From assembly GCA_003194525.1 (NCBI GenBank), contig NBIV01000113.1, positions 1-64,000 on the forward strand: a stretch of DNA of 64,000 nt, in the 5' to 3' direction. Each line of letters opens with the position of its first letter. Position 1 is the first letter of the stretch. Both the position numbers and the translations under genes were made by a program. Shown in pieces: positions 1-64,000 of the stretch. This DNA comes from Gracilariopsis chorda (lineage: Eukaryota; Rhodophyta; Florideophyceae; Gracilariales; Gracilariaceae). A model generated the notes under the pieces. That model ran no database searches. It was not told the DNA's origin and saw nothing but the letters and a program-made list of their open reading frames with translations.

Positions 1-263
1 CGTCCTTCTGTCAAGGGAAGGTGACACAGATCAACCCCTGAGACTGCTTCCTGAGCTCACATTTCGAATCAGAGGTTTGCTTTGGAGACCAACACAGCCC
101 TGTTAATCACGCCCCTACCGCACACAATACACATCAAGAGCATCATACAAAACTTTTGCTATGGGCTATTCTGTGTCAAACACAATATGAACTATCCCGT
201 GTCCCTTGAAAGTGAAAGCCAGCAGAGCGCTCGCCTCCTTGATGCGTGCAGGTCCCTCCCAAG
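1..263. other. No recognisable gene
   Basis: Short edge segment with no recognised coding or RNA feature. It lies downstream of the minus-strand ALG2 remnant. Confidence 0.4.
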
Positions 264-1683
264 TCATACAATCTTAATCATAAGGACATTGGCATAGATC
301 AGGGCTAAAACAGTTACTTGAACTGCAAAAATAAGGATGTGCACATCTCTATACTCGCTGCTTACTGTCATTGCTCTGTGCACTTGAAGAGCGAAGGCGG
401 GCATGTCTTTGAAATTTTTCCGCTATACTTCTGCAAATCCCGAAAGCACGTTATCCTGTGCTGTACCTAAGACCTCTCGAAAATTATTGCTGAACTCGTC
501 GACGGCATACAGCACCCATTTCAATACTTTTCTGATGATCACGGACCAATTCCAACACAGCGCGTCCAAATTCCTCTACGGAGCCCTTGCACAACAATCC
601 AGACTACAGATAATCCACCGTCTCCAGCCGACTTCCAGAGTGCGCTGCGATAATTGGAACTCCAGCTTCCATAGCATCCAAGGGCACAATTCCAAAATGT
701 TCATTGGCAGGTTTGTAAAGAACAACAAGAGCTTCGCCAAGCGAGGAACGCCAATGCTCATCTGAGATGTTCTTTAGCATTGTCACGCGGTATTGCAGTT
801 TGTGAAGATTGACAAAATCTCTAATCTCTTCAAATTAGTTGACAGTTTTGGCAAGCCTGGTGTCATGCCCGCCAGCTATGATGAGTCTAACGTCAGCATC
901 ATGTTGTGCTCGTAGGTACGCCAATGTTTCAACTGCAAGTAGTACATTCTTCTTTCTTTCATACCAATTAAAAGAAAACAGGAGATTGGAGGGATTGCGG
1001 CCTGTTACGGCGTTCGGCAAAGATACGCATAGATAGATGAGACGGGGCTCCCTTAAGTTTGGGAATGTGCTTGAAAAGGCGTTAGAAGTGAAACGTGAAT
1101 TTCATGCCACACGATCGAAGTGAGAAGCCCTCTACGGCATCAACGACAGTTGGGTATATCCGCTGTTTCAGGACTGTTTTGAATGTGGAGAGAGGCTTCG
1201 TGGCAGCAGCATATCTGGATAGTGGCAATAAAACAATGATCTGGATCGAAAAAAGGCAAGAAAAAGAATTGGGAAGGATAGGATATCTACCACGGCAACA
1301 TCAAAGCGGCTGAACAGGCATGCGTATTAAGCAAGAATAGTGCATCGAAGCCGAGCCAGAGCGGCCTATGCACGAACAACAAAGTGTTTGGGAAAACAGT
1401 GGTTACCGAGCCGGCGAAGAGACGGGGATATGCGGCTCCAGGTTTGAAGAGGCGTACCTAGAAGCGTCCGAGCAGTGAGTGCGGTTGCGGGTGGAGAGAT
1501 GCATTCTAATTGGACTCGCGGCGAAGGATGGGCGACATCAGCGAAACAGCGAGAGGGGTCGACATATTGGGTGAGAATGGTTGTCTGATGGTCCTTGTCT
1601 TGGAGAGAAGTAGCAACATCGATGATGAAGCGCTCCGCACCTCCAATGCCGAGATCAGAGAGGATGAAGATGATGACTTGCAT
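264..1683 (-). pseudogene. ALG2: ALG2-type alpha-1,3/1,6-mannosyltransferase, decayed copy
   Basis: Alg2 is an ER-membrane GT4-family enzyme that adds two mannoses from GDP-Man to the dolichol-linked N-glycan precursor. The minus strand, read from the ATG at 1683, shows the N-terminal donor loop DLGIGGAERF followed by a YVDPSRCFAD stretch. The family-specific LFYCHYPDMLL follows near 1200. A SFNWYERKKNVLLAVETL block and IAGGHDTRLAKTV lie at 840-990. The nucleotide-sugar signature YKPANEHFGIVPLDAMEAGVP lies near 640-720. A hydrophobic stretch before the final stop near 264 could be a C-terminal membrane segment. The span of about 470 codons suits the family. The reading frame changes several times between 1360 and 1020 and again near 480. 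In-frame stops lie near 835 and 610, so the copy cannot make a full enzyme. A working copy presumably exists elsewhere (inference). Confidence 0.85.
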
Positions 1684-4600
1684 GGCGGAGAGGCCTGCTG
1701 CAGAAACATGCAAAGCGGTGCGTGAGAGGACGTGGCTAGTTGGGTGATCAGAAGTGGATTGAAAATTTGCTGTACGAAAATTGATTGTTGTACCCTGGAC
1801 GCCCCCCGTATGGTATCTAACTTGAGGGTATACTCCAAATGGTGAGACAAATTCACATGGTGCGCCAAGAAGTTGGGCCAGTGCTCGATGTGCAAGAGAA
1901 AGCGAGCTACTTTATAAGCGGTGTACAATCATTTACGAGAATGTGGCTATCCTAAAGGTTAGGTTATTTCTCCACATGCTGTTTAATCGATTAGTGAGAG
2001 GTCCTTGGTAGTCTCACCGCCATAAAAAGACTACCGCCTGGGATTCGTAGCAATCCGAAAAGCACTTCATGACCAAAATCACGTGCAGAATCGGCTCACT
2101 GGATTCTCATAAATCATACAAACGGTACTTCCAAAACAAGTTAACTTACACAAAGAACAACAAGCGACTCAACGGTATGCCATGGTCCACCCCAACAATA
2201 GATCTTCCCTTGGGTTCATGTCTCTGTATGACGGGGATGCGAAGCGCAAGCACGTCGGTCTTGATATACTCGCTGACAGCTATGTTGGGAATGACCAGCA
2301 TCATGTCCCACCCTGAGCTTCAGGTCGTAGTTGACCATTTCGCGTCTCTCTTCCCCCGTTTCTGACGAAAGACTTTTCAAAGCGCTTGGCAATTCTACCA
2401 CACTTTCTGTCATCAGAAAACTGGAATGCCTGTGTCTCGACTACTGAAACTGGGAGAACCAAGACAATGAAATTTTTCTTCATGTTCGCTGGAAGAACTC
2501 GGAAAAGGAGAAGACAGTTTTGAAACCTCTCGCGAAAAGCGACGACGATGTTGCCACCATGGTCCAGAAGCTACTACGCCGCAAAAAGCACTCCTCTCGA
2601 TGTCGCAGGAAAGGGTCGCCTGAATTAGGTTTTGAAGGAGGTTGGTGTAGCAGATTCATCACAATTGGCTATTCTCGAATAGCGCAACTCACCGCTTTAG
2701 AAGGAAAATCATTTCACTTAGGCCATTCAACAGAAGCTCATGCCACGCAATGACCTCGCTGAACACGTAACGAGATGATGATTTTGTTTTAGTTCGCAGA
2801 GAGGGTTTGTTTGCACTTGGAAACATCAGGTGGTAGAAAGCCGCTCATGCATTTACCATCAGTGAAATTGAAGTCATCAACTCCTCAGCTTTCTACCATC
2901 CTTGCGTTCACACAACCAACCTGCGCAAATCAGGAAAGAACCCTGCAAAGTCTTGTTAACCGCTTTTGCTGAGTTCAGATGCTGCGGCTGCACTGGTTAG
3001 CGGGGGGGCCTGGGACGAAGTGGTAACGGCTGTGGCCCGGCGAGCGGTGTTCAACGCGTCTAAAAACGTGGTGGTTTGGACGTTCCGGGATTCCCAGGGT
3101 TGATCTGAAGTCCTTGAAAAAAGCTTGTTCCGCTTGGTGGAACCATAACAGGACAGATATGCGAGAGTCAAACCAAACATTGAATATATCCTTCACCGTG
3201 AGAACCGGCTGCGCGTAACCGCAGGCTCCGTATCAGAGAATTTTCTTGCATTGGCAATAAACCAATATGACGGAAAACTAACGGACGTTTCTTGAAAAAA
3301 AGGAAAAGGAAACCAATCCTCCGAAGGAATGAAACCGAAAAGTACGGGTTCTAGAATCAGGAGACAATTTCATAGTGCAATGTGCAAGAACGGGGAAACC
3401 CAAGAAGACCTTCGGGATCTTCCTCCATTTAGGCACCTCAGCATAAGAGCCCTTCCAGAGATGGCACGGCAGAGTAGGGTGTAAGTCTCGAGGTCATCGT
3501 TTTGCTTTCTCTGGGCGAAGTTGGGTTTAAGAAAGCATTACTTGCGGGGGCTGTATGTAACTCTCTCTCAAAGGTATAGATTTACAAGGCAAGGCACATG
3601 CGAGCGGAGACGATCAAGATCCATGAGTAGCAGAAAGACACGCTAGTACGAAGATTGGACGAGTTTTAAAGGTGGAAGAGTCACAAAAAGTAACGGGGAA
3701 AAAACGGTGATGCTGGACGCAACCCTTATGCAAGGGCACCAATACAATGCTTGGGGGAAAACCATCTGTTACAAACAGAGGTGCAATTGTTTGAAAATGT
3801 TTGGAAGTCGATGGTGATGATCCGACTTGACGTTTGGAGCAGCCATCGGTGTTTATATAGACGGTTTAGCCTAGTTCTATCATTGTCATTATTGAATGAG
3901 AAATCGTCCGGGTGTAACGGAATTATGCGTGGTATTCTCGTTGGCTTCCATGTGTGGGTGTTTTACCGAGTTCAATGCCAGATTTAGCCGCTCGATGACT
4001 TGGCGAATTCCCCAGCTGATGACTTATTCTATGAATTGCTAAGGATCAGTAACAGACAGGGTCGTTGATGATCCGGCATGACCCCGAGGTGCTCATGATT
4101 AACTCGCACGAATCTCTGGGAACCTTCTATGACCGTGTGATCATTGCTGTACCGTGTGAGGTGTTTTTCAACGTTGTAAGTAGTAGGTGACGTGTATTTC
4201 GGAGCCAACTTTCGTTATGTGGTCGGGCAGGGACTTTCTGACATAAGCATGTTGTCGTGTCATATTGACAGTATGTCACAAAAGATTTCAACTCGGCTTT
4301 GAGGCCAGGTAGACATGTCAAATAGGTAACCGCTCTCTTTAAGAAATAGAGTAAGATACAAGTAGGAGAAAAGACACTTTAAAACTCATGTTGGAGCCAA
4401 TTACATTCAAAAACGGTAAAATAGTAACTAAATCTAGCACCATCTCAATGATTGGTCTTATTAGTTATCCGAGGGCGTTACATAATTTTGTGCAACAAAG
4501 TGTTTTCCTTGGGACGTGAACAACTCGAAAAGGCTAAAATTGGGAGATATCTAAAAACACGAACGCATAGCATGTGCATCTACATATCGCCCATAGATCA

Positions 4601-5095
4601 ATCAAAATAGGGCTTTTGTGTATACAAGAATCACCGTGTTGTACCATCCGTCAGCACGGACGAGGCTGTTTGTGCAGAGGGCACATGTATCATTTCCCCA
4701 ACCGCCGCTGTCATTGCACCACCTTAAACGTTCTCTCTTCCCATTCTGTCTATCTTTCCACTATTTTCTTTACCAGTGGCAAACTCTCACCATTATTATG
4801 CATTCTCTTCCCCTTTCTGTACTGGATCATATTCTAGACTCTTCACATGGCCTCCAATGGCAGCCGCTACATTCTGACACCCAACAACCCTCCCCTTCAA
4901 TGACGAAGCCAAACATAACTGCCGCAGGCTCCCCCGTCTTCCAGCTAAGACATACCACGATGGAGGCCTCCCAAAGCCTTTGCCGCTTATCCCCTGGACC
5001 TGGAACAGCTCCACGTGCAGCAGTTTATCCATGGTCCTCGGCATCTGGGCGAAGTCCACCCCGATCGTCTCAAGCTGTTCCGAGAAAAAAAATGG
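1684..5095. other. Long stretch without a recognisable gene
   Basis: Only short frames occur on both strands and none carries a motif I recognise. Several small frames between 2070 and 3200 could be debris of an unidentified gene, but they share no frame. The part from 3200 to 4600 is moderately AT-rich with no repeat or RNA gene that I can see. Confidence 0.4.
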
Positions 5096-5848
5096 AAGCT
5101 TATGATACAGGAGTTCAGGGCTATGGAGCACGGAAGGCAGGGGGAGGGCGTGGGTTGTCTTTCACTGAGCTCGAACTGGAAAGCTTTCTTGACTTACTAG
5201 CAGAACAATCGCCTATTCGTAACGACGAATGGGAGGCTTTGAAAAGAAACAAATCAGTCGCGCTGGCCGAACGCAAATAGGTAAATGGATTCCCCTCGCC
5301 GCAAATGTGCTGCGCTTTACCGTAAATCAGTTTCAAATGGAGATACGAGAATCACACTATCAGTGTTGAGAGCAAAAGACTTACGTGCGGAAAGGACTGC
5401 AAGGGTAGATATGGGTGAAGGAAAGGAGGCAGAGGCGGATATGTTTTTCTTGGAGGACGATGGGGAGAGAGGAACAGAGGTTATTGAAAATTACAATGAA
5501 GAAACCACGAGTTGTGAGGAAATACAAGCACTACACGAATATCCCAGATCAACAACGCCGTCTACTTCCAGACCTGCTTTTCCAATCATCCATAAGAGAC
5601 GCAAAAGAGGAAGTTTAGATGATAATGCTGGCGTGACAGAGCTTATCAAGGCAAAAAATCTTGCAAGAACAGGCGTTTTGGGCAACTGTTAGAGAGCGCG
5701 CTTTGAACAGGAGAAAGAGAAAAACCGACAAAGACAGTTAAGGGAGGATCGGATTCAGGCCAAAAATCGGGAGGAGGAGGATAAACGCGGACAGAACCAG
5801 GAGAAGCAGGCAGATTTTCTACGAGAGGAAGATAGGAGAACACGGTAG
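5096..5848 (+). pseudogene. SANT/Myb-like DNA-binding protein remnant with coiled-coil tail
   Basis: The first frame (to 5280) carries LSFTELELESFLDLLAEQSP, then IRNDEWEAL. This matches the pattern F-x-E-(L/V)-E-x-(F/L)-L-(D/E) ... P-I-x-x-x-E-W seen in a SANT-like family common in oomycetes and algae (DUF6818-type, from memory). A second frame (5285-5692) continues with SPRRKCAALYRKSVSNGDTR, the expected second half of that domain. A third frame (about 5705-5848) is a charged coiled coil rich in E, Q, K and R. All three parts are in the right order but in different frames, with stops at about 5280 and 5692, so at least two indels have broken the gene. Such proteins are often spread by or derived from transposons. 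The domain is fairly clear; the exact family name is less so. Confidence 0.55.
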
Positions 5849-6072
5849 AGCTACATGAAAATGTCGCTCGCGGTTCTAGCAAGAAGAAGCAATCATCATA
5901 ACATTCCATCCCAGCCATTACGCTCTGCATTTTCTCAAGAACGTAATCGCGCAGACTCTAAGCCTGCTGACAGTCAACAGACAAAACGATCTTGAATTAC
6001 CAAGGGAGACCATATCGAGCGTAGGGCTACGTATTTTATCATGGATAAAGTTAAGAGATTTCACACATTTCT

Positions 6073-6187
6073 TCAACTTAAAAACATGTTAGCTTCCCGA
6101 CTTAGATTGGGCATGTAAAAGTTTAGGATCTGGTTAAGACCAAGGAGACAGGTGGTTATATTTAACAGTCTTACACCTATATGTAGA
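6073..6187 (-). pseudogene. C-terminal scrap of Harbinger-like transposase, cut off by Gypsy-A
   Basis: Minus-strand reading from about 6174 to a TGA at 6073 gives LLGLNQILNFYMPNLSREAN. This resembles the extreme C-terminus of DDE_Tnp_4 (PIF/Harbinger) transposases, where an LNQI-type stretch precedes a short acidic tail. The rest of the transposase lies across Gypsy-A at 17325-18192 on the same strand. The GTAGA target duplication sits at the two edges, so the transposase was present before Gypsy-A inserted. Some sequence between the two pieces is missing. Assignment rests on order and strand as well as this short match. Confidence 0.5.
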
Positions 6188-7028
6188 TGTGGTGCCAAAC
6201 CGTGAGCTAACGGAAGAAACCCACTACCGCGGACGGGACACCTCAAGGTGTTCAGCCTTGCTCCCCTGTATGGGGTAACTCAGCCGTAGAGCCCTCCGAG
6301 TAGTGGGCGCGTGCCGGGCGTAACTCTGGGCGACTACGTCCTGCCTTACAGACGGAGGTGTGTAGGATGGCTTAGAACCGGGGATCTGGATGCACCCGGC
6401 CATGGCTATCTTCGGGACCAGAATGGGCGTACAACGACGAGCCGCACTGCGGAGCACTGTCTTGTGACAACGATAAATGATCCCGAGACTTCAGGGCAAA
6501 CCTGGATACAGGGCGGAGTAAAATGAGCCGTAACACGGGTAAGTAGACCAAATAAAGAAACAAGTAAAGAAACAATTACCATTACTAACGGGTGGTCACT
6601 CCTCGGTGAGACGAGGGGGATAACTACACTGGAAGCCTTGAAGGGACCCTCCAAGAGTGGAGTTGTACCCGTAAATCGACGGTGAAGTTAGAGCCAAGTC
6701 GTCGTTGGAGTTTTACTTTTGGGCAGGAGCGGCGGCCGCCGCTCCCTTAAATACCATAGCTGAAAAACATTCAGTAAAATACACTAAGTATTCCGGCACA
6801 GCCGGGCAGCACACCCACGTGTGCTACTTGGCCCGTGGACACGGAGCACACCACTAGTCGGGCGCATCACGTCCCACGTATACTATTATTACCTTCTATA
6901 CAGAGGTACCCCCTAATGGGGCCGTCAGGTGACGCATACTCATATACACCCTATCCATCCCGGGGATACCGGCATCCCGTTATGAGAAACGGTTTGATCT
7001 CTTCGTCCTGAGGGCACATCGCACCACA
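6188..7028 (-). repeat. 3' LTR of Gypsy-A
   Basis: 841 bp, direct repeat of 16497-17319, bounded by TGTGGTGCC and GCACCACA on the plus strand. Relative to its partner it has an extra 32-bp block (6759-6790) and one fewer 12-bp unit in the AAATAAAGAAAC array near 6550. Confidence 0.93.
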
Positions 7029-7041
7029 CCTCCCCCTCCTT
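7029..7041 (-). other. Polypurine tract of Gypsy-A
   Basis: Plus-strand CCTCCCCCTCCTT, i.e. AAGGAGGGGGAGG in the sense of the element, touches the inner edge of the 3' LTR. This is the standard site for plus-strand DNA priming in LTR elements. Confidence 0.88.
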
Positions 7042-7083
7042 GGGCTTGAACATCTCACCGCACCGCGGGCGATTCCATCAACG

Positions 7084-8963
7084 ATGGGCGTACGTAGTCG
7101 AGACAACTCGAGCGAGATGACCAAAATATCGAAAGGGCAACGCGAACTCGCGCTTGTGCCCTACGAACCTTCTGCAAGGCATCCAGTCCCCTTCGCAATG
7201 AGGAACTACAACCATCCTCCGACCAACCCTTCCGCGGTGCCTTCGTATCTGCGCATTCCGCAATATCTGTGGCGTACTCTGGCTGCTCGGCTTTTTGTGA
7301 CCGCGCAACCACGGTTTAGCTCGGTGCCGTTGCCCCCTTCACTGTCGACTCTTCCACCGTCGTAGGCTCTTGTTGAGAACGTTCCCGCAGCTGCGAGTCA
7401 ACCGGAGCAACCGCATTTCCGGGATTGGAGCGAGGCAGCTGGCGCTGCGCCGGTGGCACCTAGCAGACAGTGGCCATCGTACGGGTCTCTCCGAATTCGG
7501 ACTCCTTCCATCCACTCTGAGTGGTTTGCCATGGCTCCATGGTTCGTCCCTGGTGCTCTTCGGGGCACTCCGCTGATCGACTCGTGCGCAGTCGATGGCA
7601 TCCTTCCCGGCGGGTTGCCGGTATCCTTTGTCCGGTCATGGGACTGGCGCGCACACATTGCGCTTCCCACATCGCTGTTGTGGTGGGCTCCGCATGAGTC
7701 GGAGTGACGCGCTCGTGACGATATGGCCCGACTTGGGTATCGCCGATTTCATCTGTTAGCCAACGAGATGCCAGTTCCCCCGCATTACGTGTTTGATGTT
7801 GCGTATTACCGAACATACGGAGAAGTGTCCTATGGTGACCGTTTGTACGGGTCTTGCCTGAGCTGGACCAATACGCTGAGAGCGTGCAGCCGTACCAGGA
7901 CCTGATCCTGTGGACCCGTCCGATTCTTCGGGCAGAAATTCGGTATCTCTGGAAAAGCTGGTGCTGTGAGTTGTTCGAATGGATCCGCTTCGTGCGGAAG
8001 CAACGTTCCCGACGGGGTCTCCCGGTTCCATACCAGCACATTGAGATCGAACGCCTCAATTGGAGGGCTTGGGATCGCTATGTTCCACTGCCAGTGTTCT
8101 GGCCGGCAGTAGAGTTCCCACGAGGGTGTAACGTGGAGTTACCTCCGTTTCTCACCTATGTGTACTCACGGTTCCTGAATAACCCACCTCGGGGTCTTTG
8201 AATTCTTCTTGCCACTGAGTAAACGGTCTGGATTGCCGCTTTTCTCCTGTGGGAGATGTACGACAAGTACTGACTTTGATTCTTGGCGGAGCTGCTCCGT
8301 CAGTCTATTCACTTCGTCGATCTCTCCGAGGTACTCGTTTCCGAGTGTAACGCGCATGGAGCGACCGGTTTGGTGGACATCATTGACCAAGTCGATTGGG
8401 GTCACGTTCCAGCCACGCAAGCGTCAGATGGAATTCGCCGCCGTTGGGACAAGTCTCCCGAGCGGAATGTCGCAGCTGGCAACTTCGTGTTCTTCGACCC
8501 ATGGGAATGGGAGTTCATCACCGCCACAGAACCGGGTCAACGCCGCCAAGCCAAGCGGATAATTCCGGACGGGAATCCATCGGGCTTCGTCTTCGTCAAA
8601 GAAGACAACGCCGAGGGAGCCACCGAAGCGGATGAGCCCATGGTGGATGGGAACGAGGATGTCTCGGAGATCGATATTACTGACGGCGTCGGGGCATCTG
8701 GTGGAGCGGGTGGTTTACCAGTGAGAGGACTCATAACTCCGGTGGCTTCGCCCTCGGTAGAAGCTTCGTGCAGCAGTGCCGACCTGCAAGTCGCGGTAGT
8801 ACGCCAGTTCCTTGCTGGGCTTGGAGTGCCCGTCCTTCCGACGGTGACTTCCCTCTCACAGTTGCAGGCCCTGGCCTCCGAGTACCTGCGGGGAGGTGGT
8901 GGTGGAAGTAGCCACGGCGGTTACTCCTCTGGCATGGGAGGCTCGTCCCCTCATATGGGGTAA
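7084..8963 (+). pseudogene. Antisense accessory gene (aORF) of Gypsy-A, broken copy
   Basis: This gene runs opposite to gag-pol, starting with an ATG at 7084 only 43 bp inside the polypurine tract. It is split by frame changes and stops into pieces at about 7084-7365, 7453-7707, 7723-7905, 7854-8201 and 8283-8963. The pieces align in order with the intact 554-residue protein at 31679-33343. Shared blocks are APWF, SWDWR, RPILRAEIRYL, PYQHIEIER, ELPPFLTY, AGNFVFFDPWEW and an acidic stretch with PMVD. The C-terminus becomes Ser/Gly-rich. I recognise no known domain. Conservation of the same blocks in a diverged sister element suggests a real protein used by this lineage. Function is unknown. 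Confidence 0.8.
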
Positions 8964-9173
8964 GTAAGTAGCGGGGGTCCCATGATAGTGTGGGAACCAC
9001 CTAGTAGTAGGCTGCAAAAGAATTCTCCCGGCGAAGCCGGTGGGACTAAGTCTCTTCCTTTCCTTTCCTCTTCTCTTCTTCTTAGGCTTCTTTTCCACAA
9101 TGAAGCCGTGGTTTTCGCCATAGGGCGGTGGTTTTTCTGCAGTTAGCGGTCGTACACACGAGGTTGTGGGTGG

Positions 9174-12100
9174 TCAGCGCACCTGGGCATGATGCAGTGT
9201 AGCTGGGATTGACGTCCATGTCCTTCGGTGGTACTGTAGTACCTTCGAACGAGGGAGATGCTCGATGGGCTCGAGAGTGTCCCTTTCAGGGGGGTACTTG
9301 TACAAATGGACTCGGTATAGTAGCTCCCCGTCGGGGTTGAACTCGTGATTCGCGATAGTGTCGATGACAAATTCCTTGTCGTAGAATTCCCACAACTTCT
9401 GTGGCTCGGCTCTTCCCTTGGCCATGAAGTCCTGTCCACTAGGGATGTGGTTCCCGACGATTTCGGAGTTCCGTGTCGACGGTAACGCGTCTTGGATGCC
9501 AGTTTTTTTCCCCTTTCTTATGCCAGGGGAAACCTGGGAGGTTGACGATCCGTTGCTTGGGTGGCTCTACGACTCTTTTCGTGTTCTGCACGCAAGCGTG
9601 AGTCACTTCCAGATGCAAGTCATCCCGGGTAACCAATTTCTTTGGTCTAGGTGTGAGGTCCCGTTTTGACGCTGTAGCTCCCGCTTCGCGCTCGCTCAGC
9701 GTGCAGAGTGCGGTGACGTGCCGTGGCGGCGTTTTGCCATCAGGTGCGTGGGTGCCGGTGCCAACCGTCGTGTTGTGCGCGGGTGCGCCATTAATTTCAA
9801 AATTTTCGAATTTTGGCTCTGACCCATGCACTACAGGACAACGCTCAACGCGTGTGGTACGGTGCCGCGGTGGCAGTTCTGCCTCTACGGCGTGTGGTGT
9901 TCCCCCCTTATGGGGCTTTTCCTTCAAGTCAGGTGAGCTCCCTTCTGGGCTCAAGGTCCATGCGCTCTCCGTTATTACGGCACTCGTCCCGTCGGCTGCG
10001 CGGTGTCTTGGTTGCCTCCCATTACCCGGTCTGCAGTCACCAAGGGGTCTCGGGTTTTCCGCGTATTGGCCTTAGGAGCCCGCCGCGGTGCTTCTCCCAC
10101 ATCCTTGGGCAGCGCGCTGCCATCGGTGGGAGCTTCCACTCGCATCTTGTGCTCTGGCGGTGGTGGGAGGGACTGCGAGCGAGCAGGATCCCCCTCCCCC
10201 TCCTTAGGCGGAGAGGTGGGACTCGAAACGAGGATCGCTGTATCCGGGGCGATGCGCATATGCACTTGGGTGGTAGCCGACGAGGTTGGGTGGTTCTTCA
10301 ATTCCGTGGGCAGGTCGGCGAGGCCCCGTTACGGGTGGGGCAGAAATGGGAGACGGGTTATCTCCCCTTCGACCGAGGCTGACGAGTCCGATGGGTGCTC
10401 TTCCATGGCTTTGGGTGATTCTCTTGCCATCGGAGACGGTTGGGGAGCGCGAACAACGCGATCACGCGGGATGCACTCGTGTCGCCCTTTTATATCAAGG
10501 ACAACCGTGTCAGCGGTGGTAGAGACAATCCTGTAGCGTCCCTCCGCGATCGGAGACAGTTTATGTCGCCGTTCTTTTTCAGGGTTGTAATACTCCTTAC
10601 GGAGGAACACGAACTCGTGAGCACCGATGTTCAGGACACGATCTACCTTTGCGTCGAAGTTCCGCTTGTAAGCGGCTTGCGCCTTGGACATGGCTTTCCG
10701 TACGACTGGTAGTATGTTGGTTAACCAAGCTTTCCAGGTGTCCCTGTGCTGCCGGTGTGACGGGGCTTATCCAACGTGGGTTTGGGCTCGATAGCCACTG
10801 GCGGTGGAACTCTACAGAGTACCAACTCGAATGGATAGATTCCAGTGACCATGTGGACCTGCATATTGCAGGCGTAGGTGACTGCGTCGGTGTGCAGGTC
10901 CCATTCAGTGAGGTTATCCGCAACAAACGTCCGTAGGGCGTTCAACATGGTGCGGTTGAATCTCTCCACCTGCCCGTTTGCCTGCGGTTGATAGGTGGAG
11001 GTAAACCAGTTCTTGATGTCAAGAATAAGACACAGGTCGTGGAAGAATTTTGCTGCCAATTGCGAGCCATTATCCGATAACAGGTCAATCGGCGGACCGT
11101 ATGTGAACACCCAGTGGGCAACGAAAGCCTTCGCGACGGAGATAGCTGAATTCTTTGAAAGGGGAACAGTCCGCACAAGCTTCAAGAACCTGTCAGTGAC
11201 TACCAGCAAGTAGTGGTTACCCCGAGGTGTTCGGACAAATTCCCCGAGAATGTCGATAGCGACAAGCTCCAGGGGGGCCCGTGCCGGGAAAAGGACCAAT
11301 TTCTTGTCATATTTCCGCAGCTTCACGCGGTTCCTTGCGCAGTCTGAACATCCACGTACGGTGGCATAGGCGTCCACCGCCATGGCAGGCCAGTAAAAGT
11401 CCTTTCCCAAGGTGTAGTACTGCTTCCTCCTGCCTGGATGGGCGGATAACTTCGCATGATGGGATAGATTCAAAACTCGGGACTGTAGGGAGTGTGGGAC
11501 CACTATCTGTGGGCGCTCCTGAACAGTACGGATGAGATATCTCTGATCGTTTGTCGTGAAGGGAAGCTGAGCTCCCCGTTTAGACGGGTACGTAGCCCCG
11601 TGCACAGCAGATCGGAGTACTGCTCCCGGATGACCTCTTCCGGTGTGCTCGGTACGAAGGTACTGGTTGTAGCCTCTGCGTTCGACGCGGCAAGGATTGC
11701 ATCAATGATATCATCTTCTGAGTTCAAATCGATGTCATCCTCCTGGTATTCTAACAGGAAACAAGGTATGTCCAGGTCGTCCACCGGTTCAGCTTCTCCG
11801 CTGGTGGGGAGGCGGGAGAGAGCGTCAGCCTGGTTGTTCAGTAGCCTCTTCTTGTACTGTACCTCGAAGTCAAATTCCGACAATTGGAGCCTCCACCGCA
11901 TCAAGCGGCCAGACGGCTCGGCAATGGAGAGAAACCATCGTAACGCCTAATGCTCGGTGTGTACCGTGAAGCAGGTTCCCATTAAATATGGGTGGAGGGT
12001 CTGCAGAGCCCAGACAACAGCCAGGCACTCCTTCTGGGACACCTAGTAGTTCCTCTCATGTACATTAAGGCTTCGTGACCAATATCCAATTTGGTATCGC

Positions 12101-14264
12101 TCTGCACTCTCTGTGGTTTGGAACAGGGCGCATCCGATCTGGACGTTGCTCGCATCCGTTTCAACGGTGTATGGTAGCCCGAGTTTCGGTAGTGACAGAA
12201 CCGGGGATGGAACCGGGGATGATGTCACTGCATCCACAAGGGATGAGAAGGCCTCTTCCTCAAGGTCATCTAATGGTTCCAGATTGACTGGTTGTCCCTT
12301 GCAGAGGAGATTGTTGAGGGGTGCGGCAATATCCGCGAAGCACGGGATGAAGCGATGGTACACGTTGCACAAGCCGAGAAAAGGTCGGAGCTCCGTTTGG
12401 GTCGACCGGAGCTTTGCCTCCTTGAGGGACTTAACCCGCACCCCGTCAATTGACAACCGTCCTGGACGGATTAGGTGACCGAGGTATTTCACTGTGTCGG
12501 TGAAGAACCCAAATTTCTTGAGCTTAAGTGTGATACCTGCATCTCGTAGGACCCGCATGATATCCCTGACGTGGTTCAGGTGTTCATCCAGGTTACTGTA
12601 AAAGACAATGATATCTCCCAGGTAAACCAGGCAGGTGTTCCACTTAAAGCGGGCTAACAAAATGTCCACAGCTCGCTGGAAGGTGGGGGGCGCATTTGTA
12701 AGTCCAAACGGCATCCGTTTGAAACGGTTCAGGCCTTGGTGACAGACAAACGCCGTCTTATCATGGTCCTTCCCCCTAACTGGAACTTGCCAGTATCCCC
12801 AATTCGTGTCAAGGGTAGTGAACACCTTCGCACTTCCAAGCGAGTCAATACATTCATCCATCCTGGGGATGGGACATACGTCTTTGACGGTAATGGCATT
12901 AAGTTTGCGGTAGTCGATAAAAAAGGGCCATGACCCATCAGCATTGGGAGCTAGCACTACCGGCGAGGCCCAAGGGGACTAAGCCAGGTCGGTGACGCCT
13001 GCGCGTAACATCTTCTCAACCTGAGATTTCTCCTCCCTCCGAGCTGTCGGTCCAGCCCCGTAAGGGTGTTGCGAGATTGGCCGTAAATTCGGGAGTAAGT
13101 CAATCCGGTGTTCGATGATCCCGATTTTGCCAAGAGAATCATCCCACATAGTGGTGAATTCGTGTAACATATCCCGTAGTTGTTCACGGTGAGACTCTGC
13201 CACATGGCTGAGATCCAAAGATTCGAGCCCCTGGATTGGGTTTCTTTCTTCACTTCCCGGTGATCTGGGTCTCAAGTTGGAAACGAATGGGGTGCCTGCC
13301 TTCGTGAGAGCGGTGAGAGTCTCCAATTTCTTCGGCTCTTGCGATTGGGAACCAGATTGGGAACTAGATCCCCGGGCCTCCCCCTCCTTAGGTTCCAAAA
13401 TCCCGAGAACATCGGCTGCAGAGACCTTGTTAGGTACTATTGCCGCAGGATGCGGGAGGACGGTGCCTATGAAATGGTTTTTAACCAACCACTGTTGGGT
13501 AGTACCAACGTTTGCCAAGAGCACCCTGAAGCGTTGTTCGGGCTCGACAAGCACAACTCCGTTTGCTACGGCGAGGCTGCGGTTCTCTTATAACAAGGGG
13601 AATGGGTGGATTGTCTGTAGGCCACGTGTCGCGGAAGAAACGGACCCCCAAGCTTGTGAAGCCGGCGGGATAGAGACCGATAGAGAAACTAGGAGTTTCA
13701 TTGACGGGCGATTCGTTTCTAGCGATTGTTGGGCTGCTGGCAGCGGAACCTGTTTCTTGACTGCCTGCCGCACGGGTTTCCGAACAATCGGTATTGTCGT
13801 TCCGTCCGTCAGCTCAACGGTGTTATCGCGGGGTCTGATTGATTCCACGAAGCGATCGCAGAAGTCGCAGCCAAGAATAGTCGGGGCTGCTAACGCCTTG
13901 TAAACAAGGAACTGAAGCCGCGCAACGCAGCGTCCTAGCTTCACAACGAGGTCGATCGAGCCGATCGTAGAAAGTGGCTTGTTCTTCGCGTCTGCGAGGT
14001 CAACCGGTGGTGGTGGGCGAACCCGAGCACGCAGATTCGGGGGTATCAGAGGCAGAACCAAGAAATTGGGCCAGGCACCCGTATCGAGTACGGATAATTG
14101 GCGAACCATATACTGACTGGAAACCCCCAGTTCGGCGTAAACTTTTTAATTTCGTTTCGCCATGACCAGGACTCTATCCGAAATACGGATATTTTTCGAC
14201 CGTACCCACGGGCAACGAAGAACACCCAAGTGTTCCGAGTCGAGTTCACGTCTGTGGTGGCCAC
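9174..14264 (-). pseudogene. pol: Gypsy-A pol remnant: protease, RT, RNase H, integrase, chromodomain
   Basis: On the minus strand, protease (13588-14109) has LSVLDTGAWPN and APTILGCDFCDRF. RT (12043-12957) contains FKRMPFGLTNAPPTFQRAVD, but the catalytic YLDD is YLGD, a lethal Asp-to-Gly change. RNase H and linker follow (11503-11904), with in-frame stops near 12045 and 11950. Integrase (10721-11605) keeps an intact CSDC zinc half and D, D and E residues (VAIDILG, LSDNG, GQVERFNRT). A connecting piece (10329-10691) holds KEYYNPEKERRHKLSPIAEG. After a degraded linker, a chromodomain fragment (9174-9425) shows KEFVIDTI, then DTLEPIEHLPRSKVLQY, with the usual cage Trp replaced by Leu. Many frame changes make the gene non-functional. 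Confidence 0.9.
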
Positions 14265-14278
14265 TTCCTTTGTGAGGA

Positions 14279-16141
14279 TTATGACCGAGGAGCGAGACTT
14301 TTCGACCTCTGGTGCCTCTGACTTCGACGCCGAGGGCTTTTCTCCTTGATAGAAGGCTCCCGTGCCCAGTTTTTCTGAGCTACCTCGCCGCTCTTCTGCT
14401 GGTCTTCGGGGACCGCAGGGACTGCGGCATTGCCACTCGGTGGTGGTACTGGTGCCGTGCGTTGAGTTGGGAAAGCTGCGAGAGAGCGTGGAAAATCCGA
14501 CTTTGCCCTCAAGTAAGAGGTCGCAGGAACCCTCTCCCTTTCCGCAGGGTTTAACGCCTCGTAGTGTGCGATTGCCTTTGCCATCTACTTAAGAGTAAGG
14601 AATCAATTGGTCGAAACATGTCCTGGGCGATGACACAAGTGACAGATAATCGAGCGGAGCTGCTCCGCCGTGTGCGGCCTCCTGTCTTGCCGTTGCGGGT
14701 ACGGGTCTCGACAGCCTGGACGTTGGTGGGTTTTCGCGCCGGAGTATGGAACCCGCAATGCCGGGATATGGTTTCCGGCGTACAAGGCGGGGTCTGTCTC
14801 CTCCGTAGGAGCCTCCGTCATCGATGGTAGATCCCCGGTCGGGAGGGACTGGAAATCCTTCTGGACGAGGTGTAGGTTGTCTTAGTCATCACGATGGTTA
14901 AACCGCGTTAATGAGAGCGACGGGAAGAATCCCTCCAAATGGAGGACTTTCCAGGAACGTGGTTTGAAGCCCTGACGCGCACGCAGCGCGTCACCCTTCG
15001 CCTGGGCGAATTGTACGAGCTCCAGGTACGTGACCTTCCGTCTGTCCTCCCGATGACAGGCAACCAGAGTCCTACTAGTAGGGTCGAGGCCATCGACGAG
15101 CACAGTACACCGCTCTTGTGCGGGCTAAACATTACCACATCTGTGGAAGGCTTTGTTCAGCCGCGTGGAGTAGACTGTCTCCGATTCATCCGGCTTTTGC
15201 TTGGTGTCCCTCAACGTGAAAATTGTAGATTGTATTGCATTCCTTGTGGCATGGGAGCGCAGCAAATATTGCACCGCCTCTGGCCAACAGGAGACACCTC
15301 CTTCGAAGGCCGTCGATGAGCCACGTACCAAGTTGAACTGGCCCTCGGCCATTCCCTTGAGGAAATAGGGCAACGCAACGTAAACCTGGGCCTCACTCAT
15401 TCCGATTATATCGGCTTGCGCTACAAAGTGGGCTAGTAAGTCCAGGATAAGAATTGGATCCTCCCCAGAGAATTCCTTTTGGTGCTTTTTTAACTGCAAA
15501 TGACGAATGCAGTCCTTCACACGACTAGTCCCCCTCGGGGTGCAATCCATGTTGGAGTCCTCCAGCCGATAGTATCGGTACGAGAGTAGCTTCCGATATA
15601 GTAGGTTTGTCGGCTTCAGTTCCTTGAGACCAAGGTGCTTCCTGCCTTTTTCCCGGCCACGGACGGCTCCTTGAGTTGCTTCCGTCACCTTTGAACGCGT
15701 AGCGCGGGAGCTGTGGTATTCTCGCTCGCTTTCCGAGGACTCGGAAGACGATGGAGAACCCAGATCCATCTCGACTGCCTTCTTCTGCTCATTGCGGGCT
15801 TTGGCAAGGTGCGACTTCCGGGATCCTTCCTCGGGTTCTAGGATAGCGGCGGGAGCTGCGGCGTCCATAACAATGATCTGATCCACCGTCTCGAGACGGG
15901 CTATCAGACGAGTAATCTGTTCAGCCGCCTCCTTGTGGAGGGTTTCCGGAACCTTCCGGGTCTCCAACAGTTTGTTGACGTCAGACCTCAAGGCACGAAC
16001 GTCTTTGGTTACGTCCCGCACGTCCGAGGTACCAAACCGGACAGGCAGGGCGGTTAAATCCTGGAGTAGAGCCACCTGAGAGGATTGTAAAATCCTCACC
16101 TGTGCCTCCAACTTCCGGAGGCTGTACTCATCGGACTTCAA
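14279..16141 (-). pseudogene. gag: Gypsy-A gag remnant
   Basis: The minus-strand frame from 16141 contains a coiled-coil-like N-terminus, a Ser/Glu-rich patch and a capsid-like core (PYFLKGMAEGQFNL, CWPEAVQYLLRS, RLNKAFHRCGNV). It has an in-frame stop near 15125. The frame continues at 15103 (VDGLDPTSRTL). A zinc knuckle of C-x2-C-x4-H-x4-(C) type follows near 14620 (CHLCHRPGH), with the last Cys position disturbed by a break. The tail continues at 14584 (AKAIAHYEALNPAER). Each block is homologous to Gypsy-B gag. The N-terminus upstream of 16141 is out of frame, so the original start is not visible. Confidence 0.87.
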
Positions 16142-16471
16142 CGACGGGGCTGCTGCCGCGTTGGGCGCGGGATCAGCCAGTCCTCGAGCAGGGGGGCACC
16201 GTTATCATAACGGGCTCCCCGGGAAGCTGGGCCTTGTTAATCACCTCCCGGCACTCCCAGAACGTCCTGCGGAAGCGGAGGAAGAGTCTGGGGTAGACCA
16301 GAGGAAACGGGCACCGATGCAGCTCTGGACCGAGCTTTCGGTGGACGAGATATCTCCTGCCGATACAGATCGAATCAAGGCAGACCACAACACAACTTCC
16401 GATCATTCGGACAAGATTAAAGATAACCGTAAGCACGGGGTAGAATTTCAATTCCGGAATCCGGGAACAAT

Positions 16472-16493
16472 CCGATTTTAGGTCGGGACACCA
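16472..16493 (-). other. Primer-binding site of Gypsy-A
   Basis: In the sense of the element the site begins with TGG 3 bp inside the 5' LTR and runs for 22 nt (TGGTGTCCCGACCTAAAATC plus GG). Its complement ends in CCA and includes a plausible T-loop CGATT, as expected for the 3' end of a primer tRNA. The tRNA species is not identified. The same site recurs in Gypsy-B and Gypsy-C with small changes. Confidence 0.8.
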
Positions 16494-16496
16494 GTT

Positions 16497-17319
16497 TGTG
16501 GTGCCAAACCGTGAGTTAACGGAGGAAACCCACTACTGCGGACGGGACACCTCAAGGTGTTCAGCCTTGCTCCCCTGTATGGGGTAATTCAGCCGTAGAG
16601 CCCTCCGAGTAGTCGGCGCGTGCCGGGCGTAACTCCGGGCGACTACGTCCTGCCTTACAGACGGGGGTGTGTAGGATGGCTTAGAACTGGGGATCTGGAT
16701 GCGCCGGGCCACGGCTATCTCCAGGGACCAGAATGGGCGTACAACGACGAGATGCACTGCGGAGCACTGTCTTGTGACAACGATAAATGATCCCGAGACT
16801 TCTGCGCAAACCTGGATACAGGGCGGAGTAGAATGAACCGTAACACGGGTAAGTAGACCAAATAAAGAAACAAATAAAGAAACAAATAAAGAAACAAGTA
16901 CCGTTACTAACGGGTGGTCACTCCTCGGTGAGACAAGGGGGATCACTAGACCGGAGGCGGTGAGGGGACCCTCCAAGAGTGGAGTTGTACCCGTACACCG
17001 ACGGTGAAGTTAGAGCCAAGTCCCTCGTTGGAGTTTTACTTTTGGGGAGGAGTGGCAGCGGCCGCTCCCTTAAATACCATATTCCGGCACAGTCTGGCAG
17101 CACACCCACGTGTGCTACTTGGCCCGTGGGCACGGAGCACCCCGCTAGTTGGGCGCATGACGTCCCACATGTACTATTATTACCCTCTATACAGAGGTAC
17201 CCCCTAATGGGGCAATCAGGTGACGGATACTCATATACACCCTATCCACCCCGGGGATACCGCCATCCCGTTATGAATAACGGTTTGATCCCCTCGTCTT
17301 GAGAGCACATTGCACCACA
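16497..17319 (-). repeat. 5' LTR of Gypsy-A
   Basis: 823 bp, partner of 6188-7028. It carries three AAATAAAGAAAC-like 12-bp units at 16861-16898 where the other LTR has two, and it lacks the 32-bp block. Confidence 0.93.
17070..17076 (-). promoter_or_regulatory. TATA-like box in Gypsy-A LTR
   Basis: Sense-strand TATTTAA occurs here and at the matching place in the other LTR (6749-6755). It is the best TATA-like motif in the LTR. No transcription start can be seen from sequence, so this is tentative. Confidence 0.3.
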
Positions 17320-17324
17320 GTAGA

Positions 17325-18192
17325 ATGGCTCCCCGTTCTTCACCCTCCTCGTACGGCCGCAGATAATGGAATCGAGGAAATGAGCACTGCAAAACACGCA
17401 TTTCCCACGCAGAGCTTTGTCTGGCACATATTGCTTGTCTTGCGTGCTAGAAGGCACAAATATCGGAGAAATCTGGTACATATTGGGAAGATTCCAATAG
17501 AAAAGGATAGTTGTCTACACTGAGAGCAGAGTCCACTACACAAGTTCCTCCGGTAGGCACATAAATCTGTTCCAGCTTTCTATATATCGACCTCCATTCT
17601 GCGATGGTAGAATCTTGCATACAACCTGAATCGTTTATCAAACACGCTATAATAATCCCATCAGGAGAAAATACAAACACATTGAAAACAAAATGATTGT
17701 GCTGCCACCCATTGTAAAACCTGTTCTGAATGATACCATGGTGCTTTGTTGCAGATAAAGTGTGAAACCATGAGCAACAGCGTAGACATCCCCAAAAAAT
17801 AATACTTTTATCGGTACCACGTCACGAGCAACGAAAGATCTTTATTGTCGGGGTAGAGGCTATAGACGTAGCACCACTTCGTCTTCGGCAAACTGCACTT
17901 GCAGTTTGCGGTCATCACGCCATACCAAGGCGGAGCTGTCTCCTAAAGGTGGGGGGAGTGGGAATAAAGCGATTGTACGAGATTCCTGGAGTGCGGAGCG
18001 CGTCTGATGGCAGCTTATTCGAGCCCAATGCGAGCACGATGGCCTGCCAAGCAGGATATACCGTGCTCCCAATGGCTCCGAACAAATTTTGAGATCTACT
18101 CTGACCCGCTCCGCTCCGATAAACCTTCTTCCATGGAAATAACATGACTTAAATGCTGCTTTGAACTGTTCTACTTCATACTTGTTAGGCAT
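17325..18192 (-). pseudogene. PIF/Harbinger-like (DDE_Tnp_4) transposase remnant
   Basis: The minus-strand frame at 17447-17680 reads VFSPDGIIIACLINDSG, then CMQDSTIAEW and GGTCVVDSAL. This is the Harbinger nuclease pattern: F-x-P-D-G, then G-S-x-H-D-S-x-I, then a D in a GD/VDSAF context. A neighbouring frame continues as RTRRVKNGEPFY up to the Gypsy-A insertion edge. Upstream, 17860-18192 may be the N-terminal part (MPNKYEVEQF...) in another frame. The catalytic pattern is damaged (Cys-Met-Gln for Ser-x-His). The gene was cut by Gypsy-A, and its C-terminal scrap lies at 6073-6187. Confidence 0.65.
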
Positions 18193-19362
18193 TGCAATTC
18201 CTGCAGCATGATCTTTTGGTGATGCTTAAATATAAACGCCTTCCGAAACGAAGAAAACAGATGTAAAAGTGCCTTTTATCCCAAAAAGCATACAAAATGC
18301 AGCGCATGAGCCTCTGTAGCGGTATAAAGAGAGCATGAGTACCTAAAAACTTGATGCGGTTAGTTTACGTGGTCTACAGTGACAAATAAGACGTGTTGGG
18401 CGTCCTTGAATGGACCCATCAGAGCTATAAGGAGAGTGAGATTTGTAACAGGTTGTGAATGGCTTAAGAAGGTGAGGAAAAGCTGCATGATCAAACCCAC
18501 AAAGCTTGATGAATGATTGATCACACCCAGAGACCAAAATAATTTCAAACACCAAAAGAGCTGGGTGATGTAATGATTATCGCGTGATGCGACCAGCACC
18601 ACGTCTCACTCGTTCACGAATCAGTTTCTTCCGAAATAAAGTGAGACGACGAGCCCGAAAGTGCTTTGAAAAAACAGGAGTGACAAAGGGCTTCATAGTC
18701 ACTTAGATGTCGCACCGGTAAATCCTTGTGGGATGGCTTCGTGAAAAGGGCATTATGATAGTAGTATCAGTGAATATTAGAGTGAACGATACACCGTATG
18801 AGTATAGCCTTATTTTGTGTGTTCGTCGTTTCTGTGCGACCACATATTTTATGATGCACGAAGGTATGTTTGAATGTGAGTTTGTGTACATACTCAACTT
18901 GCGTTCTTACGAATCTTCCAATGTCTAAAGCCAAAACCCCTTATTTGGCAAAATCTTACTAGTACGATGGCTGGTAAGCTATCGCACTAATTACTAACTG
19001 TATAAGAAACGGTAGTAAAAATAATAAATAAAATTAACTAGAGTTCATCACACAATGTGTGGTTTATGTGCACTACTATTTTCAGGCACTAAATGAATTT
19101 GCTTTCTCTCACTTCTTCAAATCACTAACTTAGTGTACGAAAATTAATATATGAACTGCACATGATTTGCGATACCGAATCTTTTGGGGCAACATCAAAT
19201 TCACCAGATATTGCCTTCAGAGACCGTGTAGTTTAGAAAGCGAAAAATTGGTGAACTGATTTGGTATTGGAAACGAAAGAAGCCAGATTTTTTATATTAC
19301 AGGTAAGCTCAATCGGTTGGCGCGAATGTAGCGTTGGTGCTGTAATTTGTTGTGTACACTTT
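18193..19362. other. AT-rich intergenic stretch, no gene seen
   Basis: Only short frames occur and none shows a recognisable motif. The sequence is AT-rich from about 18900 to 19300. It separates the Harbinger remnant from the copia element. Confidence 0.45.
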
Positions 19363-19509
19363 TGTGAATGGAGCCACGCTGGCCACCAGTTGGAACGCGG
19401 AATACAGTCACCTCGTTCCAACTGGAGGCAGTAAATAAGTGACCTCGCGGATCTGCCCTCCTCGCAAGGTCGGAGGGAAGGACAGGGTGTGAAATCAAAC
19501 CCAGCTACA
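19363..19509 (+). repeat. 5' LTR of the copia element
   Basis: 147 bp, starting TGTGAATGGAGCCACG and ending GAGCTACA-like (CCAGCTACA). It matches 36623-36769 with roughly a dozen substitutions. No clear tRNA primer site is recognisable just inside it. Confidence 0.8.
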
Positions 19510-19544
19510 TAGAAGCATCCCTGCCAAACCACCCTCTGCACACC

Positions 19545-19995
19545 TTCCGTGCTTCCACCCGCCCACGCCGCCGCGCACACATCCCCTCCGTTCATGCCGC
19601 CGCACATCCCCTCCACGCGCGCCGCCACACAACTTCTATGCCCGCGCCCCCGCACAACTTCCCCGATTGCCGTGCTACCGCCTCCCCTCCCCCCGCATAT
19701 ACTTTTTGGTTGTCACGCCGCGGTCCCAACCCCCATCTCTTGCCGCCTACGACTTGGGTGCCGTGCAGCCACCCTCCACACCGCACATATTTCTTAGGTG
19801 GCTGCACCGCGGCCCCAAACCCCCCACGCTTCCAAGAACTCGGTCGCCGTGACGCCGCCCCTTTGGCCCCCGGCACACGTAATACTTGAGGGCCGTGTTG
19901 TCGCCACCCCCTTCCCGACCTGCACACACATCACTTGGTTGTCCTGCTGTTGCTGCCGTTCCCCCTCCCCCCCACACACAACTTGGTTTTCACGT
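19545..19995 (+). repeat. C-rich imperfect minisatellite-like tract
   Basis: The plus strand is strongly C-rich with repeating modules built from CGCACA(T/C)A, a pyrimidine-purine CTTGGTTGTC-like block and CCGCGGYCCC. The spacing is irregular, roughly 55-60 bp. Modules drift in sequence and I could not define a fixed unit by eye. The tract lies in the leader of the copia element just after its 5' LTR. Confidence 0.5.
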
Positions 19996-20890
19996 TTTAC
20001 CCCCCTTTTATTCGGCTTTCCATTAGAGCATGCGCAATAGAAGTTTCTTGAAAGCCACCGTGTCGTTGAACAACCCTTGTCCCTGGCTTGGGCTTTGGAC
20101 TGGTCACCTAAAGCTTCTACTGGCGACTCAGCGCAGTTACTGCATGCTCAGCGTAGCGTTCTTCAACCTTGGGATACGAGTACCGACGGAGAACTGGGAA
20201 GTCTAAAGTCCTGAATAAGGCCTCGCGATTTCATTACTGCGCAAGGGAAGTTGAACATAAGAAGAGCTACTTTGTAAGTCTTGAATAAGGCCTCCGCCGC
20301 TATTACCCCTTTAGGAAAGTTATCAATTGGCTGAGGTAATGTTCGAAAGCCGAATACCGGCTGGGAATCGACTCTTGCCCTACAACTGGCTCAGCTGGGG
20401 TGAGTATGGCTGCTCGTATGGGGACATAGTGTCTATTCGTTCGGCCCGGACCTTAGTGAGAACAAGGACGTCTTACAGAGAACGACTGCTGCGCAAGCAG
20501 CCGTAAGGAATTAGAGGAGGCCAACTAGTGAACATATATTCTGCTCTTAGTAGCTACTCCAGGACATTTGGGAAGTTACACGCATCATTGCTCTGGATTG
20601 CGCACAACTTGAACAGACCACTGAAATCGCATCTCCCCGAGAGATTCTTACTCGGAGCCAGAGGTGTGACCTTAAGGGAACCGGAGATCGCATCTCCTGC
20701 CAGTAGACCCGGCTACTTAAAAGTAGCAGAAGGATCCCTCGACCGGTAGAGAATCCTATCTGCCACGCTTCCTTAGTCTCGCGCCGAGTGGTACTCTGCG
20801 ATGGATTCTGAGACTCACAACGAAAATAAACGTATACCCGTCTAGAAGGGGGCGCTGATCTTTACGCTTGGCGTATATACATTAGGCATC
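19996..20890. other. Copia untranslated leader, no clear gene
   Basis: This stretch between the C-rich tract and the gag region contains only short frames without recognised motifs. It probably belongs to the copia leader, though extra inserted sequence cannot be excluded. Confidence 0.4.
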
Positions 20891-22655
20891 TCATGCACTC
20901 CCTACAATCATTATTTGTTCTGACGGAACCTCGTACAACTGAGGGTTCCGCTGCCGCTCGAAAGAGATGGGACGATGTCGATCGTAAGGCAAGATCGGAC
21001 ATCATCTAGAACCTAGGCACGCAACTGATCTTCGAAATCTCGGCACTACTCAAACAAGAACACAGCTCTGGTTTGGAGGTATGGAATAAATTGGAGTCCA
21101 CCTCCAAGAAAGACAACATACAGTCCAGGTTGAACCTTTGCCAAAAGCTAAGCACCTTGACATTCAAGGGTGGCAAAGACATACAAAGACATTTGATAGA
21201 GCTGGATACAACCTATCTAGAGCTCGCTAGACTTGACCCACCCACGGACAAAGAGCAATCCGTGACTCTGCTTCACACCTTGCCGGACTTATTAATGGCA
21301 ACCAAATTGTTGGACGACGCAACCAACATGGAATACAATCAAGTCGTTTCGATTATGCGATCTGAAATGGACTGACGTATTCCCCGGGCTTCTACATCTA
21401 CGACGAAGATCACAAAGGCCAAGAAAGATGGCAGTCACTCTTACCCCGCTACGAAGAACCCTACAAAAGCAGCGTGCGTATGTTGGTATTGTGGACTCAT
21501 TGGCCATATCAGGGCCGAATGTTGGCGCAAGAAGAACAATAACCAACATCAGCTCAACAATAAAAGCTCCAGTAATAATAAAAATAACGAAGGGGAAGGA
21601 AGTAACAACAATCGAACTTGGGGCTCGAACAATTTTCCCGACGCCCACAACCAAGGGTGACCAAACGCTAGCCGCAACCATGACCACAGAAACAGGAACC
21701 ACCACCGCGGATTCATAGCATTAGACAATGCCAGTCTCTTCCAGGACAACCTAACCCCAACATGGCTAGACTCTGGGGCTAGTCATGTTTTCATCAAGAA
21801 CAAACTGTTTTTCTGGGAATATCACCAAACACTTCCGCAAACAGTAAACAATTGCGACAACCAGTCAGAGATCGTGGGGTGTGGAACAAGAAAGCTAACC
21901 TTCGGAACTGGACTTATATTACCGGCCAAACATACCCCAACCTCGGACTCTAACTGAGTATCGTTATCCGTCCTGGCGACGTATGTCGAGGTACAATTCT
22001 CAAATGGCTTGATAATTAGATACCGCACAACGGACAAAGTCATACAACAATCCACTCCGAGAAATGGACTCTATCCCCTACCGAGCCCCGTACCAACACC
22101 AGAGGTACAGGCCGCGGCACACGCACCTGGCAATAGAGCCAAAGATTGGCACTAGAAACTCGGACACCCAAACCGACATAAACTCTTGGCATGCATTGAC
22201 TTGTGTCAAGGCGTACCTGAACTCTCCCTAGACGAAGTCAATAACGTCATATGCACTCCGGGCATTGGCGCCGGTGCCAAGCATGCTCCTCTTCGTAAAT
22301 CACACTCCGTGGTGCAGAGAACATTGGAGTTAACGCACACCGGTCTCACTAAATCCATTAATCCGACTTTATTACAAGGTTTTAAGTATATGAAAGTCCT
22401 CATTGATGACAAAACGACCAGCTCAATATACTAAGTAAGAAGGCAAAGTTTTTCGAACATGTCCGCTGGTACAAGGCTCGTGCGGAAACCGAACTACCTC
22501 CTAAGTTAATGTACCGCGCTCGACTTGACGGGGCGGGTGAGAATAGGTCCGATGAAGTTGTATCATACGAGATGGAGAATGGTATAGTACTAGAGTTCAT
22601 CCCACCGTACGCACACCAATCGAACGGCGTAGCAGAGAAAGTCATCCAAGCCTTG
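20891..22655 (+). pseudogene. Copia gag, protease and integrase (left half)
   Basis: One plus-strand frame carries the gag core (LEVWNKLESTSKKDNIQSRL). A perfect CCHC zinc knuckle CWYCGLIGHIRAEC lies at 21481-21522. The protease motif WLDSGASHVFIKN follows near 21765, then the GAG-pre-integrase region (KLGHPNRHKLL) near 22160. The end of the integrase core (VLEFIPPYAHQSNGVAEK) includes its catalytic Glu near 22630. The frame has stops at about 21018, 21373, 21658, 21955 and 22153, and a frame break near 22432. Most stops are TGA or TAG, one base change from CGA or CAG. The coding sequence is cut at 22655 by Gypsy-B and resumes in frame at 34341. Confidence 0.87.
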
Positions 22656-23482
22656 TGAAGTGCAACGCCCTCAGGGAGGGATTCTAGGTACTTGAACGTT
22701 TTCCCGATATTATCGGTTGTGTAGTGCGTGTATGAACTACGCCCCACAATGGTGGGTATGGACACGTGGGACACGGTTTTGGGTCAGTTGGCGGTTGGAC
22801 ACAGTAGTGGATGTTGCCACGAAATGTGGAGTATTTTAGTTAATATTATTTATTATTTTCACACCCATTTCTGGGAAGCTAGTACTTAGTGCGACGGCGC
22901 ACTGCCGTCGCACCAGTAAACCTTCCCCAACAAGGGACCCCAACCTGGGGAATTGGCTCTAGTTGTTGCCGCTTGCGCGCGTACTCTACTCCTCCTTGGA
23001 GGGAAACGCCGTGAACCACAGGACATCTAACCCCCTTGCACATCTAAAGGGACCCATCACTGGGAGTATAATTGTTCCAATTGCATTGGTGTTTCGCCCT
23101 GTATAGGGAGTCCTGTCCACCGGCATTGCCGTATCTGCCCGTCGCTCTCGCGACCCACTTCGTCCTCTCTTCCTCCTCTTCGCCCTTCCTTTTTCCCCTT
23201 TTTAGGGTAGTACCTCCCGCTATCCGCGGCCCTCGTGTGCGCATCCGCTCACACACCCCCACTTACGTGGAAAAATACCTCTACTGAGGATCACACCCCG
23301 CTCACGCGGATACCGATTCTTCGCCTTCACCTCCCTGCGCGAGTCGCGGCAGATGTCCCTGGTCTTACAAACCGGCTTCGCCGTGACACCTCTGGGAGGG
23401 CTCTACCCAACTGGGTTCACCTCGTGAGAGGAAGATCCCGAACGTCTTTCGGTGTTTTTCTCCTTTGGGGCATTGCAACACA
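22656..23482 (+). repeat. 5' LTR of Gypsy-B
   Basis: 827 bp from TGAAGTGCAACGCC to CATTGCAACACA. It contains an AT-rich TATA-like stretch at 22832-22859 and many short perfect inverted repeats. Short reading frames inside the LTR have no motif and are not considered genes. Confidence 0.96.
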
Positions 23483-23485
23483 AAG

Positions 23486-23507
23486 TGGTCTCCTGACTTA
23501 GAATCGG
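23486..23507 (+). other. Primer-binding site of Gypsy-B
   Basis: Begins with TGG 3 bp inside the LTR (TGGTCTCCTGACTTAGAATC plus GG). It differs from the Gypsy-A site at a few positions and from the Gypsy-C site at two. The primer tRNA is not identified. Confidence 0.8.
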
Positions 23508-23587
23508 TTTTTGTTTTCCCTCTTACGAGGTTTGTTTTTATTTACCGGAAGTTCCGTGATCGTTTCCCGTCGTAACGGTATTTTCTC

Positions 23588-25762
23588 ATGTCGAGAAATC
23601 CCTACGATGCAGAGCCAGTGGTTACGCGTAGTCGCTCCCGCGACAACGCGGACACATCCGAAGTTCGGTTCGTACCCCGTATCCCTATACGGACAAGTTC
23701 CAGCCGTACTGGCGCCGCTTCATCGCGGAATGATACCCCCGACCGGGAACCCCGGAACCTCCTTTTGCCCTCGTTATCACCCCCGCAGGGGAATGCAGCA
23801 TCAACTCCGGCTGTTGCCGCAGTGCCCCAGGCACCCCGGCCTGCTCCCGCTGTCGCGGCTTCAAGCCCCCGTGGAACGGGCAATAAGAACCCCCAGGGGA
23901 CTTCCCTGGAATCCCAGGTCCGCGCTCTGTGGACCGCCCATGACACCCTTGTAGGGGAACTAAAATCCCTCCAAGAGGTGGTTTTGGCAACCCCCGTAAA
24001 GGAGGTCGCCGAGGAACTCCGTATTTTACGGTCTGACATCAACTCCGTGTTGGAAAGTTTGGGACAACCCGCCACCTTCATCGAAGGAGTTGAAGCCCGA
24101 TTTGATCGGATTGGTGCCCGCCTGGAGACGCTGGAGCAGTTCGTCCTCATGGACAAACCATCCCCGGATGATCCGGTAAACGAGGCATCGCATAACGACC
24201 AGCTTGCTGGGAGGAAGAAACGCCGTCATCGACGAAAACACCATCGAAAATATTCGGACTCTGATTCTTCGACATCGTCGGACTCATCCCGAAACCATTC
24301 GGTTAGCTCGAGCTCCTCGGACTCCGACTCAGAGGACGAGAAGCGAGGCTACTCCTCCCGCTCGAAGCGGTCATCGGCCACTGAAGGTGTGGTCCGAACC
24401 CGCCAGAAGGGGAGAGGACACGCCGGTCTTCGGGAATTGAAACTAACAAACCCGGATTTCCGGAAGCTTTTATCATACCGGTACTACCGGCTCGAAGACT
24501 CGTCACTTGGACGTACGCCCCGTGGTACGGGAAAGGTGCGAGAATGCATTAAGCGAATGCAGCTCTCGCTCCGCAACCAGTATTTTACTGGAGAGGACCC
24601 AGTCCTAGTACTGGATTTCCTATCCGGCTTTGTAGCGGAGGCCGATATCCTCGGTATGAATGAGGGACAAGCCTATTTGGCTTTACCGTATTTCTTACGG
24701 GGAGTGGCGGAGGACCAATACACCTCTGTCAGAGGATCTTCTCGCGCCTCCGAGGGAGGAGTTACTTGCTGGCCGGAGGCTGTGCAGTATCTTCTGCGCT
24801 CCTACGCCACCAACACCGCTATTCAGCAGGCTATCCTCGCTTTGCGAGATACACGCCAGCGTGCTGGAGAGACCGAGACCGACTACTCGGTGCGCCTTAA
24901 CAAGGCTTTCCACAGATGTGGTAACGTATACCCCGCTGGGGAGCGCACTACCATGTTCATCGATGGTCTTGACCCGGCAATCCGGAGTTTAGTTACCCGT
25001 TATCGGGAGGATAAGCGGAGGATCACCTATCTCGAGCTGGTCCAACACGCCCGAGCGGAAGGGGATGCACTTCGTGCAAGAACTCCGAACAATCGGTCTA
25101 AATCCACCAAGGCGTTGTTGCTGGAAAGCGAAGCTTCCTCACTCCCACTCACCGCGGATGGGAACCCTGGACAGGGATTTGATACCGTGCATTTGGTGCA
25201 GGAGGATGGTGTGCCGATACCCACCAGTGATTTACCGTCAACGACGGAGATGACCCGTGATACGGGAACGGAAGACCCCGTTTTGTACGGTGGTAACAGT
25301 CGGGTTCAACCCCAATGACTCCCGTTTTCAAACGGTCAATCCCGTTATCAACGTCCTGGATGGACTGACACCCGCCCTGCGGTTTGCTTCTCCGATACTC
25401 GGAATAATAATCCGCGTGTCGCGGTATTGGCTCTCATTTGCCACCTGTGCTATGCCCATGGCCATACCTCACCTCAGTGTATTTGTTCACTGAAGGATAT
25501 GGCCAAGGTGGTGGCAAATTATGAGGCCCTCACTCCAGAGGAGAAACGTGCCGTCCCGACGGCTTCCTACCTCCGTGCTAAAACGGACTTTTCCCATGCC
25601 CTACCACAGACCCCGCGTGCGCGGCAAGCTTCATACACCCCGATTCGGGAGATCACGCAACCATCCATTGCAACCCCCGCTTATCCGGATAGAAACCCCC
25701 GTCAATGGGATGAAGCACTCGTTGTCGAGAAAACCAACCCACCGCCGAAAGCGGAAAACTAA
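23588..25762 (+). pseudogene. gag: Gypsy-B gag, with one in-frame stop before the zinc knuckle
   Basis: The ATG at 23588 opens a frame of 576 residues: a Pro/Ala-rich N-terminus, a basic then Ser/Asp-rich region (about residues 210-265) and a capsid-like core (about 290-500). The core includes LLSYRYYRLEDSSLGRTPRG, PYFLRGVAEDQYTSVRG, RLNKAFHRCGNV and FIDGLDPAIRSLV. A TGA at 25316-25318 interrupts. The same frame then continues to 25760 and contains a perfect C-x2-C-x4-H-x4-C zinc knuckle, CHLCYAHGHTSPQC. Gypsy-A has Arg at the matching position, so the TGA probably arose from CGA by C-to-T change. Programmed readthrough is less likely but possible. Gag binds and packages the element RNA. Confidence 0.93.
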
Positions 25763-28700
25763 CTGAGGGAGTCTCCCCTTTGGGAGAGGCGTCCTCAAGA
25801 ACGAGGCTGTTGGCGCCCGAGGCGTCCTCGCCTCGCTCCCCGGTGAAAATCCTCTCGAGGAAAGACACCGCTGACGCGGACTCTGCGCACCTTGGTGTGT
25901 TGCGTCGCCCGTGGATACGGAGTAAAAATCCCCGGATTCCCGGTAGAGTCTTGGTCTTGGCCAAACGCAATTATAAGGTCTATGCCAACCTTGGCCTTGA
26001 TCCCCAGTTTATGGTGAGGTTTCTCACCGTCCTGGATACAGGTGCAGGCCCCAACTTCTTTGTGGAATCATTGTGACCCCCGCTTGTGCGGTCGCGTATC
26101 CGCTCTGACGCGGTCCCCGACATTTCAGATGCGAACAACAATCCGTTACAAACGGTGGGCACAGTGGACCTCGTCGTGAGACTTGGTACCTCTGTGGTGA
26201 AGTTGGACTTCATCGTTTGCCGTTCATTGGCAGCACCAGTGATACTGGGATGTGATTACTGCGACAGATTTGTCGACGCAATCAGGCCCCGCCTCAGGCG
26301 TGTAGAACTTGACGACGGATCGTCGGTTCCGATTGTTCGCCGCCCGCTAAAGCGGTCCTCTCGGAAACAAGTTCCGCTCCCTGCTGCGCAGGAACCACCG
26401 CCCGCGTCCCGCGAGTCCACCAAGCTCCGCGTCGCTGCTTCGGTTTCTATACCGGCCGAGTCCCAAGTCTGGGGGCAGGTAAATTCCCGTCAACACGGTC
26501 TTCGGGTTATATAACCCCTCGCCTCGTTGTACGAGAAATCCCAGCTGGCGCTGGCTAATGGAATTGTCTCCATTTCCCCGGATGTTCCTTTCCGGATATT
26601 GGTTGCCAACCTTGGCAAACACCCCCAGTATCTGGTAAAACACCAAGTAATTGGGAGTGTAACCCCCCATCCTATGGGAATGCTGCCGACGAAGATGACA
26701 GCCGCCGATGTACTCAGAGTTACCACCTCTTCTGAGGAGTTCGCCCCGCCGTCCGAAGACGTCAAGTCTAAGGAGGGGGAGGAAACCGCTACTTCAGCGT
26801 CGAACATACCGAGTAACTCGGAATTGCGAACCACACCTGTTCCACAGGACAATGCTCCATCGAGCAACGACCGGATTGATCCGGAAAAAGCACTTTAAGC
26901 GCTGGACTTCAGCCACGTGCCAGAGTCGCACCGCGACAAACTCCGTACTATGTTACGGGAATTCACCACAATGTGCGATGGCTCGCTTGGCGAGATTAAT
27001 GCAACGGAACACCGGATCGATTTAATCCCCGGTGCGCGACCGGTTGCACAACCCCCTTACAGGGCAGGTCCGAAAGCTCGGGAAGAGGAGCAGTCCCAAG
27101 TGGACAAGATGCTCCGCGCAGGTGTGATTGAGCCCGCTCAATCACCCTGGGCATCCCCAGTTGTACTGGCTTTAAAGGCCGACGGAACCTGGAGGTTCTG
27201 TGTCGACTACCGCCGGCTCAATGCCGTGACTGTTAGGGACACGTACCCCATCCCTCGTATGGACGAGTGCATTGACTCCCTTGGAGACGCCACCGTGTTC
27301 ACGGCCCTTGATGCCAATTGGGGATATTGGCAAGTACCTGTCAGACAGGAGGATCGCGACAAAACCGCATTCACCTGCCATGCAGGAACGTACCGCTTCA
27401 AGCGGATGCCATTTGGGTTAACCAACGCTCCCGCCACCTTTCAGCGTGCAGTAGATATTCTACTCAACCGCTTTAAGTGGCGGAGTTGTCTGGTCTACCT
27501 TGATGATATCATCATCTTCTCCAACTCGTTGGACGACCATCTCACTCACGTTCGAGACTTGCTGACCGTACTCCGCGATGCGGGAATTACCCTCAAGTTG
27601 AGAAAATGCGAGTTTTTCACAGATACTGTGAAGTATCTGGGTCACATTATCCGTCCTGGACGGTTAGCGATCGAGAAAGCTCGAGTCAAATCACTCGTTG
27701 AGGCGAAAGAACCCCGTACTCAAACGGAACTGCGCTCCTTTCTGGGGCTGGTCAACGTCTATCGACGGTTTATCCCGAACTTTTCGGATACTGCGGCGCC
27801 CCTGAACGCCCTGTTGCGAAAGGGGAACCCCCCAAAACTGGGAACATTTACGCCCGAGCAATCGGAAGCTTTTAACTCCTTAAAGGAGGCTGTCACATCA
27901 GCACCAATCCTACATATCCCAAAACTTGGGTTGCCATACTCCGTAGATACGGACTCGAGCGACTACCAAGTCGGGTGTGCTCTTTTTCAAACCACCCCCG
28001 AGGGGGAAGGACATCCAATTGGTTATTGGTCGCGCTCGCTCAATGTTCATGAGCGGAACTACTCCGTATCGGAGAAAGAGTGCCTCGCCGTCGTATGGGC
28101 GATGACCACTCTGCGCCCCTACCTTATCGGAATTCACTTCACCGTGTACACGGATCATTCCTCATTGAGGTGGTTGATGAATATTTCCGAGCCGTCGGGA
28201 CGCCTCATGCGCTGGAGACTCCGCCTCGCGGAATATGACTTTCAAGTCATTTATAAAAAGGGTGCGCAGAACACCCAGGCCGACGCTTTGTCGCGGTTAC
28301 CCACAAGTGGGGAAGCACTCCCAACGGAGGATGATGAAGTCCCATGTTTCATGGCCATAGACCCGGATGATCCGGAATATGCCGTCGAGGCTAGGCCAGA
28401 AACCTGGGACGAGGATGCTGATTTTGACGAACTACTCGCATCGCGAGATAAATCTGAGAACCCGTTACCGGGAAACTTTGTATCGGTATCACCGGAAGAA
28501 ATGATCCGAGAACAATTTGGCGACCCATTCTGTACGAGAATTCGTGCCCGTATCAACGGTGGTGAAGATCTCCCTTTCGGGGTAAACGACAAAGGCTACC
28601 TCGTAAGAAAGGTCGAAGCCCGCCCACAGATTGTGGTACCACATTCCCTGCAATCGCGGGTGTTACATCTATCACACTACGCCCCCATTGAAGGTCACCC

Positions 28701-31487
28701 AGGTGGGAGGAAACTCTACCTAACCCTGCGAAGGGATTTCTATTGGCCCGCAATGGCGGTGGATTGCTACGCAACTGTGCGGTTTTGTAGCGAATACGCG
28801 AAGAATCGCGTCAAGCTCCGCAAAAATGCGAAGAAGATGAAACTATTCCCCGCAAGGGCGCCACTCGAGTTTATCGCAATTGATCTTCTCGGACCACTAC
28901 TCACCACAAAACGTGGAAACAAGTTTCTACTTGTCATCACCGACCGCTTTTCTAAGCTGGTACGGACTGTCCCTCTTCGGAGGATAACCGCTCTCACGGT
29001 GGCCCAGGCTCTGGTGACGCACTGGAGTTTTGTCTACGGTCCCCCTGTGGAGGTGCTCTCCGACAACGGGAAGCAGTTCGTGAGCAAGTTCTTCCAGGAT
29101 GTTTGTCGCATCCTGGATGTCAAGAACTTGTTCACGACTACCTACCACCCCCAATGTAATGGGCAAGTTGAATGGTTTAACCGGACGTTACTCGCAGCGT
29201 TACGTTCCTACGTCGCAGACCACCCAAAGAACTGGGACATGTACGCTGATGCGTTAACCTACGCGTACAACACGCAGGTACACCGGACTACCGGAGTTTT
29301 GCCATTCGAGTTGGTTCTATCTAGAACACCCCCGCCTGTGGCGCTGGAACCCCAAGCTACCTTGGACAATTTCCCATCTGTGGGTATCTACCGGCAGCAA
29401 TGGAAGCCATGGCTTTCCAAGCTGGTCCCCGCTGCGCGGAAATCTATGGCACGGGCCCAAGCCGCTTACAAGCGGGATTTTGACGCTCGCTTGCGAGGAA
29501 AGACCACCCCGATTCGGGCAAATAACTACGTCTTCATCAGGAAGGAGTACTACAACCCGGAACGGGAGAAGCGTCACAAACTCTCGCCTGTGGCGGACCG
29601 ACCTTTCAAGGTCATCTCTGTTAACACCGACACTGTCGTGGTAGAGATGGGTGACACGCACGAACGGATTTCCCGTGATCGTGTTGTCCTTGCCCCTCCT
29701 CCCTCGTCAGAGGTAGTCCTAGATCCAGGCAACCCCGTTTCTACGGACTCTGCAACACCGGAACAATCCGGGAGTACTAGACCTACGGTACTAACACACC
29801 CCAGCCCGGGACTCTCAGACCTACCGACTCTGTCGGACTCACCGCCTCAGCCGGGTAATTCGGGCCCCTCAGCGCCCGCCCCTACCACGTCTGCCCCACT
29901 GGCGCGCATCTATACCCGCCAGGCGGGGAATGTTATCCCTTATCCCGCCGCTCCGTCTAAGGAGGGGGAGGAGAACACTCGTTTTCGAGGAACGATATCG
30001 CCGTCGCAAGGGGAAACACACCGTAACATACGGAACACTGACCGTGGAGCACGGAGTATGTCACGCGACACTAATCCCCCGTTCCCGGGCAGTGCAGTGC
30101 AACAGGAACCAGACGCGCAGGCCCCGCAAAAGCGGCAAATACACCGTTTGTCACGGGAAAACGAGAAGCCTCACTCCAATACCGCAGCAGCGGAAAGGCA
30201 ATCGCCCGATCCATCCCCGGAGGCATCGCCATAAACGCGGAAAACATACCGTGCTACACGGGAAGTTGAAGCGCAACTACCGCCCACCCCTGTCAGGGAA
30301 GGATCCCCGATAAGGGAGTATGGTGACGATTGCCCCCAATCCCCTGAGCAGGGCGATGCCTCGAAGCTGCCATTGGCGGAAGTCCCCGCGGAAGCGGTTC
30401 AATCAGGTCGATCAGACCCGCGCCTTGCGGAGAAGGGGCGCCCAGATACGCCGGCCTCACAGGGAAATACCCACACCCTTCTTGGAGAAAAAGGCAGCCA
30501 AGCCGCAGTCGAAGCTTTAAGCCCTGGCTCGCAAGCACCAGAAACGCCTCCCGTCGTTGACGGAATCGAAGCCCCAGCTACGGGGAATAATTTGCGCCAA
30601 CCCCCGCAACGCTGCGGCGAAGAACCGAGGAACTCGGGAATAACGCGCGCCATCGCACGCTGGAAACCGTTCGTACCGGACGCTTCTCCTCCTCATGGAG
30701 ATGGTGCACTGCGCTTAGCGGCAATCCCCCTGAAAAGGGTGTCATTGGCACCTGCCCGGCACCCCCCAAAGGGGAATTTTGACCAAAATACCGGTGTACC
30801 GGAGTTAGCCCCAGGCAACCCGTCAGTAGCCGGGGACACCACGGCATCGCCGGAACGTATGGTGCAGAGCGCTCGTGCGCCTGGCAGGGAGGCGGTTTGC
30901 CACCCAATCACCGTGTCGCACGGGACCCCCAGGGGATTGTGGAAATGCCGATTCCGCATTAGCGGTCATCTTCCCGCCAACTCGCGGTTCGTGAGCTCAA
31001 CCGCGAAGGCGGAGCCCAAGTCCTCCGCCGACTGGCGGTTCGCCCGCAATACCGCGAAAGCGGAAATGAACCTGCCCCAATGGGGAATGACTTGCCGGTG
31101 AAAACCGTGGCACCACACACCCTCTTGAGGGATATCTTCGCGCATGAGCAGCGGCCGCTATCACATCGCACGGCAACGCCGGAGTTATCGCCGAACACCC
31201 TGCTAAGGGACATTATACCGAACAGCGCGCAGCCCCCGCAAGGAAGTACAACCACCACCCGGCACGGCCGGCAGGTCTACGAACGAGAGTTCGTAGTAGA
31301 CCGACTTGTCGGACACACCTGGGACCAGGATGGTATTCTACAATACCGCGTCCGCTGGTACGGGTACGACCCCAGTGGGGATACGTGGGAGCCAATTGAA
31401 CACCTCCCACGGTCGCAGGTCCTGCGATACCACCGTCAAACGGGAACAGCAGCCCCAGCCACGCTGGTTAATGCCCAAGTTGGGTAA
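25714..31487 (+). pseudogene. pol: Gypsy-B pol: protease, RT, RNase H, integrase, chromodomain
   Basis: The protease frame is -1 relative to gag and overlaps its end (open from 25714), suggesting -1 frameshifting. Protease has FLTVLDTGAGPNF and PVILGCDYCDRF. A 1105-codon block to 30234 holds RT with intact YLDD (Asp196/197 counted from 26917), RNase H and integrase with D656, D716 and E752 in exact D-D(35)-E spacing. The integrase zinc half has lost one Cys (CSEY at 28786-28797; Gypsy-A has CSDC). A long Pro-rich linker leads to a chromodomain at about 31281-31439 (EFVVDRLVGHT, YRVRWYGYDPSG, TWEPIEHL), which probably steers integration to marked chromatin. Stops at 26074, 26512, 26896 and 30232, plus a frame change near 31050-31100, disable it. 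Confidence 0.94.
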
Positions 31488-31678
31488 CGTTGCCGCGCGA
31501 GCGGAGAGCGAAAGGAAAGGATAACAAGGCAGGGTCCGTCGAAGACGGGGAACTCAACCGACAAGCACCGTTCTAAACGGGAAAGTTTATTCAAGGGAGC
31601 AGCTAGCTCCCCACAATACTACACTACACTAACTGGCATAGCCAGGGAAAGAAGAACCAGGAAACTGGACTAGAGGTT

Positions 31679-33343
31679 TCACTCACCCCCATCGTCCGGG
31701 GCGTAACCCCCAGCAAGGCGGTAGGCCAACGCGTCCGCCATGGTGGTGACAACCCCCGATACCTCGGCAGCGCTAAGACCGGCACCCCGGAGGAAACGTG
31801 CGATGATTTCGTTTTCATTCGCCGTCACCCCGCTGGGGATAGAAGGTCCGGCACTTGCCGCCGAAGGGTCAGCAGCCGGCTCGGCCGGAGATACCCCCTC
31901 TGGGAAAGCTTCCGCGCTAGCGCCGGTTTCCTCTACGTCCATCTCCCCGGGTTCTTCCGGTTCGTTATCGACCATTGGGTCATCCCCGCCGTATGCACGG
32001 TAGTAGTCGTCAGAATCGACGTACCCCACCGGGTGGTCTTCCGGCACATGCCGGGGCGTATCGCGAAGCTCGCGCGCCTCCTCGAAGGAAATTTCCCGGA
32101 ACTCCCAGGGGTCGTAGTAGATAAAATCCCCCGCAAGGGCGGTGTTTCTACCGAGTCCCGGACCACCGGTGTTTCCGCTGCCGCCATCCAGACGACCGCT
32201 TTGCTCCAGCGGGACCTCACTCCAGCTAACGCTGTCGATGTATCCAAGTAATTGGAGGACCTCTTCATTGTTGGCCTGGCCCCCAAGGGGGATGCGAAGA
32301 TCCAGGTTTCGGATCGCTGCCCGCACACGTGGTTGAAGGAACCAGAGACGATACTGGTCGTACGCCTCGTTGAGGATATAAGCCCACTCCGTAACCACTA
32401 CAGACCACAACCCCGACCGGGGATCCTGCATGAGCAGCGAACCGAGGTACGTAAGTACCGGCGGGAGTTCTATGTAGCACCCCCGGCAGGATTCATGGAA
32501 GCGCCACCACTCGGGGAGTGCTACATACCGACCTAGTCGGTGAGGCGGCGCAATCCGCTCTATCTCCACGTTCTGATACGGGATAAAATACCCGAATCGG
32601 GATCGCCAACGCCGCTCATAGCGGATGAAGTTTTGGAGAAAGTTGGACCGGTATTGCCGGGGAAGGTACCTGAACTCCGCCCGAATAATCGGTCGCTCCC
32701 AGCAAAGGGCTTCTTGCCGCGCTGCGGGTAAATTCCTCCACGCGAGGGTGTCGAGGCGGAACAGGTTCTCGCCGTACCCAATCTCCCCGCGAGTGCGGAG
32801 GTGGCTCACGTCGAAGCCAAACTCCGGTGGGACCGGTACATCGAATGGAGCCCGGCTCTGCCGTTGATACGCCATGCGCGTCAACGCGGTCTGTGCCGCA
32901 GCGACGGTCTCGCCCGAATTTCTTCGGAGGTGGTGACGCGGAATCGCAATCCGGTGACGCCAATCCCACGAGGTGGTGACTGCTCTGGGCAGATCCCCCG
33001 GACGGGTGTCTGAGCCATCCGCATAAGCGGTGACCAATCCCTCATTGAGGACAGCGACCGGGTGGAACCACGGGGCAAGGCGCAGGCACGACGCGTGATT
33101 CCGACTCATCGGGTTGAGCCCCACCAGGGTGTTGTAGGTAAGCCAGTTGGACACCGGAGTGGTTCCGGAGGACACCACCGAAGGTGGTAGTGCGAAGGGA
33201 TGGTCGGCTGCAGCAGCCATATTCCCCGATTGTACCGGATTTCGATCGCCCTGAGGCAGGGGAACTGACCAGAAACCGGTGGTGTATCGCCCGAGAAGTC
33301 TCGGAGGTTGGCTGTGGTTGTTCATATTGTTGTGGTTGTTCAT
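31679..33343 (-). CDS. Antisense accessory protein (aORF) of Gypsy-B, intact, unknown function
   Basis: An uninterrupted 554-codon frame on the strand opposite gag-pol, with ATG at 33343 about 165 bp from the 3' LTR. It lies wholly between the chromodomain stop and the 3' LTR, so it is not a shadow of another gene. The N-terminus is Asn/His-rich. The middle (residues about 85-300) is rich in Trp, Tyr and Arg with blocks APWF, SWDWR, RPIIRAEFRYL, PYQNVEIER and ELPPVLTY. Residues 404-415 are AGDFIYYDPWEF. An acidic region around PMVDNEPEEPGEMDVEE precedes an Ala/Pro-rich linker and a possible C-terminal helix. Gypsy-A carries a diverged homologue at the same place. I see no signal peptide, membrane segment or known fold. 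Transcription could start within the 3' LTR on its antisense strand (inference). Confidence 0.85.
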   Translation of the reverse strand: MNNHNNMNNHSQPPRLLGRYTTGFWSVPLPQGDRNPVQSGNMAAAADHPFALPPSVVSSGTTPVSNWLTYNTLVGLNPMSRNHASCLRLAPWFHPVAVLNEGLVTAYADGSDTRPGDLPRAVTTSWDWRHRIAIPRHHLRRNSGETVAAAQTALTRMAYQRQSRAPFDVPVPPEFGFDVSHLRTRGEIGYGENLFRLDTLAWRNLPAARQEALCWERPIIRAEFRYLPRQYRSNFLQNFIRYERRWRSRFGYFIPYQNVEIERIAPPHRLGRYVALPEWWRFHESCRGCYIELPPVLTYLGSLLMQDPRSGLWSVVVTEWAYILNEAYDQYRLWFLQPRVRAAIRNLDLRIPLGGQANNEEVLQLLGYIDSVSWSEVPLEQSGRLDGGSGNTGGPGLGRNTALAGDFIYYDPWEFREISFEEARELRDTPRHVPEDHPVGYVDSDDYYRAYGGDDPMVDNEPEEPGEMDVEETGASAEAFPEGVSPAEPAADPSAASAGPSIPSGVTANENEIIARFLRGAGLSAAEVSGVVTTMADALAYRLAGGYAPDDGGE

Positions 33344-33495
33344 TTTTCCCTTTTGGAGGGTGGCTGTTGTTCTTGTTTATGCGCTCGATGAATCTGGTGC
33401 AGAGGGATTTACCGGAGAACCGGAGACAGAGCACGCGCTTTTATCACCCATTTTCGTCTGGGAATCCTCCGCTTCCGCGGTCGTTTTCCCGTCTT

Positions 33496-33508
33496 AAGAG
33501 GGGGGAAA
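33496..33508 (+). other. Polypurine tract of Gypsy-B
   Basis: AAGAGGGGGGAAA directly abuts the 3' LTR, the expected plus-strand primer of an LTR retrotransposon. Confidence 0.92.
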
Positions 33509-34335
33509 TGAAGTGCAACGCCCTCAGGGAGGGATTCTAGGTACTTGAACGTTTTCCCGATATTATCGGTTGTGTAGTGCGTGTATGAACTACGCCCCAC
33601 AATGGTGGGTATGGACACGTGGGACACGGTTTTGGGTCAGTTGGCGGTTGGACACAGTAGTGGATGTTGCCACGAAATGTGGAGTATTTTAGTTAATATT
33701 ATTTATTATTTTCACACCCATTTCTGGGAAGCTAGTACTTAGTGCGACGGCGCACTGCCGTCGCACCAGTAAACCTTCCCCAACAAGGGACCCCAACCTG
33801 GGGAATTGGCTCTAGTTGTTGCCGCTTGCGCGCGTACTCTACTCCTCCTTGGAGGGAAACGCCATGAACCACAGGACATCTAACCCCCTTGCACATCTAA
33901 AGGGACCCATCACTGGGAGTATAATTGTTCCAATTGCATTGGTGTTTCGCCCTGTATAGGGAGTCCTGTTCACCGGCATTGCCGTATCTGCCCGTCGCTC
34001 TCGCGACCCACTTCGTCCTCTCTTCCTCCTCTTCGCCCTTGCTTTTTCCCCTTTTTAGGGTAGTACCTCCCGCTATCCGCGGCCCTCGTGTGCGCATCCG
34101 CTCACACACCCCCACTTACGTGGAAAAATACCTCTACTGAGGATCAAACCCCGCTCACGCGGATACCGATTCTTCGCCTTCACCTCCCTGCGCGAGTCGC
34201 GACAGGTGTCCCTGGTCTTACAAACCGGCTTCGCCGTGACACCTCTGGGAGGGCTCTACCCAACTGGGTTCACCTCGTGAGAGGAAGATCCCGAACGTCT
34301 TTCGGTGTTTTTCCCCTTTGGGGCATTGCACCACA
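33509..34335 (+). repeat. 3' LTR of Gypsy-B
   Basis: 827 bp, the same length as the 5' LTR, with about eight substitutions (about 99% identity by eye), indicating a fairly recent insertion. It ends GCACCACA followed by the CCTTG duplication. Confidence 0.96.
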
Positions 34336-36369
34336 CCTTGTGGAAGATGGCTAGAACATTCTTGTTTGCCTCCAAGCTACCGTATGAACATCGAGCAGGA
34401 GTGAAGATTCCTTACACATTATGGTTCGGACGAGAACCAGACTTCACAAACTTATTGAAGTTCAGGCAAGAAGGCCACGCGTTCATATACAGGCCTGAAT
34501 CCGTCGCGAATAAGAAGTTACTACCACGCGCTATTCTTGGACACTTTGTGGGGATGCAGAGCCCGCGGACACTGTACATGATATACATCCCATCCATGGG
34601 AAAAGTAATAAAGTGTCGCGAGGCAGATGTTAAGGATACCAAGGAGTCCTTTCCTTCAATCCAAGACCTCATGGACTCTTCGTCTCTCAGACGATACGAA
34701 GCCGAGAAAACCATGGCTGGGATGATGAAGATCATCTAGATATTTCTATTCCTCATTGCTTTGTAGCAAATGCACGATCCAAAGATCTTGATAATGAAGG
34801 CAAAGTCTCCAATAGCTTTGAAGAAGCTAGAGTGATGCCAGGATGGGCAGAAGCATGGACAGAGAGTACGAAGAATGGTTAGAAAGAGGCACATGGAAGC
34901 TGATTGATAGAAAGCCTGGCATGAAACCCTTGCCATTCCTATGGAGGTTCTTAGCAAAATTACTAAGCTCCGACCTGCTGCGCATTCTTTCAAACGCACG
35001 TTGCGTAGAATGGGGCGACGTGCAGCGTAAGTACTTGGATTACAACCCAGCCAACTTGTACGCCCCAGTTGCCCGACTTGAACCCATTCTTCTTTTGTTG
35101 GAAACGGCTGCAGCTCAAGGCCTGCCACTAGAGACGATGAATATTAGATATGCATACATATACGGGGATCTAGACGAGCCTCTACTCATGAAACAACCCC
35201 AAAATGCTCCTAGATCATCATTTGTTCCTGGCAAGATATGCTTGCTCCTAAATTCAATATACGGCGCAAAACAAGCCAGGCAAATATGGGGATCCCTGAT
35301 GCAAAGGGAGCTATTGCGCTTGGAATTCAAGCATTTTATCACAGACAGCCGACTCCATATATAAAAGTCCAACAGCGGAACCTTGACCATCGTACTGGTT
35401 GTTGATGACCTATTGACATCTTCTAGCTCCTGATATATTCTGAAAGAATTCATGTCAGAGATGCAGAAGCTGTTCAAGGTTAAGGTTCTTGGAAAGACAA
35501 AACTTTTTGTGGGATACGACATAATGAGAGACAAGAACGGATTACAGGTACAACAAAGCAGATATATCGACAAAAAACTGCTAGAAAATGGTGTGGCCAA
35601 CTTCAACGTACAAGGAATTCATTAATATCCCTATTTGATATGAAAACACGTTGAAAGGACGAACTGCATGTTCCATCTGGAGTACATGGCCCTACCGGAA
35701 ATTGGTAGGATGTTTGATGTACTTGGCAGTCTCTTCGAGGCCAAACATCATGATTGCCACTTTAATGCTTGGAGGGCAGGTCAATGACCCATTCATGAGG
35801 CATTCTGGGCTTGCAGAAAGAGTACTGAGATACTTGAATGGTACAAAGGGTCTTTGTTTGTTATTTTCTGGTAATAATACAGCACCAATGGTGGCGTTCT
35901 GTAACGCATATTGGGCTGGTTGTAATGTGACGAGAAATTCTACGACTGGATTATTAATAAAGGTGAATGAGGCACCTGTCATGTGGACGACCAAAAAGCA
36001 AACCCTGGTTGCGCTGTCGTTTGGAGAGGCAGAATACACTGCACTGTCGTATTGCGGAAAAAAGTAACTTGGTTTTGTAGATTCTACTGGGAAGTATGCA
36101 ACGAAACAGCCCTGGAGGATGAATCTAAAATGTACCCCATCTAATTAGAAACGGAAAGTTCGACTGCTATGTCGATCATGAAGAATCAGATTGTCTCGGA
36201 AAGGCACAAACATAGCGCTCTGAAATATAATTACATAAAAGACCTGCTCGAGACCAGAATAATTGACGTAAAGTCAATAAAGACTGAAGTGCAAGCTGTC
36301 GACATAGTCACTAAGCTTGTGTTCTTTGAGAAACTCAAAAGACTGACCTTGTTTTGTGGCTTAATTTAA
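34336..36369 (+). pseudogene. Copia integrase end, RT and RNase H (right half)
   Basis: Coding resumes after Gypsy-B with the C-terminal part of the copia integrase (KIPYTLWFGREPDF, LPRAILGHFVG). RT follows, with NPANLYAPVARLEP, LETMNIRYAYIYGDLDEPL and LNSIYGAKQARQIW. The catalytic YVDD is worn to VVDD near 35398-35409. RNase H follows (YRKLVGCLMYLAVSSRPNIM, AYWAGCNVTRNSTTGLL, SFGEAEYTALSYCGKK). A terminal piece ends at 36369 (VDIVTKLVFFEKL). Frames change near 34740-34840 and at about 35360, 35430 and 36065, so the gene is dead. Confidence 0.88.
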
Positions 36370-36622
36370 CATGATCACTACTTTGTAAGTAATATCTGAA
36401 TGCATTAATGTATAACTAGCTTTGCGTCATCCCTACCAACTCTGTTTCAAAAATAGATATATTGGTTTAATTGTGATAAATATTGTACTTAGTAAGAGTA
36501 TCATACCTTTTCCTAGACTACGAAGTTTTCTTATAAGGTTTTGTTGTGGTATAGGTTCTTTACGGTGGTTAATAATCGTAGAAGCCGCTTTTTGTGCTGA
36601 ATAACTTGATCGCGAGGGATAG
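36370..36622. other. Copia 3' untranslated region and polypurine tract
   Basis: Non-coding AT-rich end of the copia element. The purine run GCGAGGGATAG at 36612-36622 immediately precedes the 3' LTR and is the likely plus-strand primer. Confidence 0.55.
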
Positions 36623-36769
36623 TGTGAACGGAGCCACGCTGGCCACCAGTTGGAACGTGGAATACAGTCCCCTCGTTCTAGCTAGAGGCAGTAAATAAAT
36701 GACCTCGCTGATCTGCCATCCCTACAAGGTCGGATGGAAGGACAGGGAGTGAAATCCAACCGAGCTACA
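36623..36769 (+). repeat. 3' LTR of the copia element
   Basis: 147 bp, direct repeat of 19363-19509, starting TGTGAACGGAGCCACG and ending CGAGCTACA. Confidence 0.8.
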
Positions 36770-36994
36770 TCTTTTGTATTTGAGTTAGTACCGGTGTATA
36801 AATAGTTTATCAGTTGTAGTATTGCGCTATATTAGTGTTTTCTGTAATGTACATGGATTGCGAGTTTCTCGCTGTGAAATTTCTTGCAGTGATTTCCACG
36901 TGTCAATTTTGCCAGCGACTTTTGCCAATCTCACAGAGGTCCCAAAACTCGTGGACGCGTGATTTTCTGTCTTCGTCGCCCTGTCTGACCTCTT

Positions 36995-37092
36995 CAACAC
37001 ACAGTTACTTGGTGAACGTGGCCATGCGAATGGGGTTTGCGGTATACTACGATGGCATGGCGAAAATAATGATGGTGATGCCTGACACAACA
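36995..37092 (-). repeat. 3' terminal repeat (LTR) of Gypsy-D
   Basis: 98-bp direct repeat of 41858-41956, with shared CAACAC(A/G)CAGTTACT(T/C)GGTG start and CCTGACACAACA end. Confidence 0.7.
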
Positions 37093-37228
37093 GTGCCCCA
37101 TGATCTTGGTAGGGGATGTGGCGACCAAGATCAGTTTAGAGAGATGCAGTGACGGAGCGCTGACGTTTGTTGCCACTGGTAACAACTTCTTATAGATATT
37201 CTGTAACCAGCTGAGGTAAGTCTTCCTG

Positions 37229-40200
37229 TCAGGACAAGTGTTTGACCCAATCGGTTTCGTCTTCTGTAAAGCCGCGCCATTTTACTTGTAGCTCTACAGT
37301 TCCTTGATATCTTCGTATCTCAGTGAATGATTCCACGACAAGGTGTTCGCCACTTTGATACTGGAGATGTTCGAGGTTTTCTTCACGTACTTGATAGTCC
37401 GTCTTCCGGAAGAACTTTAAACGGTGGCCATGAACTTCCGTTTTCTTTCCATCTAAAAGGTTTTCGATAATAAATATGTAATCCGATCGACACTCAACAA
37501 AGCGGTAGGGACCTAACCACTTGAGAGATGGTTTCCTTGTGCGTTCATGCTGCATTATTCCTCGTAGAACAAAATCTCCTTCCGTAAAAGTGATAGCTCT
37601 AACGTTCGTCTTTTGAATGTGTGAGTCTACAGCAGAGCGGCGTTTCTTACCATAGCACACAGCGACGTCTTTGTGCATTCCGTCTCTAAAGCGTTACGCG
37701 TTGCTTGAATTGTTGACGCTGAGTGGACCGAATATCGCCAATGGAGTACAACTTCACGTCCTTACCGACCTTACGTGTAACTGAGGTAAGTGGACCGTCT
37801 TGAGGGTGTCCAGTGAGAACGATGAGAGGACAGCGGTATCCAAGGCGTTCGAAGATCGAATTGTTCAGGGCGGACTGTACTATGGGTAACATACTTGGCC
37901 AGAACTTGTGTGGGACCTGATACTCGGACAGCAGTGCTCTTGCTGCACGAAGCAGTTCTCGATTAACAACTTCGACTGTTCCATTTGACCAAGGACAGTA
38001 TGCCAGTGTAAAATGATGGGCCGAATAGGTTCTGTCCTTGAGTAGTCGAACTAATTCATTCTTGACGTGCGACACACGATCGAAAACCCAATGTTTTACG
38101 ACCCCAAATGCCGCAAACCACTTGATAAGAACGTCAGATACGGTTTCCGCAGTAGTGTCTTTGGTTAGCGTGAGCCGGACGTAGCCACTGTGATCGTCCT
38201 TGAGTACCAGGGCATAGATGTACCCATTGATCTCGGTCGACATGAAACCAAAATCAAAATAAAAGAGCTTGTTTGGTTCTACAGCGTGAAGAGCGTTTCC
38301 GAGTGGACGAGGTTCAATTTTCCCTGCTTCTCTACACAGACAGTGCAGACAGGAGTTTACGAACGATTCCACGTCTTCTGTCATTTTGTGCCAGGAGAAA
38401 TGAGCCTTGATAGACGTGAGAGTGACGCGCCGGCTACGGTGTCCCCTATGTCCTGTGTGGGCGATGATGATGATGCGGAGCATAAGATGTGCGTCATCAG
38501 ATGGTATCCAAATAACATCATTAATGTCTTTGAACCCTTGTTCTGTTCGCATGAATATACCAGGTTGATTCTGCTTCGATGATGATTGGTACTTCATGAT
38601 GTCGTTGATACTTGGCCAATCGAGCTTAGGATCGGTTCCAAGGTTGATGGGAGCACACATGAGTGACTTGGCACGCAAGACTTTTGTTGCTTCGACCTTA
38701 CGCTTTGCGCTTACAGCCCACCTAGTAAGCATGTCAGCCCATACGTTGTGTTCTCCTGGTAGATGTTCCACGACATATCGAAAAGCGCTGAGTTTGATTG
38801 CCCAGCGCAGGACCTTGCTTGCGGTGTGCTTCGGGATACCTGTGTTCTGTCCATAGGGATCATAGAGATACACAAGATTAGCGTGGTCCGTGAATATGGT
38901 TACTTCGCGGCCTAGTACCAGATAATCGAGACTGCACATTGGTTCGACGATGGCGTATCCTTCTTTTTCAGGTACTGACCAGTTCACGGATGAGCCAGAG
39001 AATACTACTGAGAGAAAACAGAGAGGTTCATGTCTCTGCTTTTCGATTTCCTATGATCGGTCTTCCGTTGGTACTTGTGTGAGGATAGCAGCCCAATGAG
39101 TATCTGAAGCCTCTGGGAAAAGACATAAGTTCTGCTCATGTTTTAGAAAACCGAGCTTTACAGAAGCAGTGAGTTGATCCTTGATGTCTGCGAAAGCTGC
39201 ATCATGAATTGCGCCCCACGAGGTGGTGATGGAAAGTTTGCATATTGCTTGCTTGATGCGTTTTTCAACCTTCTTGTAACACGATTTGAGCAAGTCGTGC
39301 TGGGGAGCGACGCGCTGTGAGTACGCAGGGATCGAGTTACGCATCCAGTTGGTTGCGCAAATAAACTGTTGTAGTTCATGAGCGAGAGTAGGCTTCTGCA
39401 TTCAGAAGAGTGATTCGAAATGCCTAGAATGGTATTGGAAGCCGTTTTTAGATATTTCACGTCCACAGAATTGTACTGTGGTGGCGAAGAGTCAGTTTCT
39501 CAGCATGAATCTTGGGCCCAATTTTGCTACACACAGTATCCATGGGCGAGGTCCAAATGGCCGAATCATACACTACCGGAGATGTACTGGAACTTAGAAG
39601 TTAGTTGAGGCATCGCCGTTTGACTAGGTACAGTCCTGGCATTTGGCCCACAGAGGTCCACAGTGAATCAGAGGGTTGAGGAACCGGGTTTCGGTACGGC
39701 GAGAGCTGGGCTTGCCCATCAAACGGAAGGAGGCTTGTGTATAGCGCCAATGGACACCAGTTCTCGTACTGTATTGATGATTAATTCGCGTTGTTGTGAA
39801 GCGTATCGTCTTTAGGGAGACCGATATGGTTTGGAGTTGGCTGTGGTAGTAATGAAGAGAGGTAAAACGCTAGCGTGAGGATCTGGACCGAGTTTGATAC
39901 GAAATACATCTCTGTATTTAACAAAAAAAAACCTTGATGCGATTGAGTCCTTGATCTGATATTCGATTCTTCTTTGCTTCCTCGATACGGTTCTTGAAAG
40001 CCTTGTTGATTTCTTTCTCTGAATCCTTACCTATGCCAGCTGCGAGGCATTCAGGTAGTTTGATAGGATCGTCATCAGCGTCCACTTATGAGAGTCCTTT
40101 ATATCTCGCGGCAGCGAGCTTGATCTTGTCCGGATCAATTTCGTTGACGTGTTTACCATGGATAAATGGGTGCACTGGGTGCAAATATTCGGATAAATCG

Positions 40201-40489
40201 AAACCGATTGTGTTTAGGAACGGCTGACCCAATACGATTTCATTGTCAACAATGACGAATTCGACGCTGCTGAATCTAACGGGAACGTTAGAACCAGGGA
40301 ATGAAATTGTGAAGTTCAGTTTGCCCATTGCTGACGAGTTGAACTTCGTATGGTGAGATTTGAATGCGCCCAGCAATTCAATCGGCTCTCGGAATGATTT
40401 GATCTCCAAAGACGGCTTTGCCTTCTTGACCTTGTCAAAGCTTGACACGTCGACGGCATTGAAATAAGAGCCAGAGTCGCCGAGGACAG
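37229..40489 (-). pseudogene. pol: Gypsy-D pol remnant with RT catalytic segment deleted
   Basis: Minus strand. Protease: LGDSGSYFNA near 40470-40490, then VLGQPFLNTIGFD. The RT N-terminus (about 39600-39880) reads REYA-like SQQRELIINTVRELVSIGAI, WASPALAVPKPGSSTL and FTVDLCGPNARTVPSQ, with stops at 39719 and 39668. After HLDLAHGY the frame jumps to GPKIHAEKLTLRHHST, so the stretch that should hold Y-x-D-D is missing. RT thumb and RNase H follow (PTLAHELQQFICATNWMRNS; FTDHANLVYL). Integrase (37686-38987) has an HHCC module (HTGHRGH ... CLHCLC), YFDFGF and VEVVNRELLRAAR. The final part (37229-37678) ends with a chromodomain-like HLVVESFTEIRRYQGTVELQ followed by VKWRGF. Confidence 0.87.
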
Positions 40490-41461
40490 TGTCGAATACA
40501 GTGTCCTCAATTTCAATCCGGAAACGTCCTTCTTCTGTTCGAGGTTGGGTGTCTCCGGATGCGGACTGTCAACTGACAGTTTTAGACTTTTTAGTTTTGT
40601 AATGTTCATCGAACAGATCCTTTTTCTGATCGTCAGAGGTGTGTTGGAAGTCCTTGAGATGATGCTTTTCGGCGCAGTCCGGGTTGGGCATGGATACGTC
40701 CACTCAATGTCTTTCCGTTTGCTACCTCGACGATCGTTTTTGTCCTTCTTTGTGGTACTGTCCGATTTTTCATCTTCATTCTTGCTACTTCGACTAGTGC
40801 GAGATTGACGGGTATTTCGGAGCTTGACTCGCTCTCCAGAAATTTCGGTAGGAGCGAGGTCAACTGCGAGACCCGCGACTTCGTTCTTGAAGAACTTGAT
40901 GTCGTACAGTTGAGATTTCGTCCAGCCTTGGCGTCGCATCTTGGTGGCCTCCTGTAGAACAGGATCTTTGAGCTTCTTTACTAAACGATCGATGAAGTTT
41001 TTAGAACGATCTTGGTCCTTGTGGACCTCTGACGAGTTGTTCTGGTCGACTGCAGTGATGAACTTCACGATAAAATTTGTTACACCTCCGGCAGGATCTC
41101 CCTTGTTTGCTTCATAGGTTACGAACTGTAGAGCAGAGTCGATGCGTTTGTAAACATCCTTCGGAGTGACGTTTGATGCCGTTTCGAATCAGCTCTGAAC
41201 GGCTTGAACTGTAGCGTCGTCTACTTTGTCAGCGTTTTGTATTTCACCCATGACAAACAGTGCATTAAGAGTCGTAGCATCCATGCAATCCTTGATCGTA
41301 GCGATGTGTATCTTGTCTGTACGATCCCTGTTAACATCGTTGACTTTGTTTTCGTATGGTGCGTATTCGGTTTCGAACTTGATCAAAGATGATTGGTCCA
41401 CCAGCTTCAGTGTTGGTGGTGTATCGAAAGCAATCACGCCATCGTTGCTTGCAGGTGCCAT
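40490..41461 (-). pseudogene. gag: Gypsy-D gag remnant
   Basis: Starts near 41461 (MAPASNDGVIAFDTPPTLKL) and runs to a TGA at 41189 that could derive from CGA. The same frame then continues through KFITAVDQNNSSEVHKDQDR and a Lys/Arg/Ser-rich segment (NTRQSRTSRSSKNEDEKSDS). A zinc-binding stretch CPNPDCAEKHHLKDFQHTS lies in a shifted frame near 40640-40690. It encodes the structural, RNA-binding polyprotein part of the element. Confidence 0.75.
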
Positions 41462-41857
41462 GATAGTACCGGTCCGTTGTGCAGTACCCGGTGCTCTTGC
41501 TCTTCGGAGAAGTCAAAGCGCTTTGTTGAGGAGTTTTGGAAGCACAGTAGATAGTGCGAAAAGGATGCAAGGAAAAGGGAATAAGATCGTAGACGTAGGC
41601 AAGGATAAGGTGGCGCATTGTGGAAAGGGAAAGGTAGGAAAGGAGGAAGGCACAAAGGAAGACCCACCCAAGATCTAGAACTGTTGATGCTTGGGTTACC
41701 GGTACGGCGAGACCGTCCCGGCTTTTATATGGTGTGCTCGTCGGCAAAGTCTTTCGAAAATTCCCCGCCCACGAATGTAGAATGGCTAGTTTGTACTGTA
41801 GTATAGCCTAGCTAGATCAAAAGCTATTGTGTCATATATCACGTGGTGTTCACTGTC

Positions 41858-41956
41858 CAACACGCAGTTACTCGGTGAACGTGGCCACGGCGAATGGGGT
41901 TTGCGGTATACTACGATGACATGGCGTAAATACCGAAGGCGATGCCTGACACAACA
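41858..41956 (-). repeat. 5' terminal repeat (LTR) of Gypsy-D
   Basis: Partner of 36995-37092, with scattered substitutions and small indels. No convincing primer-binding site is visible next to it. Confidence 0.7.
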
Positions 41957-43395
41957 AAGCCAGAGAAGAGCAGCTTCTCCGGTTTACTTACGCATGCCTT
42001 TTTTGGTATGTCCTACACACAACATTCGTTCTTAATTGACGTCAACTGCTCTGACCTTCGCTCGGAAAATGGAAGTCTTTAGCCGTAGAGTTTCTTTTGC
42101 AGACTGGTCATTGTAGCCTGCGTGATACGAGTGTTTAATTTTTGTCTCCGCTCCCTCCTTCCAACAATGTGGTTGAGAACGTGGCATAGATGTTTGTCTT
42201 AGTACTTCTTTCTAAAGATTTTTTGTGGGACAGTAGGGCTTGACGGCGCTGGCATCACGAGGGATTGTAACGGAATCGCCTCATTTCTACAAGCCTGTGA
42301 ATATCTGATGGCTCAGCGATCCCCTCTGAGACGAAAGAAACCGTCTGCAAAGTGCGGACATTTCTTCGAAAACAATTAAAGCAACCTTTGTTTCTGTTTC
42401 AACAGTATTCGGTTCTGGCGGCGAACGAATGCGGAATAAAGAAACTATTTTACAGATGCTTGTTCTCACTTTGCAAAGCGCAAGCTGCGCTTTTAAAGGC
42501 CAAAAGAAGCGAACGAAAAGGCTGTACGCGCCAGCTGCAAATCACAGAGATCTTGTAAACGACACTCAATCTTGGGTTTTCATTACTACGCAACTTGATC
42601 TAGTGCCAAGCTGCGTCATATGGAACGGGGGGGCATTATTCGGTAGACCCTACTTTGTGCTTCGCGGCATGAGGGGACGAGAAGGAAACAGCGACCATAT
42701 CTGTATATCTCGGAGATGGTCGACTATGGTTTCGAGGACTACCTGAAAAGAGGCCACTTTTAATTTTCTGGAGCAATATGAACCCGAGGATATGCTGATG
42801 ACGGGCCTGGAACATTTGTGTTTCTCATCACAATGCATTCGTTTTAGTGAACCCTCCGGATTAAGGTTTGCGTAAGAGTATGCCAAGGAATTTTCAGCTC
42901 CTTGGCTGGTCTCATGAACTGTAAGACAATGCGCCTAAAGAACGATGGAGGCTTAACGGCTCAAGAGAAGATATGCCATCCCTGGCTGGACACAGGTTTT
43001 GGGGGCAAGGCATATATTTTTTTCAGTTAGGAAGGAGACATTCTCGCGTCTATCGTAGGCACGAACGGTATAGTTACGACCGCGGGCATATTATCCTCCC
43101 TGAAATGGACTTGGCTGCGTTAGTCTTCCGTAGGCCTACGTATGGGGCATTTTCTGCGTGATACATTGTGAGCCGCACTTGTGATAACTATCTCGCTGCG
43201 TAATCTGTGATAGAGAAGGCACTGGTCAGCATCATGTCGACGAAGCTGCAATATGTAGCCACTTTGGCTCATTGTTTCGTGATCTAGTAGTTTTTATTGT
43301 TTATATACTGTCTTTGAGAGGCAATTATTAGCTATGATACCGATGCGGTCGACCAGTTTCCGTGATGGCCTTCACGCAACTCCGCAAAATGTAGC
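41957..43395. other. No recognisable gene
   Basis: Only short frames without motifs. The sequence looks like old non-coding or fully decayed repeat DNA. Confidence 0.4.
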
Positions 43396-43794
43396 GTGCG
43401 AGAATATGAACTCGAGATGGTTGGGGACCAAATCGGGACGTTGAACACGCCGTTCCTCCCGAACTGCAAATTTAGGGTAAAATTACGTGTGCAACTGCAT
43501 CCTAAATTCGTAGGCTTGGCTGAGATTTCTAAGCATGGACAGGAACGGCCAGTCTTTATTGAGGATGATGACAGCATGGCTGGGAAAGCGGAAGTTATGC
43601 TCGCACAGTTTTTTAGAGGGAATGCTGCGTTTCTTCACCCCGTAGGAACGTCTATTCAAAAGAGATTGGAAGTATTTGAATGCTCTACAAGGGCTAAGAA
43701 AGATGTGCTCATTTCGTCCAGTGCTGCCCTTCGACCAAACAGGCTCGCAGAATCGAACTGCTGCCGATGCGCGAAAGTGGAAATATGGCGTTGA
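43396..43794 (+). CDS. Hypothetical protein fragment
   Basis: A 132-codon frame on the plus strand whose translation has a natural composition, for example PKFVGLAEISKHGQ, then PVFIEDDDSMAGKAEVMLAQ. I recognise no domain, and no ATG start is certain. An overlapping minus-strand frame of similar length looks less protein-like (many Cys, Phe and Ser). It may be a scrap of a decayed gene or chance. Confidence 0.25.
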   Translation: MREYELEMVGDQIGTLNTPFLPNCKFRVKLRVQLHPKFVGLAEISKHGQERPVFIEDDDSMAGKAEVMLAQFFRGNAAFLHPVGTSIQKRLEVFECSTRAKKDVLISSSAALRPNRLAESNCCRCAKVEIWR

Positions 43795-45060
43795 AAACAT
43801 AATTCGACAGTGGCCAAAAAGGTTTCTGGCCTTTTTGTGGAACGCTACTTGCTCCAGCAAGATAACCTCTTCTTCTCTTCTTTAGTATGGTCCGTCGCTC
43901 CTGATTTCGAAGCGACAGGATATCTATCTAATTACAGATAGTTCTCTCTCTTGACGAAGGCCAGCAAGATAACGCTCCTCTAGGTTCGGAATGAGGCTCT
44001 ATTGTCGGTCAAGAACAACAACAAGAATACAGGCCTATATCTTGATTTGCAGCAGAAACGAGACGCCATGTCGTCAACTGTGCATTCGTTCAGTCCGTCA
44101 TTGCCATGAAAAAATATGCAACGCACGCAGTATGTGTTAGCCTCCCTGTGACGTTGCCAAGACCGCCTTTCCCCACTGGAGTGGAACCAATAGAGAGTTG
44201 AATTCACATGGACGTTCTCATAAGATATCTAATAGGAGGGCGGCCATGTGAACATAATACCATTATGTTCCTCTTGGCTTGTTTATTTGTTGCTTACTGT
44301 ATTTTGAAGTGTTCTGGGGGGTTTGGATTCACCAAACCCCGGTGTTGTGGAAGACTTACAGTGTAATGGTAGAAATAGAGTGTAGTGCATGACCCAGCCC
44401 CGCTATCGGTTCACAGTTGGGGTGCAACCCTGGTCAACCAGCCCGCCGTGTCTCCGTTCTTTTTCTGTATCTGGACGGTACAGTACCTTCGGTAGTATAC
44501 CAACGGTAGGTTTGGTTCACATCAGAACCTGTGACTATGACACTTCAGAAGAGACACCAGCTTAAGAGCAAGTTCGCACAGAAGGGAACGACTGATGCAG
44601 CTGTTGGTCGTGAATCTAGCTCATTCCGCTTCCTTTTGGGAGTGAGTTAGAGCCCGTTTTATGCTTATCGGCTAGCTTAAATCGTCGCTAACCTTTTAGC
44701 AACTAGCTTCAAACTTAGCTAATTACGCGAGGAGTTAACACACGCTGGTATGTAATACCCAAGTTGCCATGAACTCTATGACGTAACACAATTCAATAAC
44801 ATTCCTACCGTGACCGTTGCAAGAGGTGTGTCAGCCTCGATCAACTCTTACCATCAGCAGCAGCTAGTATTACGATCATAAAACGACAATTCAGTGTCTT
44901 CGCATCTAAGGGGTTTCAGCTCCTAAGGAGGAAAAATGAAACTGCAATCGATAATGAAAGCCGGGCTGAAGCCGTTGCTGAATGGCGAAGAAGAATTGCG
45001 AGTGGGACTCAGCAGCGCACGTCTGTTTCCACTACCTCGCCACGCAAAGCCTTTTCGCAC
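43795..45060. other. No recognisable gene
   Basis: Short frames only. The block near 44930-45060 reads as a partial frame (MKAGLKPLLNGEEELRVGLS on the plus strand) but has no recognised family. Confidence 0.35.
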
Positions 45061-46237
45061 TCACGTGGGCGCAGCCTCGCTCGAACTGGGTTTTAACACT
45101 TCTTGAATCTTGGGTCTAATGTCACCAGTTGACATCCACCGAAAATACTCATCCGTTTCAATGCCCGCTAAGCTCCTGAGATCCGTTACTATTTGAAAAG
45201 GATTGAGCTCATTTTCTTCTCTTGGCAGAAGGCTGGGTCCCTCCATATTCCACAGATCGCGTCCAGCTACCCCCCCCAAAGCTCTTCCAGACCCTATCAT
45301 CTGAATTTCCATCTTCGTTCCATTGAAGCGGTTCCAGTTCACTGGGCATTTGGCCGCATTCCTTCGTCAGCCTTATAAACTTAATCCGTGTGTCATTGTC
45401 GAGACTCTGATCATTGGCGTCAGTCAAATGGCATGCAGCAAAGAGATGCTCACCGCGGCGAGAAATCCACAATAGACGCTTCGGACCCCTGCCGCTCTTT
45501 AAGAACTTACGAGACACCGTGAAGCGTTCCTCATCCGCTCGGATGACGGGTATAGCCTTGGATATCTTATACATCAAAGCGTTCACATCACAATGCACAA
45601 GAAAGCAAACCATGTTGACGCCAATTATGCCTCGGCCGTATAGTCGTACCCTTCGTTCGTCGTTGACAGCAGCCCTCGCCGCCGCTTGTGCGAATAAGAT
45701 GCGTTCCGTGATGGAATCGAGTTTGCCAGTGATGACGCCGGTGATGACACCGATGAAAAAATTTTCTCGAATGTGCAAGTCCAGCGCCGTCCTTGTAATG
45801 AGACTTGCGAAGTACTTGTGCACGTTGTGCTCGATGAGACGCGTTATGCCGCGCCTCGCATATTTCTTCGCTTCGTCTACAACTGCGAGATCAACGAATT
45901 GGCGACGCGCCGCGGCGACTGAAAAATCATGAGATCCGAGAATATGTTCAACTGCGACTCTTGCATCTGCCGACTAGTTGGATACCGTAGACAGACGTTT
46001 CTCATTTGCGGAAGGGTCTCTTGTCTCAATTCTTTCCTCTAAATATTCTTTCTCATCGGGCGGAAGCACGTCACACAAGCTAACGTCTGTGTATTCCAGC
46101 ATTTTGTCTGGTGGACCCGTGGCCCGAATTTTCACGATGTCAAAAACTTTGATGTCATCACTATTGCGTGGCGGAAAGATTGCGTTCGCTGAAATGACCT
46201 GACTGAGGAAATTGTGGAGGGTAGCTTTTCGGTCCAT
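45061..46237 (-). pseudogene. Unrecognised gene, broken by one stop and a G-run frameshift
   Basis: The minus-strand frame starts around 46237 (MDRKATLHNFLSQVISANAI). It meets a TAG at 45974 and continues in the same frame through FASLITRTALDLHIRENFFI and RISRRGEHLF-like text (LLWISRRGEHLFAACHLTDA) to about 45260. At a run of eight G (plus-strand C run at 45270) the frame changes, and a protein-like tail continues to 45061 (LNPFQIVTDLRSLAGIETDE). Total about 390 codons. I do not recognise the family. With only two lesions this may be a recent pseudogene, or one lesion could be a sequence error in the homopolymer. Confidence 0.45.
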
Positions 46238-47339
46238 CAGGGAATCGGGACGTGTTGGAGATGGCGAACAAGAGCGATTTGACCCGACTGTGGGTGCAGG
46301 TAGAGCTGTGGTGGACGTGGTGGGCGAGATTTGCGTGTTGTTGCGAATACGTAATCATAACCATGAAAGGCTCAGGCTGTCATCCCGAACTGAGCGAACG
46401 GCCTCTTGAGCTTTTCACGTCGACGGTTGGAGAGGCCGTAACGTCGCCCTACTAGAGTAGATGTCTTAACCTGGCCGGTTACACGACTGGGAGAGCTGGG
46501 ACCGTAAGGTCATGTCTGTGATACAAGTGTAGACGTACAGAGAGCAACATGGAATCCTCCTGGCAGATGGTTCCGTGGTGGGTAGACAGAAACTAAGTTA
46601 GTCCCCGATTGCAGCCAAAGCATATGAATTCGTACCAAGGGTATTCTGCGTTCAGCGACCCGCCAATTAGGTGGAAGACTTGTGAAGATACGCCAGATGC
46701 GTCGGTTCGGTGTCAGATATGTGTATCGGACACTGGCCAGAAAAGGGGAGGGTAAGTTCTACGCCGCATAGCATGCGTCGTTGGTTCCACCCCCAGCAGT
46801 CAGCGGTATGTCGGAACCGTCTGAAGGGACCATTGCTGGATGAATTGGGATCATTGGTAGATTGGGCCATCGACAGCCAGCCATTGTCGAGCATTCTCGC
46901 CAGTCCAGCAATGCTGTCGACAACAAGTGCGCTTACACTACACCAAACACGTCACGACACAAAACTGTGCAAATTGGCCGCCTGTGACACTGCACTGCTG
47001 GCCAAGATTTGCCTCGAATCTCCGGCTACTGGGAGCTCGGCACCTGGGCGCCAAACACCTCCGGCTACTGGAAGCCCGGGCACCTCGCCGGCCATCAAAG
47101 CAAAAACCACTGCCCAACCAGTCCTCACTCACCGAGGGGAGGGAGAGACCGCTTGGGAGGGACTTTGTTCCCGCTCCTTGGTCTGATCGACGCGAGCGCG
47201 ACTCGGTATCCGCGAACCTTACCCCCTTCCTGCGCTTGCTGACGCTTCCTCCGCACTGCGTCTACCTCAAAAACAACACTCAGGGGGCACACAGTCTCTC
47301 ATCTAGATATAGTCTATCTACGCTACATTGTTGTAGTAA
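46238..47339. other. No clear gene
   Basis: Several overlapping short frames lie at 46700-47390 on the plus strand but carry no motif and are Ser/Thr/Pro/His-biased. None is supported as a gene. Confidence 0.35.
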
Positions 47340-47390
47340 CTTCACACTTTCATACCCTTGTTGTCACTACAAGGGTATGAAAGTGTGAAG
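47340..47390. repeat. Perfect 22-bp inverted repeat with 7-nt loop
   Basis: Left arm 47340-47361 and right arm 47369-47390 are exact reverse complements (CTTCACACTTTCATACCCTT... / ...AAGGGTATGAAAGTGTGAAG) around a TGTCACT loop. It could be a miniature fold-back element or a small-RNA hairpin. Confidence 0.85.
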
Positions 47391-47408
47391 GGTAATAATG
47401 CCAACTGT

Positions 47409-47491
47409 ACGGAGTAGCGGGGGGGTCAGCTCAGCCCGAAGGGCTGAGCCACAGTTTTTTGTGGTCTACGGTTTAGCGGTGGCTACTCCGT
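47409..47491. other. Multi-stem fold (10-bp closing stem, inner hairpins)
   Basis: ACGGAGTAGC (47409-47418) pairs with GCTACTCCGT (47482-47491). Inside are GCTCAGCCC-GAA-GGGCTGAGC (47429-47449) and CCACA...TGTGG (47449-47464). The layout recalls a structured RNA of about 83 nt, but it lacks tRNA T-loop features. Confidence 0.45.
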
Positions 47492-47693
47492 TAACTGACC
47501 GTTGGTAACCCACGGTAAAGGGTTAGCGGTAACCTTATACCAGAAACGCGACGATCTGCACAAGAATCCGCCCTGTATCCTTCATTCACCGCGCATAGTG
47601 TACTGTACAAGGGTATGCGACGGGGGGACAAGTTCTCGGCAACTGGGTTTCGAGCCGATGTTCCTTTCTATACGTTCCTTGCCAAGCGTTTAT

Positions 47694-48856
47694 TCAACAC
47701 AAAGATGGCCGCACATGAATGAACTCAGTTATGCTGGCCACCGCATTTAGCTCGTTGTCGAACATGAAGGTGGAGCTGCCAGAGCTACCTTTGTTTGAAG
47801 TCACGTCCTTCCAGTTGAAACGCGGTGAGATGATGCGAACCGTCACGCGCTGCTTCAATTCGTGCGACGCACGGATGCTAGCCTCAAGAGCAGCGTCAAT
47901 TTCTACTTCAGCAACGCAGTCTGCTTTTGCCGAAGGCGCCATCACGGATGCGACCAACGAATGAAATCTTTACGGGGAAGCAAAACTTGTCGAATTGGAA
48001 GCCTGAACATTTCACCACTTCTCTCACCGGTGAATGCGGCGTTCACATTCAGTTGGGCTTCGAGACGACTATTGAGACTTTGTTCTCACTGGACCTCAGT
48101 CTTAAGCAGACGCTTGACCTTGAACTTACTTATGTTAACCGATAGGAGTGCATCATTTTCCAGCACGGTGCCAGTGAATAGGTTGACTTTGGTCTTGTGA
48201 GAAATCGTTGGGCGGATTGCAACCAGAAGGGAATCTATAAACATCGAGTTGATTGAGGTGGACAAAAAAGAGGTTATGGTGGCGCAAAACGGGCTGTCAT
48301 TAAAAACGACAGTGTTCGGAAGAACGTTGACAAACACGGGCTTCTCGCTAATATCAATGTCAAGCTCGGGAGCAACCTCGGCACCAGACACATTGGACAT
48401 GACCAAAGAGACCTGGTTTCCATTCCCGGAAGCTACATCAAGGACGTTTAAGAGCCCTTCATCGGCCTCATCCACACCTTCAACAGGCTGAACCAGTGAG
48501 CAGTGCTTGTTCCAGTCGTTGACATCAATGACGAACGCAGTGGCAACAGCGAAGTCGGATGCGTGTAGATTCTCGGCGACGAGCTCAACTGTTGCCCTGC
48601 GAGGCACGGCGTTGCGAGTGCAGCAGACAATCTGAACACCATGCTCTTGAAGCCGATCACAAACAACGGCGTGTTTGTTCAATGTGACAGAATACTCTAG
48701 CAATCTGGGAGTAGAGGCCACGAGCGATGCTATGCTGGGCGCCGCGCGGATCGTATGATGTGTGGGCAGGTACAGCTTCATCGTATACAGACTACGTGTA
48801 TTACAGCTGGTTGCCGTTATGTGAGCGAGCAGTAGGCAAGACGTGCAGGTCCGCAA
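47694..48856 (-). pseudogene. Unrecognised gene with one in-frame stop and one frame change
   Basis: On the minus strand an open frame from 48856 (likely start Met in MKLYLPTHHT near 48781) runs through VELVAENLHASDFAVATAFV and VFVNVLPNTVVFNDSPFCAT to a TGA near 48088. The same frame continues as EQSLNSRLEAQLNVNAAFTG to about 47960. A shifted frame then continues as EIDAALEASIRASHELKQRV to 47694. The product of about 385 residues is rich in beta-type alternating hydrophobic stretches. I do not recognise the family. It shares strand and state of decay with 45061-46237. Confidence 0.45.
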
Positions 48857-49953
48857 AGAACAGAACGGTGGACAATTCGCAGTTGGGTGGTGTTGTTCTA
48901 TTGCGTGATGACCTTAGGGTGTGGTTCACGCCGCTTCAAAGGAGCGTGTGTCGTTGCCTGAAAGGAGAGTATGGGAGAGCTACCGGACCAGTGTCTGTCA
49001 GTACGAAGCCGCAGTCGAGACGTACAAGGACTTGTACGAAAAAGGTCTCTTGGTGGTCTCTTGGCGGATGTATGTCGGCAGTAAGAGCGAGGTCAAGAGC
49101 TTGTGAACGCCTTCTGATAAGACTACTGTGTTGATTCAAGAAGTGTGCCTCGGTATGCGGGATTTTCTCCTCGAGATGAGGCATTGCATGGACCCATGCT
49201 GCCCATCGCTACTGTTCAATTCGTCGCCGGTGTATCAACACGACTGGGGTTCACTTGCTGCGAGACGGGGACGTGTTAAACTTACGTTGTACGACGGTGG
49301 CCGATTTGCTTTCCGGAGTTGTTCAAGGATGCGGACGGCGTGACGAAGCATGCGTTTGAAGATTGGCTCCTTTTGACTATTTCAGCAGGATTTCGAGGTA
49401 CGCGGAAGAAGAATTCTTTTGCAGGCTTAAGCGCACACTCATGCAGTCGTGTCGTCGGCGGCCGCCGCATCGCAGCCGACTGAGTGGGCTGCAAAGCGGC
49501 TGCGCCTGCCCGTTTCCTCGAACTGCGCCGAAGCGCTCCTCTCTCTCCTTTCTATCCCAGCCCTCTCCGTCGCAGGCTATCGCTTGCGCTGTGCACCGAA
49601 GTGCTGGCGCTACGCAGCGCGGTAAGAGGCGGTGGGGAAGCCATCTCGCCGTTCCGGTGCCAGCAAGGCAAGAAAGCCTGTTCTGCCAAAGCCTAAACCG
49701 ACAAAGAACATTCAAAAATTCTGAGTGCTTGCTCTGCGCTGTACACTCTACGAGTCTATGGCAGCAGGTTTTGAATGCGTCCTGCGCCGTTGGAACGAGG
49801 AACAAACGGCTCCAGAACGCATCCCATCATCGCCTCGAGCCTCATACTGTACTATCTAGTCCATTTACGAAGGGTACTATTGCGAATACCATGGTGGCGG
49901 GCCTATCACCACGAAAGGTGCCCACTCACGGATGTCTTTGTTGTCCAAACCGG
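48857..49953. other. No supported gene
   Basis: Frames here are short or lie opposite one another without motifs. The GC-rich block 49430-49660 looks like biased composition rather than a gene. It separates the unknown gene at 47.7-48.9 kb from the TPR-CHAT pseudogene. Confidence 0.35.
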
Positions 49954-52900
49954 TTAGCTTCTCATCAGGATCAAAGGGTCCAATACGTCAAAGTACTCGG
50001 ATTCAGTCAAGTCTCGAAACCACGATTGGGCTTCTCCAAGAAACGCAGATATGGTGGATACATCCACATCTCCGTCTACGGCAGCAGCGCATAGCTTCTC
50101 GTAGCATTTCGACATTATCGCAGCGGCTGAGAGCTCATGAACAGGCCACAAAGTACACACCACGTTTCGCGCGCCAGCCACCAAGAACGCCGTGCCGATA
50201 CTCAAACTCTCATCGCTTCGAGAGAAAACGTCCACCGCAGCCCCGGAACACGCCACCAAGATGGCTAACGTGCAGTTTCTGAGACCCATACCCCAAATAT
50301 CAGCCATGTTTAGCAGTGCTTCGTCTCCGGTACCAAAACTCAACCCTGTTGTATTCAATACTTCTGAGAGGTTTAGGTGCGCTGCTATAGCGCCTTGGCC
50401 TCCTGCAAAGATGTCGTGGCATGTCAAGTGCAAAATATCGCAAGTCTTCAACTCGCGGCGCGACATAACTTCGATACGCGGTTTGCATGGATCTGCGATG
50501 CGTACGTGAATATGCAACCTACCGCCAAACCCAATTTTGGGCATCACTTCGTTGTGCTGAGAAAGCAGACGCACTGGGGGATACGTTGCCGATAAGATCT
50601 CACACTCCTTCAAGGGCTTGCTTGCCACTCCTCTTTCATCAACACGCACCGCAATCGAGAGGCCCGGCACCATCCAGATACCTCCAGGCAACATATCTCC
50701 CAGATACTTGCCCTGCCCTCCAGATTCATTCATCTGAATCCAGAGTGCAGCGAAAGGAATTGCGTGCAAGTCACGATGGGGAACGACGACGAGCCGATTT
50801 TGTGCGTTCTTGAAACATTGCGCATGAAGAATCTTCGACATAAACTTCCCCATCTGTTGCAAGAGCCTTTCATCCAAACCTGTTCTTCTGCCGTGGTAGC
50901 TCATTTCCACCTCGTGTAATCCAACTTCACCATTCCAAATTGAGAACGCGTGTAAGAACTCTGAAAACAATCCCCACCTTTCATCATTTTCTTCCGTGGT
51001 GCGTAGAAGAACACAACGGCGATTGCTTTCCTCTGGTCCAAAAACTCGATCATTTCCCTCGAAGAAACGGATAACGCATCTGTAATGGCGTACTGCTTGT
51101 TGACGACGGCGACTATGTCATCAATCTTGTGTTTCGCATCGTTCAACTCGTCCAGGACCGAGTGAAATTCCGGCTTTCCAGAGGCTAAGTCGAGCTAGTG
51201 CTTCAGCATGCGATACGTGTTTCGTAATCTTTCGAAATGATCCAGAACTTCTCCAGACAGTCGCCGTGCGATTTCTGCCCCCTTGGACAGAAACCCCAAT
51301 AACAAAGAGGCTTTAAAGCGATCAAAACTTTCCAGCGCCATGGAGTGAGCCCCGTCGCTTAAGTACGATGTTGCAAGTATGCCAGCCACAATAGCATAAT
51401 CTTCATCCAGAGACCTGGCATGCATCAAACCAGCTCTTGCAAGAGACTTGACGTATTCCAGCGCGTTCACCGTATCCAGTGCAGCCAATCTCGTCTCATC
51501 CGAAGATCCTTCTGCGGCCCGAACATGGCACATGTTGGAGCTCGCTTTCAAGAAGAGCAACGGGTCGGACTCCTTCGATATAACAGTAAGCGCTTTGTGC
51601 AGGCACACTTTTGCTTCTTCGACACCAATAGCCCCATAATAAAATCTGGACATGAACGAGACCCCAAGGTTCCCTTGGATGCATGCCCAGTCCAGTGGCG
51701 TTGCATCCTTCATCCACACTTCCAGTGCCTTTTCGTAGCATTCTATGGCACTCTCCACATTCGTGCCCCCATCACCTGTAATGCGATCATTGAATGCCAT
51801 CCCCAAATTCATCAGTGAATGCGTTCCCAAGGCTCATCTGAGCTCCTGTCCAGTCATTCGGCGCTACATTTTTCGTCCGTACTTCCAGTGCCCTTGTGTA
51901 GCACTCTATCGCATTCTCCACATTGGCTACCCGATTACCTACAATGCAATCAGTGAATGCGTTCCCAAGGCTCATCTGAGCTCCTGCCCAGTCATTCGGC
52001 GCTACATTCTTCGTCCGTACTTCCAGTGCCCTTGTGTAGCACTCTATCGCATTCTCCACATTGGCTACCCGATTACGTACAATGCGATCAGTGAATGCCA
52101 TCCCAAGGATCATCTAAACTTTTTCCCAGCCCCGCGGCGCTGCATCCTTCGTCACCACTTCCAATGCCTTTCTGCAGCACTCTATCGCATTCTGCATATT
52201 CGTGCCCCGATCACCTACAATGCGATAAGTGAATGCCTCCCCCAGGATCATCTGAACTGTTGCCCAGTCTACTGGGGCTGCATCCTTCGTTATCACTTAC
52301 AGCGCTTTTCTGGTGCACTCTATCGCATTCTCCGCATTCTTGCTCCGATCACCTACAATGCAAATTATGTATGCGCTCCCAAGGTTCATCTGAACCCTTG
52401 CCCAGCCCAAAGGCGCTGCATCCCTCGTCCAAACGTCCAGTGCCTTTCCATGGCATTCTATCGCATTCTCCAAATTCTTGACCCGATCACCTTCAATGCG
52501 ATCAGTGAATGCGTTCCCCAGGTTCATCTGAACTCTTCCCCAGTCCTGCGGCGCTGCATTCTTCGTCCAAATTTCCAGTGCATTTCTGCATTACTCTATC
52601 GCATTCTCCATATTCGTGCCCCGATCACCTACAATGCGATAAGTGAATAGGTTCCCCAGAATCGCCTGAACTGTTGCCCAGTTCTGCGGGGCTGCATTCT
52701 TCGTCCACACTTCCAGTGCCTTTCCGCAGCACTCTATCGCAATCTCCACATTCTTGCCCCGAGCACCTACATTGCGATTAGTGATTGCGGTCCCCAGGTT
52801 CGCCTGCACTGTTGCCCAATCTTGCGGCGCTGCATTCTTCGTCCACACTTCCAGTGCCTTTCTATAGCATTCTATCGCATTTTTCATATTCGTGCCCCGG

Positions 52901-53701
52901 TCACCTTCAATGCGATAGTGAATGCATCCCCCAGGGTCATCTGAACTGTTGCCCAGTCCCGCAGCGCAGCATCCTTTGGTCCAGACTTCCAGTGCCTTGC
53001 CATAGCGCTCTATTGCATTCTCCACATTCATGTCATGATCACCTGCAATGTGATCAGTGAGTGCCCGCTCCAGGTTCATCTGAACTTTGGCCGAGTCTCG
53101 CAGCGCTTCGTCTTTCGTCATCACTTCCAATGCCTTTCTGCAACACTCTATCGCATTCTCCACATTCTTGCTTCGATCACCTGCAATGCGATTTCCGAAT
53201 GCCATCCCTAAGATCATTTGAACGCTGGCCCAGTCCCGCGGTGCTTGGTCCTTCTTCATCACTTCTAGTGCCATTCTGTAGCACTCTATTGCATTCTCCA
53301 CATTCTTGCCCCGATCACCTGCCATGCGATCAGTGAATGCCTTCCCCAGGATCATCTGAACTCTGGCCCAGTCTCGCGGCGCTTCGTCGTCTTTCGTCAT
53401 CACTTGCAGTGCCTCTCTGCAGCACCCTATTGCATTCTGCACATCCGTGTCTCGATCACCTGCAATGCGATTTCCGAATGCCAACCCCAGGTACGTCTGA
53501 AGACATGCCCAGGCTTATTTATTTACCATGCGCGTCACAACCTGAAGTGCGTTTTGAGTACAACCAATTACGTCTTCAAGTAGAAGGGATCTGTCTCCAT
53601 CGATTGCGGTTAGCAGCTGGCTGGCTCGAGTGAGCTGCGTAGATACCCACAAAAAATGGATCATCTGTCTGTGAGGGGTCGGGCGGCAGTTCGGAAGCCA
53701 T
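49954..53701 (-). pseudogene. TPR-CHAT protein (caspase-like peptidase domain), disrupted
   Basis: The minus-strand ATG at 53701 is followed by about 14 tandem 46-residue TPR units of the type AIECYRKALEV ... DW(A)xVQxxLGxAFxxRIxGDR. A helical linker follows, then a C-terminal CHAT domain (49954-50970) with VVVPHRDLHAIPFAAL, the His motif LHLTCHD and the Cys motif LVACSGA, both catalytic residues present. CHAT domains are caspase-clan peptidases, and TPR-CHAT proteins with this repeat wording are typical of cyanobacteria. Lesions: a frame change in a T6 run after the start, stops near 53515, 52591, 52297, 52114 and 51195, and frame changes near 51800 and 50990. A -1/+1 pair inside one repeat (52917-52985) restores itself. 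An ancestral role in regulated proteolysis or defence is inference. Confidence 0.85.
51823..52098 (-). repeat. Two nearly identical tandem 138-bp TPR units
   Basis: Consecutive 138-bp units (51823-51960 and 51961-52098) differ at only a few bases, whereas other units of the array differ widely. This indicates recent unit duplication or gene conversion. Each encodes a 46-residue TPR with AIECYTRALEVRTKNVAPND. Confidence 0.8.
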
Positions 53702-53872
53702 TGTGATTACGTTCTCCGCTTGTTGTCATCCACTCCGTGCCGGCGTGGCCGACAAGGTCAACTTACTACATGCTCATGAAGGGCACCCCAGAAATGTATC
53801 TCAAGTGCCGACTGTGGTGAAGAATGGGGAACCGGTGAGTGAAAAGCGGGCACTCCGTGTGAAGGGTCATAT

Positions 53873-53905
53873 CCCTAGTGTTCTGTGGTTCCATATATGG
53901 AACCT
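53873..53905 (+). repeat. Left terminal inverted repeat and subterminal palindrome
   Basis: CCCTAGTGTTCTGT followed by the palindromic core TTCCATATATGGAA. A second, slightly changed core (TTCCATATATAGAA) follows at about 53942. These are likely transposase-binding sites. Confidence 0.75.
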
Positions 53906-54145
53906 TAAATAATTTCGACCAAATGATCAAAATCCTTATGGTTCCATATATAGAACCGTAGGACCATTTCCAGCTCAGTTTCAAGAGCAGCAACAGCAAA
54001 CACACGACATACTGCGTATGCCACGTTGCAAGCAGACGAAAAGCTGACAGTGACATGATCGCTTGGAGCTTTCAACTTCTGAAAACGGACGTCGAGATCA
54101 CCTGTTATAAACTCGAGAAACATCCGTCTCCCCACACCAGTTGTC

Positions 54146-57100
54146 ATGGCTTCAAATCTTCAGAATGATCCACAGGAGACGGGCTCGGGCGCTCTCGCCC
54201 CAGCAAGCCGTGCTACACAACAGCGAGGACGGGGAAGAGGTAGAGGTCTCGGCCGTGGTCGCCCCCGAGGGCGCGGCAGAGGACGGGGCAGAGGTCGGGG
54301 TGGAGTACAGCGGAATCGAAATCAACGGGATCCTTCTCAAGGTTGGCGAATCTGTAATCCCACAGCCCAAAGATTGTTGCTCGAAGATTTATTCATTAGT
54401 GAAGCCGTCGAGGAGAGAGCAAGACTGTTCTGTGAATCAGCAGTGGAGAGGCTTGATTTAGAGCTGAACGCTCGTCAGCTTCCTTCTACTAGAGTTGGAC
54501 ACATAGTCCTACTAATGGATGACATGCTTCGTATGTGTCTGCGATGGATTAATGAATACATAAGTCTGTACCGTAGAGACATGGAACTTCTACGAATGCA
54601 CCACCTCTATGGATTTGTCTCCGTACTTCTATTGTCTCATTGCACTGGATTTAGCATGGCGAAAACCATCGACATTTTGCGCGCCGAGGGTGTCGACCCG
54701 CCGCACATTGCTATTGTTCGCTTCATATGTGGAAATATTCTTGCTTTCTCACCTACTGATCGAGGCCTAGACGGAGGAGGAACTTGGTTGGCACAAAGAG
54801 ACCAAACGCCGCTTTTAACGCAATTGGAGAAGACGGCATTTAGGCAAACCTGCAAAGTGTTCGTGTCACCTAACTACACTTTAGCGACACTCGATGATGA
54901 CTTATACGGAACGAGAGCATCGGACATTCAAGTCAAGTCACTCAGTAATCGGAAGGCTGATAGAGAAGGACACCAGGCAGACGCTATAGCGGACTCTCTT
55001 TTTCGCGTGACGCTTATGGTTCGGTTCCGAAGACGTGGCGAATCTGTTTTCAGCAACGTACGAAATCTGGTTGATGCATTACTAGAGGGACGGGCTGAGC
55101 AAAGTATTCGCGGATTTGTTTTAACAGCAGACCGCGGTTATGGGAAGGTGGCATTGTTACGTGAACTACTTAAACATGGTATTGGGTCTATAATGATTAT
55201 GCCAGATCACCTTCTACAGTGTCATCCGTTTGTCGGACAATCGTATCTAAACGTAATGCGTCATGACTATGAAGAACTGGATGGTGATGAAACAGACGGC
55301 AGTACTGACTCTGACCAAGCCCTGCAACAGGAAGACGATCCCTCTACTAGTGATATTGTCCCTGGACCAACAACGCTCTCAACTGACCGTGCCCGTACCT
55401 TTATTTTAAATGATGAGCCCAGTCAAGGTCCGAAAACATGGTTCGCAGGGAAAACGTTAAAGATTCGAAACCGTGGGGAGAGTCATGCTGTTAACAGAGT
55501 TAAAGTTACAGCTGTCGCTGTTCGTGAAAGAGAAACAGACAAGTTTAGCCGCATTATCAGATTCATCTACAGTTTACCATCCAGCTTTTCAACCTTGTTA
55601 GAAAGCTGGATTGCTGTACCCAAGTGTACGAGAATGATCGGAACGCTGTTTAGCAAGCGAGATAATACAGGTCGCCTCACGATCCCTCCAAACGACTCTA
55701 CAGAGTTTCAGGACGTAATTGAACGTCACATTCTGGATCACTGTTCTGTGCTAACGCTGGACCAACGATGCGCTGATTGGTTTGTGTTGAGACAATTTCG
55801 AGTAACTGGTACCAGCGCAGGAAAAATCCTGCATGCTAACGACGCTTTCAGAGAAATGGTTGGTCTAAGCGAACCTACCTGTACAGAACAAACTTTACAA
55901 CAATCACTTCTATCTTTCGTGCAGACATGGTTTGGAGGTGGTCGGTCTACAGAACCGATGATGCGTGGTACGGCAAACGAGCCTGCAGTAGTTGCCTCTT
56001 TGAAATCGAAGGCTTTTGTACAAGCATTTTATAGCTGTGGAATGCTGTCAATGAAGGCGAAGCCATGGCTTGCTTGTTCGCCGGATGGTATAGCTATAAT
56101 AGAACTGCTTGACTTGGGACTATGTTCTGAAGAATCTGAGACCGAAAGTACTCAACTGTGCTCAGTTGAAATCAAGACTAATGTCGCGCAGAGCAGTCTG
56201 GACAGGGCTCTTGGTCTAGCCACTGCTGATCTGGTAACATGTGAGGTGGGTGATCAATCATTCCGAAGATACATTCCAGCTGAGCACATTGGTCAGATTT
56301 TGCACCAGATGTTGGTTCTGGCAGTTAACTATGTCATTTACGTTTCATGCTCTGAGTCTGGCATCATGTATACAGTTTTGGTGCATTGCAACAATTCAGT
56401 ACTCGACACCTGCCTTTCTGCGTTGAATGCTATCGCACTGCCAGTGGTATCGTGGGCCCATCAGCCAGGTCCTCTTCAAATACCTTCTTTCAGTGACACA
56501 GAGACCACCAAAGTGCTGCAATCTAGATTTCAATTCTGGTCTTTGGTTAACAACTACGTGACACAGAATGACGCTTTTCCGCCCCTTAAACTATTCAAAC
56601 ACGCATCTCAAAGTTTATACTCAAGAACTAAAGGTGGTGTTGATGGGAGTACACAAGCCAGGGCAATTTTAAGGTCATCAACTTCAGCAATGAAATGGGA
56701 ACAAAAGGTGGTAACGCAAACACTCAAAACGTTGTCTGTCAATGCATTCATTTCATGGCGAATGTCTCAGAAGAGAGATTTATTGCAGAGCAAGGAAACA
56801 TTCCGAAGCCTTAAATCCTATCGTCAGGCTCTAAATGGAATTCAATCACTGGCTGACTTTGTGCATGATGCATCTAAGGAGCTTATAGTTTACGCACAAT
56901 CCTTAGGGACGGAGGACAACGCCGAGACATTGGAAGTACACCAGGACGAAATTCAAAGATTACACACTCTAGCTCGGACTCGAAAGCGGAGACGCCTTGT
57001 CTTCTTTAACGGACCAGACGGAATTTCGTTGAGACTAAATGTGAAGAATCGCATTCTAAAGCAACAGAAGGGACAGCAGTACTGCGCGCTCTGTGGAATA

Positions 57101-57391
57101 AGGGGAATTACTGAAAATGAAGAAAGATGGCGTGGACATCGCACAACATACAAATGTCTCCAATGTGATGTATACCTTTGTACTAGAATTTACCGAGGAC
57201 TTCGGAAAAGCTGTAGCGAGGTATGGCATTCTCTTAGAGTCCTCAAGCCTAGAAGCACAGCAAAACCGTGCAGTCGGTCTGTGTTTCCAATGCATGGTCA
57301 TGATCAAGTCGGGGACGAGCGAGAAGAAGGCCAATCAGGCCCAAATACTCGCTTAAATACAAGGGTAAGAGAGACAAGAACTGATGAGTAA
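54146..57391 (+). CDS. piggyBac-like transposase fused to a YqaJ-type nuclease domain
   Basis: Intact frame of 1081 residues. Residues 24-52 are an RG-rich tail likely to bind nucleic acid. Residues about 100-365 look like a DDE transposase core, with acidic TLDDDL (248-253) and LTADRGYGK (Asp329) followed by LLRELLKHGIGSIMIMPDHL. A low-complexity acidic insert spans 375-405. Residues about 535-740 match YqaJ/lambda-exonuclease nucleases: VTGTSAGKIL, RGTANEP (Glu612), SPDG (Asp647) and VEIKT (Glu675, Lys677), a complete PD-(D/E)xK set. The C-terminus has a zinc-ribbon (C979, C982, C1004, C1007, C1012, C1023, H1028) like that of piggyBac transposases. The combination suggests cut-and-paste transposition plus end processing. 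Exact DDE residues are not certain by eye. Confidence 0.8.
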   Translation: MASNLQNDPQETGSGALAPASRATQQRGRGRGRGLGRGRPRGRGRGRGRGRGGVQRNRNQRDPSQGWRICNPTAQRLLLEDLFISEAVEERARLFCESAVERLDLELNARQLPSTRVGHIVLLMDDMLRMCLRWINEYISLYRRDMELLRMHHLYGFVSVLLLSHCTGFSMAKTIDILRAEGVDPPHIAIVRFICGNILAFSPTDRGLDGGGTWLAQRDQTPLLTQLEKTAFRQTCKVFVSPNYTLATLDDDLYGTRASDIQVKSLSNRKADREGHQADAIADSLFRVTLMVRFRRRGESVFSNVRNLVDALLEGRAEQSIRGFVLTADRGYGKVALLRELLKHGIGSIMIMPDHLLQCHPFVGQSYLNVMRHDYEELDGDETDGSTDSDQALQQEDDPSTSDIVPGPTTLSTDRARTFILNDEPSQGPKTWFAGKTLKIRNRGESHAVNRVKVTAVAVRERETDKFSRIIRFIYSLPSSFSTLLESWIAVPKCTRMIGTLFSKRDNTGRLTIPPNDSTEFQDVIERHILDHCSVLTLDQRCADWFVLRQFRVTGTSAGKILHANDAFREMVGLSEPTCTEQTLQQSLLSFVQTWFGGGRSTEPMMRGTANEPAVVASLKSKAFVQAFYSCGMLSMKAKPWLACSPDGIAIIELLDLGLCSEESETESTQLCSVEIKTNVAQSSLDRALGLATADLVTCEVGDQSFRRYIPAEHIGQILHQMLVLAVNYVIYVSCSESGIMYTVLVHCNNSVLDTCLSALNAIALPVVSWAHQPGPLQIPSFSDTETTKVLQSRFQFWSLVNNYVTQNDAFPPLKLFKHASQSLYSRTKGGVDGSTQARAILRSSTSAMKWEQKVVTQTLKTLSVNAFISWRMSQKRDLLQSKETFRSLKSYRQALNGIQSLADFVHDASKELIVYAQSLGTEDNAETLEVHQDEIQRLHTLARTRKRRRLVFFNGPDGISLRLNVKNRILKQQKGQQYCALCGIRGITENEERWRGHRTTYKCLQCDVYLCTRIYRGLRKSCSEVWHSLRVLKPRSTAKPCSRSVFPMHGHDQVGDEREEGQSGPNTRLNTRVRETRTDE

Positions 57392-57683
57392 GAAGACCTT
57401 ATCAGGCCGAGACGAAGAGCAAGGACGTAGACAATATATGTTGGGTGAACCAATAAACAGTATCATTTTTCAATTTTTTTGGTTCTATATATGGATCTTA
57501 AGCCAAAAAGACGGTAATGTTTGAACGTGAAGTACACCAACTTCCGCCATCGAGAAAACCCACGGGGAAGGTGTCAATTCTCATTATTTTTGAGGCGCAT
57601 TACGAGCGAAGGGTGCTAAGATAGAATCCGAAAGCGTTTATTTGAGGCTCCTATATTTGCTGAGATACGGCACTTCAAACGTT

Positions 57684-57721
57684 TGGTCCCATATATGGAA
57701 CCTTACAATGGCATACTAGGG
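57684..57721 (-). repeat. Right terminal inverted repeat and subterminal palindrome
   Basis: The reverse complement reads CCCTAGTATGCCATTGTAA then GGTTCCATATATGG. Another variant (GGTTCTATATATGGATC) lies inside at about 57480. It matches the left end in terminal and core motifs but with 5 bp longer spacing. Confidence 0.75.
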
Positions 57722-57725
57722 ATAT

Positions 57726-57909
57726 CGTGCTGTCGTCACTGTTGGCAGCGGAGCAGGTCGTGCGCTATTTGGCGCGGAATGGCGAAGCCGTTGCCCACGA
57801 CAGCGCTGTAAAGTCGCCATCACATCTCATGCTGTACAGCGAAGCAACCCTGGACTCTTCCAAGGTTTGTGTCAGACCGCGCATTACAGTACCACCGGCG
57901 GCGAGCTAG
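57726..57909 (+). pseudogene. Right half of a small frame split by the DNA transposon
   Basis: The frame VLSSLLAAEQVVRYLARNGE ... to a TAG at 57907 has no start of its own. The left flank (about 53643-53872) is open in the frame that joins it exactly if the transposon and one ATAT are removed, giving a continuous stretch of about 138 codons. No domain is recognised. It could be an unknown host gene or chance. Confidence 0.35.
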
Positions 57910-57936
57910 ACGACACGTAAGACAGAAGAGACATAT

Positions 57937-57993
57937 TGTCATCGCAATAAAAGGCCACACCGGAGTCCGGTGTGGCCTTTTATTGCGATGACA
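57937..57993. repeat. Perfect inverted repeat, 28-bp arms, 1-nt loop
   Basis: Arms 57937-57964 and 57966-57993 are exact reverse complements around a single G. It directly abuts the next, larger palindrome with no base between. Confidence 0.95.
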
Positions 57994-58127
57994 GGTGCAC
58001 ATAACCTGGAAGAAGCGACAATCAATGGCATTATCAAGGTTGAAGCGCCGTCCGGTCACCGGTGACCGGACGGCGCTTCAACCTTGATAATGCCATTGAT
58101 TGTCGCTTCTTCCAGGTTATGTGCACC
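57994..58127. repeat. Perfect 134-bp palindrome, no spacer
   Basis: Both 67-bp halves are exact reverse complements, centred between 58060 and 58061 (CGGTCACC|GGTGACCG at the centre). Spacer-free perfect palindromes of this size are unstable in cells, so either this formed very recently or it is a fold-back artefact of sequencing or assembly. Confidence 0.95.
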
Positions 58128-59471
58128 ACAAACAAATTGAAACAATTTCCACGGCACGAACTTCGCTCCTGAAAGTGCCAATCCTCATAGCAGAAACAGC
58201 CCTTGTTGCCATACGCCAGCACACGAGACAATCGACGACACTATAGAGACACCAGCAATATTAAGCGAATAATAAAGCAAAACAATACTTATAAACGCCC
58301 AGACCGCTGAGCCATTTTTTAAATTCCGGTATACAAAAGCTACCTACAGTCAAAGCAGAGCCTAAATCGCATTCATTCCGACTCTGACTACAAAGGTATA
58401 ACTACCCAAACATTTTTGAGTCGACTCATAACATTCTCAACACACAAGACTACAACGCACCTGCCCGTATGCAAATATTTATAACTACGACCACCACGCA
58501 AGTCATCACTGCCAAAATAGGGGATCTAAACATATATACGCAGCACTCGCATGATATTGATACCATTATTCAACGAATTATTGACACAGTAGTGAACAAC
58601 AGTCCGATACTACAGATTGGATGCTAACCATATACTGTATACTGTGTGTAACTGGACACCTGAGAGATTGATATTGATGGCACAACCACATCAGACTGCT
58701 TTGGGAAACCTTGAGACTGGGTTGACCACATGTTTGGATATTGTGAGGTGTGCATCATTGTACTTGTTATTTATAATTTATTAAGTAAAACGTACTGAGG
58801 TGAGTGTGAACTCAGCCTGACCTCTACCAGAGTTCATCCAACTGATTCATATCTCTTTCCAGAGTTGATTGTCGCACAATCGTCAAGAACGGGGGCTTCT
58901 TAACGTTGTACTGTGGTTTCCTTGGTGTAGCGCACGCACTACAGTGAAGTGGGGAAAGGGCTAAAATACACGACGTAGATAGCATAGGCGAGTCAGGGCG
59001 CATTTGCACCAATGAAAAGAGAGTCGGCGGGCACGTGACATGGCCAATTGCGCATGTGCCTACGCCACTTGATATCGTACTGTAGCCAATTATATGCCCC
59101 TATTTTGGATTTCGACCAGTAGATCCACAGGGTCAGAGCATTTCCTCTATCTCTGCTCTCTCCGGCCGCCAAGTCAGCACAACTTAAACACAATGTGAAC
59201 AGAGACGAGTTTATCGCGCAGAGTTGTCACAATGTGTGGAAATGGCAGATAAGTCATGTAATACGTCCTTCTTTACATTTCTGAAGATGTTTTTTAACGC
59301 TGCTGACTCTCTCTACCTCTTAATTAGTTTCTTGGACCACTTCTGTTGTGGGTTCTATTTTTTTTTTAGCACAAAAACAAAAAAGTTTCTTTTTACGTAT
59401 ACATATTCCCAAAAAATGAACTGTATGAAACAGTTAGTTCGTTCTGGGAGAATTTTAAAAAGCGTACGCAA
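58128..59471. other. No recognisable gene
   Basis: AT-richer sequence with short frames only. No element ends, RNA genes or motifs recognised. Confidence 0.4.
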
Positions 59472-59786
59472 ATGCGTATCAACAATGGAACTGCAAGCAC
59501 TGAAGTGATATTTGCGGTTTTGAAATACCATTTATCAAAAATCTTGATTACAGAAGCCAAAGAAACATCACTGGTTTTTTTTGGAACATATTCCAGACCT
59601 GAATCGGAAATTTTTAGTGATTTGATATCAAAAGCTGTGTTGAAAATTTTGCTTTCTGTTTTTGTGGCTTTTGCATCTTGTTTTAGTAGACTAGTGGTCA
59701 CAAGACTATCAAATTCATACAAGGGGAAGAAGTTTACCATACCAGAAGAGGATTTGGGCATGTTCAAGAAAGTTATTTACATATAA
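59472..59786 (+). CDS. Hypothetical AT-rich frame
   Basis: 104 codons from an ATG at 59472, in a locally AT-rich block. The translation (HLSKILITEAKETSLVFFGT, then SRLVVTRLSNSYKGKKF) looks protein-like, and the frame is also open upstream to about 59400. There is no recognised domain and it may be part of a broken gene. Composition differs from the GC-richer neighbours. Confidence 0.25.
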   Translation: MRINNGTASTEVIFAVLKYHLSKILITEAKETSLVFFGTYSRPESEIFSDLISKAVLKILLSVFVAFASCFSRLVVTRLSNSYKGKKFTIPEEDLGMFKKVIYI

Positions 59787-60033
59787 AGCCAATGTTGATG
59801 CAGATATAAACACCGTTTAAGTCCCTTTGACCCTTTTCAACAGTCATTGGGGTCTATTGGTATAAACAAAAGTAGTCAATGCGACGTCAGAAACCCAGCG
59901 ATGGACGGTTTGGTTTGGAGACAGTCTTGGAATTTCTGTTCATCGAGGAATTCTCACTTCGTTCTCTTTCGTGTTTATCTTCTGCCTCACAGGGGATGAA
60001 GCACTATGTGTCTTGATATCCGAGCGGAACTAA

Positions 60034-60522
60034 ATGCTACACGTAAAAGGTTTTAAGCGACAAAGGAACTCTCACAGCTGTGCTTATTATTTGGTGTCCT
60101 TTTTCACCACGTTCAGTGCGGACCACAACTGTATCCCGCAGCGAACCTATGCCTCTGGGTACAGCCGGGCGTTGACTGAGAGGACTCGATGGATTTCCAT
60201 TAGAATTCGGATTCTAAAAATACTGATGTCGAAGGAGTTCTTTCAAACCAATATCGTTATTGAAACAATGGTCGTACGGTTCCGGTCGGAGCATCGTAGA
60301 AAAAAACTGCTTCGCATGAGGAAGGAAGGTAAACAATGGCAGTGGTGGAAACGAAAGGTGGAGCGGAACATTGGGAAGCAGACTGGAAAGGAAGACAGAG
60401 AGGATGTGAATACAGTTCTGCCAGTGCGGGAAGAAGGAGAACGAATGGTCGTGGATTTTCTGAACAATCCCTGTATAGAGACGACTCTTAAGCCGATGCC
60501 TCTGGGTAAGCGCGACCCTTAG
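60034..60522 (+). CDS. Hypothetical basic protein frame
   Basis: 162 codons from an ATG at 60034. The C-terminal half is strongly basic and charged (RSEHRRKKLLRMRKEGKQWQ). No domain recognised. It is followed closely by the acidic frame at 60633 on the same strand, and both could be pieces of one decayed gene. Confidence 0.3.
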   Translation: MLHVKGFKRQRNSHSCAYYLVSFFTTFSADHNCIPQRTYASGYSRALTERTRWISIRIRILKILMSKEFFQTNIVIETMVVRFRSEHRRKKLLRMRKEGKQWQWWKRKVERNIGKQTGKEDREDVNTVLPVREEGERMVVDFLNNPCIETTLKPMPLGKRDP

Positions 60523-60632
60523 GCGCGTTTTATACGGAAAAGCAGCGAACCAAGCGTGTTCATGAGCTGATTCAAAGCTCTGTTCAGAACAGTGCGATGT
60601 ATCTACCCCTCAAGACTCGCAGGAACTGACAA

Positions 60633-61361
60633 TTGCAGTCTTCTGATTCTGCTCCAGTTGTAAGGGACATTGTGAATACATTGATTGAGAGATGTGTATT
60701 ACAGCGCTCCAAGGTGGTGCAGAAAGCGCTTGCTGAGAAAACTGGAAGAGAATCTGAAGTAGCGGGAGTATCAGGTGTAGATGAGGAGCTGAAAAGGATT
60801 CAGAATGTAGAAGGTTGCGAAGTAGAGAGGGAAATTGACGGACAGTCACCAGCAAATACGGTGAATCGGACACAGACACAGGTAGATATAGAGGCTGAAG
60901 AAAGTGCAAAGGAGACCGCTGCGCCTTCGGAACAGAAGAAACAAGCTGAAAAACAGATTGAAGAGAAGAAGGAGGCTTCTGAGAATGGTGGTCAATCTCA
61001 CGAGCTGAATCAAGAGCTGGCAGACGGTTCTGATGCTCAACTACACGAGAAACCGGACATAGAGCTACCATCAATTAATATCTCTGAAGGACGAACTATG
61101 AAGACCGGGTCATGGCCTCAGGTTCAGGCAGACTTCATAGAGAGTTTTGAAAACAATAGAACGCATTCAGGGGTTCAGGTGAAACTTGAGGACGGTGATG
61201 AATGTAAGACAGAACTTGCGATGTCAAACGGACGGCTTATCTCAGCTTTGAAAGATTTAAAGGAGGTCTTTGACCTCCCTGCACTGACTCCTACATCGCT
61301 AAGACATTTGGATACCTCAATGGTTCACAATACTTCTCAGTTTTGCAGACTAGGAAGTTGA
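60633..61361 (+). CDS. Hypothetical acidic, coiled-coil-rich frame
   Basis: About 242 open codons without an ATG at the start, so probably the downstream part of a larger or broken gene. The middle is rich in Glu, Lys and Gln (EQKKQAEKQIEEKKEASENG), suggesting disorder or coiled coil. The end (RLISALKDLKEVFDLPALTP) looks helical. It ends about 50 bp before the LTR of Gypsy-C. Function unknown. Confidence 0.35.
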   Translation: MQSSDSAPVVRDIVNTLIERCVLQRSKVVQKALAEKTGRESEVAGVSGVDEELKRIQNVEGCEVEREIDGQSPANTVNRTQTQVDIEAEESAKETAAPSEQKKQAEKQIEEKKEASENGGQSHELNQELADGSDAQLHEKPDIELPSINISEGRTMKTGSWPQVQADFIESFENNRTHSGVQVKLEDGDECKTELAMSNGRLISALKDLKEVFDLPALTPTSLRHLDTSMVHNTSQFCRLGS

Positions 61362-61408
61362 GGTCGTCTGCACTACTCACCGGAAAATTGTGGTGTCTGC
61401 AGCACAAG

Positions 61409-62216
61409 TGAAGTGCAACGCCCTCAGGGAGGGATTCTGGGTACTTGAACGTTTTCCCGATATTGTCGGTTGTGTAGTGTGTATATGAACTACGCCCCAC
61501 AATGGTGGGTATGGACACGTGGGACACGGTTTTGGGTCAATTGGCGGTTGGCCACAGTAGTGGATGTTGCCACGGAATGTGGAGTATTTTAGTTAATTTT
61601 ATTTATTATTTTCACACCCATTTCTGGGAAGCTAGTACTTAGTGCGACGGCGCACTGCCGTCGCACCAGTAAACCTTCCCCAACAAGGGACCCCAACCTG
61701 GGGAATTGGCTCTGAGCTTTACCGCCTCCGCGTGTTCTCAACTCCTCCTTGGAGGGAAGCACCGTAGTGTACGGAAGTTCACCCCCCTTGCACATCTAAA
61801 GGAGACCCATCATTGGGAGTACTAATTGTTCCAATCATATTGGTGTTTCGCCCTGTATAGGGAGTCCTGTCCACCGGCATTGCCGTATCTACTCGTCGCT
61901 CTCGCGACCCACTTCGTCCTTCCTCTTTCCCCTTTTTAGGGTAGCACCTCCCGCTATCCGCGGCCCTCGTGTGCGCATCCGCTCACACACCCCCACTTAC
62001 GTGGAAACATACCTCTACTGAGGATCACACCCCGCTCACGCGGATACCGATTCTTCGCCTTCACCTCCCTGCGCAAGTCGCGACAGGTGTCCCTGGTCTT
62101 ACAAACCGGCTTCGCCGTGACACCTCTGGGAGGGCTCTACCCAACTGGGTTCACCTCGTGAGAGGAAGATCCCGGACGTCTTTCGGTGTTTTTCCCCTTT
62201 GGGGCATTGCATCACA
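61409..62216 (+). repeat. 5' LTR of Gypsy-C
   Basis: 808 bp from TGAAGTGCAACGCC to CATTGCATCACA. It is homologous to the Gypsy-B LTRs with several substitutions and small indels (for example near 61715-61770 and 61920), so B and C are separate copies of one family. Confidence 0.93.
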
Positions 62217-62219
62217 AAG

Positions 62220-62241
62220 TGGTCTCCCGACCTAGAATCGG
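62220..62241 (+). other. Primer-binding site of Gypsy-C
   Basis: TGGTCTCCCGACCTAGAATC plus GG, 3 bp inside the LTR. It differs from Gypsy-B at two positions and from Gypsy-A at two. Confidence 0.8.
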
Positions 62242-62321
62242 TTTTTGTTTTCCCTCTTACGAGGTTTGTTTTCATTCACCGGAAGTTCCGTGATCGTTTC
62301 CCGTCGTAACGGTATTTTCTC

Positions 62322-64000
62322 ATGTCGAGAAATCCCTCCGACGCGGAGCCAGTGGTTACGCGTAGTCGCTCCCGCGACAACGCAGACACTTCCGAAGTTC
62401 GGTTCGTACCCCGTATCCCTATACGGACAAGTTCCAGCCATGCTGGCGCCGCTTCATCGCGGAATGATACCCCCGACCGGGAACCCCGGAACCTCCTTTT
62501 GCCCTCGTTGTCACCCCCGCAGGGGAATGCAGCATCGACTCCGGCTGTTGCCGCAGTGCCCCAGGCACCCCGGCCTGCTCCCGCTGTCGCGGCTTCAAGC
62601 CCCCGTGGAACGGGCGATAACACCACCCAGGGGACTTCCCTGGAATCCCAGGTCCGCGCTCTGTGGACCGCCCATGACACCCTTGTAGGGGAACTAAAAT
62701 CCCTCCAAGAGGTGGTCTCGGCAACCCCCATAAAGGAGGTCGCCGAGGAACTCCGTATTTTACGGTCTGACGTCAACTCCGTCTTGGAGAGTTTGGGACA
62801 ACCCGCCACCTTCATCGAAGGAGTTCAAGCCCGATTTGATCGGATTGGTGCCCGCCTGGAGACGCTGGAGCAGTTCGTCCTCATGGACAAACCCTCCCCG
62901 GCTGACCCAGTAAACGAGGCATCGCACAACGACCAGCTTGCTGGGAAGAAGAAACGCCGTCATCGACGGAAACATCACCGAAAATATTCGGACTTGGATT
63001 CTTTGACATCGTCGGACTCACCCCGAAACCATTCGGTTAGCTCGAGCTCCTCGGACTCCGACTCGGAGGACGAGAAGCGAGGCTACTCCTCCCGCTCGAA
63101 GCGGTCATCGGCCACTGAAGGTGTGGTCCGAACCCGCCAGAAGGGGAGAAGACACCCCGGTCTCCGGGAGTTGAAGCCGACAAACCCGGATTACCGGAAG
63201 CTTTTATCATACCGGTACTACCGGCTCGAAGATTCGTCACTCGGACGTACGCCCCGTGGTACGGGAAAGGTGCGAGAATGCATTAAGCGAATGCAGCTCT
63301 CGCTCCGCAACCAGTATTTTACTGGAGAGGACCCAGTCCTAGTACTGGATTTCCTATCCCGCTTTGTAGCGGAGGCCGATATCCTCGGTATGAATGAGGG
63401 ACAAGCCTATTTGGCTTTACCGTATTTCTTACGGGGAGTGGCGGAGGACCAATACACCTCTGTCAGAGGATCTTCTCGCGCCTCCGAGGGAGGAGTTACT
63501 TGCTGGCCGGAGGCTGTGCAGTATCTTCTGCGCTCCTACGCCACCAACACCGCTATTCAGCAGGCTATCCTCGCTTTGCGAGATACACGCCAGCGTGCTG
63601 GAGAGACCGAGACCGATTACTCGGTGCGCCTTAACAAGGCTTTCCACAGATGTGGTAACGCATACCCCGCTGGGGAGCGCAGTACCATGTTCATTGATGG
63701 TCTTGACCCGGCAATCCGGAGTTTAGTTACCCGTTATCGGGAGGACAAGCGAAGGATCACCTACCTCGAGCTGGTCCAACACGCTCGAGCGGAAGGGGAT
63801 GCACTTGGTGCAAGAACTCCGAACAATCGGTCTAAATCCGCCAAGGCGTTGTTGCTGGAAAGCGAAGCTTCCTCTCTCCCGCTCACCGCGGATGGGAACC
63901 CTGGACAGGGATTTGATACCGTGCATTTAGCGCAGGGGGATGGTGTGTCGATACCCACCAGTGAGTTACCGTCAACGACGGAGATGACCCATGATACGGG
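62322..64000 (+). CDS. gag: Gypsy-C gag, open to the window edge
   Basis: The ATG at 62322 starts a frame of about 559 codons that stays open to the last base. It follows Gypsy-B gag throughout: MSRNPSDAEPVVTRSRSRDN at the start, then a basic and Ser/Asp-rich region, then the capsid-like core (PYFLRGVAEDQYTSVRG; RLNKAFHRCGNA; FIDGLDPAIRSLV). The window ends about 30 codons before the position where Gypsy-B has its TGA, so whether this copy reads through to the zinc knuckle is unknown. No lesion is seen in the visible part. Confidence 0.92.
   Translation, partial: MSRNPSDAEPVVTRSRSRDNADTSEVRFVPRIPIRTSSSHAGAASSRNDTPDREPRNLLLPSLSPPQGNAASTPAVAAVPQAPRPAPAVAASSPRGTGDNTTQGTSLESQVRALWTAHDTLVGELKSLQEVVSATPIKEVAEELRILRSDVNSVLESLGQPATFIEGVQARFDRIGARLETLEQFVLMDKPSPADPVNEASHNDQLAGKKKRRHRRKHHRKYSDLDSLTSSDSPRNHSVSSSSSDSDSEDEKRGYSSRSKRSSATEGVVRTRQKGRRHPGLRELKPTNPDYRKLLSYRYYRLEDSSLGRTPRGTGKVRECIKRMQLSLRNQYFTGEDPVLVLDFLSRFVAEADILGMNEGQAYLALPYFLRGVAEDQYTSVRGSSRASEGGVTCWPEAVQYLLRSYATNTAIQQAILALRDTRQRAGETETDYSVRLNKAFHRCGNAYPAGERSTMFIDGLDPAIRSLVTRYREDKRRITYLELVQHARAEGDALGARTPNNRSKSAKALLLESEASSLPLTADGNPGQGFDTVHLAQGDGVSIPTSELPSTTEMTHDT

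Follow-up and report, generated by a model that had tools for sequence, protein, structure and literature searches.

The closest described systems include plant Ty3/gypsy elements. In Retand elements, pol is separated from the 3' LTR by a long region that contains antisense ORFs in all Retand clusters, and these ORFs are described as carrying TRP28 (PF04195), with a regulatory role proposed by the author (PMC11963269). The same architecture is known from plant hosts in Grande, with its gene23, and in the RIRE2-type antisense ORFs of grasses, and from a fungal host in Boty/BcGypsy1 of Botrytis, with the antisense gene brtn; all of these were likened to the present locus by description only. Grande's antisense gene is described as having a promoter of its own and a nuclear product (PMC7264820), while one Boty/BcGypsy1 consensus is described as being without the beginning of brtn (PMC7264820, PMC8365987). 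HBZ, a protein of HTLV-1, is likewise encoded on the antisense strand, close to the 3' end of its LTR element. It is presented as an antisense gene with a regulatory role (PMC11963269), and the HTLV 3' LTR as holding an antisense promoter (PMC7264820); the likeness to HBZ is in the way of working only and no sequence relation is claimed. Among algal transposons, Sola1-1 of Ectocarpus has an accessory gene on the opposite strand, and proteins of similar kind are said to have been described in transposons of green and red algae (PMC12477816). Sola1-1 differs from the present locus in being a DNA transposon whose accessory gene is of ParB and methyltransferase type, and a Pfam search of the antisense protein described here gave no match to either domain. 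The function of antisense accessory genes of LTR retrotransposons is given as still unknown (PMC7264820, PMC11963269). A search of the open literature turned up no paper recognisable as dealing with an antisense gene in a red-algal LTR element, which is no proof of absence.

The window (the whole stretch of 64,000 nucleotides of Gracilariopsis chorda DNA that was analysed) contained the element Gypsy-B at 22656-34335, with an LTR pair 99.0% identical over 827 bases (blastn) and with broken pol frames. The features of Gypsy-B and of the elements Gypsy-A and Gypsy-C are shown in Table 1. A sequence-only reading had placed a 554-codon frame (33343-31679, - strand) antisense to gag-pol, between the chromodomain and the 3' LTR of Gypsy-B, and this was confirmed. 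Its description of the frame as intact stood for the 554 open codons but not for the N-terminal tail, which is cut off by an early stop, nor for a conserved stretch in which the alignment showed a deletion of 5 codons. Positions 31679-33343 also fall short of the whole gene: in 29 of the 30 best B-family loci the frame had at least 540 codons, and 25 of those 29 read exactly 595, from a start codon that corresponds to 33451 in the window copy and is followed there by the early stop (alignment with L002).

Table 1. Positions of Gypsy-B, of its antisense gene and of related features in the window
Feature	Position	Strand	Basis
5' LTR of Gypsy-B	22656..23482	+	blastn, 99.0% vs 33509-34335; TG...CA ends, 5-bp target duplication
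gag ORF of Gypsy-B, 576 aa	23588..25318	+	ORF; 49% aa vs Gypsy-A gag
pol of Gypsy-B: RT, RNase H, integrase	26917..30234	+	Pfam RVT_1 2e-36, RT_RNaseH 7e-36, rve 4e-11
Chromodomain end of Gypsy-B pol	31290..31484	+	start estimated; tblastn of the 3' part of L004 pol to 30744-31484
Antisense accessory gene, open 554-codon part	31679..33343	-	ORF list; family comparison and selection
N-terminal part of antisense gene, severed by early stop	33344..33451	-	alignment with L002
Polypurine tract adjoining 3' LTR of Gypsy-B	33496..33508	+	read from sequence
3' LTR of Gypsy-B, presumed antisense promoter site	33509..34335	+	blastn, 99.0%; promoter inferred from short distance to family start codon
Decayed antisense homologue in Gypsy-A	7435..8960	+ (element A on -)	tblastn E 2e-57 to 7435-8828; stop-free pieces to 8960
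3' LTR of Gypsy-A	6188..7028	-	repeat with 16497-17319
5' LTR of Gypsy-A	16497..17319	-	repeat with 6188-7028
5' part of Gypsy-C (LTR and gag)	61409..64000	+	94.9% vs Gypsy-B

Chromo (PF00385) was matched at residues 370-411 of the 3' part of L004 pol (Pfam, 6e-10) and in all three open pol 3' ends that were scanned (L004, L045 and L040), while the Pfam scan did not find it in the broken window ORF 30373-31101. With a chromodomain at the C-terminus of the integrase, Gypsy-B is a chromodomain Ty3/gypsy element, a class name that rests on the presence of the chromodomain, not on RT phylogeny, and that is not the same as membership of the chromovirus clade; chromodomain Gypsy lineages of Ectocarpus are reported to fall outside that clade (PMC12477816). 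The Pfam search of the window ORFs gave no convincing match for the Gypsy-B gag, and there was no Rfam match in the window. A copia-type RT fragment (34843-35364) directly follows Gypsy-B, and a further gypsy pol fragment lies at 37686-41068 on the - strand; next to this second fragment, a tblastn search with the 554-codon protein (P0001) found no significant homologue in antisense.

Gypsy-A spans 6188-17319 on the strand opposite to Gypsy-B. The decayed homologue that had been proposed for it was recovered by tblastn as two segments, 7435-7872 and 7896-8828 (+), in two frames and with several stops, and all of the shared motifs that had been listed, APWF, SWDWR, RAE(F/I)RYL, PYQ(N/H)(V/I)EIER, ELPP(V/F)LTY and DPWE(F/W), were found in the Gypsy-A/B alignment. 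The accompanying statement that the two elements have otherwise diverged strongly had to be reversed. Identity between A and B was 65% for RT/RNase H, 49% for gag and 66%, then 41%, for the integrase, as against 34-35% for the antisense protein, which is thus the least conserved of the proteins compared. The sequence-only reading had also suggested looking for the gene in Gypsy-C beyond the window, and it was found there (L081, contig C113, about 70270-72051) with a broken frame. Inside the 5' LTR of Gypsy-A, the 12-mer CAAATAAAGAAA is present in three copies at 16859-16897.

Searches of the genome covered the alga's own assembly (91.3 Mb, 1081 contigs). Proteins of the chlorophyll-binding family are encoded in it (15 matches), and one of them was most similar to light-harvesting chains of the structures 9kc5 and 7y5e (the latter from Porphyridium), followed closely by chains of other algal types; on this evidence the host is probably a red alga. 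The CHAT/TPR genes had hinted at a fungus; a search for Fungal_trans gave no match, a weak counter-argument since its control matched nowhere either. Three protein searches, merged from 302 rows, showed the antisense gene at no fewer than 283 distinct places, some of them fragments only. The first genome search listed 78 copies, 63 of them free of stops over the matched region; the list consists of the best matches by similarity and so favours intact copies. Among the 150 listed chromodomain matches, 113 had the antisense gene tail-to-tail downstream, at a distance of 158-810 bases (median 346), and none (0/150) had it on the same strand. The other 37 had no listed partner; 15 of them were fetched, of which 9 contained the gene, whole or in part, and 6 did not, and 5 of the remaining 22 were matched by eye in the listed part of an exact 30-mer search. 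At least 127 of the 150 listed chromodomain matches carry the antisense gene or part of it.

The gene was shown to be present in at least six subfamilies, represented by L002 (B), L065 (C41), L035 (A2), L045, L063 (C74) and L064 (C50); a further copy, L040 (A3), is near-identical to A2. The six representatives had 594-630 codons and a mutual identity of 33-54%. Over eight aligned rows (the six labels, A3 and P0001), 82 columns were invariant, 81 of them within residues 114-481. In the terms used for antisense additional ORFs of this position (aORF-3R), the ORF is encoded opposite to gag-pol in the stretch from pol to the 3' LTR, occurs in most copies of the family (the at least 127 of 150 listed matches, with one gene-less branch) and is conserved at the protein level like other element proteins, its omega being below 1 and not above that of the 3' slice of pol, with an identity below that of gag and RT. 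Retand itself is a non-chromovirus of flowering plants with PF04195, whereas here a chromodomain was present and hmmscan of 8 members at E up to 1 gave no match to PF04195. The algal gene fits the antisense-ORF architecture, not the Retand definition.

Purifying selection on the antisense gene was clear. In 18 of 20 between-subfamily pairs the core gave a dN/dS of 0.10-0.39 (Nei-Gojobori); the remaining 2 were saturated. A contrary result came from the closest pair, A2/A3, with a core ratio of 0.99. Maximum likelihood over 498 gap-free codons gave an omega between the six subfamilies of 0.036 (MG) and 0.033 (GY), values of which only "far below 1" is safe, with dS saturated between subfamilies and one GY branch at its bound. 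Among 25 intact B copies, omega was 0.42 and 0.50 (MG and GY) and pN/pS was 0.32; these copies were taken from the top 30 of a list ranked by similarity, on condition that they read 595 codons, a choice that lowers omega. Changes common to two or more of these copies comprised 26 synonymous and 16 non-synonymous (omega 0.21) and singletons 70 synonymous and 114 non-synonymous (omega 0.57); the higher value for singletons is what near-neutrality of post-insertion mutations would produce. The 3' slice of pol from 18 of the 25 B copies gave 0.375 for shared changes and 0.70 for singletons. A dN/dS near 1 across copies, which had been named beforehand as speaking against a selected gene, did not materialise, and the proposal of a lineage-specific protein under purifying selection, widespread in the genome, was borne out.

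Trees of RT and of the antisense protein shared the groups A2+Gypsy-A+L045 and B+C50 and disagreed on C74 and L052; the seven rows compared were L052, Gypsy-A and all of the six labels except C41. Between the two identity matrices the correlation was weak (r 0.21, exact Mantel p 0.26). There is moderate support, short of proof, for the antisense gene having mostly descended together with pol while evolving faster.

The antisense protein opens with an N-terminal tail of low complexity; its core is rich in Trp and Arg and basic in the middle (22 positive and 14 negative residues within 246-400 of the B protein), and its later part is acidic. Net charge was negative in all six proteins, and a simple basic nuclear signal was missing in 4 of the 6, both of which weigh against the preferred explanation given below. 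A simple hydrophobicity scan of the six proteins gave a highest 19-residue mean of 0.95-1.65, in stretches that are not N-terminal, and no clear membrane segment. As the sequence-only reading had reported, no known domain was recognised in the libraries searched. The best PDB chains were not significant (E 0.58 with a single protein, 1.7 with a profile), and no convincing relative was found in PHROGs, plasmids, viral contigs or prokaryote contigs; among eukaryotes, the search covered the alga's own assembly. A match to DUF6220 in 2 of 8 members (hmmscan, E 0.09-0.14) was rejected, being far below the cut-off of that family. By sequence comparison with the libraries searched, the antisense protein represents a new family within an architecture already known. 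Without a known relative, it fills the same place in an algal chromodomain lineage, with hundreds of copies, several deep subfamilies and a gene-less branch, which suggests that the antisense accessory architecture may have arisen more than once.

Absence of the gene from other family members, also named beforehand as a point against it, does not apply to most of them and was seen only in one derived branch and at two further places (L067 and L078). Four of the six gene-less places were B-family copies (L070, L071, L075 and L079), of which the first three have one common junction that removes nearly the whole antisense gene. In an unrooted tree of 30 sequences the four formed one clade (support 0.996), which had L009 and the window copy as neighbours and fell within the spread of gene-bearing copies. 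Exact matches numbered at least 73 for the gene-less junction and at least 211 for a 30-mer inside the gene, two lower bounds from different patterns that allow a rough comparison, with L070 and L079 outside the 73. The pol frame is open over 1,875 codons in the gene-less copy on C546 (L075) and over 1,885 in the gene-bearing copy on C23 (L022). Since other subfamilies have the gene at the same place, loss is the simpler reading, and an origin of the gene-less branch by deletion is supported, though not proved, by the junctions and the tree. The branch has multiplied and the pol of C546 is open, so amplification can proceed without the gene in cis; though dispensable in that sense, the gene has been kept in the long term. 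Gene-bearing and gene-less copies of one family make its function directly testable.

Two of the gene-less places showed features of their own. In L079 (contig C222, 31700-33930), the junction is related to that of the other three B-family copies and about 60 bases longer; it may mark an earlier step of the deletion that characterises the 73-copy branch, or a separate one. At L078 (contig C124, 182390-184500), the chromodomain end is 99.6% identical to that of the C74 subfamily over 232 bases, and an open gag-like frame, from about base 729 of the locus, stands in place of the antisense gene.

In the intact copies L002 and L004, the start codon of the antisense gene lies 56-57 bases from the edge of the LTR, polypurine tract included, which makes the 3' LTR the most likely place for the antisense RNA to begin and a likely site of an antisense promoter. 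The best joint explanation, to which we give somewhat better than even credence, is an accessory gene expressed as a separate mRNA from the 3' LTR, with a soluble trans-acting product that is probably a regulator linked to nucleic acid or chromatin. The mRNA would run from the LTR toward pol and would yield a soluble protein with a loose N-terminal tail and a Trp/Arg-rich core (about residues 110-480), followed by an acidic stretch and a short C-terminal segment. This product would act in trans for the whole family, most likely by working through nucleic acid or chromatin to regulate expression, RNA handling or integration, and the gene-less copies would use the product of the complete ones. 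A trans-acting product best accounts for a gene that is under selection over the long term yet dispensable in cis; regulation through nucleic acid or chromatin is the leading guess, by analogy only. A clearly more tentative proposal is that the shared product is unlike any in the searched libraries and that the gene-less branch with open pol is a "cheater" on the complete copies; if true, producer and cheater retrotransposons would stand side by side in one genome.

The gene could alternatively be a self-limiting regulator, its antisense RNA or protein dampening the element through dsRNA or as a repressor, so that the gene-less branch multiplied by escaping. The size of that branch (at least 73 copies by exact junction match) would suit such an escape, and antisense RNA can form dsRNA with element RNA, as is proposed for plant elements (PMC7264820). 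Selection at the amino-acid level, however, points to a protein and not to RNA alone, and gene-internal exact matches exceed gene-less junctions (211 vs 73, rough, from different patterns). In the B family, about 195 bases also lie between the end of the antisense frame and that of pol, and overlap with the coding sequence of pol RNA would therefore need read-through. On balance, self-limitation is considered unlikely.

A structural or integration cofactor, packaged with Gag or acting with the chromodomain integrase and supplied in trans to gene-less copies, is rated equally low. Its position beside chromodomain pol in the 113 of 150 listed chromodomain matches and its conserved core, with no clear membrane segment, agree with such a role, but there was no significant similarity to any PDB chain, and it would be unusual for a packaged protein to be translated from an antisense RNA of its own. 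Against the leading explanation, the thriving gene-less branch would also fit a gene that is dispensable.

An Env-like or cell-to-cell protein is very improbable: the gene is placed between pol and the 3' LTR, like plant env-like ORFs (PMC7264820), but it is antisense instead of sense and its most hydrophobic stretches are modest (maximum 0.95-1.65) and not N-terminal, and on both counts this reading was rejected. The weakest reading, that there is no gene and the frame is open by chance or by opposite-strand codon bias, has in its favour only that the fifth null frame on the same DNA (sense, frame - 1, with coinciding third positions) gave equally low ratios (0.57 and 0.30), and it is in our view refuted by the cross-subfamily alignment with its 33-54% protein similarity and by the stop counts, the antisense frame having no stop in 594-630 codons in each of the six subfamilies while the other five frames, the fifth null frame among them, had 7-34, with ratios of 0.99 or more in the other four null frames. 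The opposite strand is thus not coding there, and the codon bias that the sequence-only reading had raised against its own proposal fails as an explanation.

Two further features were observed in the window. A perfect inverted repeat of 67 + 67 bases with no spacer lies at 57994-58127, some 600 bases past the end of a 1081-codon ORF (54146-57391) with a YqaJ-like nuclease domain (E 2.7e-7); the repeat could mark the end of a transposon, form a hairpin or stem from a fold-back in the assembly. A CHAT-domain ORF (49954-50970, - strand) lies beside twelve 138-bp repeats (51811-53471) that code for TPR repeats, and 49954-53484 is possibly one large TPR-CHAT gene.
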